Origin: Mermis nigrescens
Lineage: Eukaryota; Nematoda; Enoplea; Mermithida; Mermithidae
Length of the DNA: 64,000 bases
Direction of reading: 5' to 3'
NCBI GenBank assembly: GCA_036768485.1
Contig: JAVLUZ010000735.1
Coordinates: forward strand, 186,001-250,000
Under the pieces are notes generated by a model, which saw nothing but the letters and a program-made list of their open reading frames with translations, did not search any database and was not told the DNA's origin. This document shows, piece by piece, positions 1 through 64,000 of the stretch (position 1 is the stretch's first letter; each line of letters opens with the position of its first letter). The position numbers were made by a program, and so were the translations under genes.

Positions 1-238
1 GGGGGTCTGGACCCCCAGAAACAAAGACCCCCCCAGAAATCAAAAGACCCCTCCCCAGAAATCAATTTTTGAAAATTTTTTTCGTTTTTTTCGCAATTTT
101 TTTGATGCCAATGGATAGTGCTTGATGAGAAACGTCGAAAAATGGTGTTTTTATCACCATATCACCATTTTTAAGGCCATTTTTTGACTTCAAAAAATCT
201 TGGATTCCCCCAGAATTTTCTTGCTGCCCACGTATGAT
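1..238 (-). repeat. G/C-tipped MITE, copy cut by the window edge
   Basis: This belongs to a family of about 250-280 bp found at least six more times in the window. It has C-runs at one end, a central A/T block and the conserved core ATGGATAGTGCTTGATGAGA. It closes with TTGCTGCCCACGTATG. Complete copies end in an inverted motif of about 11 bp, CAYACSTGGGC. No coding potential is visible. Confidence 0.75.
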
Positions 239-279
239 TTCAGCTAATGTATGGGTCTCTAAGGGCAAAAATCACTAAG

Positions 280-908
280 AATCGTCTTGAAACGGCGCGA
301 AGCGCCTGAAAATTTGACATTTTTCCTTTCGAAATGCAGTTTCTGCCATTATAAAGATAAATAGAGCACACAATCAATCATTTCGACGCGAAGCGCCGTG
401 AATTCCTGCGAATTATAGACCTTTTTAGTAATTTTTGTCTCTCCAAAAATCTTCGTAAATGTACAAAGACGGTCCCGAAAAGTCTTTGCACATCGGGGAA
501 CATCTTTGCCGAATACAAAAAACCGTGGCGCGAAGCGCAGGAAATTTTGTGAGATTAAGACGGATAGACGTCAAGAAGCATGATTTACAGCTTGATTTAC
601 TGTATTTATAGGGTTTGATGCGAAACATCGAAATTTTTAATTGAAAATAGAAGAAAACTATGCAAAAATAGCTGTTTCTGCTGCTAAAATTGTTTTGAAA
701 CCTACATGAACAGAAAATGGCTTCCAGGTGGCCGAGAAAGTAAATAAATGTCATTTATAGGTATCATCCGGCGCGTAGCGCCGAAAAAATTTGAGAAATT
801 ATGGTCACTGAGGGCCAAAAAATAATTGCAAATTGGATATCCATTCTTTATCTCGCCAAATATTTTTGGCAAATGGGGGCGGCCCCCCGCTCCCTTAGAT
901 TCGCCCCT
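280..908 (-). repeat. Repeat with GCGCGAAGCGCC palindromes
   Basis: This is an AT-rich repeat punctuated by short GC-rich palindromes of the type GGCGCGTAGCGCC. The stretch at about 700-908 is an inverted copy of 27462-27735, matching over the run that starts at the AGGGGCGGAT-like end. It is non-coding and shows many small differences, so it is an old copy. Its right end abuts the hAT fragment. Confidence 0.65.
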
Positions 909-1062
909 GCTTGCAGCGCCAGCTACAAGCGTTCCATCGGAACAGCTGTTCAGTTGCACTGGAATCATTAACGACCCTTTCAGAAACAGGCTACATGGCG
1001 AAAAAGCAGAACGACTGTTATTTTTAAAATATAATTTACCCGGAACAAAATTTGCATACTAA
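826..1062 (+). pseudogene. hAT transposase C-terminal (dimerisation) fragment
   Basis: From about position 900 the frame encodes the signature of the hAT C-terminal dimerisation region: PATSVPSEQLFS, then RNRL, then KAERLLFLKYNL, ending in TAA at 1060-1062. In the family this region mediates transposase dimers. Only about 50 residues remain. The part before position 900 comes from the neighbouring repeat and is not transposase. The BED finger and RNase H core are absent, so this is a dead remnant. The identification rests on the SVPSE..FS and RNRL..E.A..LLFLK pattern. Confidence 0.75.
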
Positions 1063-1326
1063 GTTTTAGTCTGTAAACTTCTGGGTAATAATAGGTTGAA
1101 TTACTGCTTCATGTCTTCACTAAATTTTATGAAGTTCGATTCTTAACTCTAATTTTAAAAAAACCGATAACTGACTCCAAAAAAGATCGGTTCCGGTTCA
1201 TAGAAAATCAAAAAATCGGTTCCGGTTCCGGTTCTTAGAATATCAAAAAATCGGTTCTCGGTTCCGGTTCCGAAAAAATGGTCGGTTCCAGCCGGTTCCG
1301 GTTCCGCTTAACCGGCACATCCCTAG
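1063..1326 (+). mobile_element. 3' end of a hAT element
   Basis: Downstream of the hAT fragment lies an array of GGTTCCGGTTCC-like units (about 1185-1312). The block ends in AACCGGCACATCCCTAG, which read inversely starts CTAGGGATGTGCCGG, a common form of hAT terminus. The 5' end and most of the transposase are missing, apparently lost where the repeat at 280-908 begins. Confidence 0.6.
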
Positions 1327-1509
1327 TACGCGTCAAGAACACTGTTTTTTGACGTCTCGGACAATACTCGTTCTTTTTAGAACATAAAAACACTTAAAAA
1401 ATTTCGGAAAAATTTGAAAAAATCGAGTAAAGGCTTTAAAAAGCACACTCTTTACAATTTTTACAAAAAAATTGACAATTCTAGGGGATCGCAGCCGTTT
1501 TTTCAAGGC

Positions 1510-1972
1510 TTCAGTTGTCATTCTGGGGGTTTAAACCCCCTCGCCCCCAGAACCATAAATGGGCAGCACAAAAATTTTGTGGTTGGCTGAAATGGTCAAA
1601 AATTGCCAAAAAATGGTACTAAAAAAGAATTCTAGGAATCTACAGTAATCCGCGGGGGTGTATAGTATACACCTGGGCGTGTATAGTATACACCCCAAAC
1701 CCTCACGGCAATGTGTCATACCTGGGCGCGGGGGGGGGTTTGGGGGTATGCAGTATGCACCCCCAGAAATCAAAATACCCCTCCCCCAGAATTCAATTTT
1801 TGAACATTTTTTGTTTTTTTCGCAATTTTTTCATGCCCATGGATAGTGCTCGATGAGAAACGTTGAAAAATTGTGATTTTTCGCCATTCCACCACTTTTA
1901 AGGCCATTTTTCGACCTTTGAAAAAATCTTGCACACACACCCCCCCCAGAGCTTGGGTGCCGCTTACCTATG
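1510..1972 (+). repeat. Two G/C-tipped MITE copies next to the epsin exon
   Basis: About 1510-1705 carries the G-run variant with GGGGTGTATAGTATACACC-like blocks. About 1719-1972 is a fuller copy of the family seen at 1-238, with the core GGATAGTGCTCGATGAGAAA. The second copy ends about 45 bp before the splice acceptor of the epsin-like exon, so it sits in that gene's last intron. The stretch 1327-1510 shows nothing recognisable. Confidence 0.65.
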
Positions 1973-2018
1973 CATTGTGTGCCCAGAACACATGTCTGAC
2001 TTCTTCGTGTTATTGTAG

Positions 2019-2227
2019 CATTTGCTGCTAGTACCAATCCGTTCGCTGGTTCTTCCGCCTTTCCTTCATCAACATTGTCGGCCGTCGTGAGCCCCAACAA
2101 TGCGTTTGGAATGCAGCAAAAGCGGGCCACGCCTACGTTGAATGAGATGCGGAACATTCCGTCCAACCAGTCAACCTGGGGCGAACAGGCGGTCAATGGT
2201 GCCTCGTCTACCAATCCGTTTCTGTAG
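2019..2227 (+). CDS. Terminal coding exon of an epsin-like endocytic adaptor
   Basis: A pyrimidine-rich acceptor ends in TATTGTAG at 2018. The exon opens in a phase where CA completes the previous codon and reads for 68 residues to TAG at 2225-2227. It has two NPF tripeptides: STNPFAG near the start and the last residues STNPFL. In between is TPTLNEMR. This matches the C-terminus of epsins, where NPF motifs bind EH domains of Eps15-type partners during clathrin-mediated endocytosis and a TLNQLR-like segment precedes the final NPFL. The ENTH domain and ubiquitin-interacting motifs would lie in exons beyond the left edge. The exon is more GC-rich than its surroundings and its acceptor is clean. 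Another NPF protein is possible but less likely. Confidence 0.7.
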
Positions 2228-2263
2228 CCGTATTTATACTGTAGTGAAAATTGAGAAATGAAC

Positions 2264-2389
2264 AGGCACGTAGCTGGCCGTCCTATTTTGGGGGGACCAA
2301 CACCAATTTTTGTGGGGACTAATCCCAAAAATAGCACAAAATAATGTTTAAAAAGTCCTATTTTTCCTGTCCCTCAGAGCTACGTGCCT
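2264..2389. repeat. 126-bp MITE with 12-bp terminal inverted repeats
   Basis: AGGCACGTAGCT at 2264-2275 is repeated as its exact inverse AGCTACGTGCCT at 2378-2389. The interior is G/T- and A-rich without an ORF. It lies in the probable 3' UTR or just downstream of the epsin-like gene. A similar terminus, CAGTGGCGTAGCTG, occurs at about 2587. Confidence 0.75.
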
Positions 2390-3041
2390 TGGAATGAATT
2401 AAGCGTGAATACAAATAAGTCTATATTTATTTTTATTGTCACGTGTCATTGCCGTAGCAGCGCAGTTTACATACAGGCAGTTCTAAGGTAAAATCGCTTA
2501 TTGTTCGTACGGATTTTTTAAGCGTCAAAATTGTCAATATTGAGGGGAAGATTCAGTCGCGTGGAATGACTTGTGCTTGAAAAATCAGTGGCGTAGCTGT
2601 GGGGGATAGGGGGACTAGTCCTCCCAAATTTTGGATGTACGAGTATTTTTTACAAGGGTCCCCCAAAGAAAAAAAATAAAAATTTCTAAAGTGTGAAAGA
2701 CCGCTTGAATAGATTTTAGCACACTTTTGAACTGTTTAGCCTATAATTTTCGGCCGCTTCGCGCCTATTTATTCACATGCAGCATGTTTTTAATATAATT
2801 CAAATGAGGTGAACATGTGAAAAATATGCTACAGAACCCTTTGGTAGTAGCATACATGTAAGGGCTCAAAATTTATGGTGGCGGGTTCCCTGCCATTTTC
2901 AGGGGGGTGACCTACAATTTTTGGCGGAAAACGGCCTGATTTTTTCCTTAAATCAGGGGGTGGGGGTCAAAAATTTTCTGGCTTCGGATTTTGGGGATCC
3001 TTCCTACCCTCTCGCCCCTGTTTCATGTTTAGGTGGGTTGT
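2390..3041. other. Non-coding stretch with degraded repeat ends
   Basis: No coding region is seen. Positions 2587-2800 contain a repeat starting CAGTGGCGTAGCTG and including the palindrome-like GGCCGCTTCGCGCC, a diverged member of the GCGCGAAGCGCC group. The rest is unassigned AT-rich DNA. Confidence 0.5.
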
Positions 3042-3565
3042 GGGCACACCTGGGCGTGGGGTGGTTTGGGGGGTATGCACCCCACCAGAAACCAAAATAC
3101 CCCCCCAGAAATCAAAATACCCCCCCCAGAATTCAATTTTTGAAAAATTTTTTTCGTTTTTTTCGCAATTTTTTGATGCCAATGGATAGTGCTTGATGAG
3201 AAACGTCGAAAAATGGTGTTTTTATTGCCCTACCATCATTTTTAAGGCCATTTTTTGACTTTCAAAAAATCTTGCACCCCCCCAGAATTTTTTTGCTGCC
3301 CACGTATGGTTGTGGGCATACCTTGGCAGCACCGAAATTCTAGGGGTGCAAGATTTTTCAAAGGTCAAAACATTATCTTTAAAATGTTGGTATGGCGAAA
3401 AGACACAATTTTTCAACGTTTCTCATCGAGTACTATCCATTGGCATCAAAAAAATTGCGAAAAAAAACAAAAAAAAAATTTTTAAAAATTTTGAATTTTA
3501 ATTTCTGGGGGAAGGGTATTCGAACTTCTGGGGTGTATACTGCATACCCCCAGGCCCACGTGTAA
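3042..3565. repeat. Two inverted (head-to-head) copies of the G/C-tipped MITE
   Basis: 3042-3310 is a copy running from CACACCTGGGCGTGGG to TGCTGCCCACGTATG. 3311-3565 is a second, slightly diverged copy in the opposite orientation, ending in CAGGCCCACGTGTA. Together they form an inverted repeat of about 250-bp arms with almost no spacer. ORFs across it on either strand mirror each other and reflect the repeat. Confidence 0.7.
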
Positions 3566-3924
3566 TCCCGTCCCGCATAGCTTACAGTGTTTCAGAAAAG
3601 TGCTCTTTATGTCGTACTTTAAGCCGGTCAAAGCTGCATTAACCCGTTAAAAAGGTATAAAAGCATATCAATTCTGCTATAGACGCGCGAAATTTCCGTT
3701 ATATTTCCATTTATTGTGTAAAACGATGCTTACGCTGCCAAAGCTTGGACAATTTTCGGGCGCTTATATATTGTCAATCACCGGTCGCATTTGACATGTT
3801 TCTTCAGTTAGGCGAGCAGTGTTGGTGAACTGATTTTTGTAGTGAATATTATAGTCGTAGTGTTAAGCACATGTTTACTATATTTAATTTCTGTAATCTA
3901 TTTCACATAAACTTGTGCGTCGAA

Positions 3925-4440
3925 ACACTGGCAGATTTAGAGGGGGCAGGGGGCAGCTCCCCCCTTGTCGTCAAAAAATAATAATATTTGGGCGCAATGA
4001 AGAATAGATTGCATTTTTTGATGATTTTAGCTATTTTTATCAGGATTTTTCAAAGTTTTCCGGCTCTTCGCGCCGGGATAGTACTCATTAATGATATTTA
4101 TTGACTCTCTTGGCGCTGTGAAAAACTTAAATGTACGTCAGAAGAGTAGTTTTTGTACAGAACAAAGATTTTATACCTCTTACAATGATTTCTCGAGTGT
4201 GTTTTGGCGATTTGTATCGATTTCTGCATTAATTTTGCGAGTTTTTCATGAAAAACTTCAGAATATTTCGAGAATTTTTAACTTTTTCATGCATGAGAAA
4301 GAAATAACTTGCCAATCAAAAGACAGCAAAAAAACCGGTACTTTGAGCTTAATATACTTATTTTTGGACAATTTTTGGTTTTTTTTAGGAAAATTTTAGG
4401 TTCCGCCCCCCTCCCTCTGTCAGAAAATCCTGGATCCGCC
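3925..4440. repeat. MITE-like repeat with GGCGGATYYAGG-type ends
   Basis: It begins GGCAGATTTAGAGGGGG (3919-3936) and ends in AATCCTGGATCCGCCATTG, whose inverse is GGCGGATCCAGG. The ends are imperfect inverted repeats next to G/C runs. It contains the palindrome CGGCTCTTCGCGCCGGG. No ORF is convincing. The flanking 3566-3918 shows nothing recognisable. Confidence 0.55.
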
Positions 4441-4544
4441 ATTGCGTCGAAATCAATTTTTAGCAGGTAATGAAGTGGCTAAAAAGTAATTTCTAGATGC
4501 GATGCAGTAACACAATTTCGTATAATAATAAAACTATACGGCTA

Positions 4545-4856
4545 AGGCGCGGATTCAGAGGGGATGGGGAGCGCCCCCTTCCTCGTCATCAAAAGGCGCA
4601 CTAGAGAATAATGCGTATGTTTTTGATGATTTCAGCCATTTTATCATGATTTTTTTATTTTTTTTATTTTACGCGTTTCTCGCAGAAAACTTTTCAAAAT
4701 TTTTAACTTTTATAGAACTTTAATGATTCTGACTATCAAGACGAAGACAAAAACCGCTACTCTAGGCATAATTGACGGGTTTTGTAAACAATTTTGAACA
4801 CTATTTGGAAAATTATGGGTTCCGCCCCGGCAGAAAATCCTGGATCCGCTACTGAC
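4545..4856. repeat. Second, shorter copy of the GGCGGATYYAGG-ended MITE
   Basis: It starts GGCGCGGATTCAGAGGGGATGGGG and ends in CAGAAAATCCTGGATCCGC, parallel to the copy at 3925-4440 with about 200 bp less interior. The following 4857-5260 is AT-rich and has no visible feature. Confidence 0.55.
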
Positions 4857-5265
4857 AATAGGTTTATTGTTAGAAAGTTTTTGTACGCTACGTTTCTGCC
4901 AATTTACGAGTAGATGTGTCTCTTACAAAGTACCTGCTATTTTATTTTTAAAGCAAAATATGGGAAAAACAATGATTTTCCTAAAAATCAAGAATCTACG
5001 TAGTACCTACATATGATTGCTCGATAACTGTCACCACGCGTATTTTGAAAACATATTTTTTCGTGCTTTTTTCAACTGTCACATACTTATGACTAACCTT
5101 TACTACAATTTGTATTTTATTTTTTATATGCCCACTTATTCGTAAATATAAAGTTCGTGCGTACCCGCTTACGCTTTTTATTTACCTGTGTAACTTTCGC
5201 TTAGGTAGCCAATGCTTTCTTCGATGCTAAATTTTTTTTATTATTTTGGTACGAACGTTTACAGG

Positions 5266-5415
5266 CATACATGGGCAGCAAGAAAATTCTGGGGGTCAGG
5301 ATAGGTAAAATTGCCAAAAATGTTACTAAAAATAGAATTCTGGGGGTCTACAGTAATGTGGGGGGTTCAACTTCTGGGGGTACAAATCCCCTAACCCCCT
5401 CCCACGCCCATGTGT
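5266..5415. repeat. 150-bp G-run MITE with CATACATGGGC / GCCCATGTGTG ends
   Basis: The ends form an inverted repeat of about 11 bp (CATACATGGGC and the inverse of GCCCATGTGTG). The interior has three ATTCTGGGGGTC-type G-runs. It shares end motif and first 20 bp with the larger G/C-tipped MITE, so it is probably a subfamily. The stretch 5416-6307 holds no supported feature; short ORFs there have no recognisable motif. Confidence 0.55.
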
Positions 5416-6307
5416 GTTTAGAGGGTATTCCTAAGGCAGGTGTCCACCTCGATCAAAACAGTATCCAAATACTCATACGTCTTCAACTATTACAATATAA
5501 CTAAAGTATGACCTTAAACTTTGTAGACTAGAAGAAATTAGGGCGAAAATGGGTAAATAACTACGGCTGTTTGCGCAAAGAAATAGCTGTATATGTTACT
5601 ATGACTGGACATTTAGCCAAATACTGAGGGAAAAAGATGCATTTAATCACGCCGTTTCGTGACAGTTGTAAATCGTAAGGCGGTTCCCGCTGATAGACGC
5701 GTTTATTCGAAAACGTTTTATTGACAAGCATGTTCATAGGTACCAGCAAGCTTATTTGGTAAACTTACAAAGTTTACAAGGTAACTTAAATATTTAAAAA
5801 ATGAAGCATCAACTATCCACATGATAGGCACAAATTCTAAGGTCATATTTCAGTCATGTGATATTTGAAGACATACGGGCATTTGACGGATGTGAATACA
5901 GCCTTAGTAATACCCGTTTACAGGATATGCTATTTTGATTAGGTATACATATTTGCATTGATGTGCAATTTTTCATTTTTTTCTCAATGGGGTCAGTTCA
6001 GTCCCTGTGTCGGTTATTAATAAAATAAGTCAAGTATGAACTTGCGTTTCCTGCGCTGTTTAGGCTAGAACTGGGATGGGGAAATGATTCACATTTTGTC
6101 TATTTCGTGAAATCTTGTGCATACCCCTGTGAGTTTAGAGGTTGGCAATCTTGTGCATACCCTGTGAGTTTAGATGCTGTACAGAGAATAAGAAAGTTTG
6201 CACCTTTATTGGTACCTATGTAAATGTATGTATATAAGTGATCGGGCAAATTTCTGCCTCACATCGAGATGTGACGTATAGTGCATAAGTGATGAAGCTA
6301 TATTATA

Positions 6308-7094
6308 TACTAGCAAAGAAAAATGCTCCGATGGAACAAAAAAGATGAATATACTTGGAATTGTGGATTATTAAGGATGTAAAAGGAGGGGACTAGGAAG
6401 AACCTACCTAAAGTCGCAAAATCTGCTAAAAATCACACTTTCTCTAAGCAACGCTAAAAAATCGAAGTATATTCTGCGGCCTCTAAAAAGTGTCTTTTTT
6501 GAATAATTTTCAAAATTTCAGATAATAAACGGAATCTATAATGTTTCCTTTTTTTAAATTGGTGGCAAGTAGCAACACTGACTAGCTTCGTATCCTGATT
6601 GAAAGAAAATAGTATCATTGTATTAAAAGTTGTTTTATTTTGCTATGAGCATTATAGCAAGCAAAGCAGGGGCCGATTGATTAGTGTACACAATCGTTAC
6701 GGACATGCTAGTGTACCTACATTTAGTCTGTTTCAAGTCAACTACGCGTTCCCTACTATTTTGAACCAACAATTCTTGCAATTGTTTTGGATGCATCGAT
6801 GTTGCTATTTCATTCAATTGGCTTAGAAAGACTGTTACTCGATATCATTTCCCATAGCTGCTGCATAGCTAACGTGCTGCTTATTCAATCATTTTTATGG
6901 TTAAATATTTATTCTAATGTGTTGACCGCAGAATATACTTCGATTTTTTTGCGTTGCTTAGAGAAAGTGTGGTTTTTAGCAGATTTTGCGACTTTAGGTA
7001 GATTCTTCTAGTCCCCTCCTTTTACATCCTTAATAATCCACAATTCCAAGTATATTCATCTTTTTTGTTCCATCGAGCATTTTCATTTGCTAAT
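6308..7094. mobile_element. Foldback/TIR DNA element, 0.79 kb
   Basis: The left arm (6308 to about 6485) begins TACTAGCAAAGAAAAATGCTCC and runs through a GGAGGGGACTAG block to AGTATATTCTGCGGCC. The right arm (about 6925-7094) is its inverse. Arms are about 170 bp and nearly perfect. The interior (6486-6924) encodes nothing recognisable. The same terminal sequence bounds the larger element at 37059-38351 and appears again at 58503-58740, so this is a dispersed family. No transposase is seen, so it is presumably non-autonomous. Confidence 0.8.
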
Positions 7095-7490
7095 ACCCTA
7101 CTTTTAATTAGCATGATTTCAGTGCATCAGTCCGCAAAACACATACAGTAACATACCACAATAATGACAGCAGTCCAAGAACGCGGAAAACAATATTGTT
7201 CTTAACATAAATTAATTGCCTCTAAATTCAAAAAATATTGTTTTTTAAAAAAAGACTCCCTAGATTTTATAACCGTCTACCTTTTGAAATCAATCAGACT
7301 GCATAGAATTTATAACTGAGTTAGGTATGCCTGGATTGTCGGCAGCATAAAGTTGACTATTTTTTATTAGCTATAGTAAATATATGTTACATTCTAAACA
7401 GTCCTGTAAGTTATAGATGCCGTTCCACATTTAAATTAACTTGGAAACGACATATAACGTACCTACGATGGGACTTACTTAAGTACCTGG
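7095..7490. other. Non-coding DNA between the TIR element and the family-A LTR
   Basis: AT-rich sequence with TACCTAC-type short motifs. I see no ORF, RNA gene or repeat boundary in it. Confidence 0.4.
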
Positions 7491-8568
7491 TGTAAATGTA
7501 GCCGGTCTCGATCTGGGTCTACAGAATCATCACAGATACGAACCGCACTAACGACTCACCTGCAAGATTTACCTAGGTACGTAGGTACTTAAGTCTGCGC
7601 TTAGTGCTGGTCCCGATCGCGCGGCTCTGAATGGCTTTCGATCTTTGGACCCTTACAGGACCTTACGGCTTCGATCCCTCAGCCCTAATATTGCTGGCTG
7701 CTTTTCGTCGGGTGATCTCAGCAGCTACGCCCTAAGACCTAAGGCTACCTACCTAGTCTCGGTATTTGCCGCGGGAGGTCAGTTGACCTATCTCAAGCTC
7801 CAAGTTGTTTATTTTAACTTATTTTCAATCAGTGCCTGATCAGAAATGTTTTTGGTTCCTAATTCGTGTAGCATGCTGAACAAATGAAAAACAACAACGA
7901 GCCTCTACGCTAATCAATCATCCTTAAAGATTAAAATAATATTTTTTGATCAATTTTTGGCTTGAGAAATAAATTATGATTTTCGAATAGAATAAACTAT
8001 CATACGAAATTTACACTAGTTGGGTGGAAGTCCTCGACGTAGGGATAATGGCCGACCTAACCCTCGGTATAACCAAAAACCACTGGGTAGGTTTTCTCTA
8101 ATTTTAATTCGATGCAGAAATCACGGCCTACAGCCGGACAACAAAATACGCCAAAAGAAAAATGATAATGTACAGAGTGTACAGTCGAATAACCGGCCAA
8201 CGAAAAAAAAAACCAAAAGCCAGACTCTAAACACAACGATTACGTATACTGGCCTCAAGGGCCATTACAGTAAAACAAATAAAGGTCAAATTAACGTAAT
8301 ACTGGAAGTAAGCCTTTATCTCAGATCGAATATTCTCGATTGCACAAGCGGTATGCATGAAATGATTACTATTATCGTACACTTAACTCTATGCTACCGG
8401 ACAAGTATCTAAATGTTTTTTATTGTTGAAAATTTGGGGGAAATAAATGGGAAGACCAAAGGCACAGCCCACAGTGCACTATCATAGATAGCTACTAGTA
8501 TTGGCTATGTTATGGCTATCGCGAACTGCTAAGGCAGGTTCGCCTATCGTGTAACTCTCGCAGTTACA
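7491..8568 (-). repeat. 3' LTR of element A (family-A LTR, 1078 bp)
   Basis: On the minus strand it starts TGTAACTGCGAGAGTTACAC at 8568 and ends TTTACA at 7491, the usual TG...CA form. It matches the solo LTR at 58872-63822 once the LINE is removed from that copy, and the fragment at 21716-22633. The first 20 bases fold as a hairpin (TGTAACT against AGTTACA) and a second hairpin, GCGAAC...GTTCGC, follows. Differences from the 21716-22633 fragment every 10-20 bases mark it as old. Confidence 0.85.
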
Positions 8569-8580
8569 CTCCCACCACGA
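8569..8580 (-). other. Probable polypurine tract of element A
   Basis: On the minus strand GTGGTGGGAG directly precedes the LTR start TGTAACTGCG. Its position and purine content fit the primer for plus-strand DNA synthesis. It is short and interrupted by T, so the call is tentative. Confidence 0.5.
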
Positions 8581-9278
8581 AGAAAAATTTGAAACGGAAG
8601 TTGGAGAATTTTTTCGGGGGAATCACCATAAAAACAGCGTCGGCGACGTCTCTTACAACTCGGCTCTCTGGCGTTTGCAACGCCTCAACTCTGGCTAGTC
8701 CGCAGCACGCCTCATCCTGAGCGAACATGAAAAACGAAAATAAAAAAGAACGAAAAAATAACAAATATCGATAACCGGTAACGGTCAACGCATGGCCTCA
8801 TTCGCACTCACAGGAAAACTCTCAGAGCAACACTGACAATGGCGCTAGGGATAACTATATTGTTGCCCGAGTAATGATGAACTCCAGTCTTGGACAGTTC
8901 ATCCGTTGTCCGATTAGCCTCCTTCAGTCCCCGGGTAATGAGAAAATTTTGAATTGAAAAAAATTTGTAGATTGGGTATAAATTAACCCCTTGTCCGTTA
9001 ACGAGTTAAGGTACCATAATAGTAACACTGCTAATTGAGCAAAAGACGAATTAAAAATACGGAATGATAAGGCAAAAATTATGCTGAGCAAAAAATTAAA
9101 GACACTGACGAGTTAAAACACAAGGTAACAATAAAACACGAGGAAAATATGGCAATGCTATGCGCGATAACGAGGAAAAATGCCGAGAACACCGTCAAAG
9201 AAAAATTTTTACAGCAAGAAAAATGACAAGAGAAAAATACACAGGAAATAAACGATACACAAAGTCCTCGAATCCACG
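8581..9278 (-). other. 3' untranslated part of element A
   Basis: This lies between the ORF5 remnants and the LTR. The stretch is A-rich on the plus strand with repeated GAGAAAAAT/GAAAAAT motifs, and no frame is open for long. Nothing else is seen. Confidence 0.5.
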
Positions 9279-10147
9279 TCAGGACAAAAACGAGAAAAAT
9301 TGACGAGAAGCTGCTGGTCGAATTCGACGCCGTCGCAGAGTTCCAAAAAGTTCAGTACGTCGAACTTGATAATTAATAACGATCCTGATAATTGGCCTTC
9401 GAGCCATGCGGGTTTTCCGGCGACGTCTTTGGCCGTTGAAAATATTCTTGATCCGACTCCGGTCCGCAACGCGTATTTGAACGCTCATGATACTGATATG
9501 GCGATTGCCTACGCCCGTGCATGTGTTGGCATAAGCGTTGATGTGGATCGACTGGTCGATCGTCGTCCTCAAAATTGTCGTCGTCCTCGTAGTTGTCCCG
9601 CGTAACGACGCGGTATAGGTGGCGGCGGAGTAAATAATTGCTCCGGCGTAAGGCCGTAATGAATTGATTACGTGAAGGTTCACGTGGATGCTGTTGTTGT
9701 TGCGTAACAGGCCACGGTTTTGGCAAAAGTTGGACCGGGTCGAGGCTGTGGCTGATAGCCCCCGGTGGCTGGTTGACTTTGTTCCAATAGTGAGGCGATA
9801 CGACTGGTCCCATTGTTGTCATTGATGGGATTGTGACCGGCCCCAATGAGTTCCGCGGGTTCGACCGTGGCGGGGCCGGCGGTATTCATAAGGCTGCTGC
9901 TGTCGTGAGCGCGACAGATGACAAGCATCGGCCTGAGAATACGCCTCGGAAACGCTCACGCAGATTCCGTCAGTTGCTGCTGTTGCCGCGGTTGGGTCTG
10001 CGGTCTTGTGGCCATAGCTGTACATGTGGTTTTACTTGTGTTTGTGGTTGTGCTTGCGATTGTGAACAGTGATGCGTTTGTGCGCAACATTTGCCGGGAT
10101 GACTGCGGGTGCTTGCCGCCTCCGATCCTCTTTGGCCTCAAACGCAC
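9279..10147 (-). pseudogene. Element A ORF5 region, Q/P/R-rich, frame broken
   Basis: Four overlapping minus-strand frames (10147-9956, 10025-9819, 9928-9680, 9846-9373) each carry part of a low-complexity product. They show QPRQQQQ, PAEL-GAGHNP, YQPQPRPGP and an acidic-basic tail with EDDDNFEDDD and many R/H/Q. This pattern fits one disordered ORF cut by frameshifts. Element B has a comparable stretch at 55335-55951 with QPQPQP, glutamine and arginine runs. It could be a separate ORF or the C-terminal extension of ORF4, whose frame stops at 10150. No domain is recognised. Confidence 0.45.
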
Positions 10148-10149
10148 TT

Positions 10150-11932
10150 TTAACTTAGCTGCGACTTCAGCTTGGACGAGCCTTCTGACTCATTGTTTTT
10201 CCAAATTCTTTTAACCGACGCAAAGTGTGCTTCGGACTTAGTATCGTAAAAACGATTCAATTTGGCCTTGTGTTCGTCTTCTGACATGTGACGAACTTCT
10301 GAAGACTCAGCAAGAGAACCGGCGGCGCGTAACTTCGTTGCACGCCGTGGCATTTCCATTGCCAAATTCTCACGATCGCGTTTCTTGATCGTCATGCGTG
10401 TTCTACGCATTTCAATTTGTGCCTCCAAAGAAAGATCGACTTCTGGCATATCAAGGCTCGCTGCGGATCCGCTCGGGTCCTGCGAGGATGCCTGTCGCCT
10501 TTCTCGACAAATTTTTTCTAATTCCGCCTTGGATTCGATGTTTGAGGTAAAATACAGATTTTTGCTGACCTCTGAAACGATCGAATTGAACAGGAACTTC
10601 GAGTGGCGGGTTGGTAGCTAACCGAATTTGCCTAATCATGTTATGCAAAACATGAGGACTTTCAATTCGTGCCGTTAAGTCCGGGAATTCCGGAAAAGCC
10701 TCACGTGGCGATGGCGTGTAAGATTCGCCAAGGAACGCTACGCGCAACATGCGACGTAACTGTTCCACCATGCGCCAACCTATTCCGGCATTGCCGTAGG
10801 CGTACGCGAAGAAGTGGAATTTCCTATCTAAGAATTCCAAAAGCGCTGTAGCGCGCATGACGTCTATTGAAGAAAAGATCGTCATGTGTCGATACTCCGA
10901 ATCATATAATGACTGAAATTCTCGGAAAGTATCGAAAATATCGACCATCTGACGTGTCGATATTAAAATGGGCGCTAGGTGATCCGGCGCTGGTGACATT
11001 CTGTGCGGATATAAATCCGGGCGAATCTGATGTGTAACGCCGTCGATCACCTCGCTCGGTGCATCAAGGTGTGGGTGTACGACCAAATACTCGAGCGGAA
11101 CCTCGTACAACATCATTCCGGTTGTGATAAAAAACCGTATGCGCACGAAGTATTGGTCGGGGTAAAATAATCGGTTAAACACGCTCATTTCGCTAATAAA
11201 CCAAGGTGCAGGCTCATGATTGACACCAGCCACAGGCTGTGCGATTGTAGGCCACACTAAAGGACGCGAGGGCGAGTCAGTCGAAGTCGCGTACTGCAAA
11301 TGGATTGCGTACACTCGATCGAAGTACACTTGAGCAGCTTCGACCAACTGATCGTATAAACGCGATCCTGCGACCTCACCCAAATAGGAACGTAAGTCGT
11401 GCAAAACGACTGGCGCGATAGTGCACGGTGGTCCGCGCGTCATATTTTCCATCATGGTGAAGAAATGCTGTACGTAGCGCGAGCGATTTTGTACTCTGGC
11501 GCTTTCATTCGCGGCCATACGTTCGCGAATAGCTTGAACGTGCGCAGGTATTGCGACTTCCATATTTGATGATTGGCTTTGCGTAGCCTGTGGTTGAATA
11601 TTTGCCACGGTACTAGACACACCCGTCATGGCCATAGAAGCCGTAAAACGAGTATCCGGTGCCAACGTACCTTGTGGCACGGGCTGAGACGTGACTTGCG
11701 TGTATAATGCTACTTGTGGTACTTCGTGTGCAGCTAATGTACGTTGTGGTTGCGGCGGAAAACCAATAATTTCAGTCATGATCACGTCGGGCTCAGAATC
11801 ACGCTCTACCCAACCCGGCTGCGAAGTCGGCAAAGGTGCGAGCGAACTGATGCCCAAGGGCGCTTGTTGGTCCGCCGCAAGCGATTGCGAGACAATCGGT
11901 TGCGAAACGGTAACAATCCCTTTTCGAGCCAT
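10150..11932 (-). pseudogene. Element A ORF4, unknown protein with one frameshift
   Basis: The first frame runs from ATG at 11932 to a stop at 10451 (493 residues). The product then continues in another frame from about 10560 to TAA at 10150, with a charged helical segment (AELEKICRERRQ, later TIKKRDREN). Element B (54041-54895) keeps the junction in a single frame, ATDPDLTIF to TLYVSSE, so the break in A is a mutation. The first 120 residues are Pro/Gln-rich and disordered-looking. Residues about 150-480 look globular, with RLFYPDQYFVRIRFF and a helix-rich segment including FDTFREFQSLYDSEYRHM. There is no signal peptide, no membrane segment and no furin-like site, so it does not look like an envelope protein. 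It overlaps the end of ORF3 by 134 nt in another frame and may have been continuous with it. Confidence 0.6.
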
Positions 11933-13547
11933 TACTCGCGCGTGTTACACGCGGTGGCGACAAGTTAGCTTGTCTGTCCGCCTCGGCGTCAGATAACGCC
12001 ATCACTAAACGTTTGGGAGATAAATCGTCATCCTCAGTGGAAATCGATGGTTCTACATCAACCATGGGTGAATCGTATGGAATATCGGTTTGCGAAGAAA
12101 ACACAGAAGCTGGAGTGCTCGAGCTAGTTGGTTTTGACTTAGGTTCCGTGTCAGGCACATTGACCGGGCCCAAAACTGGGTCGGCAACGGTCTGCAATTC
12201 CTGAGTATAGAACATTGGATTCTCGAAAACATTAACGTGAGCCATCGCATCCGTTACAGAAGCGATGGTAGTGGCCGCAGCTATGGCCACTGGCGGTTGC
12301 GGAGCTGGGCAATAAAAGTCCTCAGCTAAGATTAACTCTTCGCCATTTGAATCAACTTCAGCGTCAACCGCTGCGCTGGTCGACTGTCCCTGAGGTGGTT
12401 TACTAGTCGACAGCGGTATGCGCACTTTAGCTTTAGGACCGCTAGCCTTAATATACAGTTCATCGCCTGTAAACGAAACCGACATGGGTTTTCTATCGTC
12501 AGTAATGCGATTATCTTGCGTGCACCCTTCTATCAATATAAACACATCGATAGTTATGAGGGCGTCCATCGCTAGATAATGCTGCATGTCCCTAGTTAAG
12601 GGTAAGCTCCACGCCTGTCCGAAGTTATCAGGCGCGTTCGGATCAATATACATGTCAAAAAAGAATTCGGCCAAGCGCTTTAATGAGTGTGACTGCGCTT
12701 TAATGCGTAAACGACGCGTAAACGTTCTCGCCAATGGCTGAATATCAATGAAATTTGCAATGAATGGATCTTTCCAGTGCAGTTTACTGCAAATTTCTGC
12801 ATCCGGTATTGCCACAATTTCCTCGAAAGTTGGCCCATAAACATGGAAATACGCAAGTCGATCTTGCGTTGGGTCATAACAAACCATATATACGTTAGGT
12901 AAGCGCGTTTCAAGCAACTGGTGAAGCCCGAACGGAGGTTGCGGGAACTTTGCTAGATCCCAACAGAACACATGGCCGTTCGCGCTCGCAACTTGGACGT
13001 AGCGTACGAATGGGCCATGGAGGTCCTGGTAAGTGGGACATAGTTGCTGATAACGCAAGTCCCAGGTCTTATAATGCCTGCCTTTTCTGTCATTCACAAA
13101 TTCGGAATCATAGCCTAAGAATAAAGTGCCATTTGTCATATTCGATGGCTGAATTAACGCCAAAATGGCGGCAAACGACTTCTGGTCATCGGAGATTATG
13201 ACGGTGGGTAGAAGTCTGTTCTTTGGTACGCGAGGGGTTACCAAAGGAAATCTACCAAACCGATTCGCCCACCAGAGTTGCTGGTCGTTAATACGCTTTT
13301 TATGATTTACGATTTTATGTGATGCTTTATGCTTTATCCATTTTGCGGTAAATGATTCTAGACCGCCAACACGACTATTATCGTTTTGGGGTAACGGGTC
13401 TGGTACGACCAAGCCCCGCTCCAAAGCCATACTGGTCAATGCCGAACGAAACTCATCTAGGGACGCGGGATCACGCCCCTCAAATTTGCATCGGCGACCA
13501 GCTGCTTCCAACAATGCCTCCTTGCTGGGGGTACCTTGTGCAGCCAT
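11799..13547 (-). CDS. Element A ORF3: DEDDy 3'-5' exonuclease (RNase D/WRN-like) in env position
   Basis: The 582-residue product has an N-terminal basic region (1-120), an exonuclease domain (about 135-340) and a disordered Ser/Pro-rich C-terminus. Exo I is GYDSEF with D147 and E149. Exo II is CYDPTQDRLAYF with D229, and FIDIQPLA follows at 266. Exo III is the WSLPLT..MQHYLAMDAL block with Y324 and D328, giving DEDDy chemistry. Proteins of this superfamily remove nucleotides from 3' ends of RNA or DNA with two metal ions. All catalytic residues are present. The start overlaps the last 91 nt of pol in the -1 frame. It was chosen because ACCCATGG follows a splice-acceptor-like sequence, conserved in element B. 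The gene is visibly richer in GC than pol. The last 45 residues overlap ORF4 and may be a frameshifted tail. The biological substrate is unknown. Confidence 0.85.
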   Translation of the reverse strand: MAAQGTPSKEALLEAAGRRCKFEGRDPASLDEFRSALTSMALERGLVVPDPLPQNDNSRVGGLESFTAKWIKHKASHKIVNHKKRINDQQLWWANRFGRFPLVTPRVPKNRLLPTVIISDDQKSFAAILALIQPSNMTNGTLFLGYDSEFVNDRKGRHYKTWDLRYQQLCPTYQDLHGPFVRYVQVASANGHVFCWDLAKFPQPPFGLHQLLETRLPNVYMVCYDPTQDRLAYFHVYGPTFEEIVAIPDAEICSKLHWKDPFIANFIDIQPLARTFTRRLRIKAQSHSLKRLAEFFFDMYIDPNAPDNFGQAWSLPLTRDMQHYLAMDALITIDVFILIEGCTQDNRITDDRKPMSVSFTGDELYIKASGPKAKVRIPLSTSKPPQGQSTSAAVDAEVDSNGEELILAEDFYCPAPQPPVAIAAATTIASVTDAMAHVNVFENPMFYTQELQTVADPVLGPVNVPDTEPKSKPTSSSTPASVFSSQTDIPYDSPMVDVEPSISTEDDDLSPKRLVMALSDAEADRQANLSPPRVTRASNGSKRDCYRFATDCLAIACGGPTSALGHQFARTFADFAAGLGRA

Positions 13548-16500
13548 GGGTCTGCAAAAGGAAAAACATTAGATAATGGTACGGCATGTGCTGTTTTAGA
13601 ACCATTTAATAAACGTACAGGCGCGCAGTCCTTAGCTTTCTGTTCCCTGCCCGGTAAATCCTCAAAACTTATGACAACTGCCGGGGCAAGAGGGCGATGT
13701 GGTAATTTTACCAACACAAAATCGCCAGGGACATACGCGTGTTTTTCCACAATTAAGTCAGAATAAGGTAGTTTAGGTTCAGGTAGAAGTCTATTCCTAT
13801 GCACGTGATGAATGATGAGAGGATTATAGACATATGCGATTTTCGCAGTTTCAGGCGTAGGTAAGTCAATAATTCGGTATGGCCCAACACGCTTGGGTGA
13901 TAGTTTACCGATTTCAGGTTGAATGACTGAGGTATTATTAAGATAGACTATATCCGAGAGATTAAAATTTGTGTGCGTTACGGATTTATCGTATTGCGAT
14001 TTTTGCTGCTTACGCGCTTGCGTTAAGTTTTGAGACGCGATTTCATGCAGATCTTGCAAAGTCAGCTTTAAATCAATGACATATTTTTCCGCAACAGATG
14101 GTAAGTTCGGATTTATTACGAAGTCATTTATAAGTAAAGTGTCAAGAGGAAATGCTGGTTCGCGACCATAAAGCATTTCAAAAGGAGATATATTAGTCGA
14201 TGATTGTGGAGTCGCGCGGTATGCAAATAATGCAAAAGGTAGAAATTGCTCCCAATCATACTGGGAACGCGCACTCAGCTTAGACAAACAATCAATCAAA
14301 GTTCGATTATAACGTTCCACCAACCCATCACACTGGGGGTGATATGGGGTTGTAAATATTTTCTGAACGTTTAATAATTTGCAAACTTCCGAAATGAGGG
14401 TAGATGTAAAATTTGACCCCTGATCTGTCAAAAATTTTTTGGGAACTCCATAACGTGGTATGATTTCTCTTAGCAATAAATTTGCAATTGTTGTTGCTTT
14501 TATGTCAGAAACAGCAAAAGCTTCCACGTATTTTGTAAAATAATCCATAAAAACTACAATTTGGTCATTTCCGGAGGGGGATCGCGGCATATGCAAACAA
14601 TCGCACGCAATGAGTTCAAAGGGCGCGGATACTTCGATTGGTTGCAATGGAACGGATGTGGAATTTAATGCGACCTTACGTTGTAAGCACACATCACAAT
14701 TCCGACACCACGCGATCACATCATTTTCCATGCGCGGCCACCAATAACGCATTTGTATGGCGGGCAAAATTTTGCGCGATGAAAAATGAGCTCCGAAAAT
14801 AGAGTCATGAAATTCCGTTAATATAAAACGACGCAAAGATTTGGGTATGACTATTTGATGAACGACAGTTGGTGAACGCTTAGGTTGAAAACGACAAAAA
14901 AGTACATCGTTTACGAGAAAAAATTCGTCACGATATTTTTTCGTTGTTAAGTCATTCAATGCGATGCGAATTTTATGCAATTCATCATCTGCACGTTGCT
15001 CAGCGAGTAAACGCGCAGGTGTTAGCATTTCAGCTTTTTCGGCATCGGTAAGTAATAAGCGTTCGCGAAATGTAGGTGGTTTAGAATTGGTAGGATCGGT
15101 TTGCGCAGTAGAATTATTATTTTGCGCATTTGGATGATTAATTGGTGCAGTAGGCGCATTATCGCACGATCGGTCAGGTGGAACCGATTCATCATCTGAC
15201 TCAGAATCTTCGGATTCTAAATTTGCGATGTTAACGATATTTTTGCGCTCTACTTTATATTTGCGTTCTGCATGATCATATTTAGGGTGTCGTGAAAGAA
15301 GATCAGCTGCGCAGTTATATGCACCAGGAACGTAAACGATATCATATTCGTACTCCTGTAATTTGAGACCCCAACGGCGTAAACGACTCGATGGGTCTTT
15401 AACGTTTACTAACCAGGTTAACGCTTGATGATCAGTTTCGACAATGAATTTTTTACCGTAAAGATAGTGTCGATAATGCTTGATGGCCCACACTACCGCT
15501 AACGCTTCTTTTTCTGAAGTAGCATAATTACATTCAGCAGAATTTAGCACGCGACTAGCGTAGCTAAGAATAAAACGATTTTTGGATGGTAAATGTTTTT
15601 GCGTCAAAATAGCACCTAACGCATAGTTACTTGCGTCAGTTGTTAAAATAAATTGGTGCTCATCATCGAATTTCGGTAATTGCAAAATAGGTGGGGACGT
15701 AAATGCTTTCTTCAGAAGCTCAAATGCGGTTTGGTGTTCAGCCTTCCAGCAAAATTCGACATCTTTACGAAGAAGATGGAATAATGGTTTAGCGATTTTA
15801 GCAAGATCCTTAACGAATTTCTTAAACCATTGGACTAAGCCAAGGAATTTCTGCAAGGATTTAACGGTTTTCGGCACGGGAAACGAGATTAAGTCTGCGA
15901 CTTTGGACATGTCAGGAGCGATGCCCATTGCACTTATGCTGTGGCCAAGAAATTTTACCTCTGCATGCGCAAGATGGCATTTATCAGGCTTTACACGTAA
16001 GTTTGCCTTTTTAAGAGCAATGAAGACATTTTCAAGATCTTTTAAATGTTCTTCGAAAGTACGTGAAAAAATAATTATGTCATCGATGTAAACGAGACAA
16101 GATTTCCAATTTAGACCTGCGAGCACAAGCTCCATTAGTCTTTGAAAATCTGCGGGTGCATTTTTTAAGCCAAAAGGTAAAACTTCAAATTCGTAATGAC
16201 CAACAGGACATATAAATGCTGTTTTTTCGCGAGATTTATTATCGAGTGGAATTTGCCAGTATCCGGATTTTAAATCGAGTGTGCTAAAATATGCGGCATT
16301 GCCTAAGGTGTCAAAATAATCATCTAATTGTGGAAGAGGATAAACTTGCGTTTTAGTGATGTCATTTAACCGTCGATAATCGACGACTGGCCTAAGGGAA
16401 CCGTCCTTTTTTCCAATGAGAAATAATGGACTTGCCCATGGGCTAGTAGTAGGTCGAATAATTTTATCCGCAAGCATTTCATTTATAATTTTCTGCATAG

Positions 16501-16648
16501 ATTCTCTTCTAGAATGCTCAACACGATAAGTTTTTCCAACAACGGGTGGATTATCCCCTGTGTCAATATGATGTTTCATCAAGGGGGTACGACCGAGAGG
16601 TTCGTTTTTTAATGCAAAAATTGAGTCGTATTTTAAGACAAAGTTCAC
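13457..16648 (-). CDS. pol: Element A pol: RT, RNase H, integrase (Ty3/gypsy)
   Basis: The open frame is 1063 residues. The RT has WASPLFLIGKKDG, VDYRRLND, LDLKSGYWQI, LPFGLKNAPADFQR and the catalytic YIDD at 187-190. RNase H follows with D338, E381, D406 and D449 (TTDAS, SEKEAL, ETDHQ, AADLLSR). An acidic, Asn-rich spacer of about 70 residues (478-525) precedes the integrase. The integrase zinc site is H614, H621, C651, C654 and the DDE triad is D683, D742, E778 with the D,35,E spacing. The C-terminal part (about 960-1060) binds no recognised partner. No ATG marks the start: the frame should continue from the protease, and an extra A near 16638 separates the upstream frame (QQQQIRELCLK) from YDSIFALKNEP. 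Element B reads through this point without the extra base. Confidence 0.95.
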   Translation of the reverse strand: MNFVLKYDSIFALKNEPLGRTPLMKHHIDTGDNPPVVGKTYRVEHSRRESMQKIINEMLADKIIRPTTSPWASPLFLIGKKDGSLRPVVDYRRLNDITKTQVYPLPQLDDYFDTLGNAAYFSTLDLKSGYWQIPLDNKSREKTAFICPVGHYEFEVLPFGLKNAPADFQRLMELVLAGLNWKSCLVYIDDIIIFSRTFEEHLKDLENVFIALKKANLRVKPDKCHLAHAEVKFLGHSISAMGIAPDMSKVADLISFPVPKTVKSLQKFLGLVQWFKKFVKDLAKIAKPLFHLLRKDVEFCWKAEHQTAFELLKKAFTSPPILQLPKFDDEHQFILTTDASNYALGAILTQKHLPSKNRFILSYASRVLNSAECNYATSEKEALAVVWAIKHYRHYLYGKKFIVETDHQALTWLVNVKDPSSRLRRWGLKLQEYEYDIVYVPGAYNCAADLLSRHPKYDHAERKYKVERKNIVNIANLESEDSESDDESVPPDRSCDNAPTAPINHPNAQNNNSTAQTDPTNSKPPTFRERLLLTDAEKAEMLTPARLLAEQRADDELHKIRIALNDLTTKKYRDEFFLVNDVLFCRFQPKRSPTVVHQIVIPKSLRRFILTEFHDSIFGAHFSSRKILPAIQMRYWWPRMENDVIAWCRNCDVCLQRKVALNSTSVPLQPIEVSAPFELIACDCLHMPRSPSGNDQIVVFMDYFTKYVEAFAVSDIKATTIANLLLREIIPRYGVPKKFLTDQGSNFTSTLISEVCKLLNVQKIFTTPYHPQCDGLVERYNRTLIDCLSKLSARSQYDWEQFLPFALFAYRATPQSSTNISPFEMLYGREPAFPLDTLLINDFVINPNLPSVAEKYVIDLKLTLQDLHEIASQNLTQARKQQKSQYDKSVTHTNFNLSDIVYLNNTSVIQPEIGKLSPKRVGPYRIIDLPTPETAKIAYVYNPLIIHHVHRNRLLPEPKLPYSDLIVEKHAYVPGDFVLVKLPHRPLAPAVVISFEDLPGREQKAKDCAPVRLLNGSKTAHAVPLSNVFPFADPWLHKVPPARRHCWKQLVADANLRGVIPRP
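13551..13575 (-). promoter_or_regulatory. Putative splice acceptor for ORF3 mRNA
   Basis: On the minus strand TCTAATG (branch-point-like) is followed by TTTTTCCTTTTGCAG, then ACCCATGG containing the ORF3 start. Element B has CTAACG...CACCTTTTGCAG and AGCCATGG at the matching place (52258-52281). Env mRNAs of errantiviruses are made by splicing to a site at the pol end, so the same route is inferred here. The site also encodes conserved pol residues, which weakens the argument. Confidence 0.6.
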
Positions 16649-16699
16649 GAATTTGTTGCTGCTGTCTAGAATTAACGGCGGAGCCGTTTAAAGCTTTAT

Positions 16700-18310
16700 T
16701 TATTGATGCAAAAGTTCTGGTGTCCTATCATCCAAAGATGAAACGTGTGACACAACTTCGGCATCAGTGGTTAAAGAACCTATTATTTCACCAGAGTCAA
16801 TGCGAATTGGCGCTTTAGAGATGTTACAAACGCGAACAGGTATTAAAGGTTGTGAAGCATCGACTATAGACGGAGCAACAAAAAGTGAAGTTTTTTCCAT
16901 AAAATCGGGATTTGGTTCAAATAATGCGAAGTCAAAATTGCAAGAACCATGACTTATATAGCCAGGTGTAATTAATTCATGCCTAGGTTGTATAATAACA
17001 GGCTCAGGTAACGAAACATGCACACACACAACACCAGAGGTAGTTGCGTTGGGTTTCGCGCGAAATTGCAATTTTTCGTGAGATGAAAGTAAATTAACCT
17101 TTATGCCGTTTATAAAAGCACAACGCTCAATAGGATTAACCCACATGAGTGCGGATTCGCAAAAATCATATCCTAAGAGCATGTCTTCCGGCAAATGATC
17201 AATTATAGCTACTGAAGTAGAGATAGATTGTTCCGCAATTGTTAAAGTCATATTTACTTTATAACGAACGACTGCGGTGATTTCGCCTACACCATGTACG
17301 ACTTGTGAAACCTGTTTAGGTGGTAAATTAAAACCAAGACGTAAGAATGCAGACGTGGTCATCATGGTGACCTGTGAACCCGTATCTATGAGAGCAGGTA
17401 CGTCAACGCCATGAACTTTAACGAGAATGGTGGGTAAATTTGTCCCAGCATGGCTTACGATAGGAATATTAGGATCTAAGGTCTTAGACGGAGGTAGATT
17501 GATTTTCTCATAAGTTGCAAGACGACGTTGTAGACGTTCGTACTCTTCAAGAAATTCTTGCGACGCGAATAAATTAGGACGCGCGCTAGATTCTGGCCCT
17601 TTTGCAGTAACCGTGTTCACATCATGAGGAGATGTAAGGGTTGGCTGCGGTGGGGGCACATTTGTGGCGGGTTGGTTATCAGCCGTATATGTGACATATG
17701 GACGATTAAAATTATTGTCGTTGCGATAATTCGAGTTATAGTATGTTCCACGCTGTTCATTTGGAAATTGCACAAAAGGTGTATTTTGGCGCGGTTGATT
17801 ATTATAACGATTATCGTAACGCGAATTTTGATAATTAGCACGCGAATTTTGGTAATAATCATTACGATTTTGCCAAAAATTCGATCGTGATTGCTTTGAT
17901 TCAAAGCGATTATCATTATTCGCATAGTTAGATGGACGATGTTGACTAGAGTTACGATATCGTGATTGAGATCGCTGCCTATTTTGCGAATTCGAACGCG
18001 ATGGCGAACGATTTCGTTGCAAAAAAGAACGCGATTGGCTGCGATTGCGAGCCATAGAATTGGTATTCCGATCAGCTTGGTTATTATAATTAGCGTTATT
18101 AGACGTTTCTTGCCTTTGACGCGTGAAACATTCCTCATAAATGTGACCTATGCGCTTGCAAAAGGTACAATATCTACGAGAAGAATTTTCTGGTTTCTCA
18201 GCACGCGATGAGCGATGAAACGTTCTATGACGTGAACGATTTGAATCATTTTGGTTAGATGCGCGAGGAGTATCTTTAGGTACTACGCTGCCTACGGGAG
18301 CAGCTGTATA
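16700..18310 (-). CDS. gag: Element A gag C-terminus and retropepsin, 5'-truncated
   Basis: The frame is open upstream of the internal Met at 18055 as far as the break at 18310. It encodes a zinc knuckle C-x2-C-x4-H-x4-C (18128-18169), which binds RNA in nucleocapsid proteins. A long Arg/Ser/Asn/Tyr-rich disordered tract follows (RSQSRS, NRYNNQ). Then comes an aspartic protease with ALIDTGSQVTMM (DTG at about 17380) and the second signature MLLGYDF (about 17170). The product ends at 16700 shortly after EVVSHVS. The pol frame resumes in the -1 register as TFASINKAL, so a -1 frameshift between protease and RT, or a mutation, is needed. The capsid domain, start codon and leader have been lost at 18310. 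Confidence 0.85.
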   Translation of the reverse strand, partial: YTAAPVGSVVPKDTPRASNQNDSNRSRHRTFHRSSRAEKPENSSRRYCTFCKRIGHIYEECFTRQRQETSNNANYNNQADRNTNSMARNRSQSRSFLQRNRSPSRSNSQNRQRSQSRYRNSSQHRPSNYANNDNRFESKQSRSNFWQNRNDYYQNSRANYQNSRYDNRYNNQPRQNTPFVQFPNEQRGTYYNSNYRNDNNFNRPYVTYTADNQPATNVPPPQPTLTSPHDVNTVTAKGPESSARPNLFASQEFLEEYERLQRRLATYEKINLPPSKTLDPNIPIVSHAGTNLPTILVKVHGVDVPALIDTGSQVTMMTTSAFLRLGFNLPPKQVSQVVHGVGEITAVVRYKVNMTLTIAEQSISTSVAIIDHLPEDMLLGYDFCESALMWVNPIERCAFINGIKVNLLSSHEKLQFRAKPNATTSGVVCVHVSLPEPVIIQPRHELITPGYISHGSCNFDFALFEPNPDFMEKTSLFVAPSIVDASQPLIPVRVCNISKAPIRIDSGEIIGSLTTDAEVVSHVSSLDDRTPELLHQ

Positions 18311-19809
18311 CCGTGTAAATTACTTCAATGTTCAGGAGAAGTAAGGTACAATGTGTGCACAAAATACCTAAAATTTTCAGAAAATGCTAGAAAATCATTA
18401 TATTTTTGTAAACAAAACTTGCGCAAACATGCCAGTAAGCCTAAAAAAATCACAATATCACTCTGTTATAGTCAAATCTTTTGATGATATTGCTTTTGGC
18501 GTCACCCAAGGAAGAAATATTAAATCTCATATAGCATATAATTCAAAAAACCCAACACATGGGGGTGTTGGAGACTATTTCAAAAATCAGTAAAATGTGT
18601 TTTTCTACTTCATTTAATTTAATTTCAGAAGACAAAAAGACAAGGATGAGCTCCACTAGCATATTGACAATGCAGAATAATGACAAAAAAATGCAGCAAT
18701 GGTTTAGGGCCGATTGGGTGAAAATTCGGGAAAATTGTATGTATTTCCTACACACAACTGTCGGCGTCTTAGCCTCAAAATTTCGTAGATATCTTTGTAT
18801 GTTCTGGTTCAACCTGTAATATTCTTCTTCAAAAGAAGCATGTGAAATAAGCATATTTTTTTACAAAGTGAATTAATCTTATAAGTTCACACAAAATTTA
18901 CCCATTTTTTCTCACACATTGCAGAATTCTTGATCACACTATGCGAAATTCTTATGATTTTTTGTGCTTTAATATAATTTTCGACAAATATGGCTAAAAT
19001 TTCATTTAAAATCTATATCTTATTGCATAAAATCAAGAAATTCAAGCAAGTTGATGCACAGAAAGATTGAGAAAGCATGTCATTATCAGAAAAGCTACAA
19101 GTTTTCATTGTTTTGCTCCAGTTTTCTATGTAATTTTAACCCGATAGAGATGATTTTTTTAAAAAGCTAGGCTACTGTGATGTTAATGTGGCCAGTGGGC
19201 ATTTTCAAAAAAGTTAGAAAATGCACTTTTTGCCATATATTCTGATATTATTTCTGAAATATAAGCCAATTCAGGCTCATTTAACATTTCTTTCTATGCA
19301 GGTATTCATGCGGCACACATCACTTAACTGTATTTTAAGTACATATTATCACAAGGTCAAAACACAAAGAAGTATTATCTATGTATGTCTCAAAGAGCAC
19401 AAACGAAATTTATTAAATGTGGCGAAGATGTGCTGAAGATAATTCGAAATTTGAATAATTCCACATCAATTCACGGGTTTTGATGCACAACACGGTATAA
19501 ACAATAATATCTCAGGCGGATAATTCTAAATCTGCATGTATACCTTCAATACAGTATGCATTCTAACAAATTAATGAAAGGATGAGCTCAAGCTTGATAT
19601 GTACATACATCAATCACCACCGTACGTGCATACGTTATAACTTTATTTCATGAACTAGCAGTTGATAATTTATTATAGAAGATTGAAAATATTCTTCACC
19701 GCTGTTTTAGCATTTATATTGATTTTTGAGGGCGTTTAGACCCAAAAAACGCAATTTTTACCCCCTTCTGCAGATTGATCATGCTCTCCATCTTCACTCA
19801 ACACGGAAT

Positions 19810-20085
19810 TCTAGCGCAAAAAATGAGATAAATTAGCATTTTTCCACACGTAACTCTATGTTTAACTAAAAAACATTAGGAAATAGCAAATATAATGTAT
19901 GTTCGTGATAATTAATGCTGAAATTGCCGGATGAATGAAGCACTAATTAGTTATTGGTTACAAAAATACACACATTCACCTACAAAATGAGTGAAAAACT
20001 ATGGAAACTACCTATTTTCTATAAGATTATGCCAACAAGGAGTCTTAAATATTTAGGAAAATTGAAGAATTTTTACAAGTTTATG
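19810..20085 (+). repeat. Direct repeat, copy 1
   Basis: It shares with 20840-21105 the blocks AATATAATGTAT, GTGATAATTAATG, TGAAGCACTA and TTTTCTATRAGATTATGC. The two copies are clearly diverged. They flank the HMG-box-like ORF, which may be a tandem duplication or remnants of terminal repeats. Confidence 0.6.
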
Positions 20086-20211
20086 TAATTTATTGTTTCT
20101 TAGGCACACAGGAAAAATAACAATGTATGCGTTTTAAATAAAATTTTTGTTTTTTAGAAATTAGGGTAGAGGATTATAAGGTAGAGGGATAATTCCCCAA
20201 CGTACAACAGG

Positions 20212-20586
20212 CTATAAATTTAATTCATGCACAAGCTTATGTATTTGATGCTCAGCAGTGTTTAAAGTAAGATTTAACCAAATGGCGCGCCCTTCTGGAC
20301 TCAAATTTCGCCACATTTTGGATTAAAGAGGCGCTTTGATTTCTTGCATGGATTTTTCCAAGTTTATGGCAAAATACCAAAAAGCGCGCAATTTTCGTCT
20401 ACCTGTGAGCTCATGCATATAAGAGTAGTTTGCAGCGGCTAGTTTCCACTGTGCTTTATAGTCGGCACAAAAACGTTCCCAAAAATAGGACGCCACACAG
20501 GCTAAGTCATAGTTACTATAGCCATCGTGTATGAAATGGTAGGCCAGCTGAGAGCAAAAAAATTGAAAACATTCTTCAGCCATCAT
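20212..20586 (-). pseudogene. Possible tandem HMG-box protein with an internal stop
   Basis: From ATG at 20586 the frame reads 87 residues to TAA at 20323-20325, and the same frame continues for 36 more to TAG at 20212. The second half, RAFWYFAINLEKSM through KMWRNLSPEGRAIW, has the spacing of an HMG box: an aromatic-rich helix 1, then W..LSPE.....W. The first half, CFQFFCSQLAYHF through FWERF..DYKAQWKLAA, could be a more diverged box. HMG boxes bind and bend DNA. The internal stop falls inside the second box, so the copy is probably dead unless the stop is read through. Residue composition (many W, F, Y) argues for real coding ancestry. The family call is tentative. Confidence 0.4.
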
Positions 20587-20839
20587 GCATACATAACTTT
20601 TTAAATATACTCTGATATTTATAATCTTAATTTTATTACAAAAGGTGGTTTCTTTTCTTTAGCTGTAGCCTTAGTTTCAGCTAGCTGACAATGTGAGAAA
20701 ATACTGCTCTCTGGTGGTGCTCAAATATATTCTACGTATTTGTACACATTTGTATGTAAAAAATGCGTTGAAAGAGCCGTGCTCAACAAATTACTGAGAT
20801 ATATGCTTTGTAGTTTTCTGAAATTATGCAATAATATAG

Positions 20840-21105
20840 CACACAAAATGCGACAAATTATCATTTTCGCACATAGATCTAGTAAGGAAAAATCAGAAAA
20901 TAGCGAATATAATGTATATTTGTGATAATTAATGATAAAACTGCCTTACATATGAAGCACTAGCTAGTTATTTGATAACAAAACTGCATGGTGAAAAGGC
21001 ATTAATCAACCAAATGTGCAAAAAGCTAGCAAAATTAGCCGTTTTCTATGAGATTATGCTAGCAAGGTGTCACAAACATTTAGGAGAATCGAGGAATTTC
21101 TCTAC
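20840..21105 (+). repeat. Direct repeat, copy 2
   Basis: Partner of 19810-20085 in the same orientation, about 1.03 kb downstream, with small indels. No TG...CA borders are obvious at either copy. Confidence 0.6.
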
Positions 21106-21715
21106 TTAGCGTAATAATTATGATAACAGGAGAACAGAGCTGCATGATTATTTTTAAATTTTTTGTGAAGATCACTTGAATTATGGTCATAGTTCAATAC
21201 AATATTGCGTGGAATGTATTAGAAATTGGAAAAAAGAGTTGATTATATGCTTTTTTTATCTTTATTGCATGCTTATCTAGTCAAAAATTGGATTCTTTTA
21301 ATATGATTTTGTTTGTTTTGTTGTCTAAATATTGCCTAAAATATACAACTTTAATGGGAAACAGGCGAAAATAGATGTAAAAAACACAAAATGCCTACAC
21401 AGGGTGGTTTTAAATAGTGATTAAAAGGCTAAAAATTGAAAGTCAAACACTTTGGACCCTAATTTTGCTACCAGCAATGGTGTAGTGAAACGATGTTTTT
21501 TGCTATGCCTGGTAAATTGTTTGAAAAATGCGTTTTTTATGACAAGAAGATTTACAGAGATGGCTCATTATTTTTAAATTTTCACTTTACTAGCAAAAAC
21601 TTGCACGTTTTTTGACAAAGTTTTGGGAAGATCACTTAAATTTTTTACTATAATTCAATGCAATACTGTGTAAAATGCATTTTGTTGCCTAAATATGGAC
21701 TTTTTTTTCTTTTTT

Positions 21716-22633
21716 AGCTTTCGATCTTGGACCCTTACAGACCTTATGGCTTCGATCCCCTCAGCAGCCCTAATATTGCTGGCCGCTTTTCGGCGGGTAA
21801 TCTCAGCAGCTACGCCCTAAGACCTAAGGCTACCTACCTAATCTCAGAATTTGCCGCGGAGGTCAGTTGACCTATCTCAAGCTCAAGTTGAATATTTAAC
21901 TTATTTTCCAATCAGTGCCTGATTCGAAAAGTTTTTGAGTTCCTAATACGTGTAGCACAATAGACTATGAAAACAACAACATCGAGCTCTTACCTGATCA
22001 ATCATCCTTAAAAATTAGATAATATTTTTGATCAATTTTAGGTTTGAGAAATAAATTAAGATTTCCAAATAGCATAAGCAAACATATGGGATTTACCTAT
22101 CCGTCCACTCTGATGAGTTGAAATCCTCGACGTAGGAGTGGCCGACCTAACCCTCGGTATATCCGAAAACCCCTGGGTAGGTTTTCTCTATTTTATTTCG
22201 AACGAAGAATCCACGGCCTAGTTGCCGGACAACAAAATAAAGCAAAAGAAAAACGGAAACGTACGGACTATACACATCGTACGACGGCCAACGAGACTGC
22301 CAACAACACTAACTACATTGGCCTCAAGAGACCATTACAGTAAAATAAACGAAGATCAAATTAACGTAATACTGATACACTTTTATCTCAGATCGAATAT
22401 TCTCGATTACACAAGCGGTATGCATTAAACAATTACTATTATCATACACTTAACTCTATGCTACCGGACAAGTATCTTAATGTTTTTTATTATTGAAAAT
22501 TGGGGAAATAATGGGAAGACCGAAGGCATAGCCCACAGTACACTATCGTAGATAGCTACTAGTATTGGCTATGTTATGGCTACCGCGAACTGCTAAGGCA
22601 AGTTCGCCTACACGTGTAACTCTCGCAGTTACA
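21716..22633 (-). repeat. Truncated family-A LTR, probable 5' LTR of element A
   Basis: On the minus strand it begins TGTAACTGCGAGAGTTACAC at 22633 and matches the LTR at 7491-8568 down to the GATCGAAAG block. The last 220 bp or so and the expected primer-binding site are missing. It could be the original 5' LTR of element A or an independent solo LTR. Flanking bases do not repeat those at 7487-7490. Confidence 0.75.
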
Positions 22634-23162
22634 ATCTTACATAAAAATTATGAAATAATTTTTATGATTTTTAAATTGAAATTTGGGTGTTTGAATTTGC
22701 GATAAAGAAAATAATTAAAAGACAGTCACTTGGTTTATTTAAGCCGAGTAATAAAATAAGGGCCGTCCACCAATTCCAAACTAAACGCGATTGATCACTA
22801 TGAAAAAGTATTGGAAAAATGAGCTTGCTAAGCGACAGTTGTAAACCAAGAGAAACTTAAAGTTTAAACCTACCATTAAATTATGGAGAGAATTGTAGAA
22901 GATTTTAATTTTTAAGAAAATTGAAAAGGTGGGATGTTGGTAAATTAAAAAACAAAGTTCTTCGGCAAAAATTCCAAAATTTCACGCAAATATCAAGTGT
23001 AAGGAACACTAACGCTCAGATTTGGTAATAAAATAAATTTGTAGTATAAACTACATATTAACAACAAATGAATTGTGCAAACTTTACAAAACTACTAAGT
23101 CGTAGAGAATACTAACAGTCAGATTCCCAATTCTGATTTTACGTAGAACAAAAACTAGAATT
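22634..23162. other. Unassigned AT-rich DNA
   Basis: It contains a short perfect inverted repeat near 22641-22665 (CATAAAAATTATGAAATAATTTTTATG). No coding frame is visible. Confidence 0.4.
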
Positions 23163-25027
23163 TTACTTTATTTTTATCCTATTCGACCTAGCCCAAATTC
23201 TGAACAGAGAAAGTGGCGAACAAAACATGTACAAACACGTATTTTCCACTGTCCACCACATTGTAAACTTTAAAAATCTGAACCTAACGCCCATTGAATG
23301 TAAATAAATTCGGTTCGGGCCAGTTTGTTGCCCTTTGACTGTAGTAGGTTTGTTTGTGCCAAACTTATGTTCCGCAAAATATTTGATATGATTTATCAAT
23401 CAAAATACGAAAAAACCTGTTTTTTTTTCGCCCACTTTACACCTCAGATCTCGAACTTTGCACCCCATAAACAACTCAATATAACGTTTTTTGGACGCGG
23501 CTCGCTTCGACGTGTAGCCATTAGAAGTTACTTTATTTCTATTTTATTTATTTAACCCCAACTTTTGGCAGAGAAATCTTGGACAAAATCTGTTTTTTTA
23601 CTCATCCACTAGAGAGTAAAGTTTAAAACCCTGGTACTAACTGCGTATTGATTGTAGAAAAGTTTGCTGGTAAGCACAAGATAGCCCTTGATCCGAAGTA
23701 CATTTCTGTCAGAAAAAATTTCCTGAAACTATAAGTGGAGTTGTTGGCAGACATAAACATGTCGAAAACTCGGCCAAAATATGTCTTTTCGCCCCCAGAT
23801 TTTCGCACTGTATACACTCCCATGCGAGAACTGAGGCGAAATTCAAAAACAAAAAAGTCTTATCTGCAGAACCTAAATAGATATTTGAGTCAAATGAAGT
23901 ACATGGTTTTGCCGAAAGAATTAAAAAATGAAAAAAGTCAGCATTCAGAAGATTCGAAGCCATCATTCTTTGTTTAATACCGCATCCGAGAACGGAGTTG
24001 TCAACCACTGCGCCAACTCGACATATCAGCAGATTTCAGCTTGATTATCCTATTTTGAAAGATATTCATCATTCTACTGAAGCTTAAGGATAGTGCATTT
24101 ATGATGATAAAAATAATTATTTATTAAAAACGAGTCAAAAACCTCTGAAATTCGAAAAATCTGATCAAAAATATGCAATACGGAGTTATCTATCGGCATT
24201 AGAAAATAGATGTAGGTATAATTCAAAGTTCACCTCTTTATACCTCAACAAACACTGGCTGTAGAAAAGTTTAAAGGTCAGATTCGTTATTCTGACCTTA
24301 CGGAGAACATTTTAAAAAATTCATCATCCACGACGCTCTGGGCGCAAAAATGCTTCTCGGTGTAAACTTTACACTTGTGCTAATACCACAATATTGGGTG
24401 TATAAAACAAAATAAACTGGGATCTGTAACGCTAAGGTCAGGGCACCTTTTAAGCATAATTAGCATGTTTCGCCTACTTAGCGGAGTAGTTGAAGAGATA
24501 TCATTTTTAGTCTCGAACCCTTTACACTAAAACGATAACAGATCAAGAAATATTGCGTTATAAGAAAGAAAAAATCGATTTGAGATTTTGCAACCCTCTA
24601 CATTATAGAACTGATTGGACTGCACAGAAACCAAAATTGAGTTAGATAAGCTGAAGGACACGCAAAGAGTAAAAAACACGTATACTTTACACTTTTGTGC
24701 AACAACCATTGAGTGTAAAGTAATTTTAAGGTCAGATTCGTAATCTACAGCTGGGGGCAACATTTTTAAAAAAACATTGGCCCTCCGCAAATTATTTGAT
24801 TTTTCGCTTTACACTTTACACGCTCATTGCCAACTCAGTATTGAGTGTAAACAAAAGAAAAAAACACGAGTATCGAATTTTTTATTTATCCATCGATTAA
24901 AAAAACCGCTTCTCCCAGGTGTGTGCCGTTGTTGCTGTGAGGGGGACACAAATTTCGCACTCGCTGTGATAAACATATAAGAAAAAGGGTGGCCAAGTAT
25001 ATTAGCGCTATCGCGCTACCTATGATA
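23163..25027 (+). repeat. TTTACAC-rich repeat, diverged copy A
   Basis: It is built of blocks of about 100-330 bp each containing TTTACAC or GTGTAAA, with recurring phrases such as AAAGTGGCGAACAAAA, ATTTTCCAC and GGTCAGATTCGTAAT. It ends in a short hairpin-like GCGCTATCGCGCTACCTATGAT. The block order matches 26338-27375 and 39782-40827. ORFs inside it are repeat-derived. No transposase is recognised. Confidence 0.7.
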
Positions 25028-25299
25028 ATAAGTTTAACATATGTATTCATTAACTGCAGTCTTTCCCATTCCAAATGGTGTATTTCTGATTTACGGCTTA
25101 TTAATGTACATGATTACAATAGAGCTGCATATCTTTGTCGACTTCTGTGCACAGTAGTGTGATTGCTGGTTCATTTTAAACCACTTTTGCAGGCAATTTA
25201 CATCAATTAAACGATTGCTCTCCATGTGCAAGATTTATGTGAAACATATTATAAACACGGCTAAGAAGGATTTAACTTTAATGCAACCCATTTAAGACA

Positions 25300-27375
25300 A
25301 AATTACATCTCTTCAATGATCTAAGGACACTTGAACATAATTTTTAAATCACTTTAGATTACTTTTGAGGGTAAACAAACTCACTTAATTGATGTCTCAT
25401 ATGAATCCTTGAAAATTTTTTGACTTCAGTTACAAAGTCTCTACAAGTCTATCGAATTAAGGTTAACACGTAATGTAAACTTTACACAAACCCATAGCGT
25501 AAAGAATATTTTAGTCGGATTCGTAATTTTGATATTGCTCCGATATTACTTTCAACATTTATGGAAAAATGAGTCTCCATAATGTTTTAAAGACAAATAA
25601 ACATTAGGTTTAAACCACTTTGCAATACTGCTGAGTGTAAGCAAGCGCGCCCAACTGACGTATATATTTCATTCCCTTTAAATTTTTAGATCTAAGGAAA
25701 AAATTTCGGTTTTTGCAATGCTATAGAACAAAGGCTAACATGCAGTGTAAAAAATTACTCGGATATTATGATCAACATTCATGAAAAAATTATGTCTCTA
25801 CAATGGTCTGAGGACAAATAAACAATGAGTGTAAACTACTTTACATCACTGTTGGATGTAAACAAACGCGCCTACGTGACGTCTCACATTTGATCCTTTA
25901 AAAGTTTTTAGACTCCAGGAAAAAAATTAGATTTCTGGAATGCTCAAAAACGAAGATAAATACATATGTAGTGTAAACTTCATGTAAACACCTAGTGTAA
26001 AGAAAATTTTGGTCAGATTCGTAATTTTGATACTGTTCCGATATTACGATTAATATTTATGAAAAAAATTAAGTCTCCATAATGTTCTATGAGCAAACTA
26101 ACAATTGGTGTAAACCACTTTACAACACTGTAGAGTGTAAACATATGCGCCAGACTGGCATATCAAATTTGGTTCCTGGTCCATTTCTAGACTTGATAAT
26201 CGTGTCCCTGACTCATAACCGGAGAAGCAGGCAGAAAAAAACAAGACAGAAACGCATTTTAAGCACCAAATTTTTGACTTTACACTCGCTAAATATTAAT
26301 GTATAGACAATTTGCTTTGACATGCACCCGATATAAAGCACTTTATTTTTATTCTATTAGACTTATCCCGACTTCTGGACGGAGAAAGTGGCGAACAAAA
26401 AACGCAAGAAAAACGTATTTTCCATCATTTAGAAAACTGTAAACTTTAAAATTCCGTACCGAACTCCCCATTGAGTTTAAAGAAATTCGGTTTGGTACAA
26501 TTTGTAGCTTTTAAATCGTAGTACATTCCTGTGTGCCAAAATTCTCTTGCAAAAATTATTTGGTATAATTTATTGATCAAAATTCGGAAAAAACGTGTTT
26601 TTTTCGCCCATTTTTTACCTCTGATTTCGAACTTTACACCCCCATAAATAACTCAATATTGCGTTTTTTTAACTGCGGTTTGCTGCAATGTGTAGCCCCT
26701 GAGAGGCACTTTATTACTGCTGTATTCAATTCTTTCTGACTCATAAGCGGGAAAATTTGGCAGAGAAATCTTAGTTAAAATCCGTTTTTTTCCACCATCC
26801 ACTAGAGTGTAAACTTTAAACCCCAGGATCTAACTCACCATAGAGCATAGAAGACTTTGCTTATATGCAGAATGTAGCCCTTGATCCGCTCTACATTTCC
26901 GTCAGAAAACATTTTAAAAACTCATAACCGGAGTTAGTATCGGACATAAGCAGGTTGAAAACTCGACCAAAAAGTGCTTTTTCACCCCCAGATTTTCGCA
27001 CTCTTTACACTGCCATTCGATAACTAATGCGAATTTCAAAAAACAAAAAAGTGCCATCTGTAGAATTCATCCCTCTATTATCCTATGACGTTCAATTCTT
27101 CGAGTCATCAATACTCAGTTGTCCACATGCCGCAGTAAAAAGGTCCCAAAATTTGTCTCTATGTTATAACGTTACACAAAAACTTTACACCTTCTTTACA
27201 CAGTCAGTTTTGAGTTTCAAGAAAAACAAAAAAAACACGGGCAGCGAATTTTTTTATTATCTTTCTTTTAAAAAAACCGCACCTTCCAGAAGTGTCCCGT
27301 TATAGCTGTAGGGGGGTGCACAGGTGTTAGGGGTACCCAAGTATATTATAGGTACGCGCTAACGCGCTATCTAAG
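25300..27375 (+). repeat. TTTACAC-rich repeat, copy B
   Basis: The first part (25300-26200) consists of three or four diverged tandem units with AGTGTAAAC, ATTACTT..AACATTTATG and CTCCATAATG. The second part matches copy C at 39782-40827 at high identity. It ends in GGTACGCGCTAACGCGCTAT at about 27366. The GCGC hairpin end is the shared border of the family, after which flanks differ. Confidence 0.75.
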
Positions 27376-27461
27376 ATGAATGTTCTGCGGTTATGGTGCT
27401 GAACAGCGTATGCGTGCACTCGAACAAGCATCTGTGAGCGGATTTATGTTGTGAGCAGGGG

Positions 27462-27735
27462 CGGATTTAGGGGGGGTTGGACGCCGCTCCCCATTGGTCA
27501 AAAATATTTGACGAGATAAAGAATGGATATGCAATTTGCAATGATTTTTGGCCGTCAGTGACCAAAATTTCTCAAATTTTTCCGGCGCTACGCGCCGGAT
27601 GATACCTATTAATGGCCGTTATTTACTTTCTGGCGACCTGGAGGGAGCCATTTTTCTGTTTATGTCTATTTCCAATTAAAAATTTCGATGTTTCGCATCA
27701 AATGCTATAAATCCAGGAAATCAAGCAGGCTTACT
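27462..27735 (+). repeat. Copy of the GCGCGAAGCGCC repeat
   Basis: It starts AGGGGCGGATTTAGGGGGG and contains CCGGCGCTACGCGCCGG. It is the inverted counterpart of about 650-908. From 27740 to 28290 there is a G-run MITE fragment (27735-27830) and otherwise no visible feature. Confidence 0.65.
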
Positions 27736-28292
27736 GAGAGTGTTCTGGGGTTCTACAGTAATCTGCGGGGTTTTTCAACTTCTTTAGGGTGTATACCCTC
27801 AGTCTCCCTAAGTCCATGTGTGGTAGCGACCAAATTCTAAGGGCCTGACGGGCAAAGCTAGAAAATGAGCTCCAAAAAATTCACTTCTGAAGCACGGCAA
27901 TCTGCGAGTAATTCAGAATTTTGTGGGTCTAAACATCCAACGTAAGTTTTTGTTTGAGCGAACGAATTCAGTAATCGATAGAAGTTGTGAATCCTTGCAG
28001 ATCACAACAAAAACAGGAAATTACGACAAAGCGTGCACAATCGCTAGCGCAATGTTTAAAGTCTTGTTTAACTATTGGTACAAAATCGAATAATCCGTGG
28101 ACTGACAGACGTCGCATCGCAATTATCAATGCCATGTACGAACGTTGAGCGAAATTTTTGCTCAAAATAAATTCGTAAATACATAGATAGTTCGAGTCAA
28201 ACTGAAGCTTGATGACGCTAAGGTTAGTGGAAATGCTGACTTCAGAGCTATGGTTCATCAAAATCAAAGAATTAGCGCGAAATTATCGCTCT

Positions 28293-31200
28293 TTATACTG
28301 GTAGCAGATCGTACGACGACAAAAGCGTTGACGACAAAAGTTTTCTTCCGCCGAACGATCGTCGTCGTTTATCGTACGCTGTGAGCTCGGCTGGAGTGGG
28401 CCGCGTAATTTGTCTGTTTTTTTCCTCATTGGAAAAGGCCAGAGCGATGTTCTTCGAGTCGCCCACCACATAGAAATCTTTAGTACCACGGCGGAACATA
28501 TATACGGGCGGGCCAGCTATCTGGAATGATGGCGTATTTGTCATGCACGTGAAGCAAATTTATTCATAGTAGATACCACCTATGGGCGTGGGGTTTTGAC
28601 TCCCCCTGATAATCCTGTAGATTCCAAAAACCGACAGGCTCCCTCCATAATTGAATTTTGGCATTTTCTTCTGATTTTTACCGGTTTTACACTACCCAGA
28701 ACCCTCAGAACTTGACTGCTGTCCATGCATTTCAGGTACCAATTAAGTAGTACCTGATCACCTTAGAAGAACAAATGAGAATCGTTGCATAAAATAGTAG
28801 TACGAGTAGGTTCCATACGTGGGCAGCAAGAAAATTCTTGGGCGGGGGGTGCAAGATTTTTGAAGGCAAAAAATGGCCTTAAAAATGGTGGTATGGCGAT
28901 AAAAACACCATTTTTCAGACGTTTCTCATCAAACATTATCCATTGGCATCAAAAAATTGAGAAAAAAAAACGAAAAAATTTTTCAAAAATTGAATTCTGG
29001 GTGGGTATTTTGGTTTCTGGGGGGGTGCATACCCCCAAACCCCCCCCCCCACGCCCAGGTGTTGTGGGTTCCCTTGGTTTTTTCCAAAACATTAGCTTTA
29101 CCGTTGACATCATCAGAAAGGTGAGAGGAGAGGTTCTAGAGGTTTGCAGAGGTTCTACTTGAAACTGTTATTTACAAAAAAGGGGTCTGTACAGTATGTA
29201 TGGTCATGGTCTCTAAAAACCCCAAATCAAAATTAATCTTTAAAAAGGACCACCTAACTTAGCTTGCATTGAACATACATTCATATGTACATTACCAAGC
29301 TTCTAAATATATTTTAGTAAGCGAATATGTTCAATAAGGCTAATTGCAACCGAAAAGTTGGGCGTAACAACTTATGAAAAAACGCTTTCTTGAAAACGTC
29401 TAAAATTGTGTTGTTTTTAGGGCCACTTGGACTTGTTTAGGTTTCAAACCCGGTTTTCCATGATACTGTTTTTAATGACCTATCCAAAACAACTTAGCAT
29501 ACGCACATAGATTTTTTATCATCGCTTTGCTTTGTTGAAACGTCATACGACTGAATACGTAGAATAAATATTCGATCAAGCTTTAAAAATACTTTAAGCG
29601 ATGGGGTTTTTGTGCGAGACCACCCAATGTAATGAATATTTCAGAAAACCAACGGGCTTTACAGAAGTGTAATCTAATTTAAGGAATCTATCTATCTTTC
29701 TTTCTTTCATTCTTTCTTTTTTAAAAATATTGATACAAGGAAGATATACTCAATTAAAGTGAGTGGCGAAATACCTGGTCGTTATGTGATCACAATAAAC
29801 CAGAATCTGGATCACGTTTAAGGTACATGTATGGTGATCTTCAACTTTTTTGGACAAGCTCGTACTTGGTATGCTTCATAAATTTTTAAGGCTTGAAGTC
29901 GTGAAGCTTGAACTTCTCTGAATCAATTTGTTTTTACAAATTTTTGTTAAATTAAAGAGGTTTTTACATTACATTCAAATTTAGTTTAAATAAATATTAG
30001 GTACAGTATACTAAATGTAAAGAATTGGGAGCAAAAAACACGTTTTCTCGTGCCAACTTTGCTATTTATGATACAGAAACATCTGAATTTTAAAATACTT
30101 TTCACACAGTAACTTTGTCTGGTTAACTTTTTAAGGCCTGCAGCTTGCGTCTAAAAGAGTTCGAGGCGAACCGCATTATTGTCGTTTGGAATCTTGTGTA
30201 TTTATCAGAGACCGTAAGTTCGCTTGATAATTCTTTTGCATGATACCGCAGAATATACGAGTACGCCGGCTTTGAATTTACAGATTTTTCAGACTTGCTT
30301 TTTCTACCCCCTCTCCTTTTTTACACTTCTGACAAATTGGAAAGTCTGCAATATCATTCTATTTAAGACAGCAAGTCTCCCACAGAAATGCTAGCAGTAC
30401 AATAGAACCATATATGGGCAACGTCTTTATTTTAGGGAGCTAATGTACAAAACTTTCTGAAAGTTAAAAAAGTGCCGAAAAATCTGCAGCAGGGCAAAAA
30501 AAACGCAATTTTCGGCTTTTCTCATTGTACGTTATCCATTGACATAAAAAATTCACGGGGAAAAAAATTTTAGAATATTTAATTCTGCAAGTTTTTTTTG
30601 AATTTTTTTAGCAGCCCTTTTGTTAATAAGGTAGTTTAGAAAACGCAATACGCACAAACAAAAAATTTAATCCTTACTAATTTATATATAATTATGTGTC
30701 GTTATAATGAAGGACAAGCGAACGGATAGCGCCAAATGACCTTGACAGTTTTGCGATGATCTTCAATAAACTTTTAGAGTTTGATTCAACGGAAAAATAG
30801 TACATTTAATCACTGAATTTGTATGAAACGCTGGAATACTTTATTCGATTCAAGCTTCTAAGCTCAATATTGGAAGTGTATAACAAAAAATAACAATAGT
30901 TAGGCGCGGAGCGCCGGAAAAATTTGTCGTTTTTGACATTCTAAACTCAATTTTGAGTACATATGAACGATTTCACCTAAAAATCAGACAAATTTATTAA
31001 AAAATTTGGGGGAAACGTACCCCATGTGCCCCCTTAGCCAAGCCTATGAGTCAGGAAGAAAATCCTACGTTTTTCCCCGTCAAGATGATTGAAAAATACT
31101 GATGCACCTAATAGCTCCGTACTAATAATATTTAGTAGCATATAAGTGTAACAAATTAGCACAATATATCCATACCTTGTTATTGATCATAAAGACAATT

Positions 31201-34200
31201 TGCACCAATAAAGTTAATCCAAGCACAAGCACTGATAAGATGACCAATGCGGATCGGCCAATGGCGAATGATTTATTAGCGAGAGGTGTAGAACTGACAA
31301 GTAGTGTGCGCAATGTAGTCACCTAAACAAAAAAGGATTAAGAAAAATGATTAAATTAGTGATTACTAATTAATTCATTAATTCTCGGTAAATTTTACAA
31401 AACCACCTATGTAAATCTCACGAAAGTTTGTGCACGTATCACATTTTTTGATACAATGTAATCGATTACATAAACGATTTTATCTGATGAAACAATTATG
31501 ACACTGTTGGTACCAGCAATTAACAAGTACCTATATGAAATTGTACACGCGAAATTATTTTTTTGAAGACAGCGTAGAAACCGCTTTTAAAGCCAATTTT
31601 TTAAGTGTTGATATTTGCGAAACATACTATAATGACATGGAACACAAGGTTTCGTGAAACATACTATAATACGAAACATGTGATAGTGATTTAGCTCTAA
31701 AAATAAGATAAAAGTACATATGAATCAGAAATTTTAGAGCACATTGTTTCTTACGGAATTAAATATACGAGTATGTATGTGTAGGATGGCCCAAAAACAC
31801 TAGGCACATTTCACGCCATATTTTCAGAACCAGCTTAGAGAGACGGTTGAACTTTTTCGGAAGAAAAAACCGATAATGAGTTGATGGTAGAATAGCAGGA
31901 ATTTCAGGTTTTAAGCATACTTTGATGGTCAGAAACATGGCAAGACTTTCTGGTGCTTCGAGCCGTTTGAATACTCGTGTTTCTGATTGTCAGAACTTTA
32001 GATGGACAAAAAAGAGGAAGCTAAAAAGTGGTCGTTTGCAGTCGGAGAATCGGAACGGTCGGAAAATCTGGATGGTCTGAGATTTGGTAAACAAGCGATA
32101 TTACAACAGAACAGTACCCACAATGGTTTTTAGTCACTTTTATTTGATCTTCTGAAATGCCGGGCGATTCAATTGAATTTGAAACCTAGACGCTAGGCTT
32201 CATGAAATATTCATGTACATATAGATATCTGCACACATGATGTAAGCCCAGATCACTCAAGAAGGAGTGTCCGCAGTTGTCTTAAGGGATTCAGCTAACA
32301 CGCAGCCAAAATATGGGCCAGTTTTCCCTTGAATATAAAAAAGAATGCTCCCAAATTCTGAGCTTAAAACTTTACTTTTCGACTTTTTCCAGGTATATGT
32401 TAAAAATTATCATTATCTACATATGATTAGCATATTTCACATTTCTATATATTTTATACAATTTATCGATTTTAAATAAAAATGCGACTGTCCTCAGTGA
32501 ATGACCGAGAAAGACAACTTATCACCAAGACAGTTTACTTATCCTAAGTTCCTTCTCCGAAAAATTTGAGCTTTGCATCTCTTGTCCGTATAAGGGCGGA
32601 CTTATGTACCCCGAATGGCTCGTTAGTAACGAGGGAAGCAGAAAGGGAGGTTCGGTCTCTCTTTTCGAAATAGAAATTGTTCATTTTTTACTTTTCCTAA
32701 AGGAAAAGTTATAAATTTTCGAGGCCCAAGCAGACTGCCAAAATAGGTTTCAGAACTTTGTTTTAATCTCAGGCTTGACTTAGACATTGTATGTCACAGT
32801 TGTCAGTTTCTTTTCATCAAAAACGCCTCAGAACGTGTCAAAGATTAGAAGTTGAATTTTTCCGAGACAGAACTGCAACGGATGTTAGAAAATCAGTCGT
32901 GCTGATAGTTAAATCAATAGTCTCTGTATCTGAGTTTAGATAAAGCAAACATTTTTGTAATGTTTTTTCAAGATCGTTTTTTCTATCATTGAACGATGCT
33001 CAATACTTACTAAGAATTTCGTTTTAATCGTGCTTTTTGCAAGCATATTTTATACATTAAGACAAAATTCATTTCTCCCTTATGTTGGCGAGTTATTTGT
33101 GAAAGAAGTCACGGCAGAGTCGATTCTTACTTTAATTAGATTAGACAATATTTCAGGCCCCTGGTAATCCATTTTACAAAAATTTGTGACGTTGCGAAAA
33201 GCTATGCAGTAGGGCCTTTCATTCAATGCGTCAACGCAAATTTGGCTCGTTATTTCATTCCACACAAGGAGTATGCTCATAATCACGCTGAAGGCCAAGC
33301 TTATCTGGGCAAGACATCGATTTTCTACCTTTAGCGCACATATACATGCACTAATTGAAGACCTAACGCAAAAAAACGCCCAAACAAATAACAGAACTGT
33401 AAAAAATACATAAACTCAGTTATCCAAACAATGTAATAACCGAATAGGTGCCTAAGTTCTTGCGCTGAACGTCAATTTTTGAAAATTTTTGGATTAGATG
33501 ATGAAACGCCGAATAATCATCTTCATTATATCTCGGTATTATCAATTTCTGGACGCTTTCTTCAGAAAATAATGAATATTCAGACGCCCAAAATACGGCC
33601 TCCTGTCCATCGTATTACTCCCAGTTTCTGAATACTATTTAATTTTACGGCAACATCAAAATACCAAAGACAAAATTATTTTCTGGAAAATTGATCATGG
33701 CTGGCGTCACGGATGATGGTTTTAGTCGTTTATACCCCATCCAAATTACCAATTTTCCAGTTCAAATATCGCCTTTTTTCTCGTAAACTCGAACCTAGGA
33801 TCAGAAGGTCCTAGCTTTGAATCCTAGTCTTTCGAGAAAAATTTAGGCAAAAAACGCGATATTCGAGGAGAAAAGGCTCAAAATCCGGATGGGGCATATC
33901 CGACGAGTACCCAGATGATAATTGGAATATTGATTTGCGGAAAATTTGACTGCCTACATATACATAGGTATGTAGGTGAACATTTTTTGGCATTGCTTAC
34001 AAAATAATCTGCATACGTTATATATGCATAAAACGGAAAATTCATTGCGCTACGCTTACCTGAAGTTCTGCTACTTTTAACTGTGTTTTATTGTTGTTTC
34101 TTTATGTAATGCCCTGGCCTCAATCAATTTTAGAGACAGATCATAGTAAAATCAGTTCTAGATTACCTACCTATTCAATCCTCAACACAATGACAAATAG

Positions 34201-34999
34201 CAATGTTTCGATTTTCTTGAAATTCAATGACTTTTCCACTTCTTTAAACAGTTTCATCAACGGTTTTAAAATTCGAAAGACAAGTTCATTCGGTTCCTAA
34301 AATGTTAAAATTTTTGGGGATCAAAATTTTTGAGATTGAATCATTCGGTTCTAAAGTCTTAATGAGACGATTCATTCACTTGGTCAAAAATGGAGCTGCT
34401 TCGGCCAAATCGACCTCAAAAACTGTTATAAGCGCTAAAATATCGTTACAACTACGTTATTACAAACACACTTTCTGCCCTGGTCAATTTCAAGCAATTT
34501 TTGATGATAACTTTCAATTTTCATCCATTTTTGGCCTACATTTTGCCTCATTTTCCCCTAAAATTTTCCATTTTTCCATATTGGGGGTCTAAACTCCCCA
34601 AAACTCACCCTATTTGAATATCAGGTTTTCACCCCGATCTGGAAGACTACCAAAATTTAGTTTTTGACCTTCTCACGATTATTATCCCATCAGACCTCCA
34701 GAATTGAGTTATTGCCCACGAACTGATTCCGTAAGCGAACAATGATAAGAAATTAACGCTTACATGCCAATGACAGCTCCTAAGAAGGGCGAAAGGCCAG
34801 CGTATGCACCTGCTTGGCAATAAGAAAACGCCACACAACCAGTAATAAATACAATGATGCATGTAGCGAGTATTAAAGCAGTCAATACGACAAATGTGGC
34901 TTCTAGTAGCTTGTGACGCGGGAATTCATAAGTTATTGGTTTAGTGCCGTACATACGTTTACGGTGACACCTAGAATTTTCTGAACGATTTTGCGTCAT
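28293..34999 (-). CDS. Four-exon membrane protein gene, function not recognised
   Basis: Minus-strand exons are 34999-34764, 33299-33131, 31322-31176 and 28520-28293, with GT donors (GTAAGC, GTAAGA, GTATGG) and AG acceptors. Phases agree at every junction (2, 0, 0), giving a 259-residue protein ending in TAA. The start MTQNRSENSR is the most plausible, but an upstream exon or the ATG at 35083 is possible. Hydrophobic segments lie at about 34-58 (exon 1), 66-92 (spanning exons 1 and 2) and 139-162 (exon 3). Between the second and third is a probable outside loop with C100, C110, C120 and an NVT glycosylation site at 115. The tail is basic (DKRRRSFGGRK). The layout recalls four-pass families such as MS4A, but only three clear segments are seen and I do not assign it. 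An extra small exon in the 2.65-kb last intron cannot be excluded. Confidence 0.6.
28812..29075 (+). repeat. G/C-tipped MITE in the last intron of the membrane-protein gene
   Basis: It runs from CATACGTGGGCAGCAAG to CACGCCCAGGTGTTG, with the inverted core ATTATCCATTGGCATC. It is a well-preserved copy. Related weaker copies lie in the same intron at about 30400-30610 (MITE) and about 30900-31060 (GCGCGGAGCGCC repeat). Confidence 0.7.
29686..29722 (+). repeat. (CTTT)n microsatellite
   Basis: TATCTATC followed by CTTTCTTTCTTTC-type repeats, imperfect, intronic. Confidence 0.8.
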
Positions 35000-36855
35000 G
35001 GATGCTCTACAACTATTGAATAGATTTTCAAATTGCACAAAGCTTACAACACTAAGAAAGACATTATTGACTTCTAGGATCATTGCACACGAAAAAAGTT
35101 GTTAGGTTTGAACACTTTGGGACTGGCCTTATAGAACATATGTAGCTACTTTACCTGCTGCTGATGGTCAGTGGCGATTGCGTATGAACTTTTTATCGAC
35201 ACCTTGTACATTCAATATGGATCGAAGATGAAATACTTCCAAAAGTTTTTAAATGGCACAGAAATGCTGAAAAATAGATTTTTAATTTTTTTGTTAATCT
35301 ATGTCGTCCCAAACCATTCAAACCAGGTCATTATCGTCATCACTTGACGAAATACTAATTTTTATACATTTGGATGATGAAGAAATAGCCAACTTATCTT
35401 ATCTCATGATTTGTAGAAATAGTGCTTTTTTATTCAAAAGCTTGTGAAAAAAATAATATTTAGTTTCGGTATAACCGGAGCTCATAAACTTATAAAAATA
35501 GACTAAAGTTTATTCTACGAAACCCTGTGTATCAACATCAATTTTTAGCTTTTCAAGCAAGTAGCAACAAAAGTGATTCGAAGGTAGCATGCAGTAAATG
35601 CTTTACACAATTAAACAATATATACTTATCAATTGCTATTCACAGTACGATAATTATTGCTTCGTTTAACCCTCCGTTTGCCGTGTCTACCTTATCCACG
35701 TGTCCAAAACTTTGTATAGCCTCGTTTTGGCTTCAGTATCATCGTTTTTAATGGTTTAGCTCGAAGAGGAGTTATAGAGTAGTAAGAAATAGGCATTTTT
35801 GGCCTATTTACAGTGATATCACAAAAACTCAAGATGGGAAAATAAGATTCTAATAAAAAAATTTAGTGGTTTATTCCTTTCCAGCTCTTTAAATGCATCC
35901 CCTGGATGTGTTTAACACAACATAAATCTACTTTTTCTTGTTTTTGCATAATGTCCAACAGGTGCCTATTCTTATGCATTGTGATAGTTTTTTAATTAAA
36001 CCTCTTTCAAAAATAATTTTCACAGAAAATAACATACATACTCAGAAAGAGCATAAAAAATTGAACTAAATGAAAGTAATAGCTGTCAGAAAATGTTAAG
36101 AAGGCATATCTTAATATGCATTAGGAGTTTATGCCGTGATGGTGTTTTTCGACTGCAAAAACATGATGGTAAACGGAGGGTTAAACCGCTTTGTAATATA
36201 TGTGCATTGATTCAAAAAATATGATCCATGCCCATCGTGCAATATACTATTCTGTGAGTTGCATGCAACCATGCATAGGCAGTGACCATAATCTAATGAT
36301 GGAGCTAAAGTCCGAAAAATCACAAATAAAACATACTAGAAATTCAATACTGGGAGTCAGCCGTAATCTGCGAGGGTATTTCGAAATCTCGGGGAAGTCT
36401 AAACCCGGCCCCAACGCTCTGGGGTGTAGTTGCTTGCACCCAATTCACACGTATCTACATATTCTATGGTCCAAAAATAAATAAATAAAATAAAAACATA
36501 AAAATAATAATGTAATAGTAATATTTACGAGTACATGATAAATATAAAATAAATTAATTTAAAAAATACAATCACGAAACCTTGTGCATAGTGGGCTATT
36601 TTTCGATCAATGCAAATTGAGTATAAAAGTGATTTAAACCGATCCCACAGTCATGATATTACAAACAATCAAAAAAATACAGAAAATATTACTATGTAAC
36701 TTTGTATTTTTGTTGCTTATTTGGAAATTACGTTTGTAAATATTGAAAATTGATTTTCGTGCACAAGTTTTCGCGAGATATTTTAGGAGCTTGTAGAAAA
36801 TTTGAGAGCTTGAAGAGAATTTTGGGTACTAGTCGTGATAGCGACTTTCTTGCGT
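35000..36855. other. Upstream flank of the membrane-protein gene, no gene seen
   Basis: AT-rich DNA. A weak G-run MITE fragment occurs at about 36335-36440 (GGGAGTCAGCCGTAATCTGCGAGGG). Short ORFs show no motif. A promoter for the minus-strand gene may lie here but I cannot define it. Confidence 0.4.
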
Positions 36856-36856
36856 A

Positions 36857-36925
36857 GATTATTATAGGTCATTGGGGCTCTAACCAACGACCTTCTATTT
36901 GCTAGCCAGTCACTCTAGCATCTGA
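36857..36925 (-). other. Degenerate tRNA-like sequence
   Basis: On the minus strand, GGGCTCAGATGCTAGAGTG resembles a D-arm/A-box. It is followed by CTAGCAA (anticodon-loop-like, AGC) and GGTCGTTGGTTAGAGCCCC, resembling a T-arm/B-box. The anticodon stem does not pair well and there is no clean acceptor stem, so it is at best a tRNA relic or SINE head. Confidence 0.3.
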
Positions 36926-37058
36926 GCCCAGAACCTTAGCTAGGGGGATGCAGATATGGCGGTCACATCCCCGGTCCCGCATGTTAAAGTTAGAAAAAAT
37001 GGCACCAAAAACGGAAGGAGCTTTAAAATTTATGCAAAAAACGCTAGAAATATGTTAA

Positions 37059-38351
37059 TACTAGCAAGAAAAAATGCTCCGATGGAACAAAAGAAGGTAG
37101 AATATACTTGGAACAAAGGATTATCAAGGACGTAAAAGGAGGGGACTAGAAAAAGCTCCTATCTACAAATGTCACAAAATTTGCTAAAACTCAGAAATTT
37201 CCTAAACAAAGAAAAAATGAAAGTAAGTAAATCAAAGAAAAACCTACCTGTGCCTAAAACTGCAAGATCTGCTAAAAATCAGACTTTTTCTAAGCAACGC
37301 AAAAATCGAAGTATATTCTGCAGCCTGCAGAAGAAAGCAGCATCCTGTCGAACAAAGATAAAACATTGGGCTAGATAACTGAACCACTCACTCTGCAAAA
37401 GCAGATATCGCCATAGCTGAGCAGCGCCATGTTGCAATATTTTTCTGGGTCAAAAAATAGTAATTATGGTATGTTGGAAAAACGGCAATTTTCGACGTTT
37501 CGGATTGAACACTGGTGCATACCCCTAACCTCCCATGCCTAATGGTTATCAGTTTACATGGGCAGGAATGAAATCCGGGTGGTCTGGTGGGATTAAACGC
37601 CAGAAGAGTACTGAATGGACGCATGCATTATATAGAAATCACAGTCTTTCGTTGCGGTATCGCAAATAATCATAGGATATAACTTTTTGTAATATTTATC
37701 TAGCCACAATATCGAATAAATTAACGTTGCAAGTGATTAGCAAAAACGCAGATTTGAGATTTATTTTATAAGCTTTATATTAAGCATTGGACACCATACC
37801 TAGACGTCGGGGGTTTGGGGAGTATGCACCCCAAGGCAAAATACCCAACAAGAAAACGCAAATACCCAACAATACCTCCAGAATTCAATTTTTTAAATCT
37901 TTCTGCTCTTTTTGGGTTTTTTTGGTAGGTACCAATAGATAGAGCTCGACAAGAAACGTTCAAAAATGGTGTTTTCTTCGCCATAGCACTATTTTTAAGG
38001 CCAATATTCCAATTTGAAAACCCCCTCAGAATTTTGGAACCGCCCACTGTATGGTGGACAATATGAGAAGGTTCACCTATTTTTTCAGAGGCCGCAGAAT
38101 ATACTTCGATTTTTGCGTTGCTTAGAAAAAGTCTGATTTTTAGCAGATCTTGCAGTTTTAGGCACAGGTAGGTTTCTTTGATTACTTACTTGCATTTTTC
38201 TTTGTTTAGGAAATTTCTGAGTTTTAGCAAATTTTGTGACATTTGTAGATAGGAGCTTTTTCTAGTCCCTCCTTTTACGTCCTTGATAATCCTTTGTTCC
38301 AAGTATATTCTACCTTTTTTTGTTCCATCGGAGCATTTTTTCTTGCTAGTA
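37059..38351. mobile_element. TIR/foldback DNA element, 1.29 kb, carrying a nested MITE
   Basis: The left arm (37059 to about 37322) starts TACTAGCAAGAAAAAATGCTCC and the right arm (about 38089-38351) is its near-perfect inverse over about 264 bp. The family is that of 6308-7094, with longer arms. The interior contains a G/C-tipped MITE (37790-38055). No transposase is seen. The right arm and part of the interior recur inverted at 58503-58871 and 63823-64000. Confidence 0.8.
37790..38055 (-). repeat. Nested G/C-tipped MITE with an empty LTR insertion site
   Basis: It is a complete copy inside the TIR element. Its CAAA at 37961-37964 (TTTG on the other strand) is the empty target where, in the second arm, the solo LTR is inserted at 58868-58871/63823-63826. 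Confidence 0.75.
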
Positions 38352-38410
38352 CCCAACTTTTTGTTAGCAAAAAATAGTAGTTATTCCTATCTTTGTCAGT
38401 GTTGTAGCGA

Positions 38411-38632
38411 ATGTCATTAGGTACTGCTTCCATCTTAGCAATTTATACTTGCATTGTGTATGAATTATATTCCGACTCCGCGCGTTTGCAATATTATTTA
38501 GCTGAAGTTCGAAGCAGCATTATTTTCTGTGCTCAAGCTGGAATTCACTTATCGCTTCTGATCGTTGCGTACTTCGACCATGATGCAACTTCAACAAATA
38601 ATCTCACGTTTTGTCATTTTACTTCTCGCTGA
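38411..38632 (+). other. 73-codon ORF duplicated in both arms, possible exon
   Basis: The ORF has two hydrophobic stretches (ASILAIYTCIVYEL and SIIFCAQAGIHLSLLIVAYF) and an acceptor-like CTTTGTCAGTGTTGTAG just upstream. The inverted copy at 58223-58444 is open too and differs at one residue (T/K in NNLxF). The arms are young, so openness is weak evidence. It could be a captured gene exon or chance. Confidence 0.3.
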
Positions 38633-39119
38633 CTCTTATTTAGTCCGATAAAGTTGACTGCCCGCAGCAATGCACTGGCTAATGGACCTAAGAAACACGC
38701 AGTTCAAAGTAAAATGCATGCGTCGTTCAAGTGGATATTTCTTTACAGTTGGGTAGATTGCGTAGCAAACGGGGCGCAATGATTTTCGCCCAATCGCTAT
38801 GATTGAAGATAGCTAAATACATATACATATGTGGAAAATTTCTTGCATGTTATTGCGTGCTTGTTTCAGTAAATTTTAAAATGATATTTATCACATTGCG
38901 TGTATGAATAATGTTGGTAAGCACTAACGTAGTAGGTACGACAAGGTAGGTACTGGATCTAGGATTTTCACCCTAACTTTTACAAAAACCACCAAAAACA
39001 TGTCAAAAATTTGCTCTTTGCACAAAAACGCGTTTTTTACGCTTTTTGTGTGGTCTATACTTTTATCTATACATATTCTATTTTATTGTTTTTTTGAATT
39101 TAAGAAAAATATTATGTTT

Positions 39120-40827
39120 TTGCAAGGCTCTAGGTCAAAAGTTCATATGCAGTGTTTACTTACATACACAGAATGCACAGAAGATTTTAGTCGGATTCGT
39201 AAATCTGATATTACGCGGATATTACAATCAACATTTATAAAGACATCACGTCTCAACAATGGTCTGATGACAAATTAACATTAGGTGTAAAACAGTTTAC
39301 ACCACTGTTGTGTAAAAAAATGTGTCTAACCGACTTCTCACACTTGAATCCTTAAAAATTTCTAGTCATAAGGAAAAAATTAGGTTTCCGCAAGGCTCTA
39401 AAACGAAGATTAATATGTAGTGTAAACGATATGTTAACACCTAGTGTAAAAAAGATTTTAGTCAGAATCGTAATTTTAATATTGCTTCGATATTACGACC
39501 AACTTTTATGAAAATAGTAAGTCTCCATAATGTCGTAAGGATAAATTAACATTGGTTTAAACCACTTTACTGAACTGTTGAGTGTAAACATACGCGCCAA
39601 AATTGCGTATCGAATTTGGTTTCAGGTTCATTTACAGACTTGAGAATCATGTCCCTGACTCATAACCGGAGAAGCTGGCAGAAAGAAACAAGACAGAAAC
39701 CTGTTTAAAGCACCTCATTCTTGACTTTACACTCGCTTAATATTGGTTTAGACATACGCGATTCGCTATGACATACACCCCATATAAGGCACTTTATTTT
39801 TATTCTATTGGACCTATCCTGACTTCTGAAAGGAGAAAGTGGCGAACAAAACCCAAACAAAGACATATTTTCCATCATTCAGAACATTGTAAACTTTAAA
39901 AATCCGTACCGTATTCCCCATTGAGTGTAAAGAAATTCGGTTTGGTACAGTTTGTAGCTTTTGAGTCGTAGTACGTTTCTATGTGCAAAAATTCTGTTGC
40001 AAAAATTATTTGATATGATTTACCAATCAAAATTGGGGAAAAAACGTGTTTTTTTCGCCCATTTTTCACGTCTGATTTCGAACTTTACACCACCATAAAT
40101 AACTCAATATTGCGTTTTTTTAAATGCGGTTTGCTGCGATGTGTAGCCCCTGAGAGGCACTTTATTACTGCTGTATTTAATTTACCCTGACTCATAAGCG
40201 GAAAAATTTGGCAGAGAAATCTTAGTTAAAATCCGTTTTTTACATTATCCACTAGAGTGTAAACTTTAAACCCCAGGATCTAACTCACCATAGAGCGTAG
40301 AAGACTTTGCTTATATGCAGAATGTAGCCCTTGATCCGCTCTACATTTCTGTCAGAAAACATTTTAAAAAACTCATAACCGGAGTTAGTATCAGACATAA
40401 GCAGGTTGAAAACTCGACCAAAAAGTGCTTTTTCACCCCCAGATTTTCGCACTCTTTACACTGCCATTCGAGAACTAATGCGAATTTCAAAAAACAAAAA
40501 AATGCTGTTCTGTAAAATTCATCCCTCTATAATCCTATGCTGATTAATTGTTCGAGTCATCAATACTCAGTTGCCCACATGCCGCAGTAAAAAGGTCCCA
40601 AAATTTGTCCTATGTTATAACGTTACACAAAAACTTTACACCTTCTTTACACAGTCAGTTTTGAGTTTCAAGAAAGACAAAAAAACATGGGCAGCGAATT
40701 TTTTTATTATCTTTCTTTTAAAAAAACCGCACCTTCCAGAAGTGTCCCGTTATAGCTGTAGGGGGGTGCACAGGTGTTAGGGGTACCCAAGTATATTATA
40801 GGTACGCGCTAACGCGCTACCTATGAT
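39120..40827 (+). repeat. TTTACAC-rich repeat, copy C
   Basis: It has the same block order as copy B and the same terminal GGTACGCGCTAACGCGCTACCTATGAT. Position 39159-39162 (CTTA) is the empty target of element B. The opposite-arm copy is 42625-44241. Confidence 0.8.
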
Positions 40828-42624
40828 CATGCCTGCCATCTCTGGGATATTTAGCAGCTTCAAGCTATTTTTGATTAGTTTTTAAAGCTGGATAAAACAA
40901 CTTATGCTTGAGTGGTTACATTTTAAACTGTGCTCGGATCCCCGGTCAAAGAAATCCTGGCTACCGGCTGAAATTTCAAATCATTGGGTCGTTAGATAGG
41001 CGATTTAAACGTGCTTCACTTTGTAAAGGGCATGAGCAGTTTAGATTTAAATAAAAACAGCTGTTTAAGCTTCGCTGATAAGCTGAAAGGATTGCTTGAG
41101 GATTCATATTGCCAGACATAGCCTATCTAAGTAGTGCGATGCAACTCGCTTCGCTCATTCGGCTCGTTGCATTTGTATCCCATTATTCAGGCTTACTGGT
41201 GTCCTTATGAATCCTGAAGTATAAAAAATAGTACTTTGTTCTATCAATAATTTAGCTTAGGCTTAATTGTATGTGAATTCATAATGACGCTAGCGCGTAA
41301 ACAAAGCTCGATCAGCGGGCTGCATTGAATGGAGCGAGTGAAGTGAGCGACGCAAGTTGCATTGAACTTTTTAGGCTTATAGGGTTATGTATGGCACATT
41401 AGGCTAAACTTAAGAATATGGTACTTTTAGAAAAAGAGCAAAACGAATATGGAATGCCAAAATTTTTTGCCAAAATGGGAGAACATGATAAATTGAAGCG
41501 CGGAAAAAAATTTGGCGGAAATCTGAGCCATACTTGCAAAATTGCAGGCAACTCTCTATGTGAGTGTTGGGTGGGACGATTAAACGGCTCGATCCAAGGA
41601 CTAACACATTTGTCAGAAATGAATAATATGGGCTGAAATTACGGGAGGAAGCATAGCAATGAAGGTGAAGAAAGAAAAAGGCGCGAAAAGCTGTTTGAAA
41701 TTTTAAAAAACTTAAAAAATTTTCATATTTTTTTAGGTAGGTACTTGTTTTTTCGGTTTTACTTGACAAGATATACAGAAATCTAAGTTTTTGCTTCTAT
41801 TATACTTAGGCTTAGGCTTAGTATATCTAAAAGGTGTTTTAAGCTGCTTAGGTCGAGGTCGCTCCCGCTCAGGTCGATGTATGTATAGATGCTTAGGTCG
41901 ATGTATAGATGCTTAGATCGATGTATAGATGCTTAGGTCGATGTATAGATGCTTAGGCCGATGTATTGATGCTTAGGTCGATGTATAGATGCTTAGGTCG
42001 ATGTAAATTGGGTATCTGCATGTGGATTCTGCATTCAGTTGTTTGAATCTTCAAATACTTAGGTCGAGAAGATGCTTGCTTAGGTCGAGAAGAGGCTAAT
42101 TAACGAAACCCATAGCTTTTGTAATATTGATCATGGACGGATGAAATTTTTTTCCCGCGCTTTCTTTCAACATGTTCTAAGTACTGAGCGAAAAAATTCG
42201 CTATTCTGAAGTTTATTTCTCAGCATTCTGAAAATACCATATTCTAAGTTACTCCGGCACATTATTAACCCTAAAAAATGTAATATTAATAGTCCAACTG
42301 AAGCCTAAACAACTGAGCTAAGTTAAAATCACTGCTGGCTTGCACTACTGATGTGATTGACTATAAAGAATAAACTTTAAAAAGGCAATATTCGAGATGG
42401 AAAATGCTACACATCCAGATGGGAGTATAATCGGAATATTCTACTATTGTTCGTCTCACATAAGCTATGCACCGTCCACTCGCGACTTTCACTTGCTGTA
42501 AACCAACATTTTCTGCAATTGCCTTGAATTTATGGATATTTACCGTTAACTGTCACTTTACGTCCCGGTTAAACTTCGAAAGTCGCAAGATTACATACAA
42601 GGTACATATAAGGTTGCGAAACAA
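40828..42624. other. Spacer between the inverted arms
   Basis: Unique sequence of 1.8 kb with a short inverted motif (GCAACTCGCTTCGCTCATTCGG at 41146, with GAGCGAGTGAAGTGAGCGACGC at 41332) and a 20-bp minisatellite. ORFs at 41418-41636 (+) and 41410-41769 (-) overlap each other and have no recognisable domain. Confidence 0.5.
41872..42005 (+). repeat. 20-bp minisatellite, about 6.5 units
   Basis: The unit is CTTAGGTCGATGTATAGATG, with single-base variants (GATCG, GGCCG, ATTGATG). A few degenerate TTAGGTCGA units continue to 42100. Confidence 0.9.
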
Positions 42625-44241
42625 ATCATAGGTAGCGCGTTAGCGCGTACCAATTATATACTTGGGTACCCCTAACACCTGTGCACCCCCTCTACAGCTA
42701 TAACGGGACACTTCTGGAAGGTGCGGTTTTTTTAAAGAAAGATAATAAAAAAGTTCGCCGCCCGTGTTTTTTTCTTGAAACTCAAAACTGACTGTGTAAA
42801 GAAGGTGTAAAGTTTTTGTGTAACATTATAACAGGACAAATTTCGGGACCTTTTTACTGCGGCATGTGGGCAACTGAGTATTGATGACTCGAACAATTAA
42901 ACAGCATAGGATTATAGAGGGATAAATTTTACAGAAGAGCAATTTTTGGTTTTTTGAAATTCGCATTAGTTCTCGAATGGCAGTGTACAGAGTGCGAAAA
43001 TCTGGGGTGAAAAAGCACTTTTTAGTCGAGTTTTCAACCTGCTTATGTCTGATACTATTTCCGGTCATGAGTTTTTTAAAATGTTTTCTATCAGAAATGT
43101 AGAGCGGATCAAGGGCTACATTCTGCATATAAGCAAAGTCTTTTACGCTCTATGGTGAGTTATATCCTGGGTTTTAAAGTTTACACTCTAGTGGATAATG
43201 TAAAAAACGGATTTTAACTAAGATTTCTCTGCCAAATTTTTCCGCTTATGAGTCAGGGTAAATTAGATACAGCAGTAATGAAGTGCCTCTCAGGGGCTAC
43301 ACATCGCAGCAAACCGCATTTAAAAAGCGTAATATTGAGTTATTTATGGGGGTGTAAAGTTCGAAATCAGACGTAAAAAATGAGCGAAAAACACGTTTTT
43401 TCCCCAATTTCGATTGGTAAATCATATCAAATAATTTTTGCACATAGAAACGTACTACGACTCAAAAGCTACAAACTGTACCAAACCGAATTTCTTTACA
43501 CTCAATGGGGAATACGGTACGGATTTTTAAAGTTTACAATGTTCTGAATGATGGAGAATATGTCTTTGTTTGGGTTTTGTTCGCCACTTTCTCCTTTCAG
43601 AAGTCAGGATAGGTCCAATAGAATAAAAATAAAGTGCCTTATATGGGGTGTATGTCATAGCGAATCGCGTATGTCTAAACCAATATTAAGCGAGTGTAAA
43701 GTCAAGAATGAGGTGCTTTTAACAGGTTTCTGTCTTGTTTCTTTCTGCCTGCTTTTCCGGTTATGAGTCAGGGACATGATTCTCAAGTCTGTAAATGAAC
43801 CTGAAACCAAATTCGATACGCAATTTTGGCGCGTATGTTTACACTCAACAGTTCAGTAAAGTGGTGTAAACCAATGTTAATTTATCCTTACAATATTATG
43901 GAGACTTACTATTTTCATAAAAGTTGGTCGTAATATCGAAGCAATATAAAAATTACGATTCTGACTAAAATCTTTTTTACACTGGGTGTTAACATATCGT
44001 TTACACTACATATTAATCTTCGTTTTAGAGCCTTGCGGAAACCTAATTTTTCCTTATGACTGTGAGAAGTCGGTTAGACACATTTTTCTACACAACAGTG
44101 GTGTAAACTGTTTTACACCTAATGTTAATTTGTCATCAGACCATTGTTGAGACCTGATGTCTTTATAAATATTGATTGTAATATCCGCATAATATCAGAC
44201 TGAATCCGACTAAAATCTTCTGTGCATTCTGTGTATGTAAG
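42625..44241 (-). repeat. Arm 2, inner part: TTTACAC repeat copy D
   Basis: This is an inverted copy of about 39159-40827. It begins with ATCATAGGTAGCGCGTTAGCGC and stops exactly at TAAG (44238-44241), where element B starts. The match resumes at 57692. Confidence 0.85.
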
Positions 44242-45421
44242 TGTAGATAGTGTATCTACACGAGCCATTACTGTACGGCCCTTGCGCACCTTAGTGCGCC
44301 AATTCAAATCCGGTCGTGTGTTTCCACTTTTGGCGACCCAGCCATATTTTCAGATCGGCTTGATATGACATGTTTGGTCTACGCGGTGTCAATTGGTTGG
44401 ACTCTTATTAAGCTAGGTGTCGTGAGGGATACTATGATGCGACCTTGTTTTACTGTGGAACACCCGACAAGTCCCCTATCAATTTTCGACATGACGATGG
44501 CCGCTATTCCGTTGAGCCTGTCACGGAGACTGGAAAATCTATGTGCAAGTAGTACACAATTTTTGTCATAAACACATTTTACAATATTTCTTTCTTCATA
44601 CTTGTGGGCCAATCCCCTTAGGATTATTAGTTAGTTTGTGCCAGTTTGGCTTTTGCTTTTGTAGGCGTGTCAACTTCGACTTTATTAGCGCCATTTGTTG
44701 TACATTGTTTCAACTCGGTAAAAGCACGAAAATCCACTGAGGCGCATTATCGCAAGCAGTCAGGAATTGGGATCAGGCCGGCCATAGCTGTATTTCTTGC
44801 CAGATTTCGTTGGGTAGTGCTGTTATCTTTCGTGCGAAATTCTTAATTTCTTTCTAACCAAAAATCTATAAAAATTATTACATAATTTTTATAGTGGATA
44901 TTTGTAGGATTAGAGCTCTTTGTTGTTGTGTTTTAGGTACAGAGTGCTGTTAGAACCAAAATTCATAAGTAATGTAGTTTCGCCATAGGTAATCGTGCGA
45001 AACCTTTTTCGATTCTTTTCGCGAAAAATTGAATAAGAAGGTCTAAGGACCTAGGGCGAATGCAGGGATTATCTAATTACTCCTGGTTAAGATCGCGGTC
45101 GGCATATCCTTCCCAAATTCTCTATAGGTACCGGACCAATTCGTCCGTGGAGATTTCCGGCAGTAGGTATTCAGGGTCAGTTTGGAAGAGTGCAGGTGTT
45201 TACCGCGGCAACGACCAGCGCTAGGTATAGCATAGGTGGTGGTCCTGAAGGTACTTCACGAGTTTCGCTAACTTTTGTAGTTGTTGTGTGCTGGTTATCT
45301 TCTCTGACGTGCTGTCAGTTCAATTGTCATTACGCCAAGTGCTAAATCAGCCAACCTTCGTTTTGCGTGCGTAAAGATACTCCAATAACTTCGAAGGCGG
45401 ATGGAACCCACCTAAGTTACA
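44242..45421 (+). repeat. 5' LTR of element B
   Basis: It starts TGTAGATAGTGTATCTACA, a perfect 8-bp-stem hairpin, followed by a second hairpin GCGCACCTTAGTGCGC. It ends CACCTAAGTTACA. It aligns with 56516-57691 throughout, with frequent small indels that show age. Confidence 0.92.
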
Positions 45422-45422
45422 G

Positions 45423-45440
45423 TGGAGTTTCCCCCTTGGA
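45423..45440 (+). other. Probable primer-binding site of element B
   Basis: TGGAGTTTCCCCCTTGG starts one base after the LTR. TGG matches the complement of a tRNA 3' CCA, so it would pair with a tRNA ending in ...AAACTCCA. The tRNA species is not identified. Confidence 0.6.
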
Positions 45441-46151
45441 GTTGCTCGCGTGACAACCGATCCGTTCTGTCATCATTTAAATTAATACATAATATTTTGC
45501 AGCTCTTCTTCGGCATTCTAAAAATGTATGTATTGTTTCGCTTGTATATTTTTATCGTATCGTCCTTTGTCGCGGCAGTGCGCAGATAAGTTTAGCGTTC
45601 GCGGCAAAGAAATTCTGTATTTGTGGTAAAGTCGCTGGTATTTCTTCTCTACCATATACCTATTCGACTAAGCAAAATATTTTCCGCCTTTTGCCACGCT
45701 CGCGAAATTCTTTTGTGCCTCTCTTTGCATTTTCGTTATATTTTGGCATATAGAGGTTTATTTTTGGAAAAACGCTACCTAGAGGGGTCCAATTCGGAAA
45801 AATTTTTTCAGATTTTCAGATAGTGATTTTTGGAAAATTTTCTTTTGTGTTCATATTTCAAACGTTCCATTTTTTATAATGGGTATTTTGAAAACTACGT
45901 ACCCCCCAATAAAGGTGCCGCTCAACCCGCCTGTAATCCTACAGCCTGATCAAACCAGTTCTTGGCCGAGCGATAACACTATTTTACCCCCTTGGCCAAA
46001 AACAATACCTCCGTTATCCTTCTGATAATGAGTCTACTACCCGTGGCGTGCATTCCGGGCCACATTAATTCTGCTGATCGCAAATTGAAGTAAATTCCTG
46101 ACGCAACAATTGTTAATAATGAAGTCTTCTTGCAGCGCTTGGTCGCGATGA

Positions 46152-48230
46152 ATGACTCAGATGGAAAACGAAGCCGTTTTGCCTAGTCGAACTTTTGATG
46201 TGGAAAGTAATGCATCTGAAAAGCAAAATGAGGATGAAACTCGTCCTAATTCGGCAAATTCTGACCGAATTCTTTCGACTATTCTTGGGAGCTATTCAGA
46301 AAATGCAGTTTCAGCATGCGCCAATTGTAGCCAAATTCGTGAGGAACTTAATAACGGTCTGACTCGTTTTCTGTATACGAGCTGAGTGAATCTTGCGAGT
46401 ACATGAAGCGAAAATGTGATTAATGATGTGCCTTCTCCGTTACAAACGGCGTGCCAAGAACAGGCAGACAATCTTGAAACCGAGTTTGATAATTCATCAC
46501 CTATCATTGTTGCCTCCAATTAATAATCCGCCTAAGGTTACACTCGCGTCAAAGAACATCTGTGCCTATTTTTACTACTTAATTGATCGTAGCCATGGAA
46601 CTTTAGATCGTCGTATCGCGCGTGAGTAGCGTGTGCAATACTTTCTCAGGGTCAATTTATCTAATTTTGCGCGTCTTTGTTTCACCAGCGTCTAATCGCT
46701 AAAGTGTTGAAAACGCGCCTACTTTTCAATTTTTGCAGCGCCCTTTAAATCAATAGCGCCTGGGCTGTGCCTAATACTGTAAATGTCGCAACATCCTTCT
46801 TTAAATCCCATACCTTTGCAGTATTTTCCTCCCTAGCAGCGGAAAAGCGCGCCCATGCAACAGCGTCGTTCAGGGCGATAATTTTCCAGCGCTGACTAAG
46901 GTAAGCAATCCCTGCTCATGCCAATCAGGGACAGCTAATTGCGCGCCAGCCAATGAAAGCCAGCGCCATGTCAGATTTTCAGATGAGGACTCTAATACGC
47001 AGCGGGAAGATTAGCATGTTAACGGTAGAAAGTTACGCATAGCGGTCGTCGCTCGCACCATAATTCAGATTCTTCATCTTCTATTGTGCGATAATTAATC
47101 TATTTTCGGCTTCATCATCAACGGCCCTACTTTAACTTGTCCTGTAGCTGTAGCTGCTAGGAAATCTTTTCAGGGTGAAAAAACTGATGATATTCGGAAA
47201 TTTTTCAGTGAATTTGAAAGATTGGCAAATATATAAAATCGACAAAAAGATAGAGCTGTATTTGTTTCATGTTTTCGACGACTATGCGTTAAATTTGTAT
47301 GAGCGTTACGCAAGTGCGTAATTCTTACACTAAGACTAAATGCGCTATGATCGCGGAGATTTCGTCCTCTCGATCCGCGATGCGTTATATGACCACTTTT
47401 TCTTGACGTAAGCAACAGCCCAATGAGTCTGTTCAAGCTTACTATCTCATGCTTCACAAACAATTAAGGCAGCGCTAGACTCATGATTCTGAGCAATTCA
47501 GCGAAATGCTTAGCCCATCAATTAGCTTGTGTTCTTTAGAAATTTCTACTGCAGCTTATCAAGCGGCGCGCCTGAAGCTGAGTTGCATGAATTTTGCATA
47601 ATGCTAAATGCGAAGAGTATGCAGCGCGCCAACTTGCTTGTAGCAAAAAAAGCGCCAACGCCCTATGTCTCGACCATTGCAATCCTGCCGGTGCAATTCC
47701 TAAAGGAATCTGTGCGTTTTTCTAATAATGCTGATTCTGATTGTTAGCGCCGTAGATGTTTTCGTTGAGGCCCCAAAAATGAGCAATCTTCAGCACGCGT
47801 AATTTTGTGATTTTGCGCTGCGGTCATGTTGAAGAACAATGTTTTAAAAAGACAGAGACAGCGCCAAATCTGTGAAATTGCACAGCAAGCGAAATTCGAA
47901 CCAGCGAAAGCGTGTCAGCATAACCAGTCAGTCAGCGTTCTTGAATAAATCGTAATCGCTCGCCATTAAGCGCTCAAATAATAATCATCGACCTCGATTA
48001 AGCCTAGATAATTGCGATCAAAGTAAAATAGTCAATCTCTTTCTAAAATTCTGGCATCGTTTTGAATCTAGGCGCTGCTTGTCCAATTTTTAGGCAAAAC
48101 TATAACGATTACGCGCCAAATTATCACCAAAACTATCAAAATCAGCCTTCACGTACGCATGCAATCTTACCGATATAGTCAAAATAATCCTTATGTGACT
48201 CCATCGGCAAGAACAGCGTATCACGTATTA
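46152..48230 (+). pseudogene. gag: Element B gag remnant
   Basis: After a leader of about 0.7 kb, frames carry pieces of a gag protein. One is an acidic N-terminal part (46152-46385), and another is a capsid-like stretch near 47150-47700 with KSFQGEKTDDIRKFFSEFERL. A worn zinc knuckle lies near 47800-47845 (last part GHVEEQCF), where element A has its intact CCHC. It supplies the capsid half that element A lacks. Many stops and frameshifts interrupt it. Confidence 0.7.
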
Positions 48231-48539
48231 TAATTCTAATTATCGTTCTGTATACGCCGAAATTATCCCTAAGCGTCACATACATAGCGGATTACCAGCC
48301 ATACATAGATTATCCCCCGCCACAACCGCCCTACTCGCCCAAGAAAAATGCTAACATGGTTACCTCTCATCAATCTACAAGGAAATTAAGCGGGAAGAAA
48401 ATTTTGCATCCCAAGCATTTTTGGAAAGAATATGATGAATTTTAGCGAAAGATTAGCGGTTTTAGAAAAAATGAAGCTTCATCCCCCTTAAATCAGGATT
48501 CTGGGGAATTCCGATAGTTAGTCATGCCGGAATGCGAAT

Positions 48540-49260
48540 CTACCCACCATTTTGGCTGAAATTCATGGTGTAAAATTCCGGCACTCATTGACACTGGTTC
48601 GCAATCACAATGATGACTACTGCAGCATTTTTGAACTAGGTTTCAGGTTACCTCCGAAACAAGCGTCTAAAATCAGGACAGGTGACACAACAGTAGTTGT
48701 TTGCTTTAATTTCAATATGACTACTTCTCGCGGATCATTCTATTCCTACGTTAGTGTCTATCATCGATAAATTGCCAGAAGACATGCTTCTCGGGTTTGA
48801 TTTTTGCCATTCCGCATTACTCTGGTCGTCATGGCAAGGTGCGCGCGTTTATAAGCGGTATAAAATTAAATCTCTTATCACCCGAGTGAAAAATTGCAGT
48901 TTTTTGTACCAATCCAAATGCTAAAATCGCATGTCCTATCTGTTTGTGCATGTTTCAATTTCAGAGCCCATCACGATTTTGCCACGCCACGAGTTAATAA
49001 CACCTGCTTATATAGAATCCACCGGTTCCTATGATGCCAATCATAGCGCTTTTCGAGCCCGGTCAGAGTTTATGTAAAGTCACTTTTTGTCGCCCCTGCT
49101 ATCGTCGACACTTCAGTTTCAGTTTTTCCTTTGCGGTTTTGTAATATTTCAAAATCGCCTGTGCAGAATCGACACTGGAGAATTAATTGGATAAGCGTCT
49201 GATGTTGAGGTCGTGTCTCATGTTTCTGTTTCAGGCGATCACTTTCGCTCAAACTTTTTC
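48540..49260 (+). pseudogene. Element B retropepsin remnant
   Basis: Pieces match element A's protease: LIDTGSQ in a broken frame near 48585, FELGFRLPPKQ, the second signature MLLGFDFCHSAL near 48785, and EVVSHVS near 49210. The frame changes several times, so it is inactive. Confidence 0.75.
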
Positions 49261-49279
49261 ACCGATAAATAAGGCTTTA

Positions 49280-52200
49280 CAGGGTTCTCTCCTTCAATTC
49301 TAAGGAACAGCAGCAAATTCGTGATCTTTGTCATAAATATAATTCGATATTCGCTTTAGTGACTTCACTAGGTCTTGCTGCTAGATTAAGCATCATATCG
49401 ACACAGGGGATAGTCCCCTGGTTGTAGGTAAACTTGCTCGTGTCGAACACGCGCGCCCGACAAACTATACAGCGAATAATAAACGAAATGATCGCGCTGA
49501 AAAGTCAGACCAAGAACTAGTCCCGATGATCCTTTTGTTTTTAATTGGGGAAAAAAGATGGTTCCCTCCGCCCAGTTGTGGACATTGCCGACTAAATGAT
49601 GTGACAAAAACTCAGATCTATCCCCTACCTCAAATTGACGATTATTTTGATGCCTAGGATGCAGCTTTACTTTAGTACGCTAGACTTAAAATCTGGTTAT
49701 TGTGAATTCTTGACGAAAAATCATTGAAAAAACCTTTTATCTGTCCTGTAGGTCACTACGGGTGGGGAGTGTTACCTTTGGTTTAAAAAACGCCCCTGCA
49801 GTTTTTCAGCGCCTTATGGGCTCGTTCTCGCTGGTTTTAAATTGGAAAACCTGTCTCGTATATGTGTGTTGTGTTTTCGCGCACGTTTTCAGAGCATCTT
49901 AAAAATCCTAAGAGATGTCTTTTTCTAGCGCGCTACAAAACACAAACTTAAGGAATTAAACCAGAAAAATGTCATCTAGCTCATGCAGAAGTCCAATTTT
50001 TGGGTCATCGCATAAGTTCGCTAGGCATTGCAGCTTGACTAAAATTGCAGATTTGATCAATTTTCCAGTGCCAAAAACGGTGAAAGCGTTGCAGAAATTT
50101 CTTTGGTCTCGTTCAATGGTTCAAAAAATTTGTAAAAGATCTCGCGAAATCGCGAAACCTCTTTTCGTTTATTAAGAAAAGACAATTTCTTTGGACTGAA
50201 GAACATCAAAAAGCTTTTCAAACGTTAAAAGATGCCTTTACTTCACCACCCGATTTTGCAGTTGCCTAAGATCGATAATGACCATCCAATTCATGGCAAC
50301 CGACACAAGTAATTACGCGCTAGGTGCCATTCTTACGCAGAAACATCTTCCATCTAAAAATCGTTTTATCCTTGGTTATGCTAGTCGTGTTTTAAACTCG
50401 GCCAAATAGCAAACTATGCCACTTCTGAGAAGGAGGCTTTAGCAGTTGTCTGGGCAATTAAGCATTATAGGCATTATCTTTATGGTAAAAGAAATTCATC
50501 GTTGAAACAGATCACCAGGCGCTTACTTGAAACACGTAAAATGTAAAAGATCCTCCCAGTCGTTTAAGACGCTGGGGTTTTAAAATTGGGAATATTAGTG
50601 TAAGGGTTGTTTTTATGTACCAGGCACATACTGCTGCGCTGCGGACTTATACGTCATCTAAATACGATCGCGACAAACAACGCTATAAGCTCGAACGTAA
50701 ACCCGTTACTGGCATTAGCTAACCTCAAATCTGAAGCGTCTGAGTCTGACGACGACAACGAACCACCTGATATAAGACAACAAACCATCGCGCCAAAAGG
50801 CAAGCTGCGCAAAAGATCATCCACCAGTTTTTTGAACACATCATTTTATCTGAAGCTGAAAAAGCGAAATTCTGTCGCCTATAAACTCCTTGCCGAACAG
50901 TAGGGACGACGAGTTAAACAAAATCCGTGAATAAGCTCAACGACTTAACAACACGTAAATATCGCGACGAATTTTCTTGCTAAATGACAATAATACCGGC
51001 TATTAAGCTCGTCATTCCCAAGTCAGCTGCAGCTTCATCTTAACCGGGCTACGATTCCATCTTTGGAGCCATTCTCTGCGCGAAAATCTTACCCGCCATT
51101 CAACTTCGTTACTGGTGGCCTAGAATGGAGAATGATGTGATTGCATGGTGTAGAGATTGTGAGGTGTGCTTGCAGCGTAAGGTAGTGTCCACCACCATAC
51201 CTTTGCAGCCCATCGAAGTTTCAGCACCGTTTGAGTTAATCGCGTGTGATTGTCTCCATGCCTCACTCAACGTCAGGAATGATCAAATCGTTGTTTTCAT
51301 GGACTATTTTACTAAGTATGTTGAAGCGTTTGCAGTGTCTGATATAAAAGCGGTCACCATAGCAAACCTATTACTGCGCAAGTTATTTACAGGCATGGCG
51401 TTCCAAAGCGATTCTAACTGATCAAGGCTCAAATTTTACATCAGCGCTAATTTCTGAAGTTTGCAAATTATTAAACGTTCAAAAAGTTTTCACAACCCCT
51501 TATGTCCTCAATTGATGGGTTAGTTGAACACAATCGAACTCTTATAGATGGACTTTCCAAATTAAGCGCGAGAAATCAATACACGATTGGGAACAATTTT
51601 TTGCCCTTTGCTTTATTCAACGTATCGCGCTGCTTCGCAGTCATCTATGAATATTTCGCAATTTGAGATGCTGCTCTTGATTCGTGAACCTTCTTTTCCC
51701 TTTCGATATACAGCTTTTAAGCGATCTACATTGAATCCTTATCTGCCTAATATAAGCTGAAAAATATCTTACTGATCTGAAACTTACGCTTCTTAACTTA
51801 CAAGATATCACTAGCGAAAATCTTGCTAAGCGTAACCATCAAGAAAAAGCAGTATGACAAAACAACGCGTGGTATGATGACGATATTGTATATCTCAACA
51901 ATAAAGCGTTAATTCAGCCCGAAATTGGAAACTTTCACCTAAACAATTAAGTCCGTATCGCATCAAATCTTTGCCAGCGAGCTTGGCTCGCATTATTTGC
52001 ATAATCCTTTAATCAATACGTAGTGCACCGTCACCTCTTGCCCCAAAAGTTGCCTATTCGATCTCATTTGCGAAAAAGTCGCATGCGTACCCGGTGATTT
52101 TGTTTTAGTTAAGCTGCGCGCGTTGACCTGTGTCGGCGGTAGTTATAAGTTTTGAGGGAATTAGCCCGGGCCGGGGAAGGGGAAAGGAACATGAGGGAGT

Positions 52201-52310
52201 GTGCGCCTGTTTGTTTGTTAATTGGTGTAAATGTCGGCACATGCGTGCGCTAACTAACGTTACACCTTTTGCAGAGCCATGGCTGAGCAGCGTGCTGGCA
52301 ACAAGAAGAG
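49280..52310 (+). pseudogene. pol: Element B pol remnant: RT, RNase H, integrase
   Basis: RT pieces include QQQIRDLCHKYNSIFAL (49310), YPLPQIDDYFD (49620), LDLKSGY (49681) and RTFSEHLKN. RNase H pieces include ATDTSNYALGAILTQKH (50300) and EKEALAVVWAIKHYRHYLYG (50430). The integrase zinc end and first catalytic Asp remain open at 51125-51421 (WCRDCEVCLQRK, LIACDCLHA). The Asp of DQGSNFTS and the GLVEHNR region follow in other frames. Its end, TNVTPFAEPWL (52250-52290), overlaps the start of ORF3 as in element A. Confidence 0.9.
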
Positions 52311-53450
52311 GGCGTCGTGGACGAGATGCGTCCGGCGATTTAACCTCGGGAGCAACAGCAGCTGCCCATTTCCTGCGTAACCTCGGCTGGCTGCTGCAAC
52401 AGTGGCATCGGCGCTGATGTCCCTTACAGATGCTTTACTTGAAAACAGCGAACCATTGACTCCGAACCATCACACCCACGAAACGCCACACCACTATGAT
52501 CGTATCTATGCCCAGCGTAAGTGAGTGGCTGGCGATGGACCGTATCCGTTGTCAGCACCATATGTGCCCGAAAACGCCATTCGGCTCGTGCAGTAATGGT
52601 CAGAAACACACAAACAGTCTTGCTTTGATCAAGAACGCTTTTCAGGTAAATCACAATTGTCTGAACAGCCAGTACTTTTTGGCTTCGACTCCGTCATGTT
52701 AACGACCGTTGATTCATGCCTAAAATTTTGGGAACAATATTGGCAACTCGATCCCAACTACATGAGCCGCCGTTCTGCTTTTGTTCAATCACATTCAGAT
52801 GGCGGCGACAAAATGGCCATGTTTTTGTTTGGAATATTCCAGGTTTCCACAGCCCCGTTTGGGCTGGCGGAGTTGCTGAGACACAGCTCGCGAGATGTTT
52901 TCACAACGCGATCCTAGTAGCGATAAGATTGCCTATTTTTCTACGTCTATGGCCCACATGTTGCCAGATGTAGTGGCCTATTTACAAAATCGTGATAGCT
53001 TTCCTCCATCGCGTTCAGTTTTCAGGGCCAATATTTTAGATACATTGGTGATGAGCCGCTTTTTCATGACAGTCAAAACATCATATCGATGCCGGAAATC
53101 ATCGCCTAAAAACGTTGGCAGCTTTCTTCTTGATATGCAGCCGGATTCTTTGGCAGTCACGTGGATTGGCCAGGCATGGAACATGCAGCTGGCCGGGTCC
53201 TATGTTCACGGTATCTCGTTTTAGACCCAGTTTTCGCTCGATGTTTACATCCTCATTGATGCGTGTGCTGAACATAGTCAAATTTCTCCTCATGTTCCGC
53301 CGGAAGGTTTTACTTTTGAGGGTGACGAACGTTCCTGTCAGAGCAGCGCCGCGCGAACGTTATACATCAGCTGTTGGTAAGCCCAATATGAAACAAAGGC
53401 AAAAAGCCATCACCTGACATTTCAGATTGTTGACAGCGTTCGGACGGCGA
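52279..53450 (+). pseudogene. Element B ORF3 remnant with DEDDy exonuclease
   Basis: ATG at 52279 follows the splice-acceptor-like CACCTTTTGCAG. The exonuclease domain is spread over frames. The Exo I region is LFGFDSVM at 52678, with D kept and E replaced. VSTAPFGLAELL at 52838 and DKIAYFSTSMAHMLPD (Exo II, D kept) at 52920 follow. A FIDIQPLA-equivalent gives NILDTLVMS, then WIGQAWNMQLAG and DVYILIDACAEH (53240). Divergence from element A is great, but order and spacing match, showing that the exonuclease was in the common ancestor of both elements. Confidence 0.75.
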
Positions 53451-54920
53451 GGATCCGGCGATGATTATTTTAGATGGCTATGAGTTAGACAACCAGGGTA
53501 GGCCGCCATTTCCGCCCGTCTTTAATGCCGCCATCGCCCGACGCAGCAGCAAGTTCATAGCGGTATTATTGCTAATTTGCCATCACATCAGCGTGGCGTG
53601 CCACAGGCCGATGGATACAAACGTTTCAGATAGGGTACCAAGTTGTGGCGCGGCCAAAACGTCCGTCGGCCCCTCAATGTTGGCTTTCGTTTCTCTGGCA
53701 AGCCGCGTGCCTCGAAAATCGCGTTTTGAGCCCGCATTGTTCCGGCTTCAGTTGGCTCCTCCTCCGCCTGCTTACTCGGCGCCAACGGATATCCAAAATA
53801 TCGTGACCTCGTAGAAGAACACCTTTGCCGCCAAGCCTTTGCCGTCGACGCGCATTCCTCGGAATTTCACAGCCACAACCCCCGACGGAACCAGTTGTCC
53901 TAACCCCAGCTGAACAGCCGATGCAGGTGCAGGATAGCAGGAACAGCGGCAGACAACCTTCTGTAGATTATTTTCAGGCAGGTACGGGGGAAACAGGTCC
54001 AACCTTGCCTGTCTATCCATAATTTTCTTAATTTTTGTGATTGGCTTGGGCCAAGAGCAGGTTTAGAACTGTACACAGGTTTTGCGTACTGACATTGCTT
54101 CATGTTTGCAACTCGATGTACGCCCGCTATTTGCAGTATTGTCGAATTTCTAACCGCGCGGAGAGAGGCGATCATTCCGCTGCGCTTACCCGCGGATCCG
54201 GATCCAAACGGGCGTTTAGGAATCAGGTTACAACGCCCGCGTTTTATTACGCAGCCCTCATCTTCCACCGCCAGTTCTATCCAGACCCATTGTTCACGCC
54301 AAAATCGCATGTTTATCACGACCCGGTTATATGATTACAAAGTAAACATCCAATACATTGCAAACCATTCTTTTCAGCGGCCGCGCCGTGAGCGTTTATT
54401 TCGGTGTCTAATTCAACCTGAGTTCTTTCCGCATTGTATCGCCTCAGCCTGATCGCCACGAGCGCCCGTTGTGTTTGACAATGCGGCAAATGATTTGACA
54501 TTTTTGAAGCGTTTCGTGAATTCGAGAGAGAATACAAAACCACTTTCAGCCCGTGAACCGGTGTTCCTGCACTGCGCCCATGATGTTGCAAGCTACAGCT
54601 ATTTAGATCAACGTTTCTTCATTTCGCGGCGTTGTATGGCGATCCTGGAATTGCCTGGCGTCCGGAGAATGTGAACAGATTGACGGATGCTTTGTGCTGC
54701 CTTCTTTGGTCGTATACTCAATTTCCGAGGGAAGCCTTTGTAGAATTTCTAGTTAGCGGGAAAGACAGGTTGCTACATCGCGATATTCAGCTAATTCACG
54801 AAGCCACAGATCCTGACTTAACAATTTTCTCAATTCGGTCGTCACAAATCGCACCAACACTCTACGTATCTTCTGAAAAACCTTTGACGAATTGAACAAT
54901 ATTCGCTGAAACCAGCAGAG
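53451..54920 (+). pseudogene. Element B ORF4 remnant
   Basis: The first part (53450-54020) is Pro/Gln-rich with several frames, like the linker of element A. The globular part starts near 54060. Matches include RQFYPDPLF (54265) to RLFYPDQYF in A, and LDRRFHF-like SYLDQRFFI (54595). REAFVEFLV and ATDPDLTIFSIRS..TLYVSSE (54800-54870) also match. The last stretch stays in one frame across the site where element A is frameshifted. Confidence 0.65.
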
Positions 54921-55334
54921 ACGCCAATCGCAGAAACGACTCGCTGATTCGGAGGCCCCCAAGCGGCATGACAAACGTGACAGATCTTTCTTTACAGGCT
55001 CAGATCGACTTGCGCCCAGGCCCGAATGATCATCGAAATGACCGTGAAACTAACCGTGCCACCATTGCCACGCGTTACTGTTGCACATAAGCCAGGCTCT
55101 TTAGCCGTGGCCTCTGAAATAAGACGTGAGGATGAGAACGCGTACATGGAGCACGCTTGATCCTATCACAAAGCCATTCTTTATTAAGGGCCAGCCGTAC
55201 GTCTGGAATAAATACAAACATACTCAACGAGCTATGCGTGCCAATCAAAAACAACGGGGCGACGCGAAAGGCAAAGCGTGATCTAGCTGACGTTATTATT
55301 GAAGCCATCTGAAAACTGAACCCGGACCCTCTTC

Positions 55335-55951
55335 TTGTCTCGTTTCAGACAGAATTTGCCCCAGTTACCGGCAGCGTGGCGCCGCGTGAGCATTGCAACA
55401 GCGGTGTTGCAGCACCGGCCCGCGTTCAACCCCGCCGCCACAAACAGTGCAGCGCCAAGGTTGCATCAACGCAAGGTTTTGGGCGTGGCTCATTACCGAC
55501 GCATTGGTTGCAGCGGTCGGCTGACAACGTCGGCGGTTATCAACAGCGGCAGGTCGAATCGTCGCAGCAGCGTTTGCCGCGTCAACGCGAAGGCTTGGGC
55601 GTCGCCCATCACCAACGTGTTGGTTGCCGCGAGTCAGATTGTCTCAGCCCGCAACACAAACGCCGTTCAATCTCCCGGTCAAACAGGTTTTGGGGTCAGC
55701 CACAGCCACAACCATACATTGGCGCTCTCCTTCGTGAAACCGGCAGTTTTGGGCGCTTTCCTTCTCCATCGCGCCGTGATCAAAGTTTCGGAGTTCATGC
55801 CGTCCGGCCACTCGGTCTAATCCACCGAGTTTATTACGGATTTGATGCGCCATCGCGGATGCCGTTTCCGGCCAGATATGGTCAGCCTGCGCAGACGCAT
55901 GCAACCGCGTTAAATTTATTGGATGAGGATCGCCCGTCAGATAAGCTCTGA
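55335..55951 (+). pseudogene. Element B ORF5 remnant, Q/R/P-rich
   Basis: The frame at 55376-55951 (191 residues) is rich in Gln, Arg and Pro (QQRQVESSQQRLPRQRE, GQPQPQPYIG), comparable with the YQPQPRPGP region of element A ORF5. Repeated segments (GVAHYRRIG / GVAHHQRVG; TNAV) suggest internal duplication. An alternative frame, 55335-55820, overlaps it. No domain is recognised. Confidence 0.45.
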
Positions 55952-56515
55952 TTAAATGACTGGTGTCAGCTGGTGGTGCCGGCGTTCTTTCCGGCGTGAA
56001 ACCCGACCATAAAAAGCGCCGTTGATAGCCGCGTTTGACTTGCCACATTTATTTGGACTCGCGGCTTGTGCGATGGCCAGCAGCATTTTATTTGTTTGGA
56101 TCGCGTCGTCTTTTTCAGCGTCTGTTGTGTAAGCATCTTTATTATAAAACTACTAGTTCGCAGTCCACCATACTTTCCGTGCTGTCTTTTAAATTTTGCA
56201 TAATCTCGTCATTTTAAGCTTGTTGATTCTCGACCTTGCTCAGAGCAAGGATGGCCTTATTTTATCTTAACTTTATCTAAAATCTACTTAATTTCTTTTA
56301 TCCAAATTTATTTTTTTCAGGTTTCCATACTACTTGATAGAGTAGTTGTCCTTCAGCCGCCATACTTTTCAACTCAAAATTTTTTCCCATCCACAGGGGC
56401 CCAACCAAGTACCGCGGTAACAAATTTTTCCCGTTGGATCCCCAACAATTTTTCTATAACAATAATTTCATTCCAATTAAAACAAAAATTCGGCCCGTGT
56501 TCCGAATTTTTTCCG
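55952..56515 (+). other. Element B 3' untranslated part
   Basis: AT-rich, no ORF. A convincing polypurine tract before the LTR at 56516 is not visible; the last bases are TTTTTTCCG. Confidence 0.5.
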
Positions 56516-57691
56516 TGTAGATAGTGTATCTGCATGAGCGATTGCTTTGACCTTTGCGCTGCTAGTGCGCCAATTCGGAGCATCCGGTCGTGTGTTTCCA
56601 CTTTGGCGACCCAGCCATATTTTTCAGATTGACGATATGACATGGAGGCATTCCGACCGCCGCAGTGTCAATTGGTTGGACTCTTGTCGCTAGGTGTCGC
56701 GAGGGATACTATGATGCGACCGTTTACTGTGGAACACCCCACAAGTCCCCTATCAATTTTCACATTTAAAACATAGGCGACATGGCCGTATTCGCGTTGA
56801 GCCTGTCACGGTATGGAAAATCTACGTGCAAGTAGCACAATTTTGTCATAGTAATTTTAATATTTCTTTCTTCTATTACTGTGGGCCGATACATAGGATT
56901 ATTAGTTAGTTTGTGCCAGTTTGGCTTTTGCTTTTGTAGCGTGTCAACTTCGACTTTATTAGCGCCAGTACATTGTTTCAACTCGGTAAAAGCACGAAAA
57001 TCCCTGCCAAGAACGCATTATATGTAAACGATCAGGAATTGGGATGAAATAGCTGTATTTCTTGCCGGTTCGTTGGGTAAAGTCTTTGTTATCTTTTTCG
57101 TGCGAAATTTAACATTATCTTTCAGCAAAATCTATAAAATTATTACATAATTTTTATGGTGGACCTTGGATTAGAGCTCTTTGTTGTTGTGTTTTAGGTA
57201 CAGAGTGCTGTTAGAACCAAAATTCATAAGTAGTTTCGCCATAGGTAATCTAGTGCGAAACCTTTTCGATTCTTTTCGCGAAAAATTATTCTTTTGGTCT
57301 AGAAAGGTCTAAGGACCTAGGGCGAATACCGGGATTATCTAATTACTCCTGGTTAAGATCTGCGGTCGGCATCTCCTTCCCAATTCTGTAATTTTAACGG
57401 ACCAATTACGTCGATGGAGATTTTAGGCAGTAGGTATTCAGGGTCCAGTTTGGAAGAGTGCAGGTGTTTAGCGGCTTCTTGACCAAGGCGTAGGTATAAC
57501 TTAGGTACCCAGGTAAGTCGAAGGTACATCAGGGGTTCGCTGCTTTCGTAGTTGTTGTGTGCTGGGTATCTTGACAGCGTGCTGTCAGTTTAGTTTATTT
57601 TTATACTTCAAGTGCTAAATCAGCCAACTCGTTTGCGCCTTTAGCTAAGATACTCCAATAACTCGAAGATGGATTGGAGACCTAAGTTACA
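56516..57691 (+). repeat. 3' LTR of element B
   Basis: It starts TGTAGATAGTGTATCTGCATG, its hairpin partly worn, and ends ACCTAAGTTACA followed by the TAAG target duplication. It pairs with 44242-45421. Confidence 0.92.
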
Positions 57692-58871
57692 TAAGTAAAC
57701 ACTGCATATGAACTTTTGACCTAGAGCCTTACAAAAACATAATATTTTTCTTAAATTCAAAAAAAAACAATAAAATAGAATATGTATAGATAAAAGTATA
57801 GACCACTCAAAAAGCGTAAAAAACGCGTTTTTGTGCAGAAACAAATTTTTGACATGTTTTTGGTGGTTTTTGTAAAAGTTAGGGTGAAAATCCTAGATCC
57901 AGTACCTACCTTGTCGTACCTACTACGTTAGTGCTTACCAAGATTATTCATACACGCAATGTGATAAATATCATTTTAAACTTTACTGAAACAAGCACGC
58001 AATAACATGCAAGAAATTTTCCACATATGTATATGTATTTAGCTATCTTCAATCATAGCGATTGGGCGAAAATCATTGCGCCCCGTTTGCTACGCAATCT
58101 ACCCAACTGTAAAGAAATGTCCACTTGAACGACGCATGCATTTTACTTTGAAATGCGTGTTTCTTAGGTCCATTAGCCAGTGCATTGCTGCGGGCAGTCA
58201 ACTTTATCGGACTAAATAAGAGTCAGCGAGAAGTAAAATGACAAAACTTGAGATTATTTGTTGAAGTTGCATCATGGTCGAAGTAAGCAACGATCAGAAG
58301 CGATAAGTGAATTCCAGCTTGAGCACAGAAAATAATGCTGCTTCGAACTTCAGCTAAATAATATTGCAAACGCGCGGAGTCGGAATATAATTCATACACA
58401 ATGCAAGTATAAATTGCTAAGATGGAAGCAGTACCTAATGACATTCGCTACAACACTGACAAAGATAGGAATAACTACTATTTTTTGCTAACAAAAGTTG
58501 GGTACTAGCAAGAAAAAGTGCTCCGATGGAACAAAAAAAGTAGAATATACTTGGAACAAAGGATTATCAAGGACGTAAAAGGAGGGGACTAGAAAAAGCT
58601 CCTATCTACAAATGTCACAAAATTTGCTAAAACTCAGAAATTTCCTAAACAAAGAAAAATGAACTGTGCCTAAAACTGCAAGATCTGCTATAAATCAGAC
58701 TTTTTCTAAGCAACGCAAAAATCGAAGTATATTCTGCGGCCTCTGAAAAAATAGGTGAACCTTCTCATATTGTCCAGCGTACAGTGGGCGGTTCCAAAAT
58801 TCTGAGGGGGGTTTTCAAATTGGAATATTGGCCTTAAAAATAGTGCTATGGCGAAGAAAACACCATTTTTG
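57692..58871 (-). repeat. Arm 2, middle part, including a TIR arm and half a MITE
   Basis: Inverted copy of about 37964-39162. It contains the duplicated 73-codon ORF (58223-58444, minus strand), a TIR-element arm (58503-58740) beginning TACTAGCAAGAAAAAGTGCTCC, and the first half of the nested MITE. It stops at TTTG (58868-58871), where the solo LTR begins. Confidence 0.85.
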
Positions 58872-59510
58872 TGTAACTGCGAGAGTTACACGTGTTGGCG
58901 AACTTGTGTTAGCAGTTCGCAGTAGCCATCACATAGCCAATACTAGTAGCTATCTACGATAGTGTACTGTGGGCTATGCCTTCGGTCTTCCCACTTTTTC
59001 CCAATTTTTCAAAAATAAAAAACAAAAAGATACTTGTCCGGTAACATAGAGTTAAGTGTATGATAATAGTAATTGTTTCATGCATACCGCTTGTGTAATT
59101 GATAACATTCGATCTGAGATAAAAGTGTTTCAGTATTACGTTAATTTAACGTTTGTTTATTTTACTGTAATGGTCTCTTGAGGCCAATGTAGTTAGTGTT
59201 GTTGGCAGTCTTGTTGGCCATCGTACGATTGTATAGTTGCGTACGTTTCGTCTTTTCTTTTTGCTTATTTTTGTTGTCCGGCTATAGGCCGTGTATTCTG
59301 CGTTTGCGGAATAAATTGAAGAAAACCTACCCAGGGGTTTTTGGATATACCGAGGGTTAGGTCGGAAAATCCCACGTCGAGGATTTCGACTTATCAGAGT
59401 GGACGGATAGGTAAATTCCATATGATTGCTTATTTTATTCGAAAGCTTCGCCATTGTCAAGTTACGATAATTGATCACCGGCTTGTCTTATTATTATTAC
59501 AATACACATT

Positions 59511-60446
59511 ATGGGCGGTAAAAATCGCGGATCAAAAATTTACGTCAACAATCAACACTCTAAATCACCACCGCAACGAACGGGAAATTTTACTCTCCTT
59601 AATACAGAAGATGACAATAATAGTCTTTGTGTCATTTGCGCGGAGACAGTTACGGATAGTCATATTTCGGCTGTTCAATGTGGACTATGTCATAAGTGGG
59701 CACATGCTGAGTGCCTTAATCTACCATCAGCACTTATTTCATATTTCAATAGTTCGTCCTATATTGACGCTTCTTACTCTTTTCCATTCGTTTGCTCCTT
59801 GTGTAAACCCCTGTTCGAAAATTTCGCTTCTTTACCGGCTAAGATGGCTACTTTAGAATCTCGTCTAAACTCAATTGAATCAAAAATCGGCGCTTCTACG
59901 TCACCCAGCATCGTCGATATAGGCTTATTAATTCAAGATGGTCTAGAACGTGAATCAAAAAAGTCGAATGCGGTCGTATTTGGTTTAGCCGAATCTAACG
60001 ATGACCTTGTTTCGGTTAAATCTTTAATTGATGATTATAATAAAGACTCTGATTTTTCATCTGCCGATATAACGCAGGTATTTAGAGACGGTCCCAAATA
60101 TTCAGACAAACCTCAGTTTCTGAAAGTTTGTCTTTCTTCGTCACGTGCTCAACGTCGCTTTATTGGTCTTATCAACAAAGTTGTCCGCCCTGCAAATCCA
60201 ACAAACGTCTACTCGAAATTACGTGCGCGACCGGATTTGTCGTTTCTTCAGCGAAAACGTCAGCGTGAACTTAACGACGAGTTGCACCAACGACTGGACG
60301 CGGGCGAGACTAATCTATATATCGACTTTAGGGATGACTGTGTGAAGAAGAAAACTGTACGAGTCTATGATCCTCGTTCTACAGCCCCTAAACCATCTAA
60401 TCCCAAATTTCGTGCTCAACATGGTCAACACGCGTCTAATATTTAG
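59511..60446 (+). CDS. LINE ORF1: PHD-finger RNA-binding-type protein
   Basis: 311 residues. A C4HC3 PHD-type finger uses C40, C43, C57, C60, H65, C68, C95 and C98 (CVICAE, CGLCHKWAHAEC, CSLC). A short heptad-like segment follows (MATLESRLNSIESKI, residues about 111-125). A conserved ORF1 C-terminal domain starts at about 133 (AVVFGLAES, FRDGPKYSDKPQFLKVCL). ORF1 proteins of CR1/L2-type LINEs coat the element RNA. The product ends with TAG at 60444-60446. The reading frame is clean, suggesting a young copy. Confidence 0.9.
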   Translation: MGGKNRGSKIYVNNQHSKSPPQRTGNFTLLNTEDDNNSLCVICAETVTDSHISAVQCGLCHKWAHAECLNLPSALISYFNSSSYIDASYSFPFVCSLCKPLFENFASLPAKMATLESRLNSIESKIGASTSPSIVDIGLLIQDGLERESKKSNAVVFGLAESNDDLVSVKSLIDDYNKDSDFSSADITQVFRDGPKYSDKPQFLKVCLSSSRAQRRFIGLINKVVRPANPTNVYSKLRARPDLSFLQRKRQRELNDELHQRLDAGETNLYIDFRDDCVKKKTVRVYDPRSTAPKPSNPKFRAQHGQHASNI

Positions 60447-60482
60447 GTAAATTCGCCCCGTTATTTTGTTAATATTAAATGT

Positions 60483-63230
60483 TTGCTATGTAATTCTCGT
60501 AGTATTGTGAATAAGTTAGGGGAACTTCACTTTCTGTTAAATACTGCAAAATTCGATATATTATTTTTTTGTGAAACCTGGTTAAATGAATCTATTTCCG
60601 ACAGTCTATTATGTCCGTTAAAAAATTATATTATTCTCCGATCAGATCGTAAGAATAAGCGGGGAGGTGGAGTTTTAATTTTTGCTAAACCTCATCTTTA
60701 TGCTCGATGCGTTAAAGTTCCTGCTTCTCTGTTTGTGTCTGATACTTTAGTAGTTGAAATTTTAAAAGGTGGAGATGTTATAAGATGTTTGTTAGTTTAT
60801 AGACCTCCTCAGTATGATTTTGATACTGCACTTCGGATATGTAATTTAATTGAATGGGCTACTAATAGTTGTCATCCCGTTATTATAGTAGGGGATCTAA
60901 ATTTGCCTAAAATTGATTGGTTTCATGGTACTTTTACATTTAATCCATTAAACGAATTATTTTTTGATTACTTATCAGCTAGTGGTCTGCAACAGTTAGT
61001 TAAAGAAAATACTCACGATAATACTTTGATTGATGTAGTATTTGCTGCATATAACGTTTTTAATATCCAGGTTCTTCCTCCTTTTTCAACAAGCGACCAT
61101 AATTCGATTTCTTTTGAAATTTTAACTAGAACTTTTCAAGATGGAGATAAACCTAGCTTAAATTTCAATAAAGCGGACTACGAGAGTATAGCTACTTTTT
61201 TATCCTCTGTTTCTTGGCCTGACATTTTTTCTACATGCTCAACAGTTAATGACATGTATAATGTTTTTTTAAGTATATTAAATCCTCTTATTTTTAGTTT
61301 TGTACCTACTTTTAGGGCTAAATTAAAATTTAAATACCCTAAAAGCTTACATAAATTATTTCTTAAAAAACGTTCTCTATGGGATAAGTATAAAAGGTGT
61401 AAAACTCCAGGAACTAAAGTTAAATATCGAAATCATTGTAAGGCTCTACGTAGAACTATTCATAATTATTTCTCTTCTCAAGAAAACAAATTGCTCAAGA
61501 ATAATAATCCTAAAGCTTTCTATACTTTTGTAAATAATAGGTTAAAAAGTCGCAGTGAAATTCCTCCTCTAACATTTTCTGATAATAATGTTATAACCGA
61601 TTCATTACGCAAGGCTAACATTTTTAATGATTATTTCGCTTCAGTGTTTTCTAGTGACATTACTAACGCGAATTTTCTTTTTCAGAAGCGCTGTGATTTT
61701 TCGCTTTCTGACATTATTTTTAGTGAGGATCGCGTATTGGAAGCCATTAACCATCTAAATACGTCTATTGCAGTTGGCCCCGATGGCATATGTAATCTTT
61801 TTATTAAAAAATTGTCGTTTCAAATGATAAAGCCGTTAGTTAGTATTTTCACTGTATCTTTTCTGTCTGGAAATATTCCCGAGCTTTGGAGCATGGCACA
61901 TGTTATTCCAATATTAAAAAAGGGGGATCCAGCATTAGTGGATAATTACAGGCCCGTTTCTCTTTGTTGTTCTATTGCCAAAATTATGGAAAGAATTATT
62001 AATAGTCAATTGTTAGACTTTCTTAAGGTTAATAAACTAATATCTCCTTTTCAATTTGGTTTTCAAAAGAATAAATCTTGTGAAACACAATTGTTAAAGT
62101 GTAAATTTTCATGGATTCAGTCGTTAGCTAAAAAAGAAACTGTTGATATAATATATTTAGATTTCTCTAAAGCTTTTGATAAAGTAAATATGGAAAAACT
62201 TCTTATTAAGTTAAACGGATATGGAATAAACGGTAATTTGTATGCATGGTTAAAGGCCTATTTGTTTAATCGTTCCCAATGTGTTCGCGTTAATCAGTCT
62301 TTTTCAGATTATGTGCCTGTTACCAGCGGTGTCGTCCAAGGAAGTGTCCTTGGACCTACGCTCTTTTCGATTTTTATAAATGATATATGTGATAATATTT
62401 GTAGTACGGTTTATATGTTCGCAGATGATATCAAAATTTTCAATATTAGTCGTAACTGTAAATTATTACAGTCTGATTTAGATAAGATTATTGACTGGGC
62501 AATTGCATGGGATTTACCTATTTCTCGAACCAAAAGTCAAGTTCTATATTTGGGTAATAATAATCAAAAAGCTGTTTATAGACTAAATGGGGAAATTATT
62601 TCTAGTGATCCGTTTGTCCGTGATTTAGGAGTTTTGATTCCTCGAAATTTAAAATTTAAGGAACATTATAATTCTTTGATTAAAAAAGCTTTCTTTAGAT
62701 GTATTTTAATACGCAAATCATTTTTTTCGCGTGATAAAGGTAATCTTGTTAAAGCTTATAGTTGTTATGTTAGACCTTTATTAGAGTATTGTTGCAGTGT
62801 ATGGAACCCCTCTTATCTTAAGGATATAGATAGATTGGAAGCTGTTCAACGTAGATTCACTAAATATATTTTTGGCTATAATAATATTTTTTCTTACGAG
62901 GATCGTTTAACACAACTTAAATTGTGCAGACTTGAATTAAGACGCTTGCAGATTTGTCTGTGTATGATGTATCAAATTATTTGTCATAAATCATGTTTGG
63001 AAGCTGATGATTTTTTTGTATTTAATCATAATATTACCCGTAGCATTAATAGATTTAAATTAGTCATACCTACTGTACATTCTAATTTAGAAAAGTTTGA
63101 TTTCTTTTACAAATACATCGCAGTTTGGAACGATCTTCCTGACTTCATTGTTTCTTCCCCTAACCTAAACATATTTAAATCTAGATTAGCAAACTTTGAT
63201 TTATCTAGATATCTTGTGGGGCGCGCGTAA
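60483..63230 (+). CDS. LINE ORF2: AP endonuclease and reverse transcriptase
   Basis: The frame is open for 915 residues from 60483, but no ATG occurs near its start. The endonuclease begins within VNIKCLLCNSRSIVNKL, upstream of the first listed codon. The frame is that of ORF1 and is separated from it only by the TAG at 60444. AP-endonuclease residues (numbered from 60483) are E31 (CETW), D138 and N140 (VGDLN) and D205-H206 (SDH). The RT core has YRPVSLCCSIAKIMERI, FLDFSKAFDKV-like LDFSKAFDKV, GVVQGSVLGPTLFSIFIND and FADD at 646-649. The C-terminal part has a CR1-like YVRPLLEYCCSVWNP. Translation by UAG read-through or reinitiation is inferred. Confidence 0.93.
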   Translation: MLCNSRSIVNKLGELHFLLNTAKFDILFFCETWLNESISDSLLCPLKNYIILRSDRKNKRGGGVLIFAKPHLYARCVKVPASLFVSDTLVVEILKGGDVIRCLLVYRPPQYDFDTALRICNLIEWATNSCHPVIIVGDLNLPKIDWFHGTFTFNPLNELFFDYLSASGLQQLVKENTHDNTLIDVVFAAYNVFNIQVLPPFSTSDHNSISFEILTRTFQDGDKPSLNFNKADYESIATFLSSVSWPDIFSTCSTVNDMYNVFLSILNPLIFSFVPTFRAKLKFKYPKSLHKLFLKKRSLWDKYKRCKTPGTKVKYRNHCKALRRTIHNYFSSQENKLLKNNNPKAFYTFVNNRLKSRSEIPPLTFSDNNVITDSLRKANIFNDYFASVFSSDITNANFLFQKRCDFSLSDIIFSEDRVLEAINHLNTSIAVGPDGICNLFIKKLSFQMIKPLVSIFTVSFLSGNIPELWSMAHVIPILKKGDPALVDNYRPVSLCCSIAKIMERIINSQLLDFLKVNKLISPFQFGFQKNKSCETQLLKCKFSWIQSLAKKETVDIIYLDFSKAFDKVNMEKLLIKLNGYGINGNLYAWLKAYLFNRSQCVRVNQSFSDYVPVTSGVVQGSVLGPTLFSIFINDICDNICSTVYMFADDIKIFNISRNCKLLQSDLDKIIDWAIAWDLPISRTKSQVLYLGNNNQKAVYRLNGEIISSDPFVRDLGVLIPRNLKFKEHYNSLIKKAFFRCILIRKSFFSRDKGNLVKAYSCYVRPLLEYCCSVWNPSYLKDIDRLEAVQRRFTKYIFGYNNIFSYEDRLTQLKLCRLELRRLQICLCMMYQIICHKSCLEADDFFVFNHNITRSINRFKLVIPTVHSNLEKFDFFYKYIAVWNDLPDFIVSSPNLNIFKSRLANFDLSRYLVGRA

Positions 63231-63822
63231 AACTTGTCATTCCATTGACTCGCATGTCCCTTTACTAATTCGTAATTGCATTTATTATATATCTTGTCAT
63301 TTCGTATTTTAACTGTTGGTATTAGTAATAAAATTTTCTTTCTTCTTTCTTTCTTTCTTTTCTCAAACCCAAAATTGATCAAAAACATTATTTAATCTTT
63401 AAGGATGATTGATCAGTATAGAGCTCCTATTGTTGTTTTCATAGTCTATTGTGCTACACGTATTAGGAACCGAAAACATTTATGTTAGAATCGAACCTTG
63501 AAAAGAAGTTAAATAATCAACTTGAGCTTTGAGATAGGTCAACTGACCTCCGCGGCAAATTCCGAGATTAGGTAGGTAGCCTTAGGTCTTAGGGCGTAGC
63601 TGCTGAGATCACCCGACCAGAAGCAGCCAGCAATATTAGGGCTGAGGGGATCGAAGCCGTAGGGTTTGTGAGGGTCCAAGGATCGAAGCGATCCCAGGCT
63701 AAGCGATCGGGGCCAGCGCTAAGTGCAGATCTAAGTACCTACGTACCTAAGTAATTCTCGAAGGCAAATACATCCGGTTCCTACGTCGATCTCGTAGACG
63801 CTAGGGACCCATTGTATTTACA

Positions 63823-64000
63823 TTTGAACGTTTCTTGTCGAGCTCTATCTATTGGTACCTACCAAAAAAGCCCAAAAAGAGCAGAAAGATTTAAAAACTT
63901 GAATTCTGGAGGTATTGTTGGGTATTTGCGTCTTGTTGTTGGGTATTTTGCCTTGGGGTGCATACTCCCCAAACCCCCGACGTCTAGGTATGATATCCAA
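63823..64000 (+). repeat. Arm 2, outer part: second half of the interrupted MITE
   Basis: It continues the MITE after the TTTG duplication, with GAACGTTTCTTGTCGAGCTC and the CCCCGACGTCTAGG end. It matches 37790-37964 inverted. The duplication continues past the window edge. Confidence 0.85.

Follow-up and report, generated by a model that had tools for sequence, protein, structure and literature searches.

Errantiviruses are Ty3/gypsy retrotransposons that bear env as a third open reading frame after pol. A 64,000-nucleotide stretch of the Mermis nigrescens genome (contig JAVLUZ010000735.1, positions 186,001 to 250,000; hereafter the window) contains a damaged Ty3/gypsy copy in which this env position, directly 3' of pol, is occupied by an open reading frame, ORF3, that an initial annotation read as a DEDDy 3'-5' exonuclease captured from the host and kept. 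This arrangement raises the questions of whether ORF3 is an exonuclease, whether it is an integral part of the element and what it would do for a retrotransposon. Judged from its sequence, the element is a damaged copy of a high-copy Ty3/gypsy retrotransposon. Its predicted DEDDy exonuclease belongs to the RNase D/WRN superfamily and is joined to a long C-terminal region, and its integrase has a PWWP-like tail.

ORF3 and its exonuclease domain

In the window copy ORF3 extends on the minus strand from an ATG at 13547 to a stop at 11799 (11799..13547, 582 codons), and the five DEDDy residues, D147, E149, D229, Y324 and D328, occur in order and exactly at the positions originally claimed. The exonuclease domain covers approximately residues 131-351 (12495..13157, minus strand) as defined by the catalytic residues, an alignment with 12 related element exonucleases and a match to PF01612. 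The expected PF01612 match is below the curated cut-off for the window protein, both with the whole of ORF3 (E=0.023) and with the trimmed domain (E=0.0042; 17.4 bits versus a cut-off of 23.6 bits), and the match is even weaker for two other copies of the family (E=0.08 and 0.086). Since other window proteins give unrelated weak Pfam matches at E=0.006-0.024, these values alone are not decisive. A loose DEDDy motif spacing is present in 299 of 2000 shuffles of ORF3 and by itself proves little, while a stricter pattern, picked after ORF3 had been seen, occurs in 5 of 5000. Additionally, alignment of ORF3 with five RNase D-like solved chains by hhalign is equalled in score by 1 of 400 shuffles, and a plain HMM built from the same chains gives just 5.0 bits.

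These sub-threshold scores and the frequency of the loose spacing are what would be seen if ORF3 resembled an exonuclease by chance, or were a host gene adjoining a retrotransposon by accident. However, all five sister-family ORF3s that were scanned exceed the PF01612 cut-off, with values down to E=3.6e-10, from the same place after pol, and the closest solved chain for one of them is WRN (E=0.0051). Together with the 20 genomic copies described below, each of which joins ORF3 to pol, these relatives refute the accidental reading, to which we assign almost no probability. Protein database searches with ORF3, its exonuclease region and the integrase tail returned zero matches, viral-contig scans with ORF3, ORF4 (the frame that follows ORF3) and pol returned no relatives, and NCBIfam and PHROGs gave no match for ORF3 or ORF4. 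A PDB sequence search likewise gave no match for ORF3, ORF4 or the long ORF3 of copy L020, and with the trimmed exonuclease domain gave unrelated weak matches only, the best being a repeat protein at E=0.02. Scanning the window for Rfam families and for tRNAs gave no hits.

The third ORF of errantiviruses encodes an envelope protein, whereas the sole hydrophobic stretch of the Mermis ORF3 is located within its exonuclease. The usual hydropathy threshold for a transmembrane stretch is 1.6, which the ORF3 maximum over 19 residues, 1.69, just exceeds, but this peak lies within exonuclease motif III. No furin-like site is found in the ORF3 or ORF4 frames, with a single RERR in a tail piece, and no envelope family is among the Pfam matches of the window ORFs or of the ORF3 copies scanned.

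The frame is open for 582 codons as first described, but its end is not real. Near 11900 the coding signal shifts into the ORF4 frame (10451..11944, minus strand, 497 aa), which lacks a Pfam or PDB match and corresponds to residues 539-1011 of the L020 ORF3; in 16 of 20 fetched copies, judged at the junction, ORF3 runs on into ORF4 as one continuous frame. Further pieces of the protein, R/E-rich and then forming a Q/R/P-rich basic tail, follow in shifted frames at 9373..10617 (minus strand), where the window copy is broken. The full ORF3 reaches up to 1,383 codons and is composed of exonuclease, linker, a C-terminal domain without a database match, at about residues 660-1010 of the L020 protein, and the basic tail. 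A split into two frames is seen in 5 of 21 copies; a designed frameshift was considered and rejected because the split copies are scattered on the ORF3 tree.

Genomic copies and selection

A search of 524 Mb of genome beyond the window was used to fetch 20 copies, chosen as the best-scoring, and in all 20 pol is directly upstream of ORF3. The proposal that a DEDDy exonuclease occupies the env position of a multicopy Ty3/gypsy element is thereby borne out. None of the five catalytic residues varies among the 21 copies (the window copy and the 20 fetched), and pooled pN/pS for the exonuclease domain is 0.073. Of 210 pairs of copies, 205 are informative and all of these lie below 1, although the pairs are not independent of each other. 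Pooled values for the linker and the integrase C-terminus are 0.245 and 0.035, respectively. The exonuclease domain is retained by strong purifying selection, so the part of the initial annotation that had the exonuclease kept by the element holds, and its capture from the host stays putative.

The same invariance bears on the reading that ORF3 is a catalytically dead RNA-binding derivative retained for a structural or RNP role, like Maelstrom or EXD1, both of which are named in PMC5408684. The long basic tail and C-terminal domain suggest a nucleic-acid-binding structural role, and in one sister family each of the two loci seen is missing a catalytic residue (E149 in L040, D147 in L044). Against this, the residues are unchanged throughout the window's family and nearly so across families: they are present in 13 of 13 aligned element exonucleases, except E149 in 12 of 13, with L044 excluded from this alignment. 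We consider a dead derivative improbable.

An older, decayed relative, element B (44242..57691, plus strand; defined by its LTR pair and tblastn), contains two LTRs that are 81% alike with TG...CA ends (44242-45421 and 56516-57691), pol, and remnants of the exonuclease and ORF4, with a 4-bp target duplication identified by eye against an empty site. The diverged exonuclease remnant that had been noted after its pol is confirmed at 52474..53356 on the plus strand (tblastn E=2e-16 for 52790-53356 and 8e-5 for 52474-52956). When neutral decay was simulated, 200 of 200 copies still matched at 1e-16 after 40% substitution and 0 of 300 reached 1e-10 after 58%. By these controls, similarity between the two exonucleases is by itself no proof of protein-level constraint, and the claim of selection therefore stands on the genomic copies.

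Integrase tail and possible role of the exonuclease

Upstream of ORF3 the element has the Ty3/gypsy order of gag, aspartic protease and reverse transcriptase-RNase H-integrase. The C-terminal part of gag, with a zinc knuckle recognized by eye, and the protease identified with Pfam are located at 16700..18307 (minus strand), a limit set by copy L030, which aligns up to 18307 only. The gag N-terminus is absent from the window copy, and in another copy gag matches PF03732 slightly below cut-off (E=1.4e-4). On the basis of Pfam, pol (13457..16687, minus strand) contains reverse transcriptase, RNase H and integrase, with Ty3 Gag-Pol as the closest solved chain (E=3.3e-124), followed by what we take, from its motif, to be a GPY/F-type module and then by a PWWP-like tail.

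This tail (13552..13726, minus strand) scores below the PF00855 cut-off (E=0.0015; 19.4 versus 25.6 bits) and has no match in a PDB sequence search, and was assigned by alignment with the genuine PWWP tails found in sister families. The pols of those families exceed the cut-off, with 45.1 bits for L046, 52.2 bits for L040 and E values down to 9e-14, and the L062 tail is an intermediate form between the two. PWWP signature residues are decayed in the window's family, where the tail may bind something else. In each of six further PWWP-pol loci sampled the exonuclease is located just downstream of pol. No earlier description of a PWWP integrase was found.

Chromoviruses are Ty3/gypsy elements with an integrase chromodomain after the GPY/F module; the Mermis elements likewise have a chromatin reader at this place, but of PWWP rather than chromodomain type. 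In HIV the integrase is tethered by a PWWP protein, LEDGF/p75 (PSIP1), the PWWP domain of which is the closest solved match of the L040 tail (E=7.5e-10). LEDGF is a separate host protein, while in the sister elements the PWWP is built into the integrase ORF. Such integrases would be nature's own form of the tether for which HIV depends on a host protein, and would be useful for the study of integration-site choice.

As in errantiviruses, the third ORF follows pol and is probably expressed from a spliced subgenomic RNA. A tract that resembles a branch point and 3' splice acceptor, TTTTTCCTTTTGCAG (13548..13571, minus strand), occurs just before the ORF3 start codon and is unchanged in all 20 fetched copies, and its TTTTGCAG is retained in element B. 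The strict pattern is present in just 3 of 10 sister-family loci, two of which are near-copies, and is not universal across sister families.

We propose, with a probability of about 55% for the explanation as a whole, that ORF3, like env, would be expressed from a spliced subgenomic RNA, that its basic tail would bind the element's nucleic acid and that the exonuclease, acting in the particle or close to it, would trim the 3' ends of intermediates from the element's own replication. These could be cDNA ends that are unpaired or mismatched, or the ends of transcripts. In the sister families the PWWP tail would act as a tether that brings integration to chromatin methylated at H3K36, the role played by LEDGF for HIV. 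The biochemical role of the exonuclease is in this proposal inferred from sequence.

A more specific role would be proofreading, in which the exonuclease removes mismatched 3' ends left by the element's reverse transcriptase. The nidovirus ExoN proofreads a large RNA genome, and the Mermis element is itself large (about 14 kb as estimated from copy alignments) with its active-site residues kept. However, the exonuclease is a separate ORF outside the pol frame, and proofreading is weakened because ORF3 is not fused to the reverse transcriptase; we consider it unlikely. Similarly speculative is a large clade whose integrase carries a LEDGF-like tether of its own and whose 3'-5' exonuclease, likewise encoded by the element, would edit or trim what the reverse transcriptase makes, a self-contained, proofread and chromatin-targeted retroelement.

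Somewhat less doubtful, yet still not favored, is an anti-silencing function in which the exonuclease would degrade or shorten the small RNAs of the host, or the precursors of these, such that the element escapes piRNA or siRNA control. The accessory env position and probably separate expression are consistent with such a function, as is the work of DEDDy relatives such as MUT-7 in small-RNA pathways, discussed in PMC5408684. However, the catalytic domain evolves very slowly, unlike typical arms-race factors, and its low pN/pS points to a substrate that stays constant, not to an arms race. No specific link to MUT-7 was found either: a mut-7 homolog is matched by E. coli RNase D and not by ORF3.

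Relatives and extent of the element

Trees of the exonucleases and of the integrases both group the window element with PWWP lineages, with modest support for the exonuclease grouping (0.70 and 0.76). As the element exonucleases branch like their integrases, the acquisition is old. The pairing of pol with exonuclease is likewise old, and several Ty3 families of the M. nigrescens genome have it in common. An exonuclease at the env position can thus persist for long under selection as a component of an entire group of Ty3 elements, and whether retroelements can gain 3'-end processing or proofreading becomes a testable question.

This kind of retroelement is not new, as DEDDy ORF3s are known in the bdelloid rotifer LTR elements Juno and Vesta (Rodriguez et al. 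2017, PMC5408684), where several LTR families are described with a DEDDy RNase D-like exonuclease as ORF3 after pol. Set against that published description, rather than against the sequences, the Mermis family differs in its PWWP-like integrase tail and in an ORF3 enlarged by an extra domain and basic tail. Juno and Vesta have a dUTPase between protease and reverse transcriptase, whereas the Pfam matches of the Mermis protease and pol ORFs, taken up to E=1, include none. A nematode SL1 sequence is absent from the Mermis genome with up to 1 mismatch allowed. DEDD is described as changed to DEED in the bdelloid elements, while all five residues are kept in the Mermis family, and the sequence-variation test in PMC5408684 covered env-like and GDSL ORFs, whereas we measured purifying selection on the exonuclease itself. 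Terminons, which are Athena retroelements of bdelloid rotifers, also carry DEDDy exonuclease ORFs but are described in PMC6431247 as endonuclease-deficient, with a Penelope-like reverse transcriptase and lengths up to 40 kb.

The 3' LTR of the window's family is located at 7559..8569 (minus strand) and is homologous to the 5' LTR of L030. A second family LTR is located upstream at 21717..22639 (minus strand), and its pairing with the window copy is doubtful because it is only 84% alike to the 3' LTR. The repeats at 7634-8568 and 21717-22633 and the ends of a unit at 58872-63822 had been considered LINE derivatives, a reading rejected because the alignments of 19 of 20 copies with the window continue far beyond 8569; for the twentieth, L010, the fetched sequence stops at 8563. 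The former "LINE" unit is the family's LTR, with a CR1-like LINE inside a solo LTR. Some copies, for example L013 and L022, continue past 8569 with an internal gap upstream.

Element A and its copies in the genome

Element A, a Ty3/gypsy-type LTR element on the minus strand of the window, retains a gag C-terminus with protease (18307-16700), a pol (16687-13457) that matches a Ty3 Gag-Pol chain at E=3.3e-124, the exonuclease frame ORF3 (13547-11799), an adjoining ORF4 frame (11944-10451) and coding remains that extend down to 9373. This copy is damaged: the gag N-terminus is missing, stops separate the protease from the reverse transcriptase and there are frame shifts past the exonuclease. An AT-rich region (18320-21716) separates the truncated gag from an upstream LTR and includes a diverged pair of 260-bp direct repeats (19812-20072 and 20837-21099).

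The initial annotation proposed that pol and exonuclease belong to one element, and this is borne out elsewhere in the genome (523,963,438 bases, 860 contigs). A search with ORF3 gave 2890 first-look candidates, the best-scoring 75 of which all match at E=0; as counted by eye, the aligned part is uninterrupted by stops in 71 of them, and 15 have an open frame of 1390. We fetched 20 of the 74 non-window copies in this set, and pol runs straight into ORF3 in every one, with the fetched pol part spanning more than one frame in eight. All 21 copies (window included) keep the five catalytic residues, even one with an early stop inside ORF3, and the tract TTTTTCCTTTTGCAG ahead of the ORF3 ATG is identical throughout. 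Similarity to ORF4 begins in the ORF3 frame in 16 of the 20 fetched copies, and the first stop is at residue 1384 in five of the 20. The two frames differ in five of the 21 copies, which are scattered over the tree. In L020, another copy of the window family, the ORF3 protein has 1383 residues: the exonuclease is followed by a linker rich in P/S/T/A, the ORF4 domain (539-1011), a segment rich in R/E and a basic tail rich in Q/R/P. The highest 19-residue hydrophobicity of this protein (1.69) is located within the exonuclease.

The window also contains a solo LTR of this family (58872-63822, comprising 58872-59448 and 63359-63822) that is split by a LINE, judged by eye to be CR1-like, whose ORF1 (59475-60446) has a PHD finger and whose ORF2 (60447-63230) encodes endonuclease and RT. 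An inverted copy (37787-40827 versus 57692-58871 plus 42625-44242) retains the empty sites of this solo LTR and of element B, an older decayed relative on the plus strand, and so provides a reference for dating the two insertions. A short 20-bp tandem repeat (41861-42020) occurs within the region of large inverted repeats.

Identity of the exonuclease and its occurrence in other families

Residues D147, E149, D229, Y324 and D328 are present in ORF3 where the initial annotation had placed them. Their spacing by itself decides little because it also occurs in 299 of 2000 ORF3 shuffles. The anticipated match to the DEDDy exonuclease profile PF01612 was found with whole ORF3 (E=0.023) and with the trimmed domain (E=0.0042), but both fell short of the cut-off and lie where unrelated matches also occur. 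Neither sequence had a useful match among PDB sequences. Alignment by hhalign with five RNase D-like chains set D229, Y324 and D328 opposite their RNase D counterparts (D, Y and D) and stopped short of D147/E149; its score was equalled by 1 of 400 shuffles. Taken by itself, the window ORF3 sequence thus provides modest evidence of an exonuclease.

A PF01612 search of the genome returned 22 matches, all above the cut-off (for example, L033 at 3.6e-10, L041 at 2.9e-7, L043 at 6e-7, L046 at 1.2e-6 and L045 at 1.3e-6), from which the window family is absent because its score is too low. Open frames of at least 285 codons make up 19 of the 22. Of the other three, L031 and L047 resemble, in our reading, exons from a single Rrp6-like host gene, and L035 was assigned to neither group. 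The exonuclease lies directly behind a Ty3 integrase, with a PWWP match just upstream, at L039, L040, L043, L044, L046 and L048, and an integrase is visible in the fetched flank of L033, L034, L041, L042 and L050. No pol match was found within the 1.5-kb flanks of L032, L037, L038, L049 and L051, or within those of L036, L045 and L052, where pol was found only further upstream. The upstream DNA of these last three loci and of L033 contains Ty3 pol in all four cases, with no PWWP match among those listed, and inspection by eye shows no PWWP at the ends of these pols.

The best solved match of the L033 exonuclease is WRN (E=0.0051). Window ORF3 itself finds L039 (1.8e-8), L043 (1.9e-7) and L045 (3.8e-5) by tblastn, and matches L062 at 1.6e-33. 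The family of L045 is thinly represented and for the most part degenerate: of 100 matching pieces, three cover the full length with no stops, and these are 97-100% alike. Among 13 element exonucleases aligned across families (one or two per family, picked for an unbroken domain and omitting near-copies and broken ones), D147, D229, Y324 and D328 are kept in all 13 and E149 in 12, the exception being L040. L044, a near-copy of L040 and among those omitted, is without D147.

The PWWP tail and the history of pol plus exonuclease

The window pol ends in a PWWP-like tail that matches the PWWP profile PF00855 below cut-off (E=0.0015) and has lost the YPxWPA signature, residues of which matter for methyl-lysine binding. 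Tails of sister families match at E=1.5e-11 (L046) and E=9e-14 (L040). Among solved chains, the L040 tail matches LEDGF/PSIP1 best (E=7.5e-10), with HDGF proteins next. Scoring of 150 of 460 candidates gave at least 101 PWWP matches in the genome, many in repeated long open frames; some of the rest may be host genes. At six places taken from the match table (2.6 kb apiece, each a repeated group new to the analysis), an exonuclease is directly downstream of the PWWP in all six, with the frame interrupted in three (L057, L058 and L061). L062 has a PWWP of intermediate form and the exonuclease nearest to the window family (34%). Adjoining the PWWP/exonuclease element at L059 is an open frame (1713-2474) with a GPTKAGKTTF motif, by eye like a viral packaging ATPase. 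As judged from titles and abstract openings, the mainly open-access literature searched, in which subscription journals and preprints are poorly covered, contained no description of PWWP in retroelement integrases.

A tree of the 13 element exonucleases and five bacterial-type outgroups, with no full-length animal exonuclease included, pairs the window with L062 (support 0.995) and sets PWWP lineages apart from non-PWWP lineages and outgroups (0.761), the placement of L060 having a support of just 0.318. An integrase tree of seven sequences groups the window with the PWWP lineages (1.000). The simplest reading of these sequences would be a single old acquisition of the exonuclease, followed by inheritance alongside pol. 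In bdelloid rotifers, the DEDDy ORF3s of the LTR elements Juno and Vesta are reported to have been acquired independently at least twice (Rodriguez et al. 2017, PMC5408684).

Constraint and possible role

Pooled over 210 non-independent pairs from the 21 copies, pN/pS of the exonuclease is 0.073, with 205 of 205 pairs with enough synonymous change below 1, in keeping with the initial view that the element has kept this domain. Values are 0.159 for the ORF3 N-terminus (199 of 201 pairs below 1), 0.245 for the linker (208 of 208), 0.035 for the integrase C-terminus (from the 18 copies in which it is free of stops) and 0.071 for the PWWP-like tail (19 copies). Even though the pairs are not independent, the ranking of these regions is clear, and the exonuclease differs in constraint from the integrase by no more than about twofold.

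Since slow evolution of the domain fits a constant substrate of the element's own better than an arms race, processing of replication intermediates seems preferable to an anti-silencing role. Proofreading would be attractive for an element estimated at ~14 kb, but is weakened by location of the exonuclease in a separate ORF. For processing, we envisage that the ORF3 product would be made from a spliced, env-like subgenomic RNA, that its basic tail would hold element nucleic acid and that the exonuclease would trim 3' ends. RNA 3'-end processing has been proposed for the Juno and Vesta ORF3s (PMC5408684); the variation test in that study, as applied to env-like and GDSL ORFs, gave no evidence against neutrality. 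DEDDy exonucleases are also reported in Terminons (PMC6431247), and the passages of PMC7943196 that name Juno and Vesta do not mention exonucleases. As far as the sources found extend, the literature on exonucleases in LTR elements comprises the rotifer work and reviews of it. Finally, at the end of pol (13552-13726) pS is 0.033 versus 0.128 in the neighbouring integrase, about fourfold lower, which may reflect an overlapping RNA signal such as splicing.
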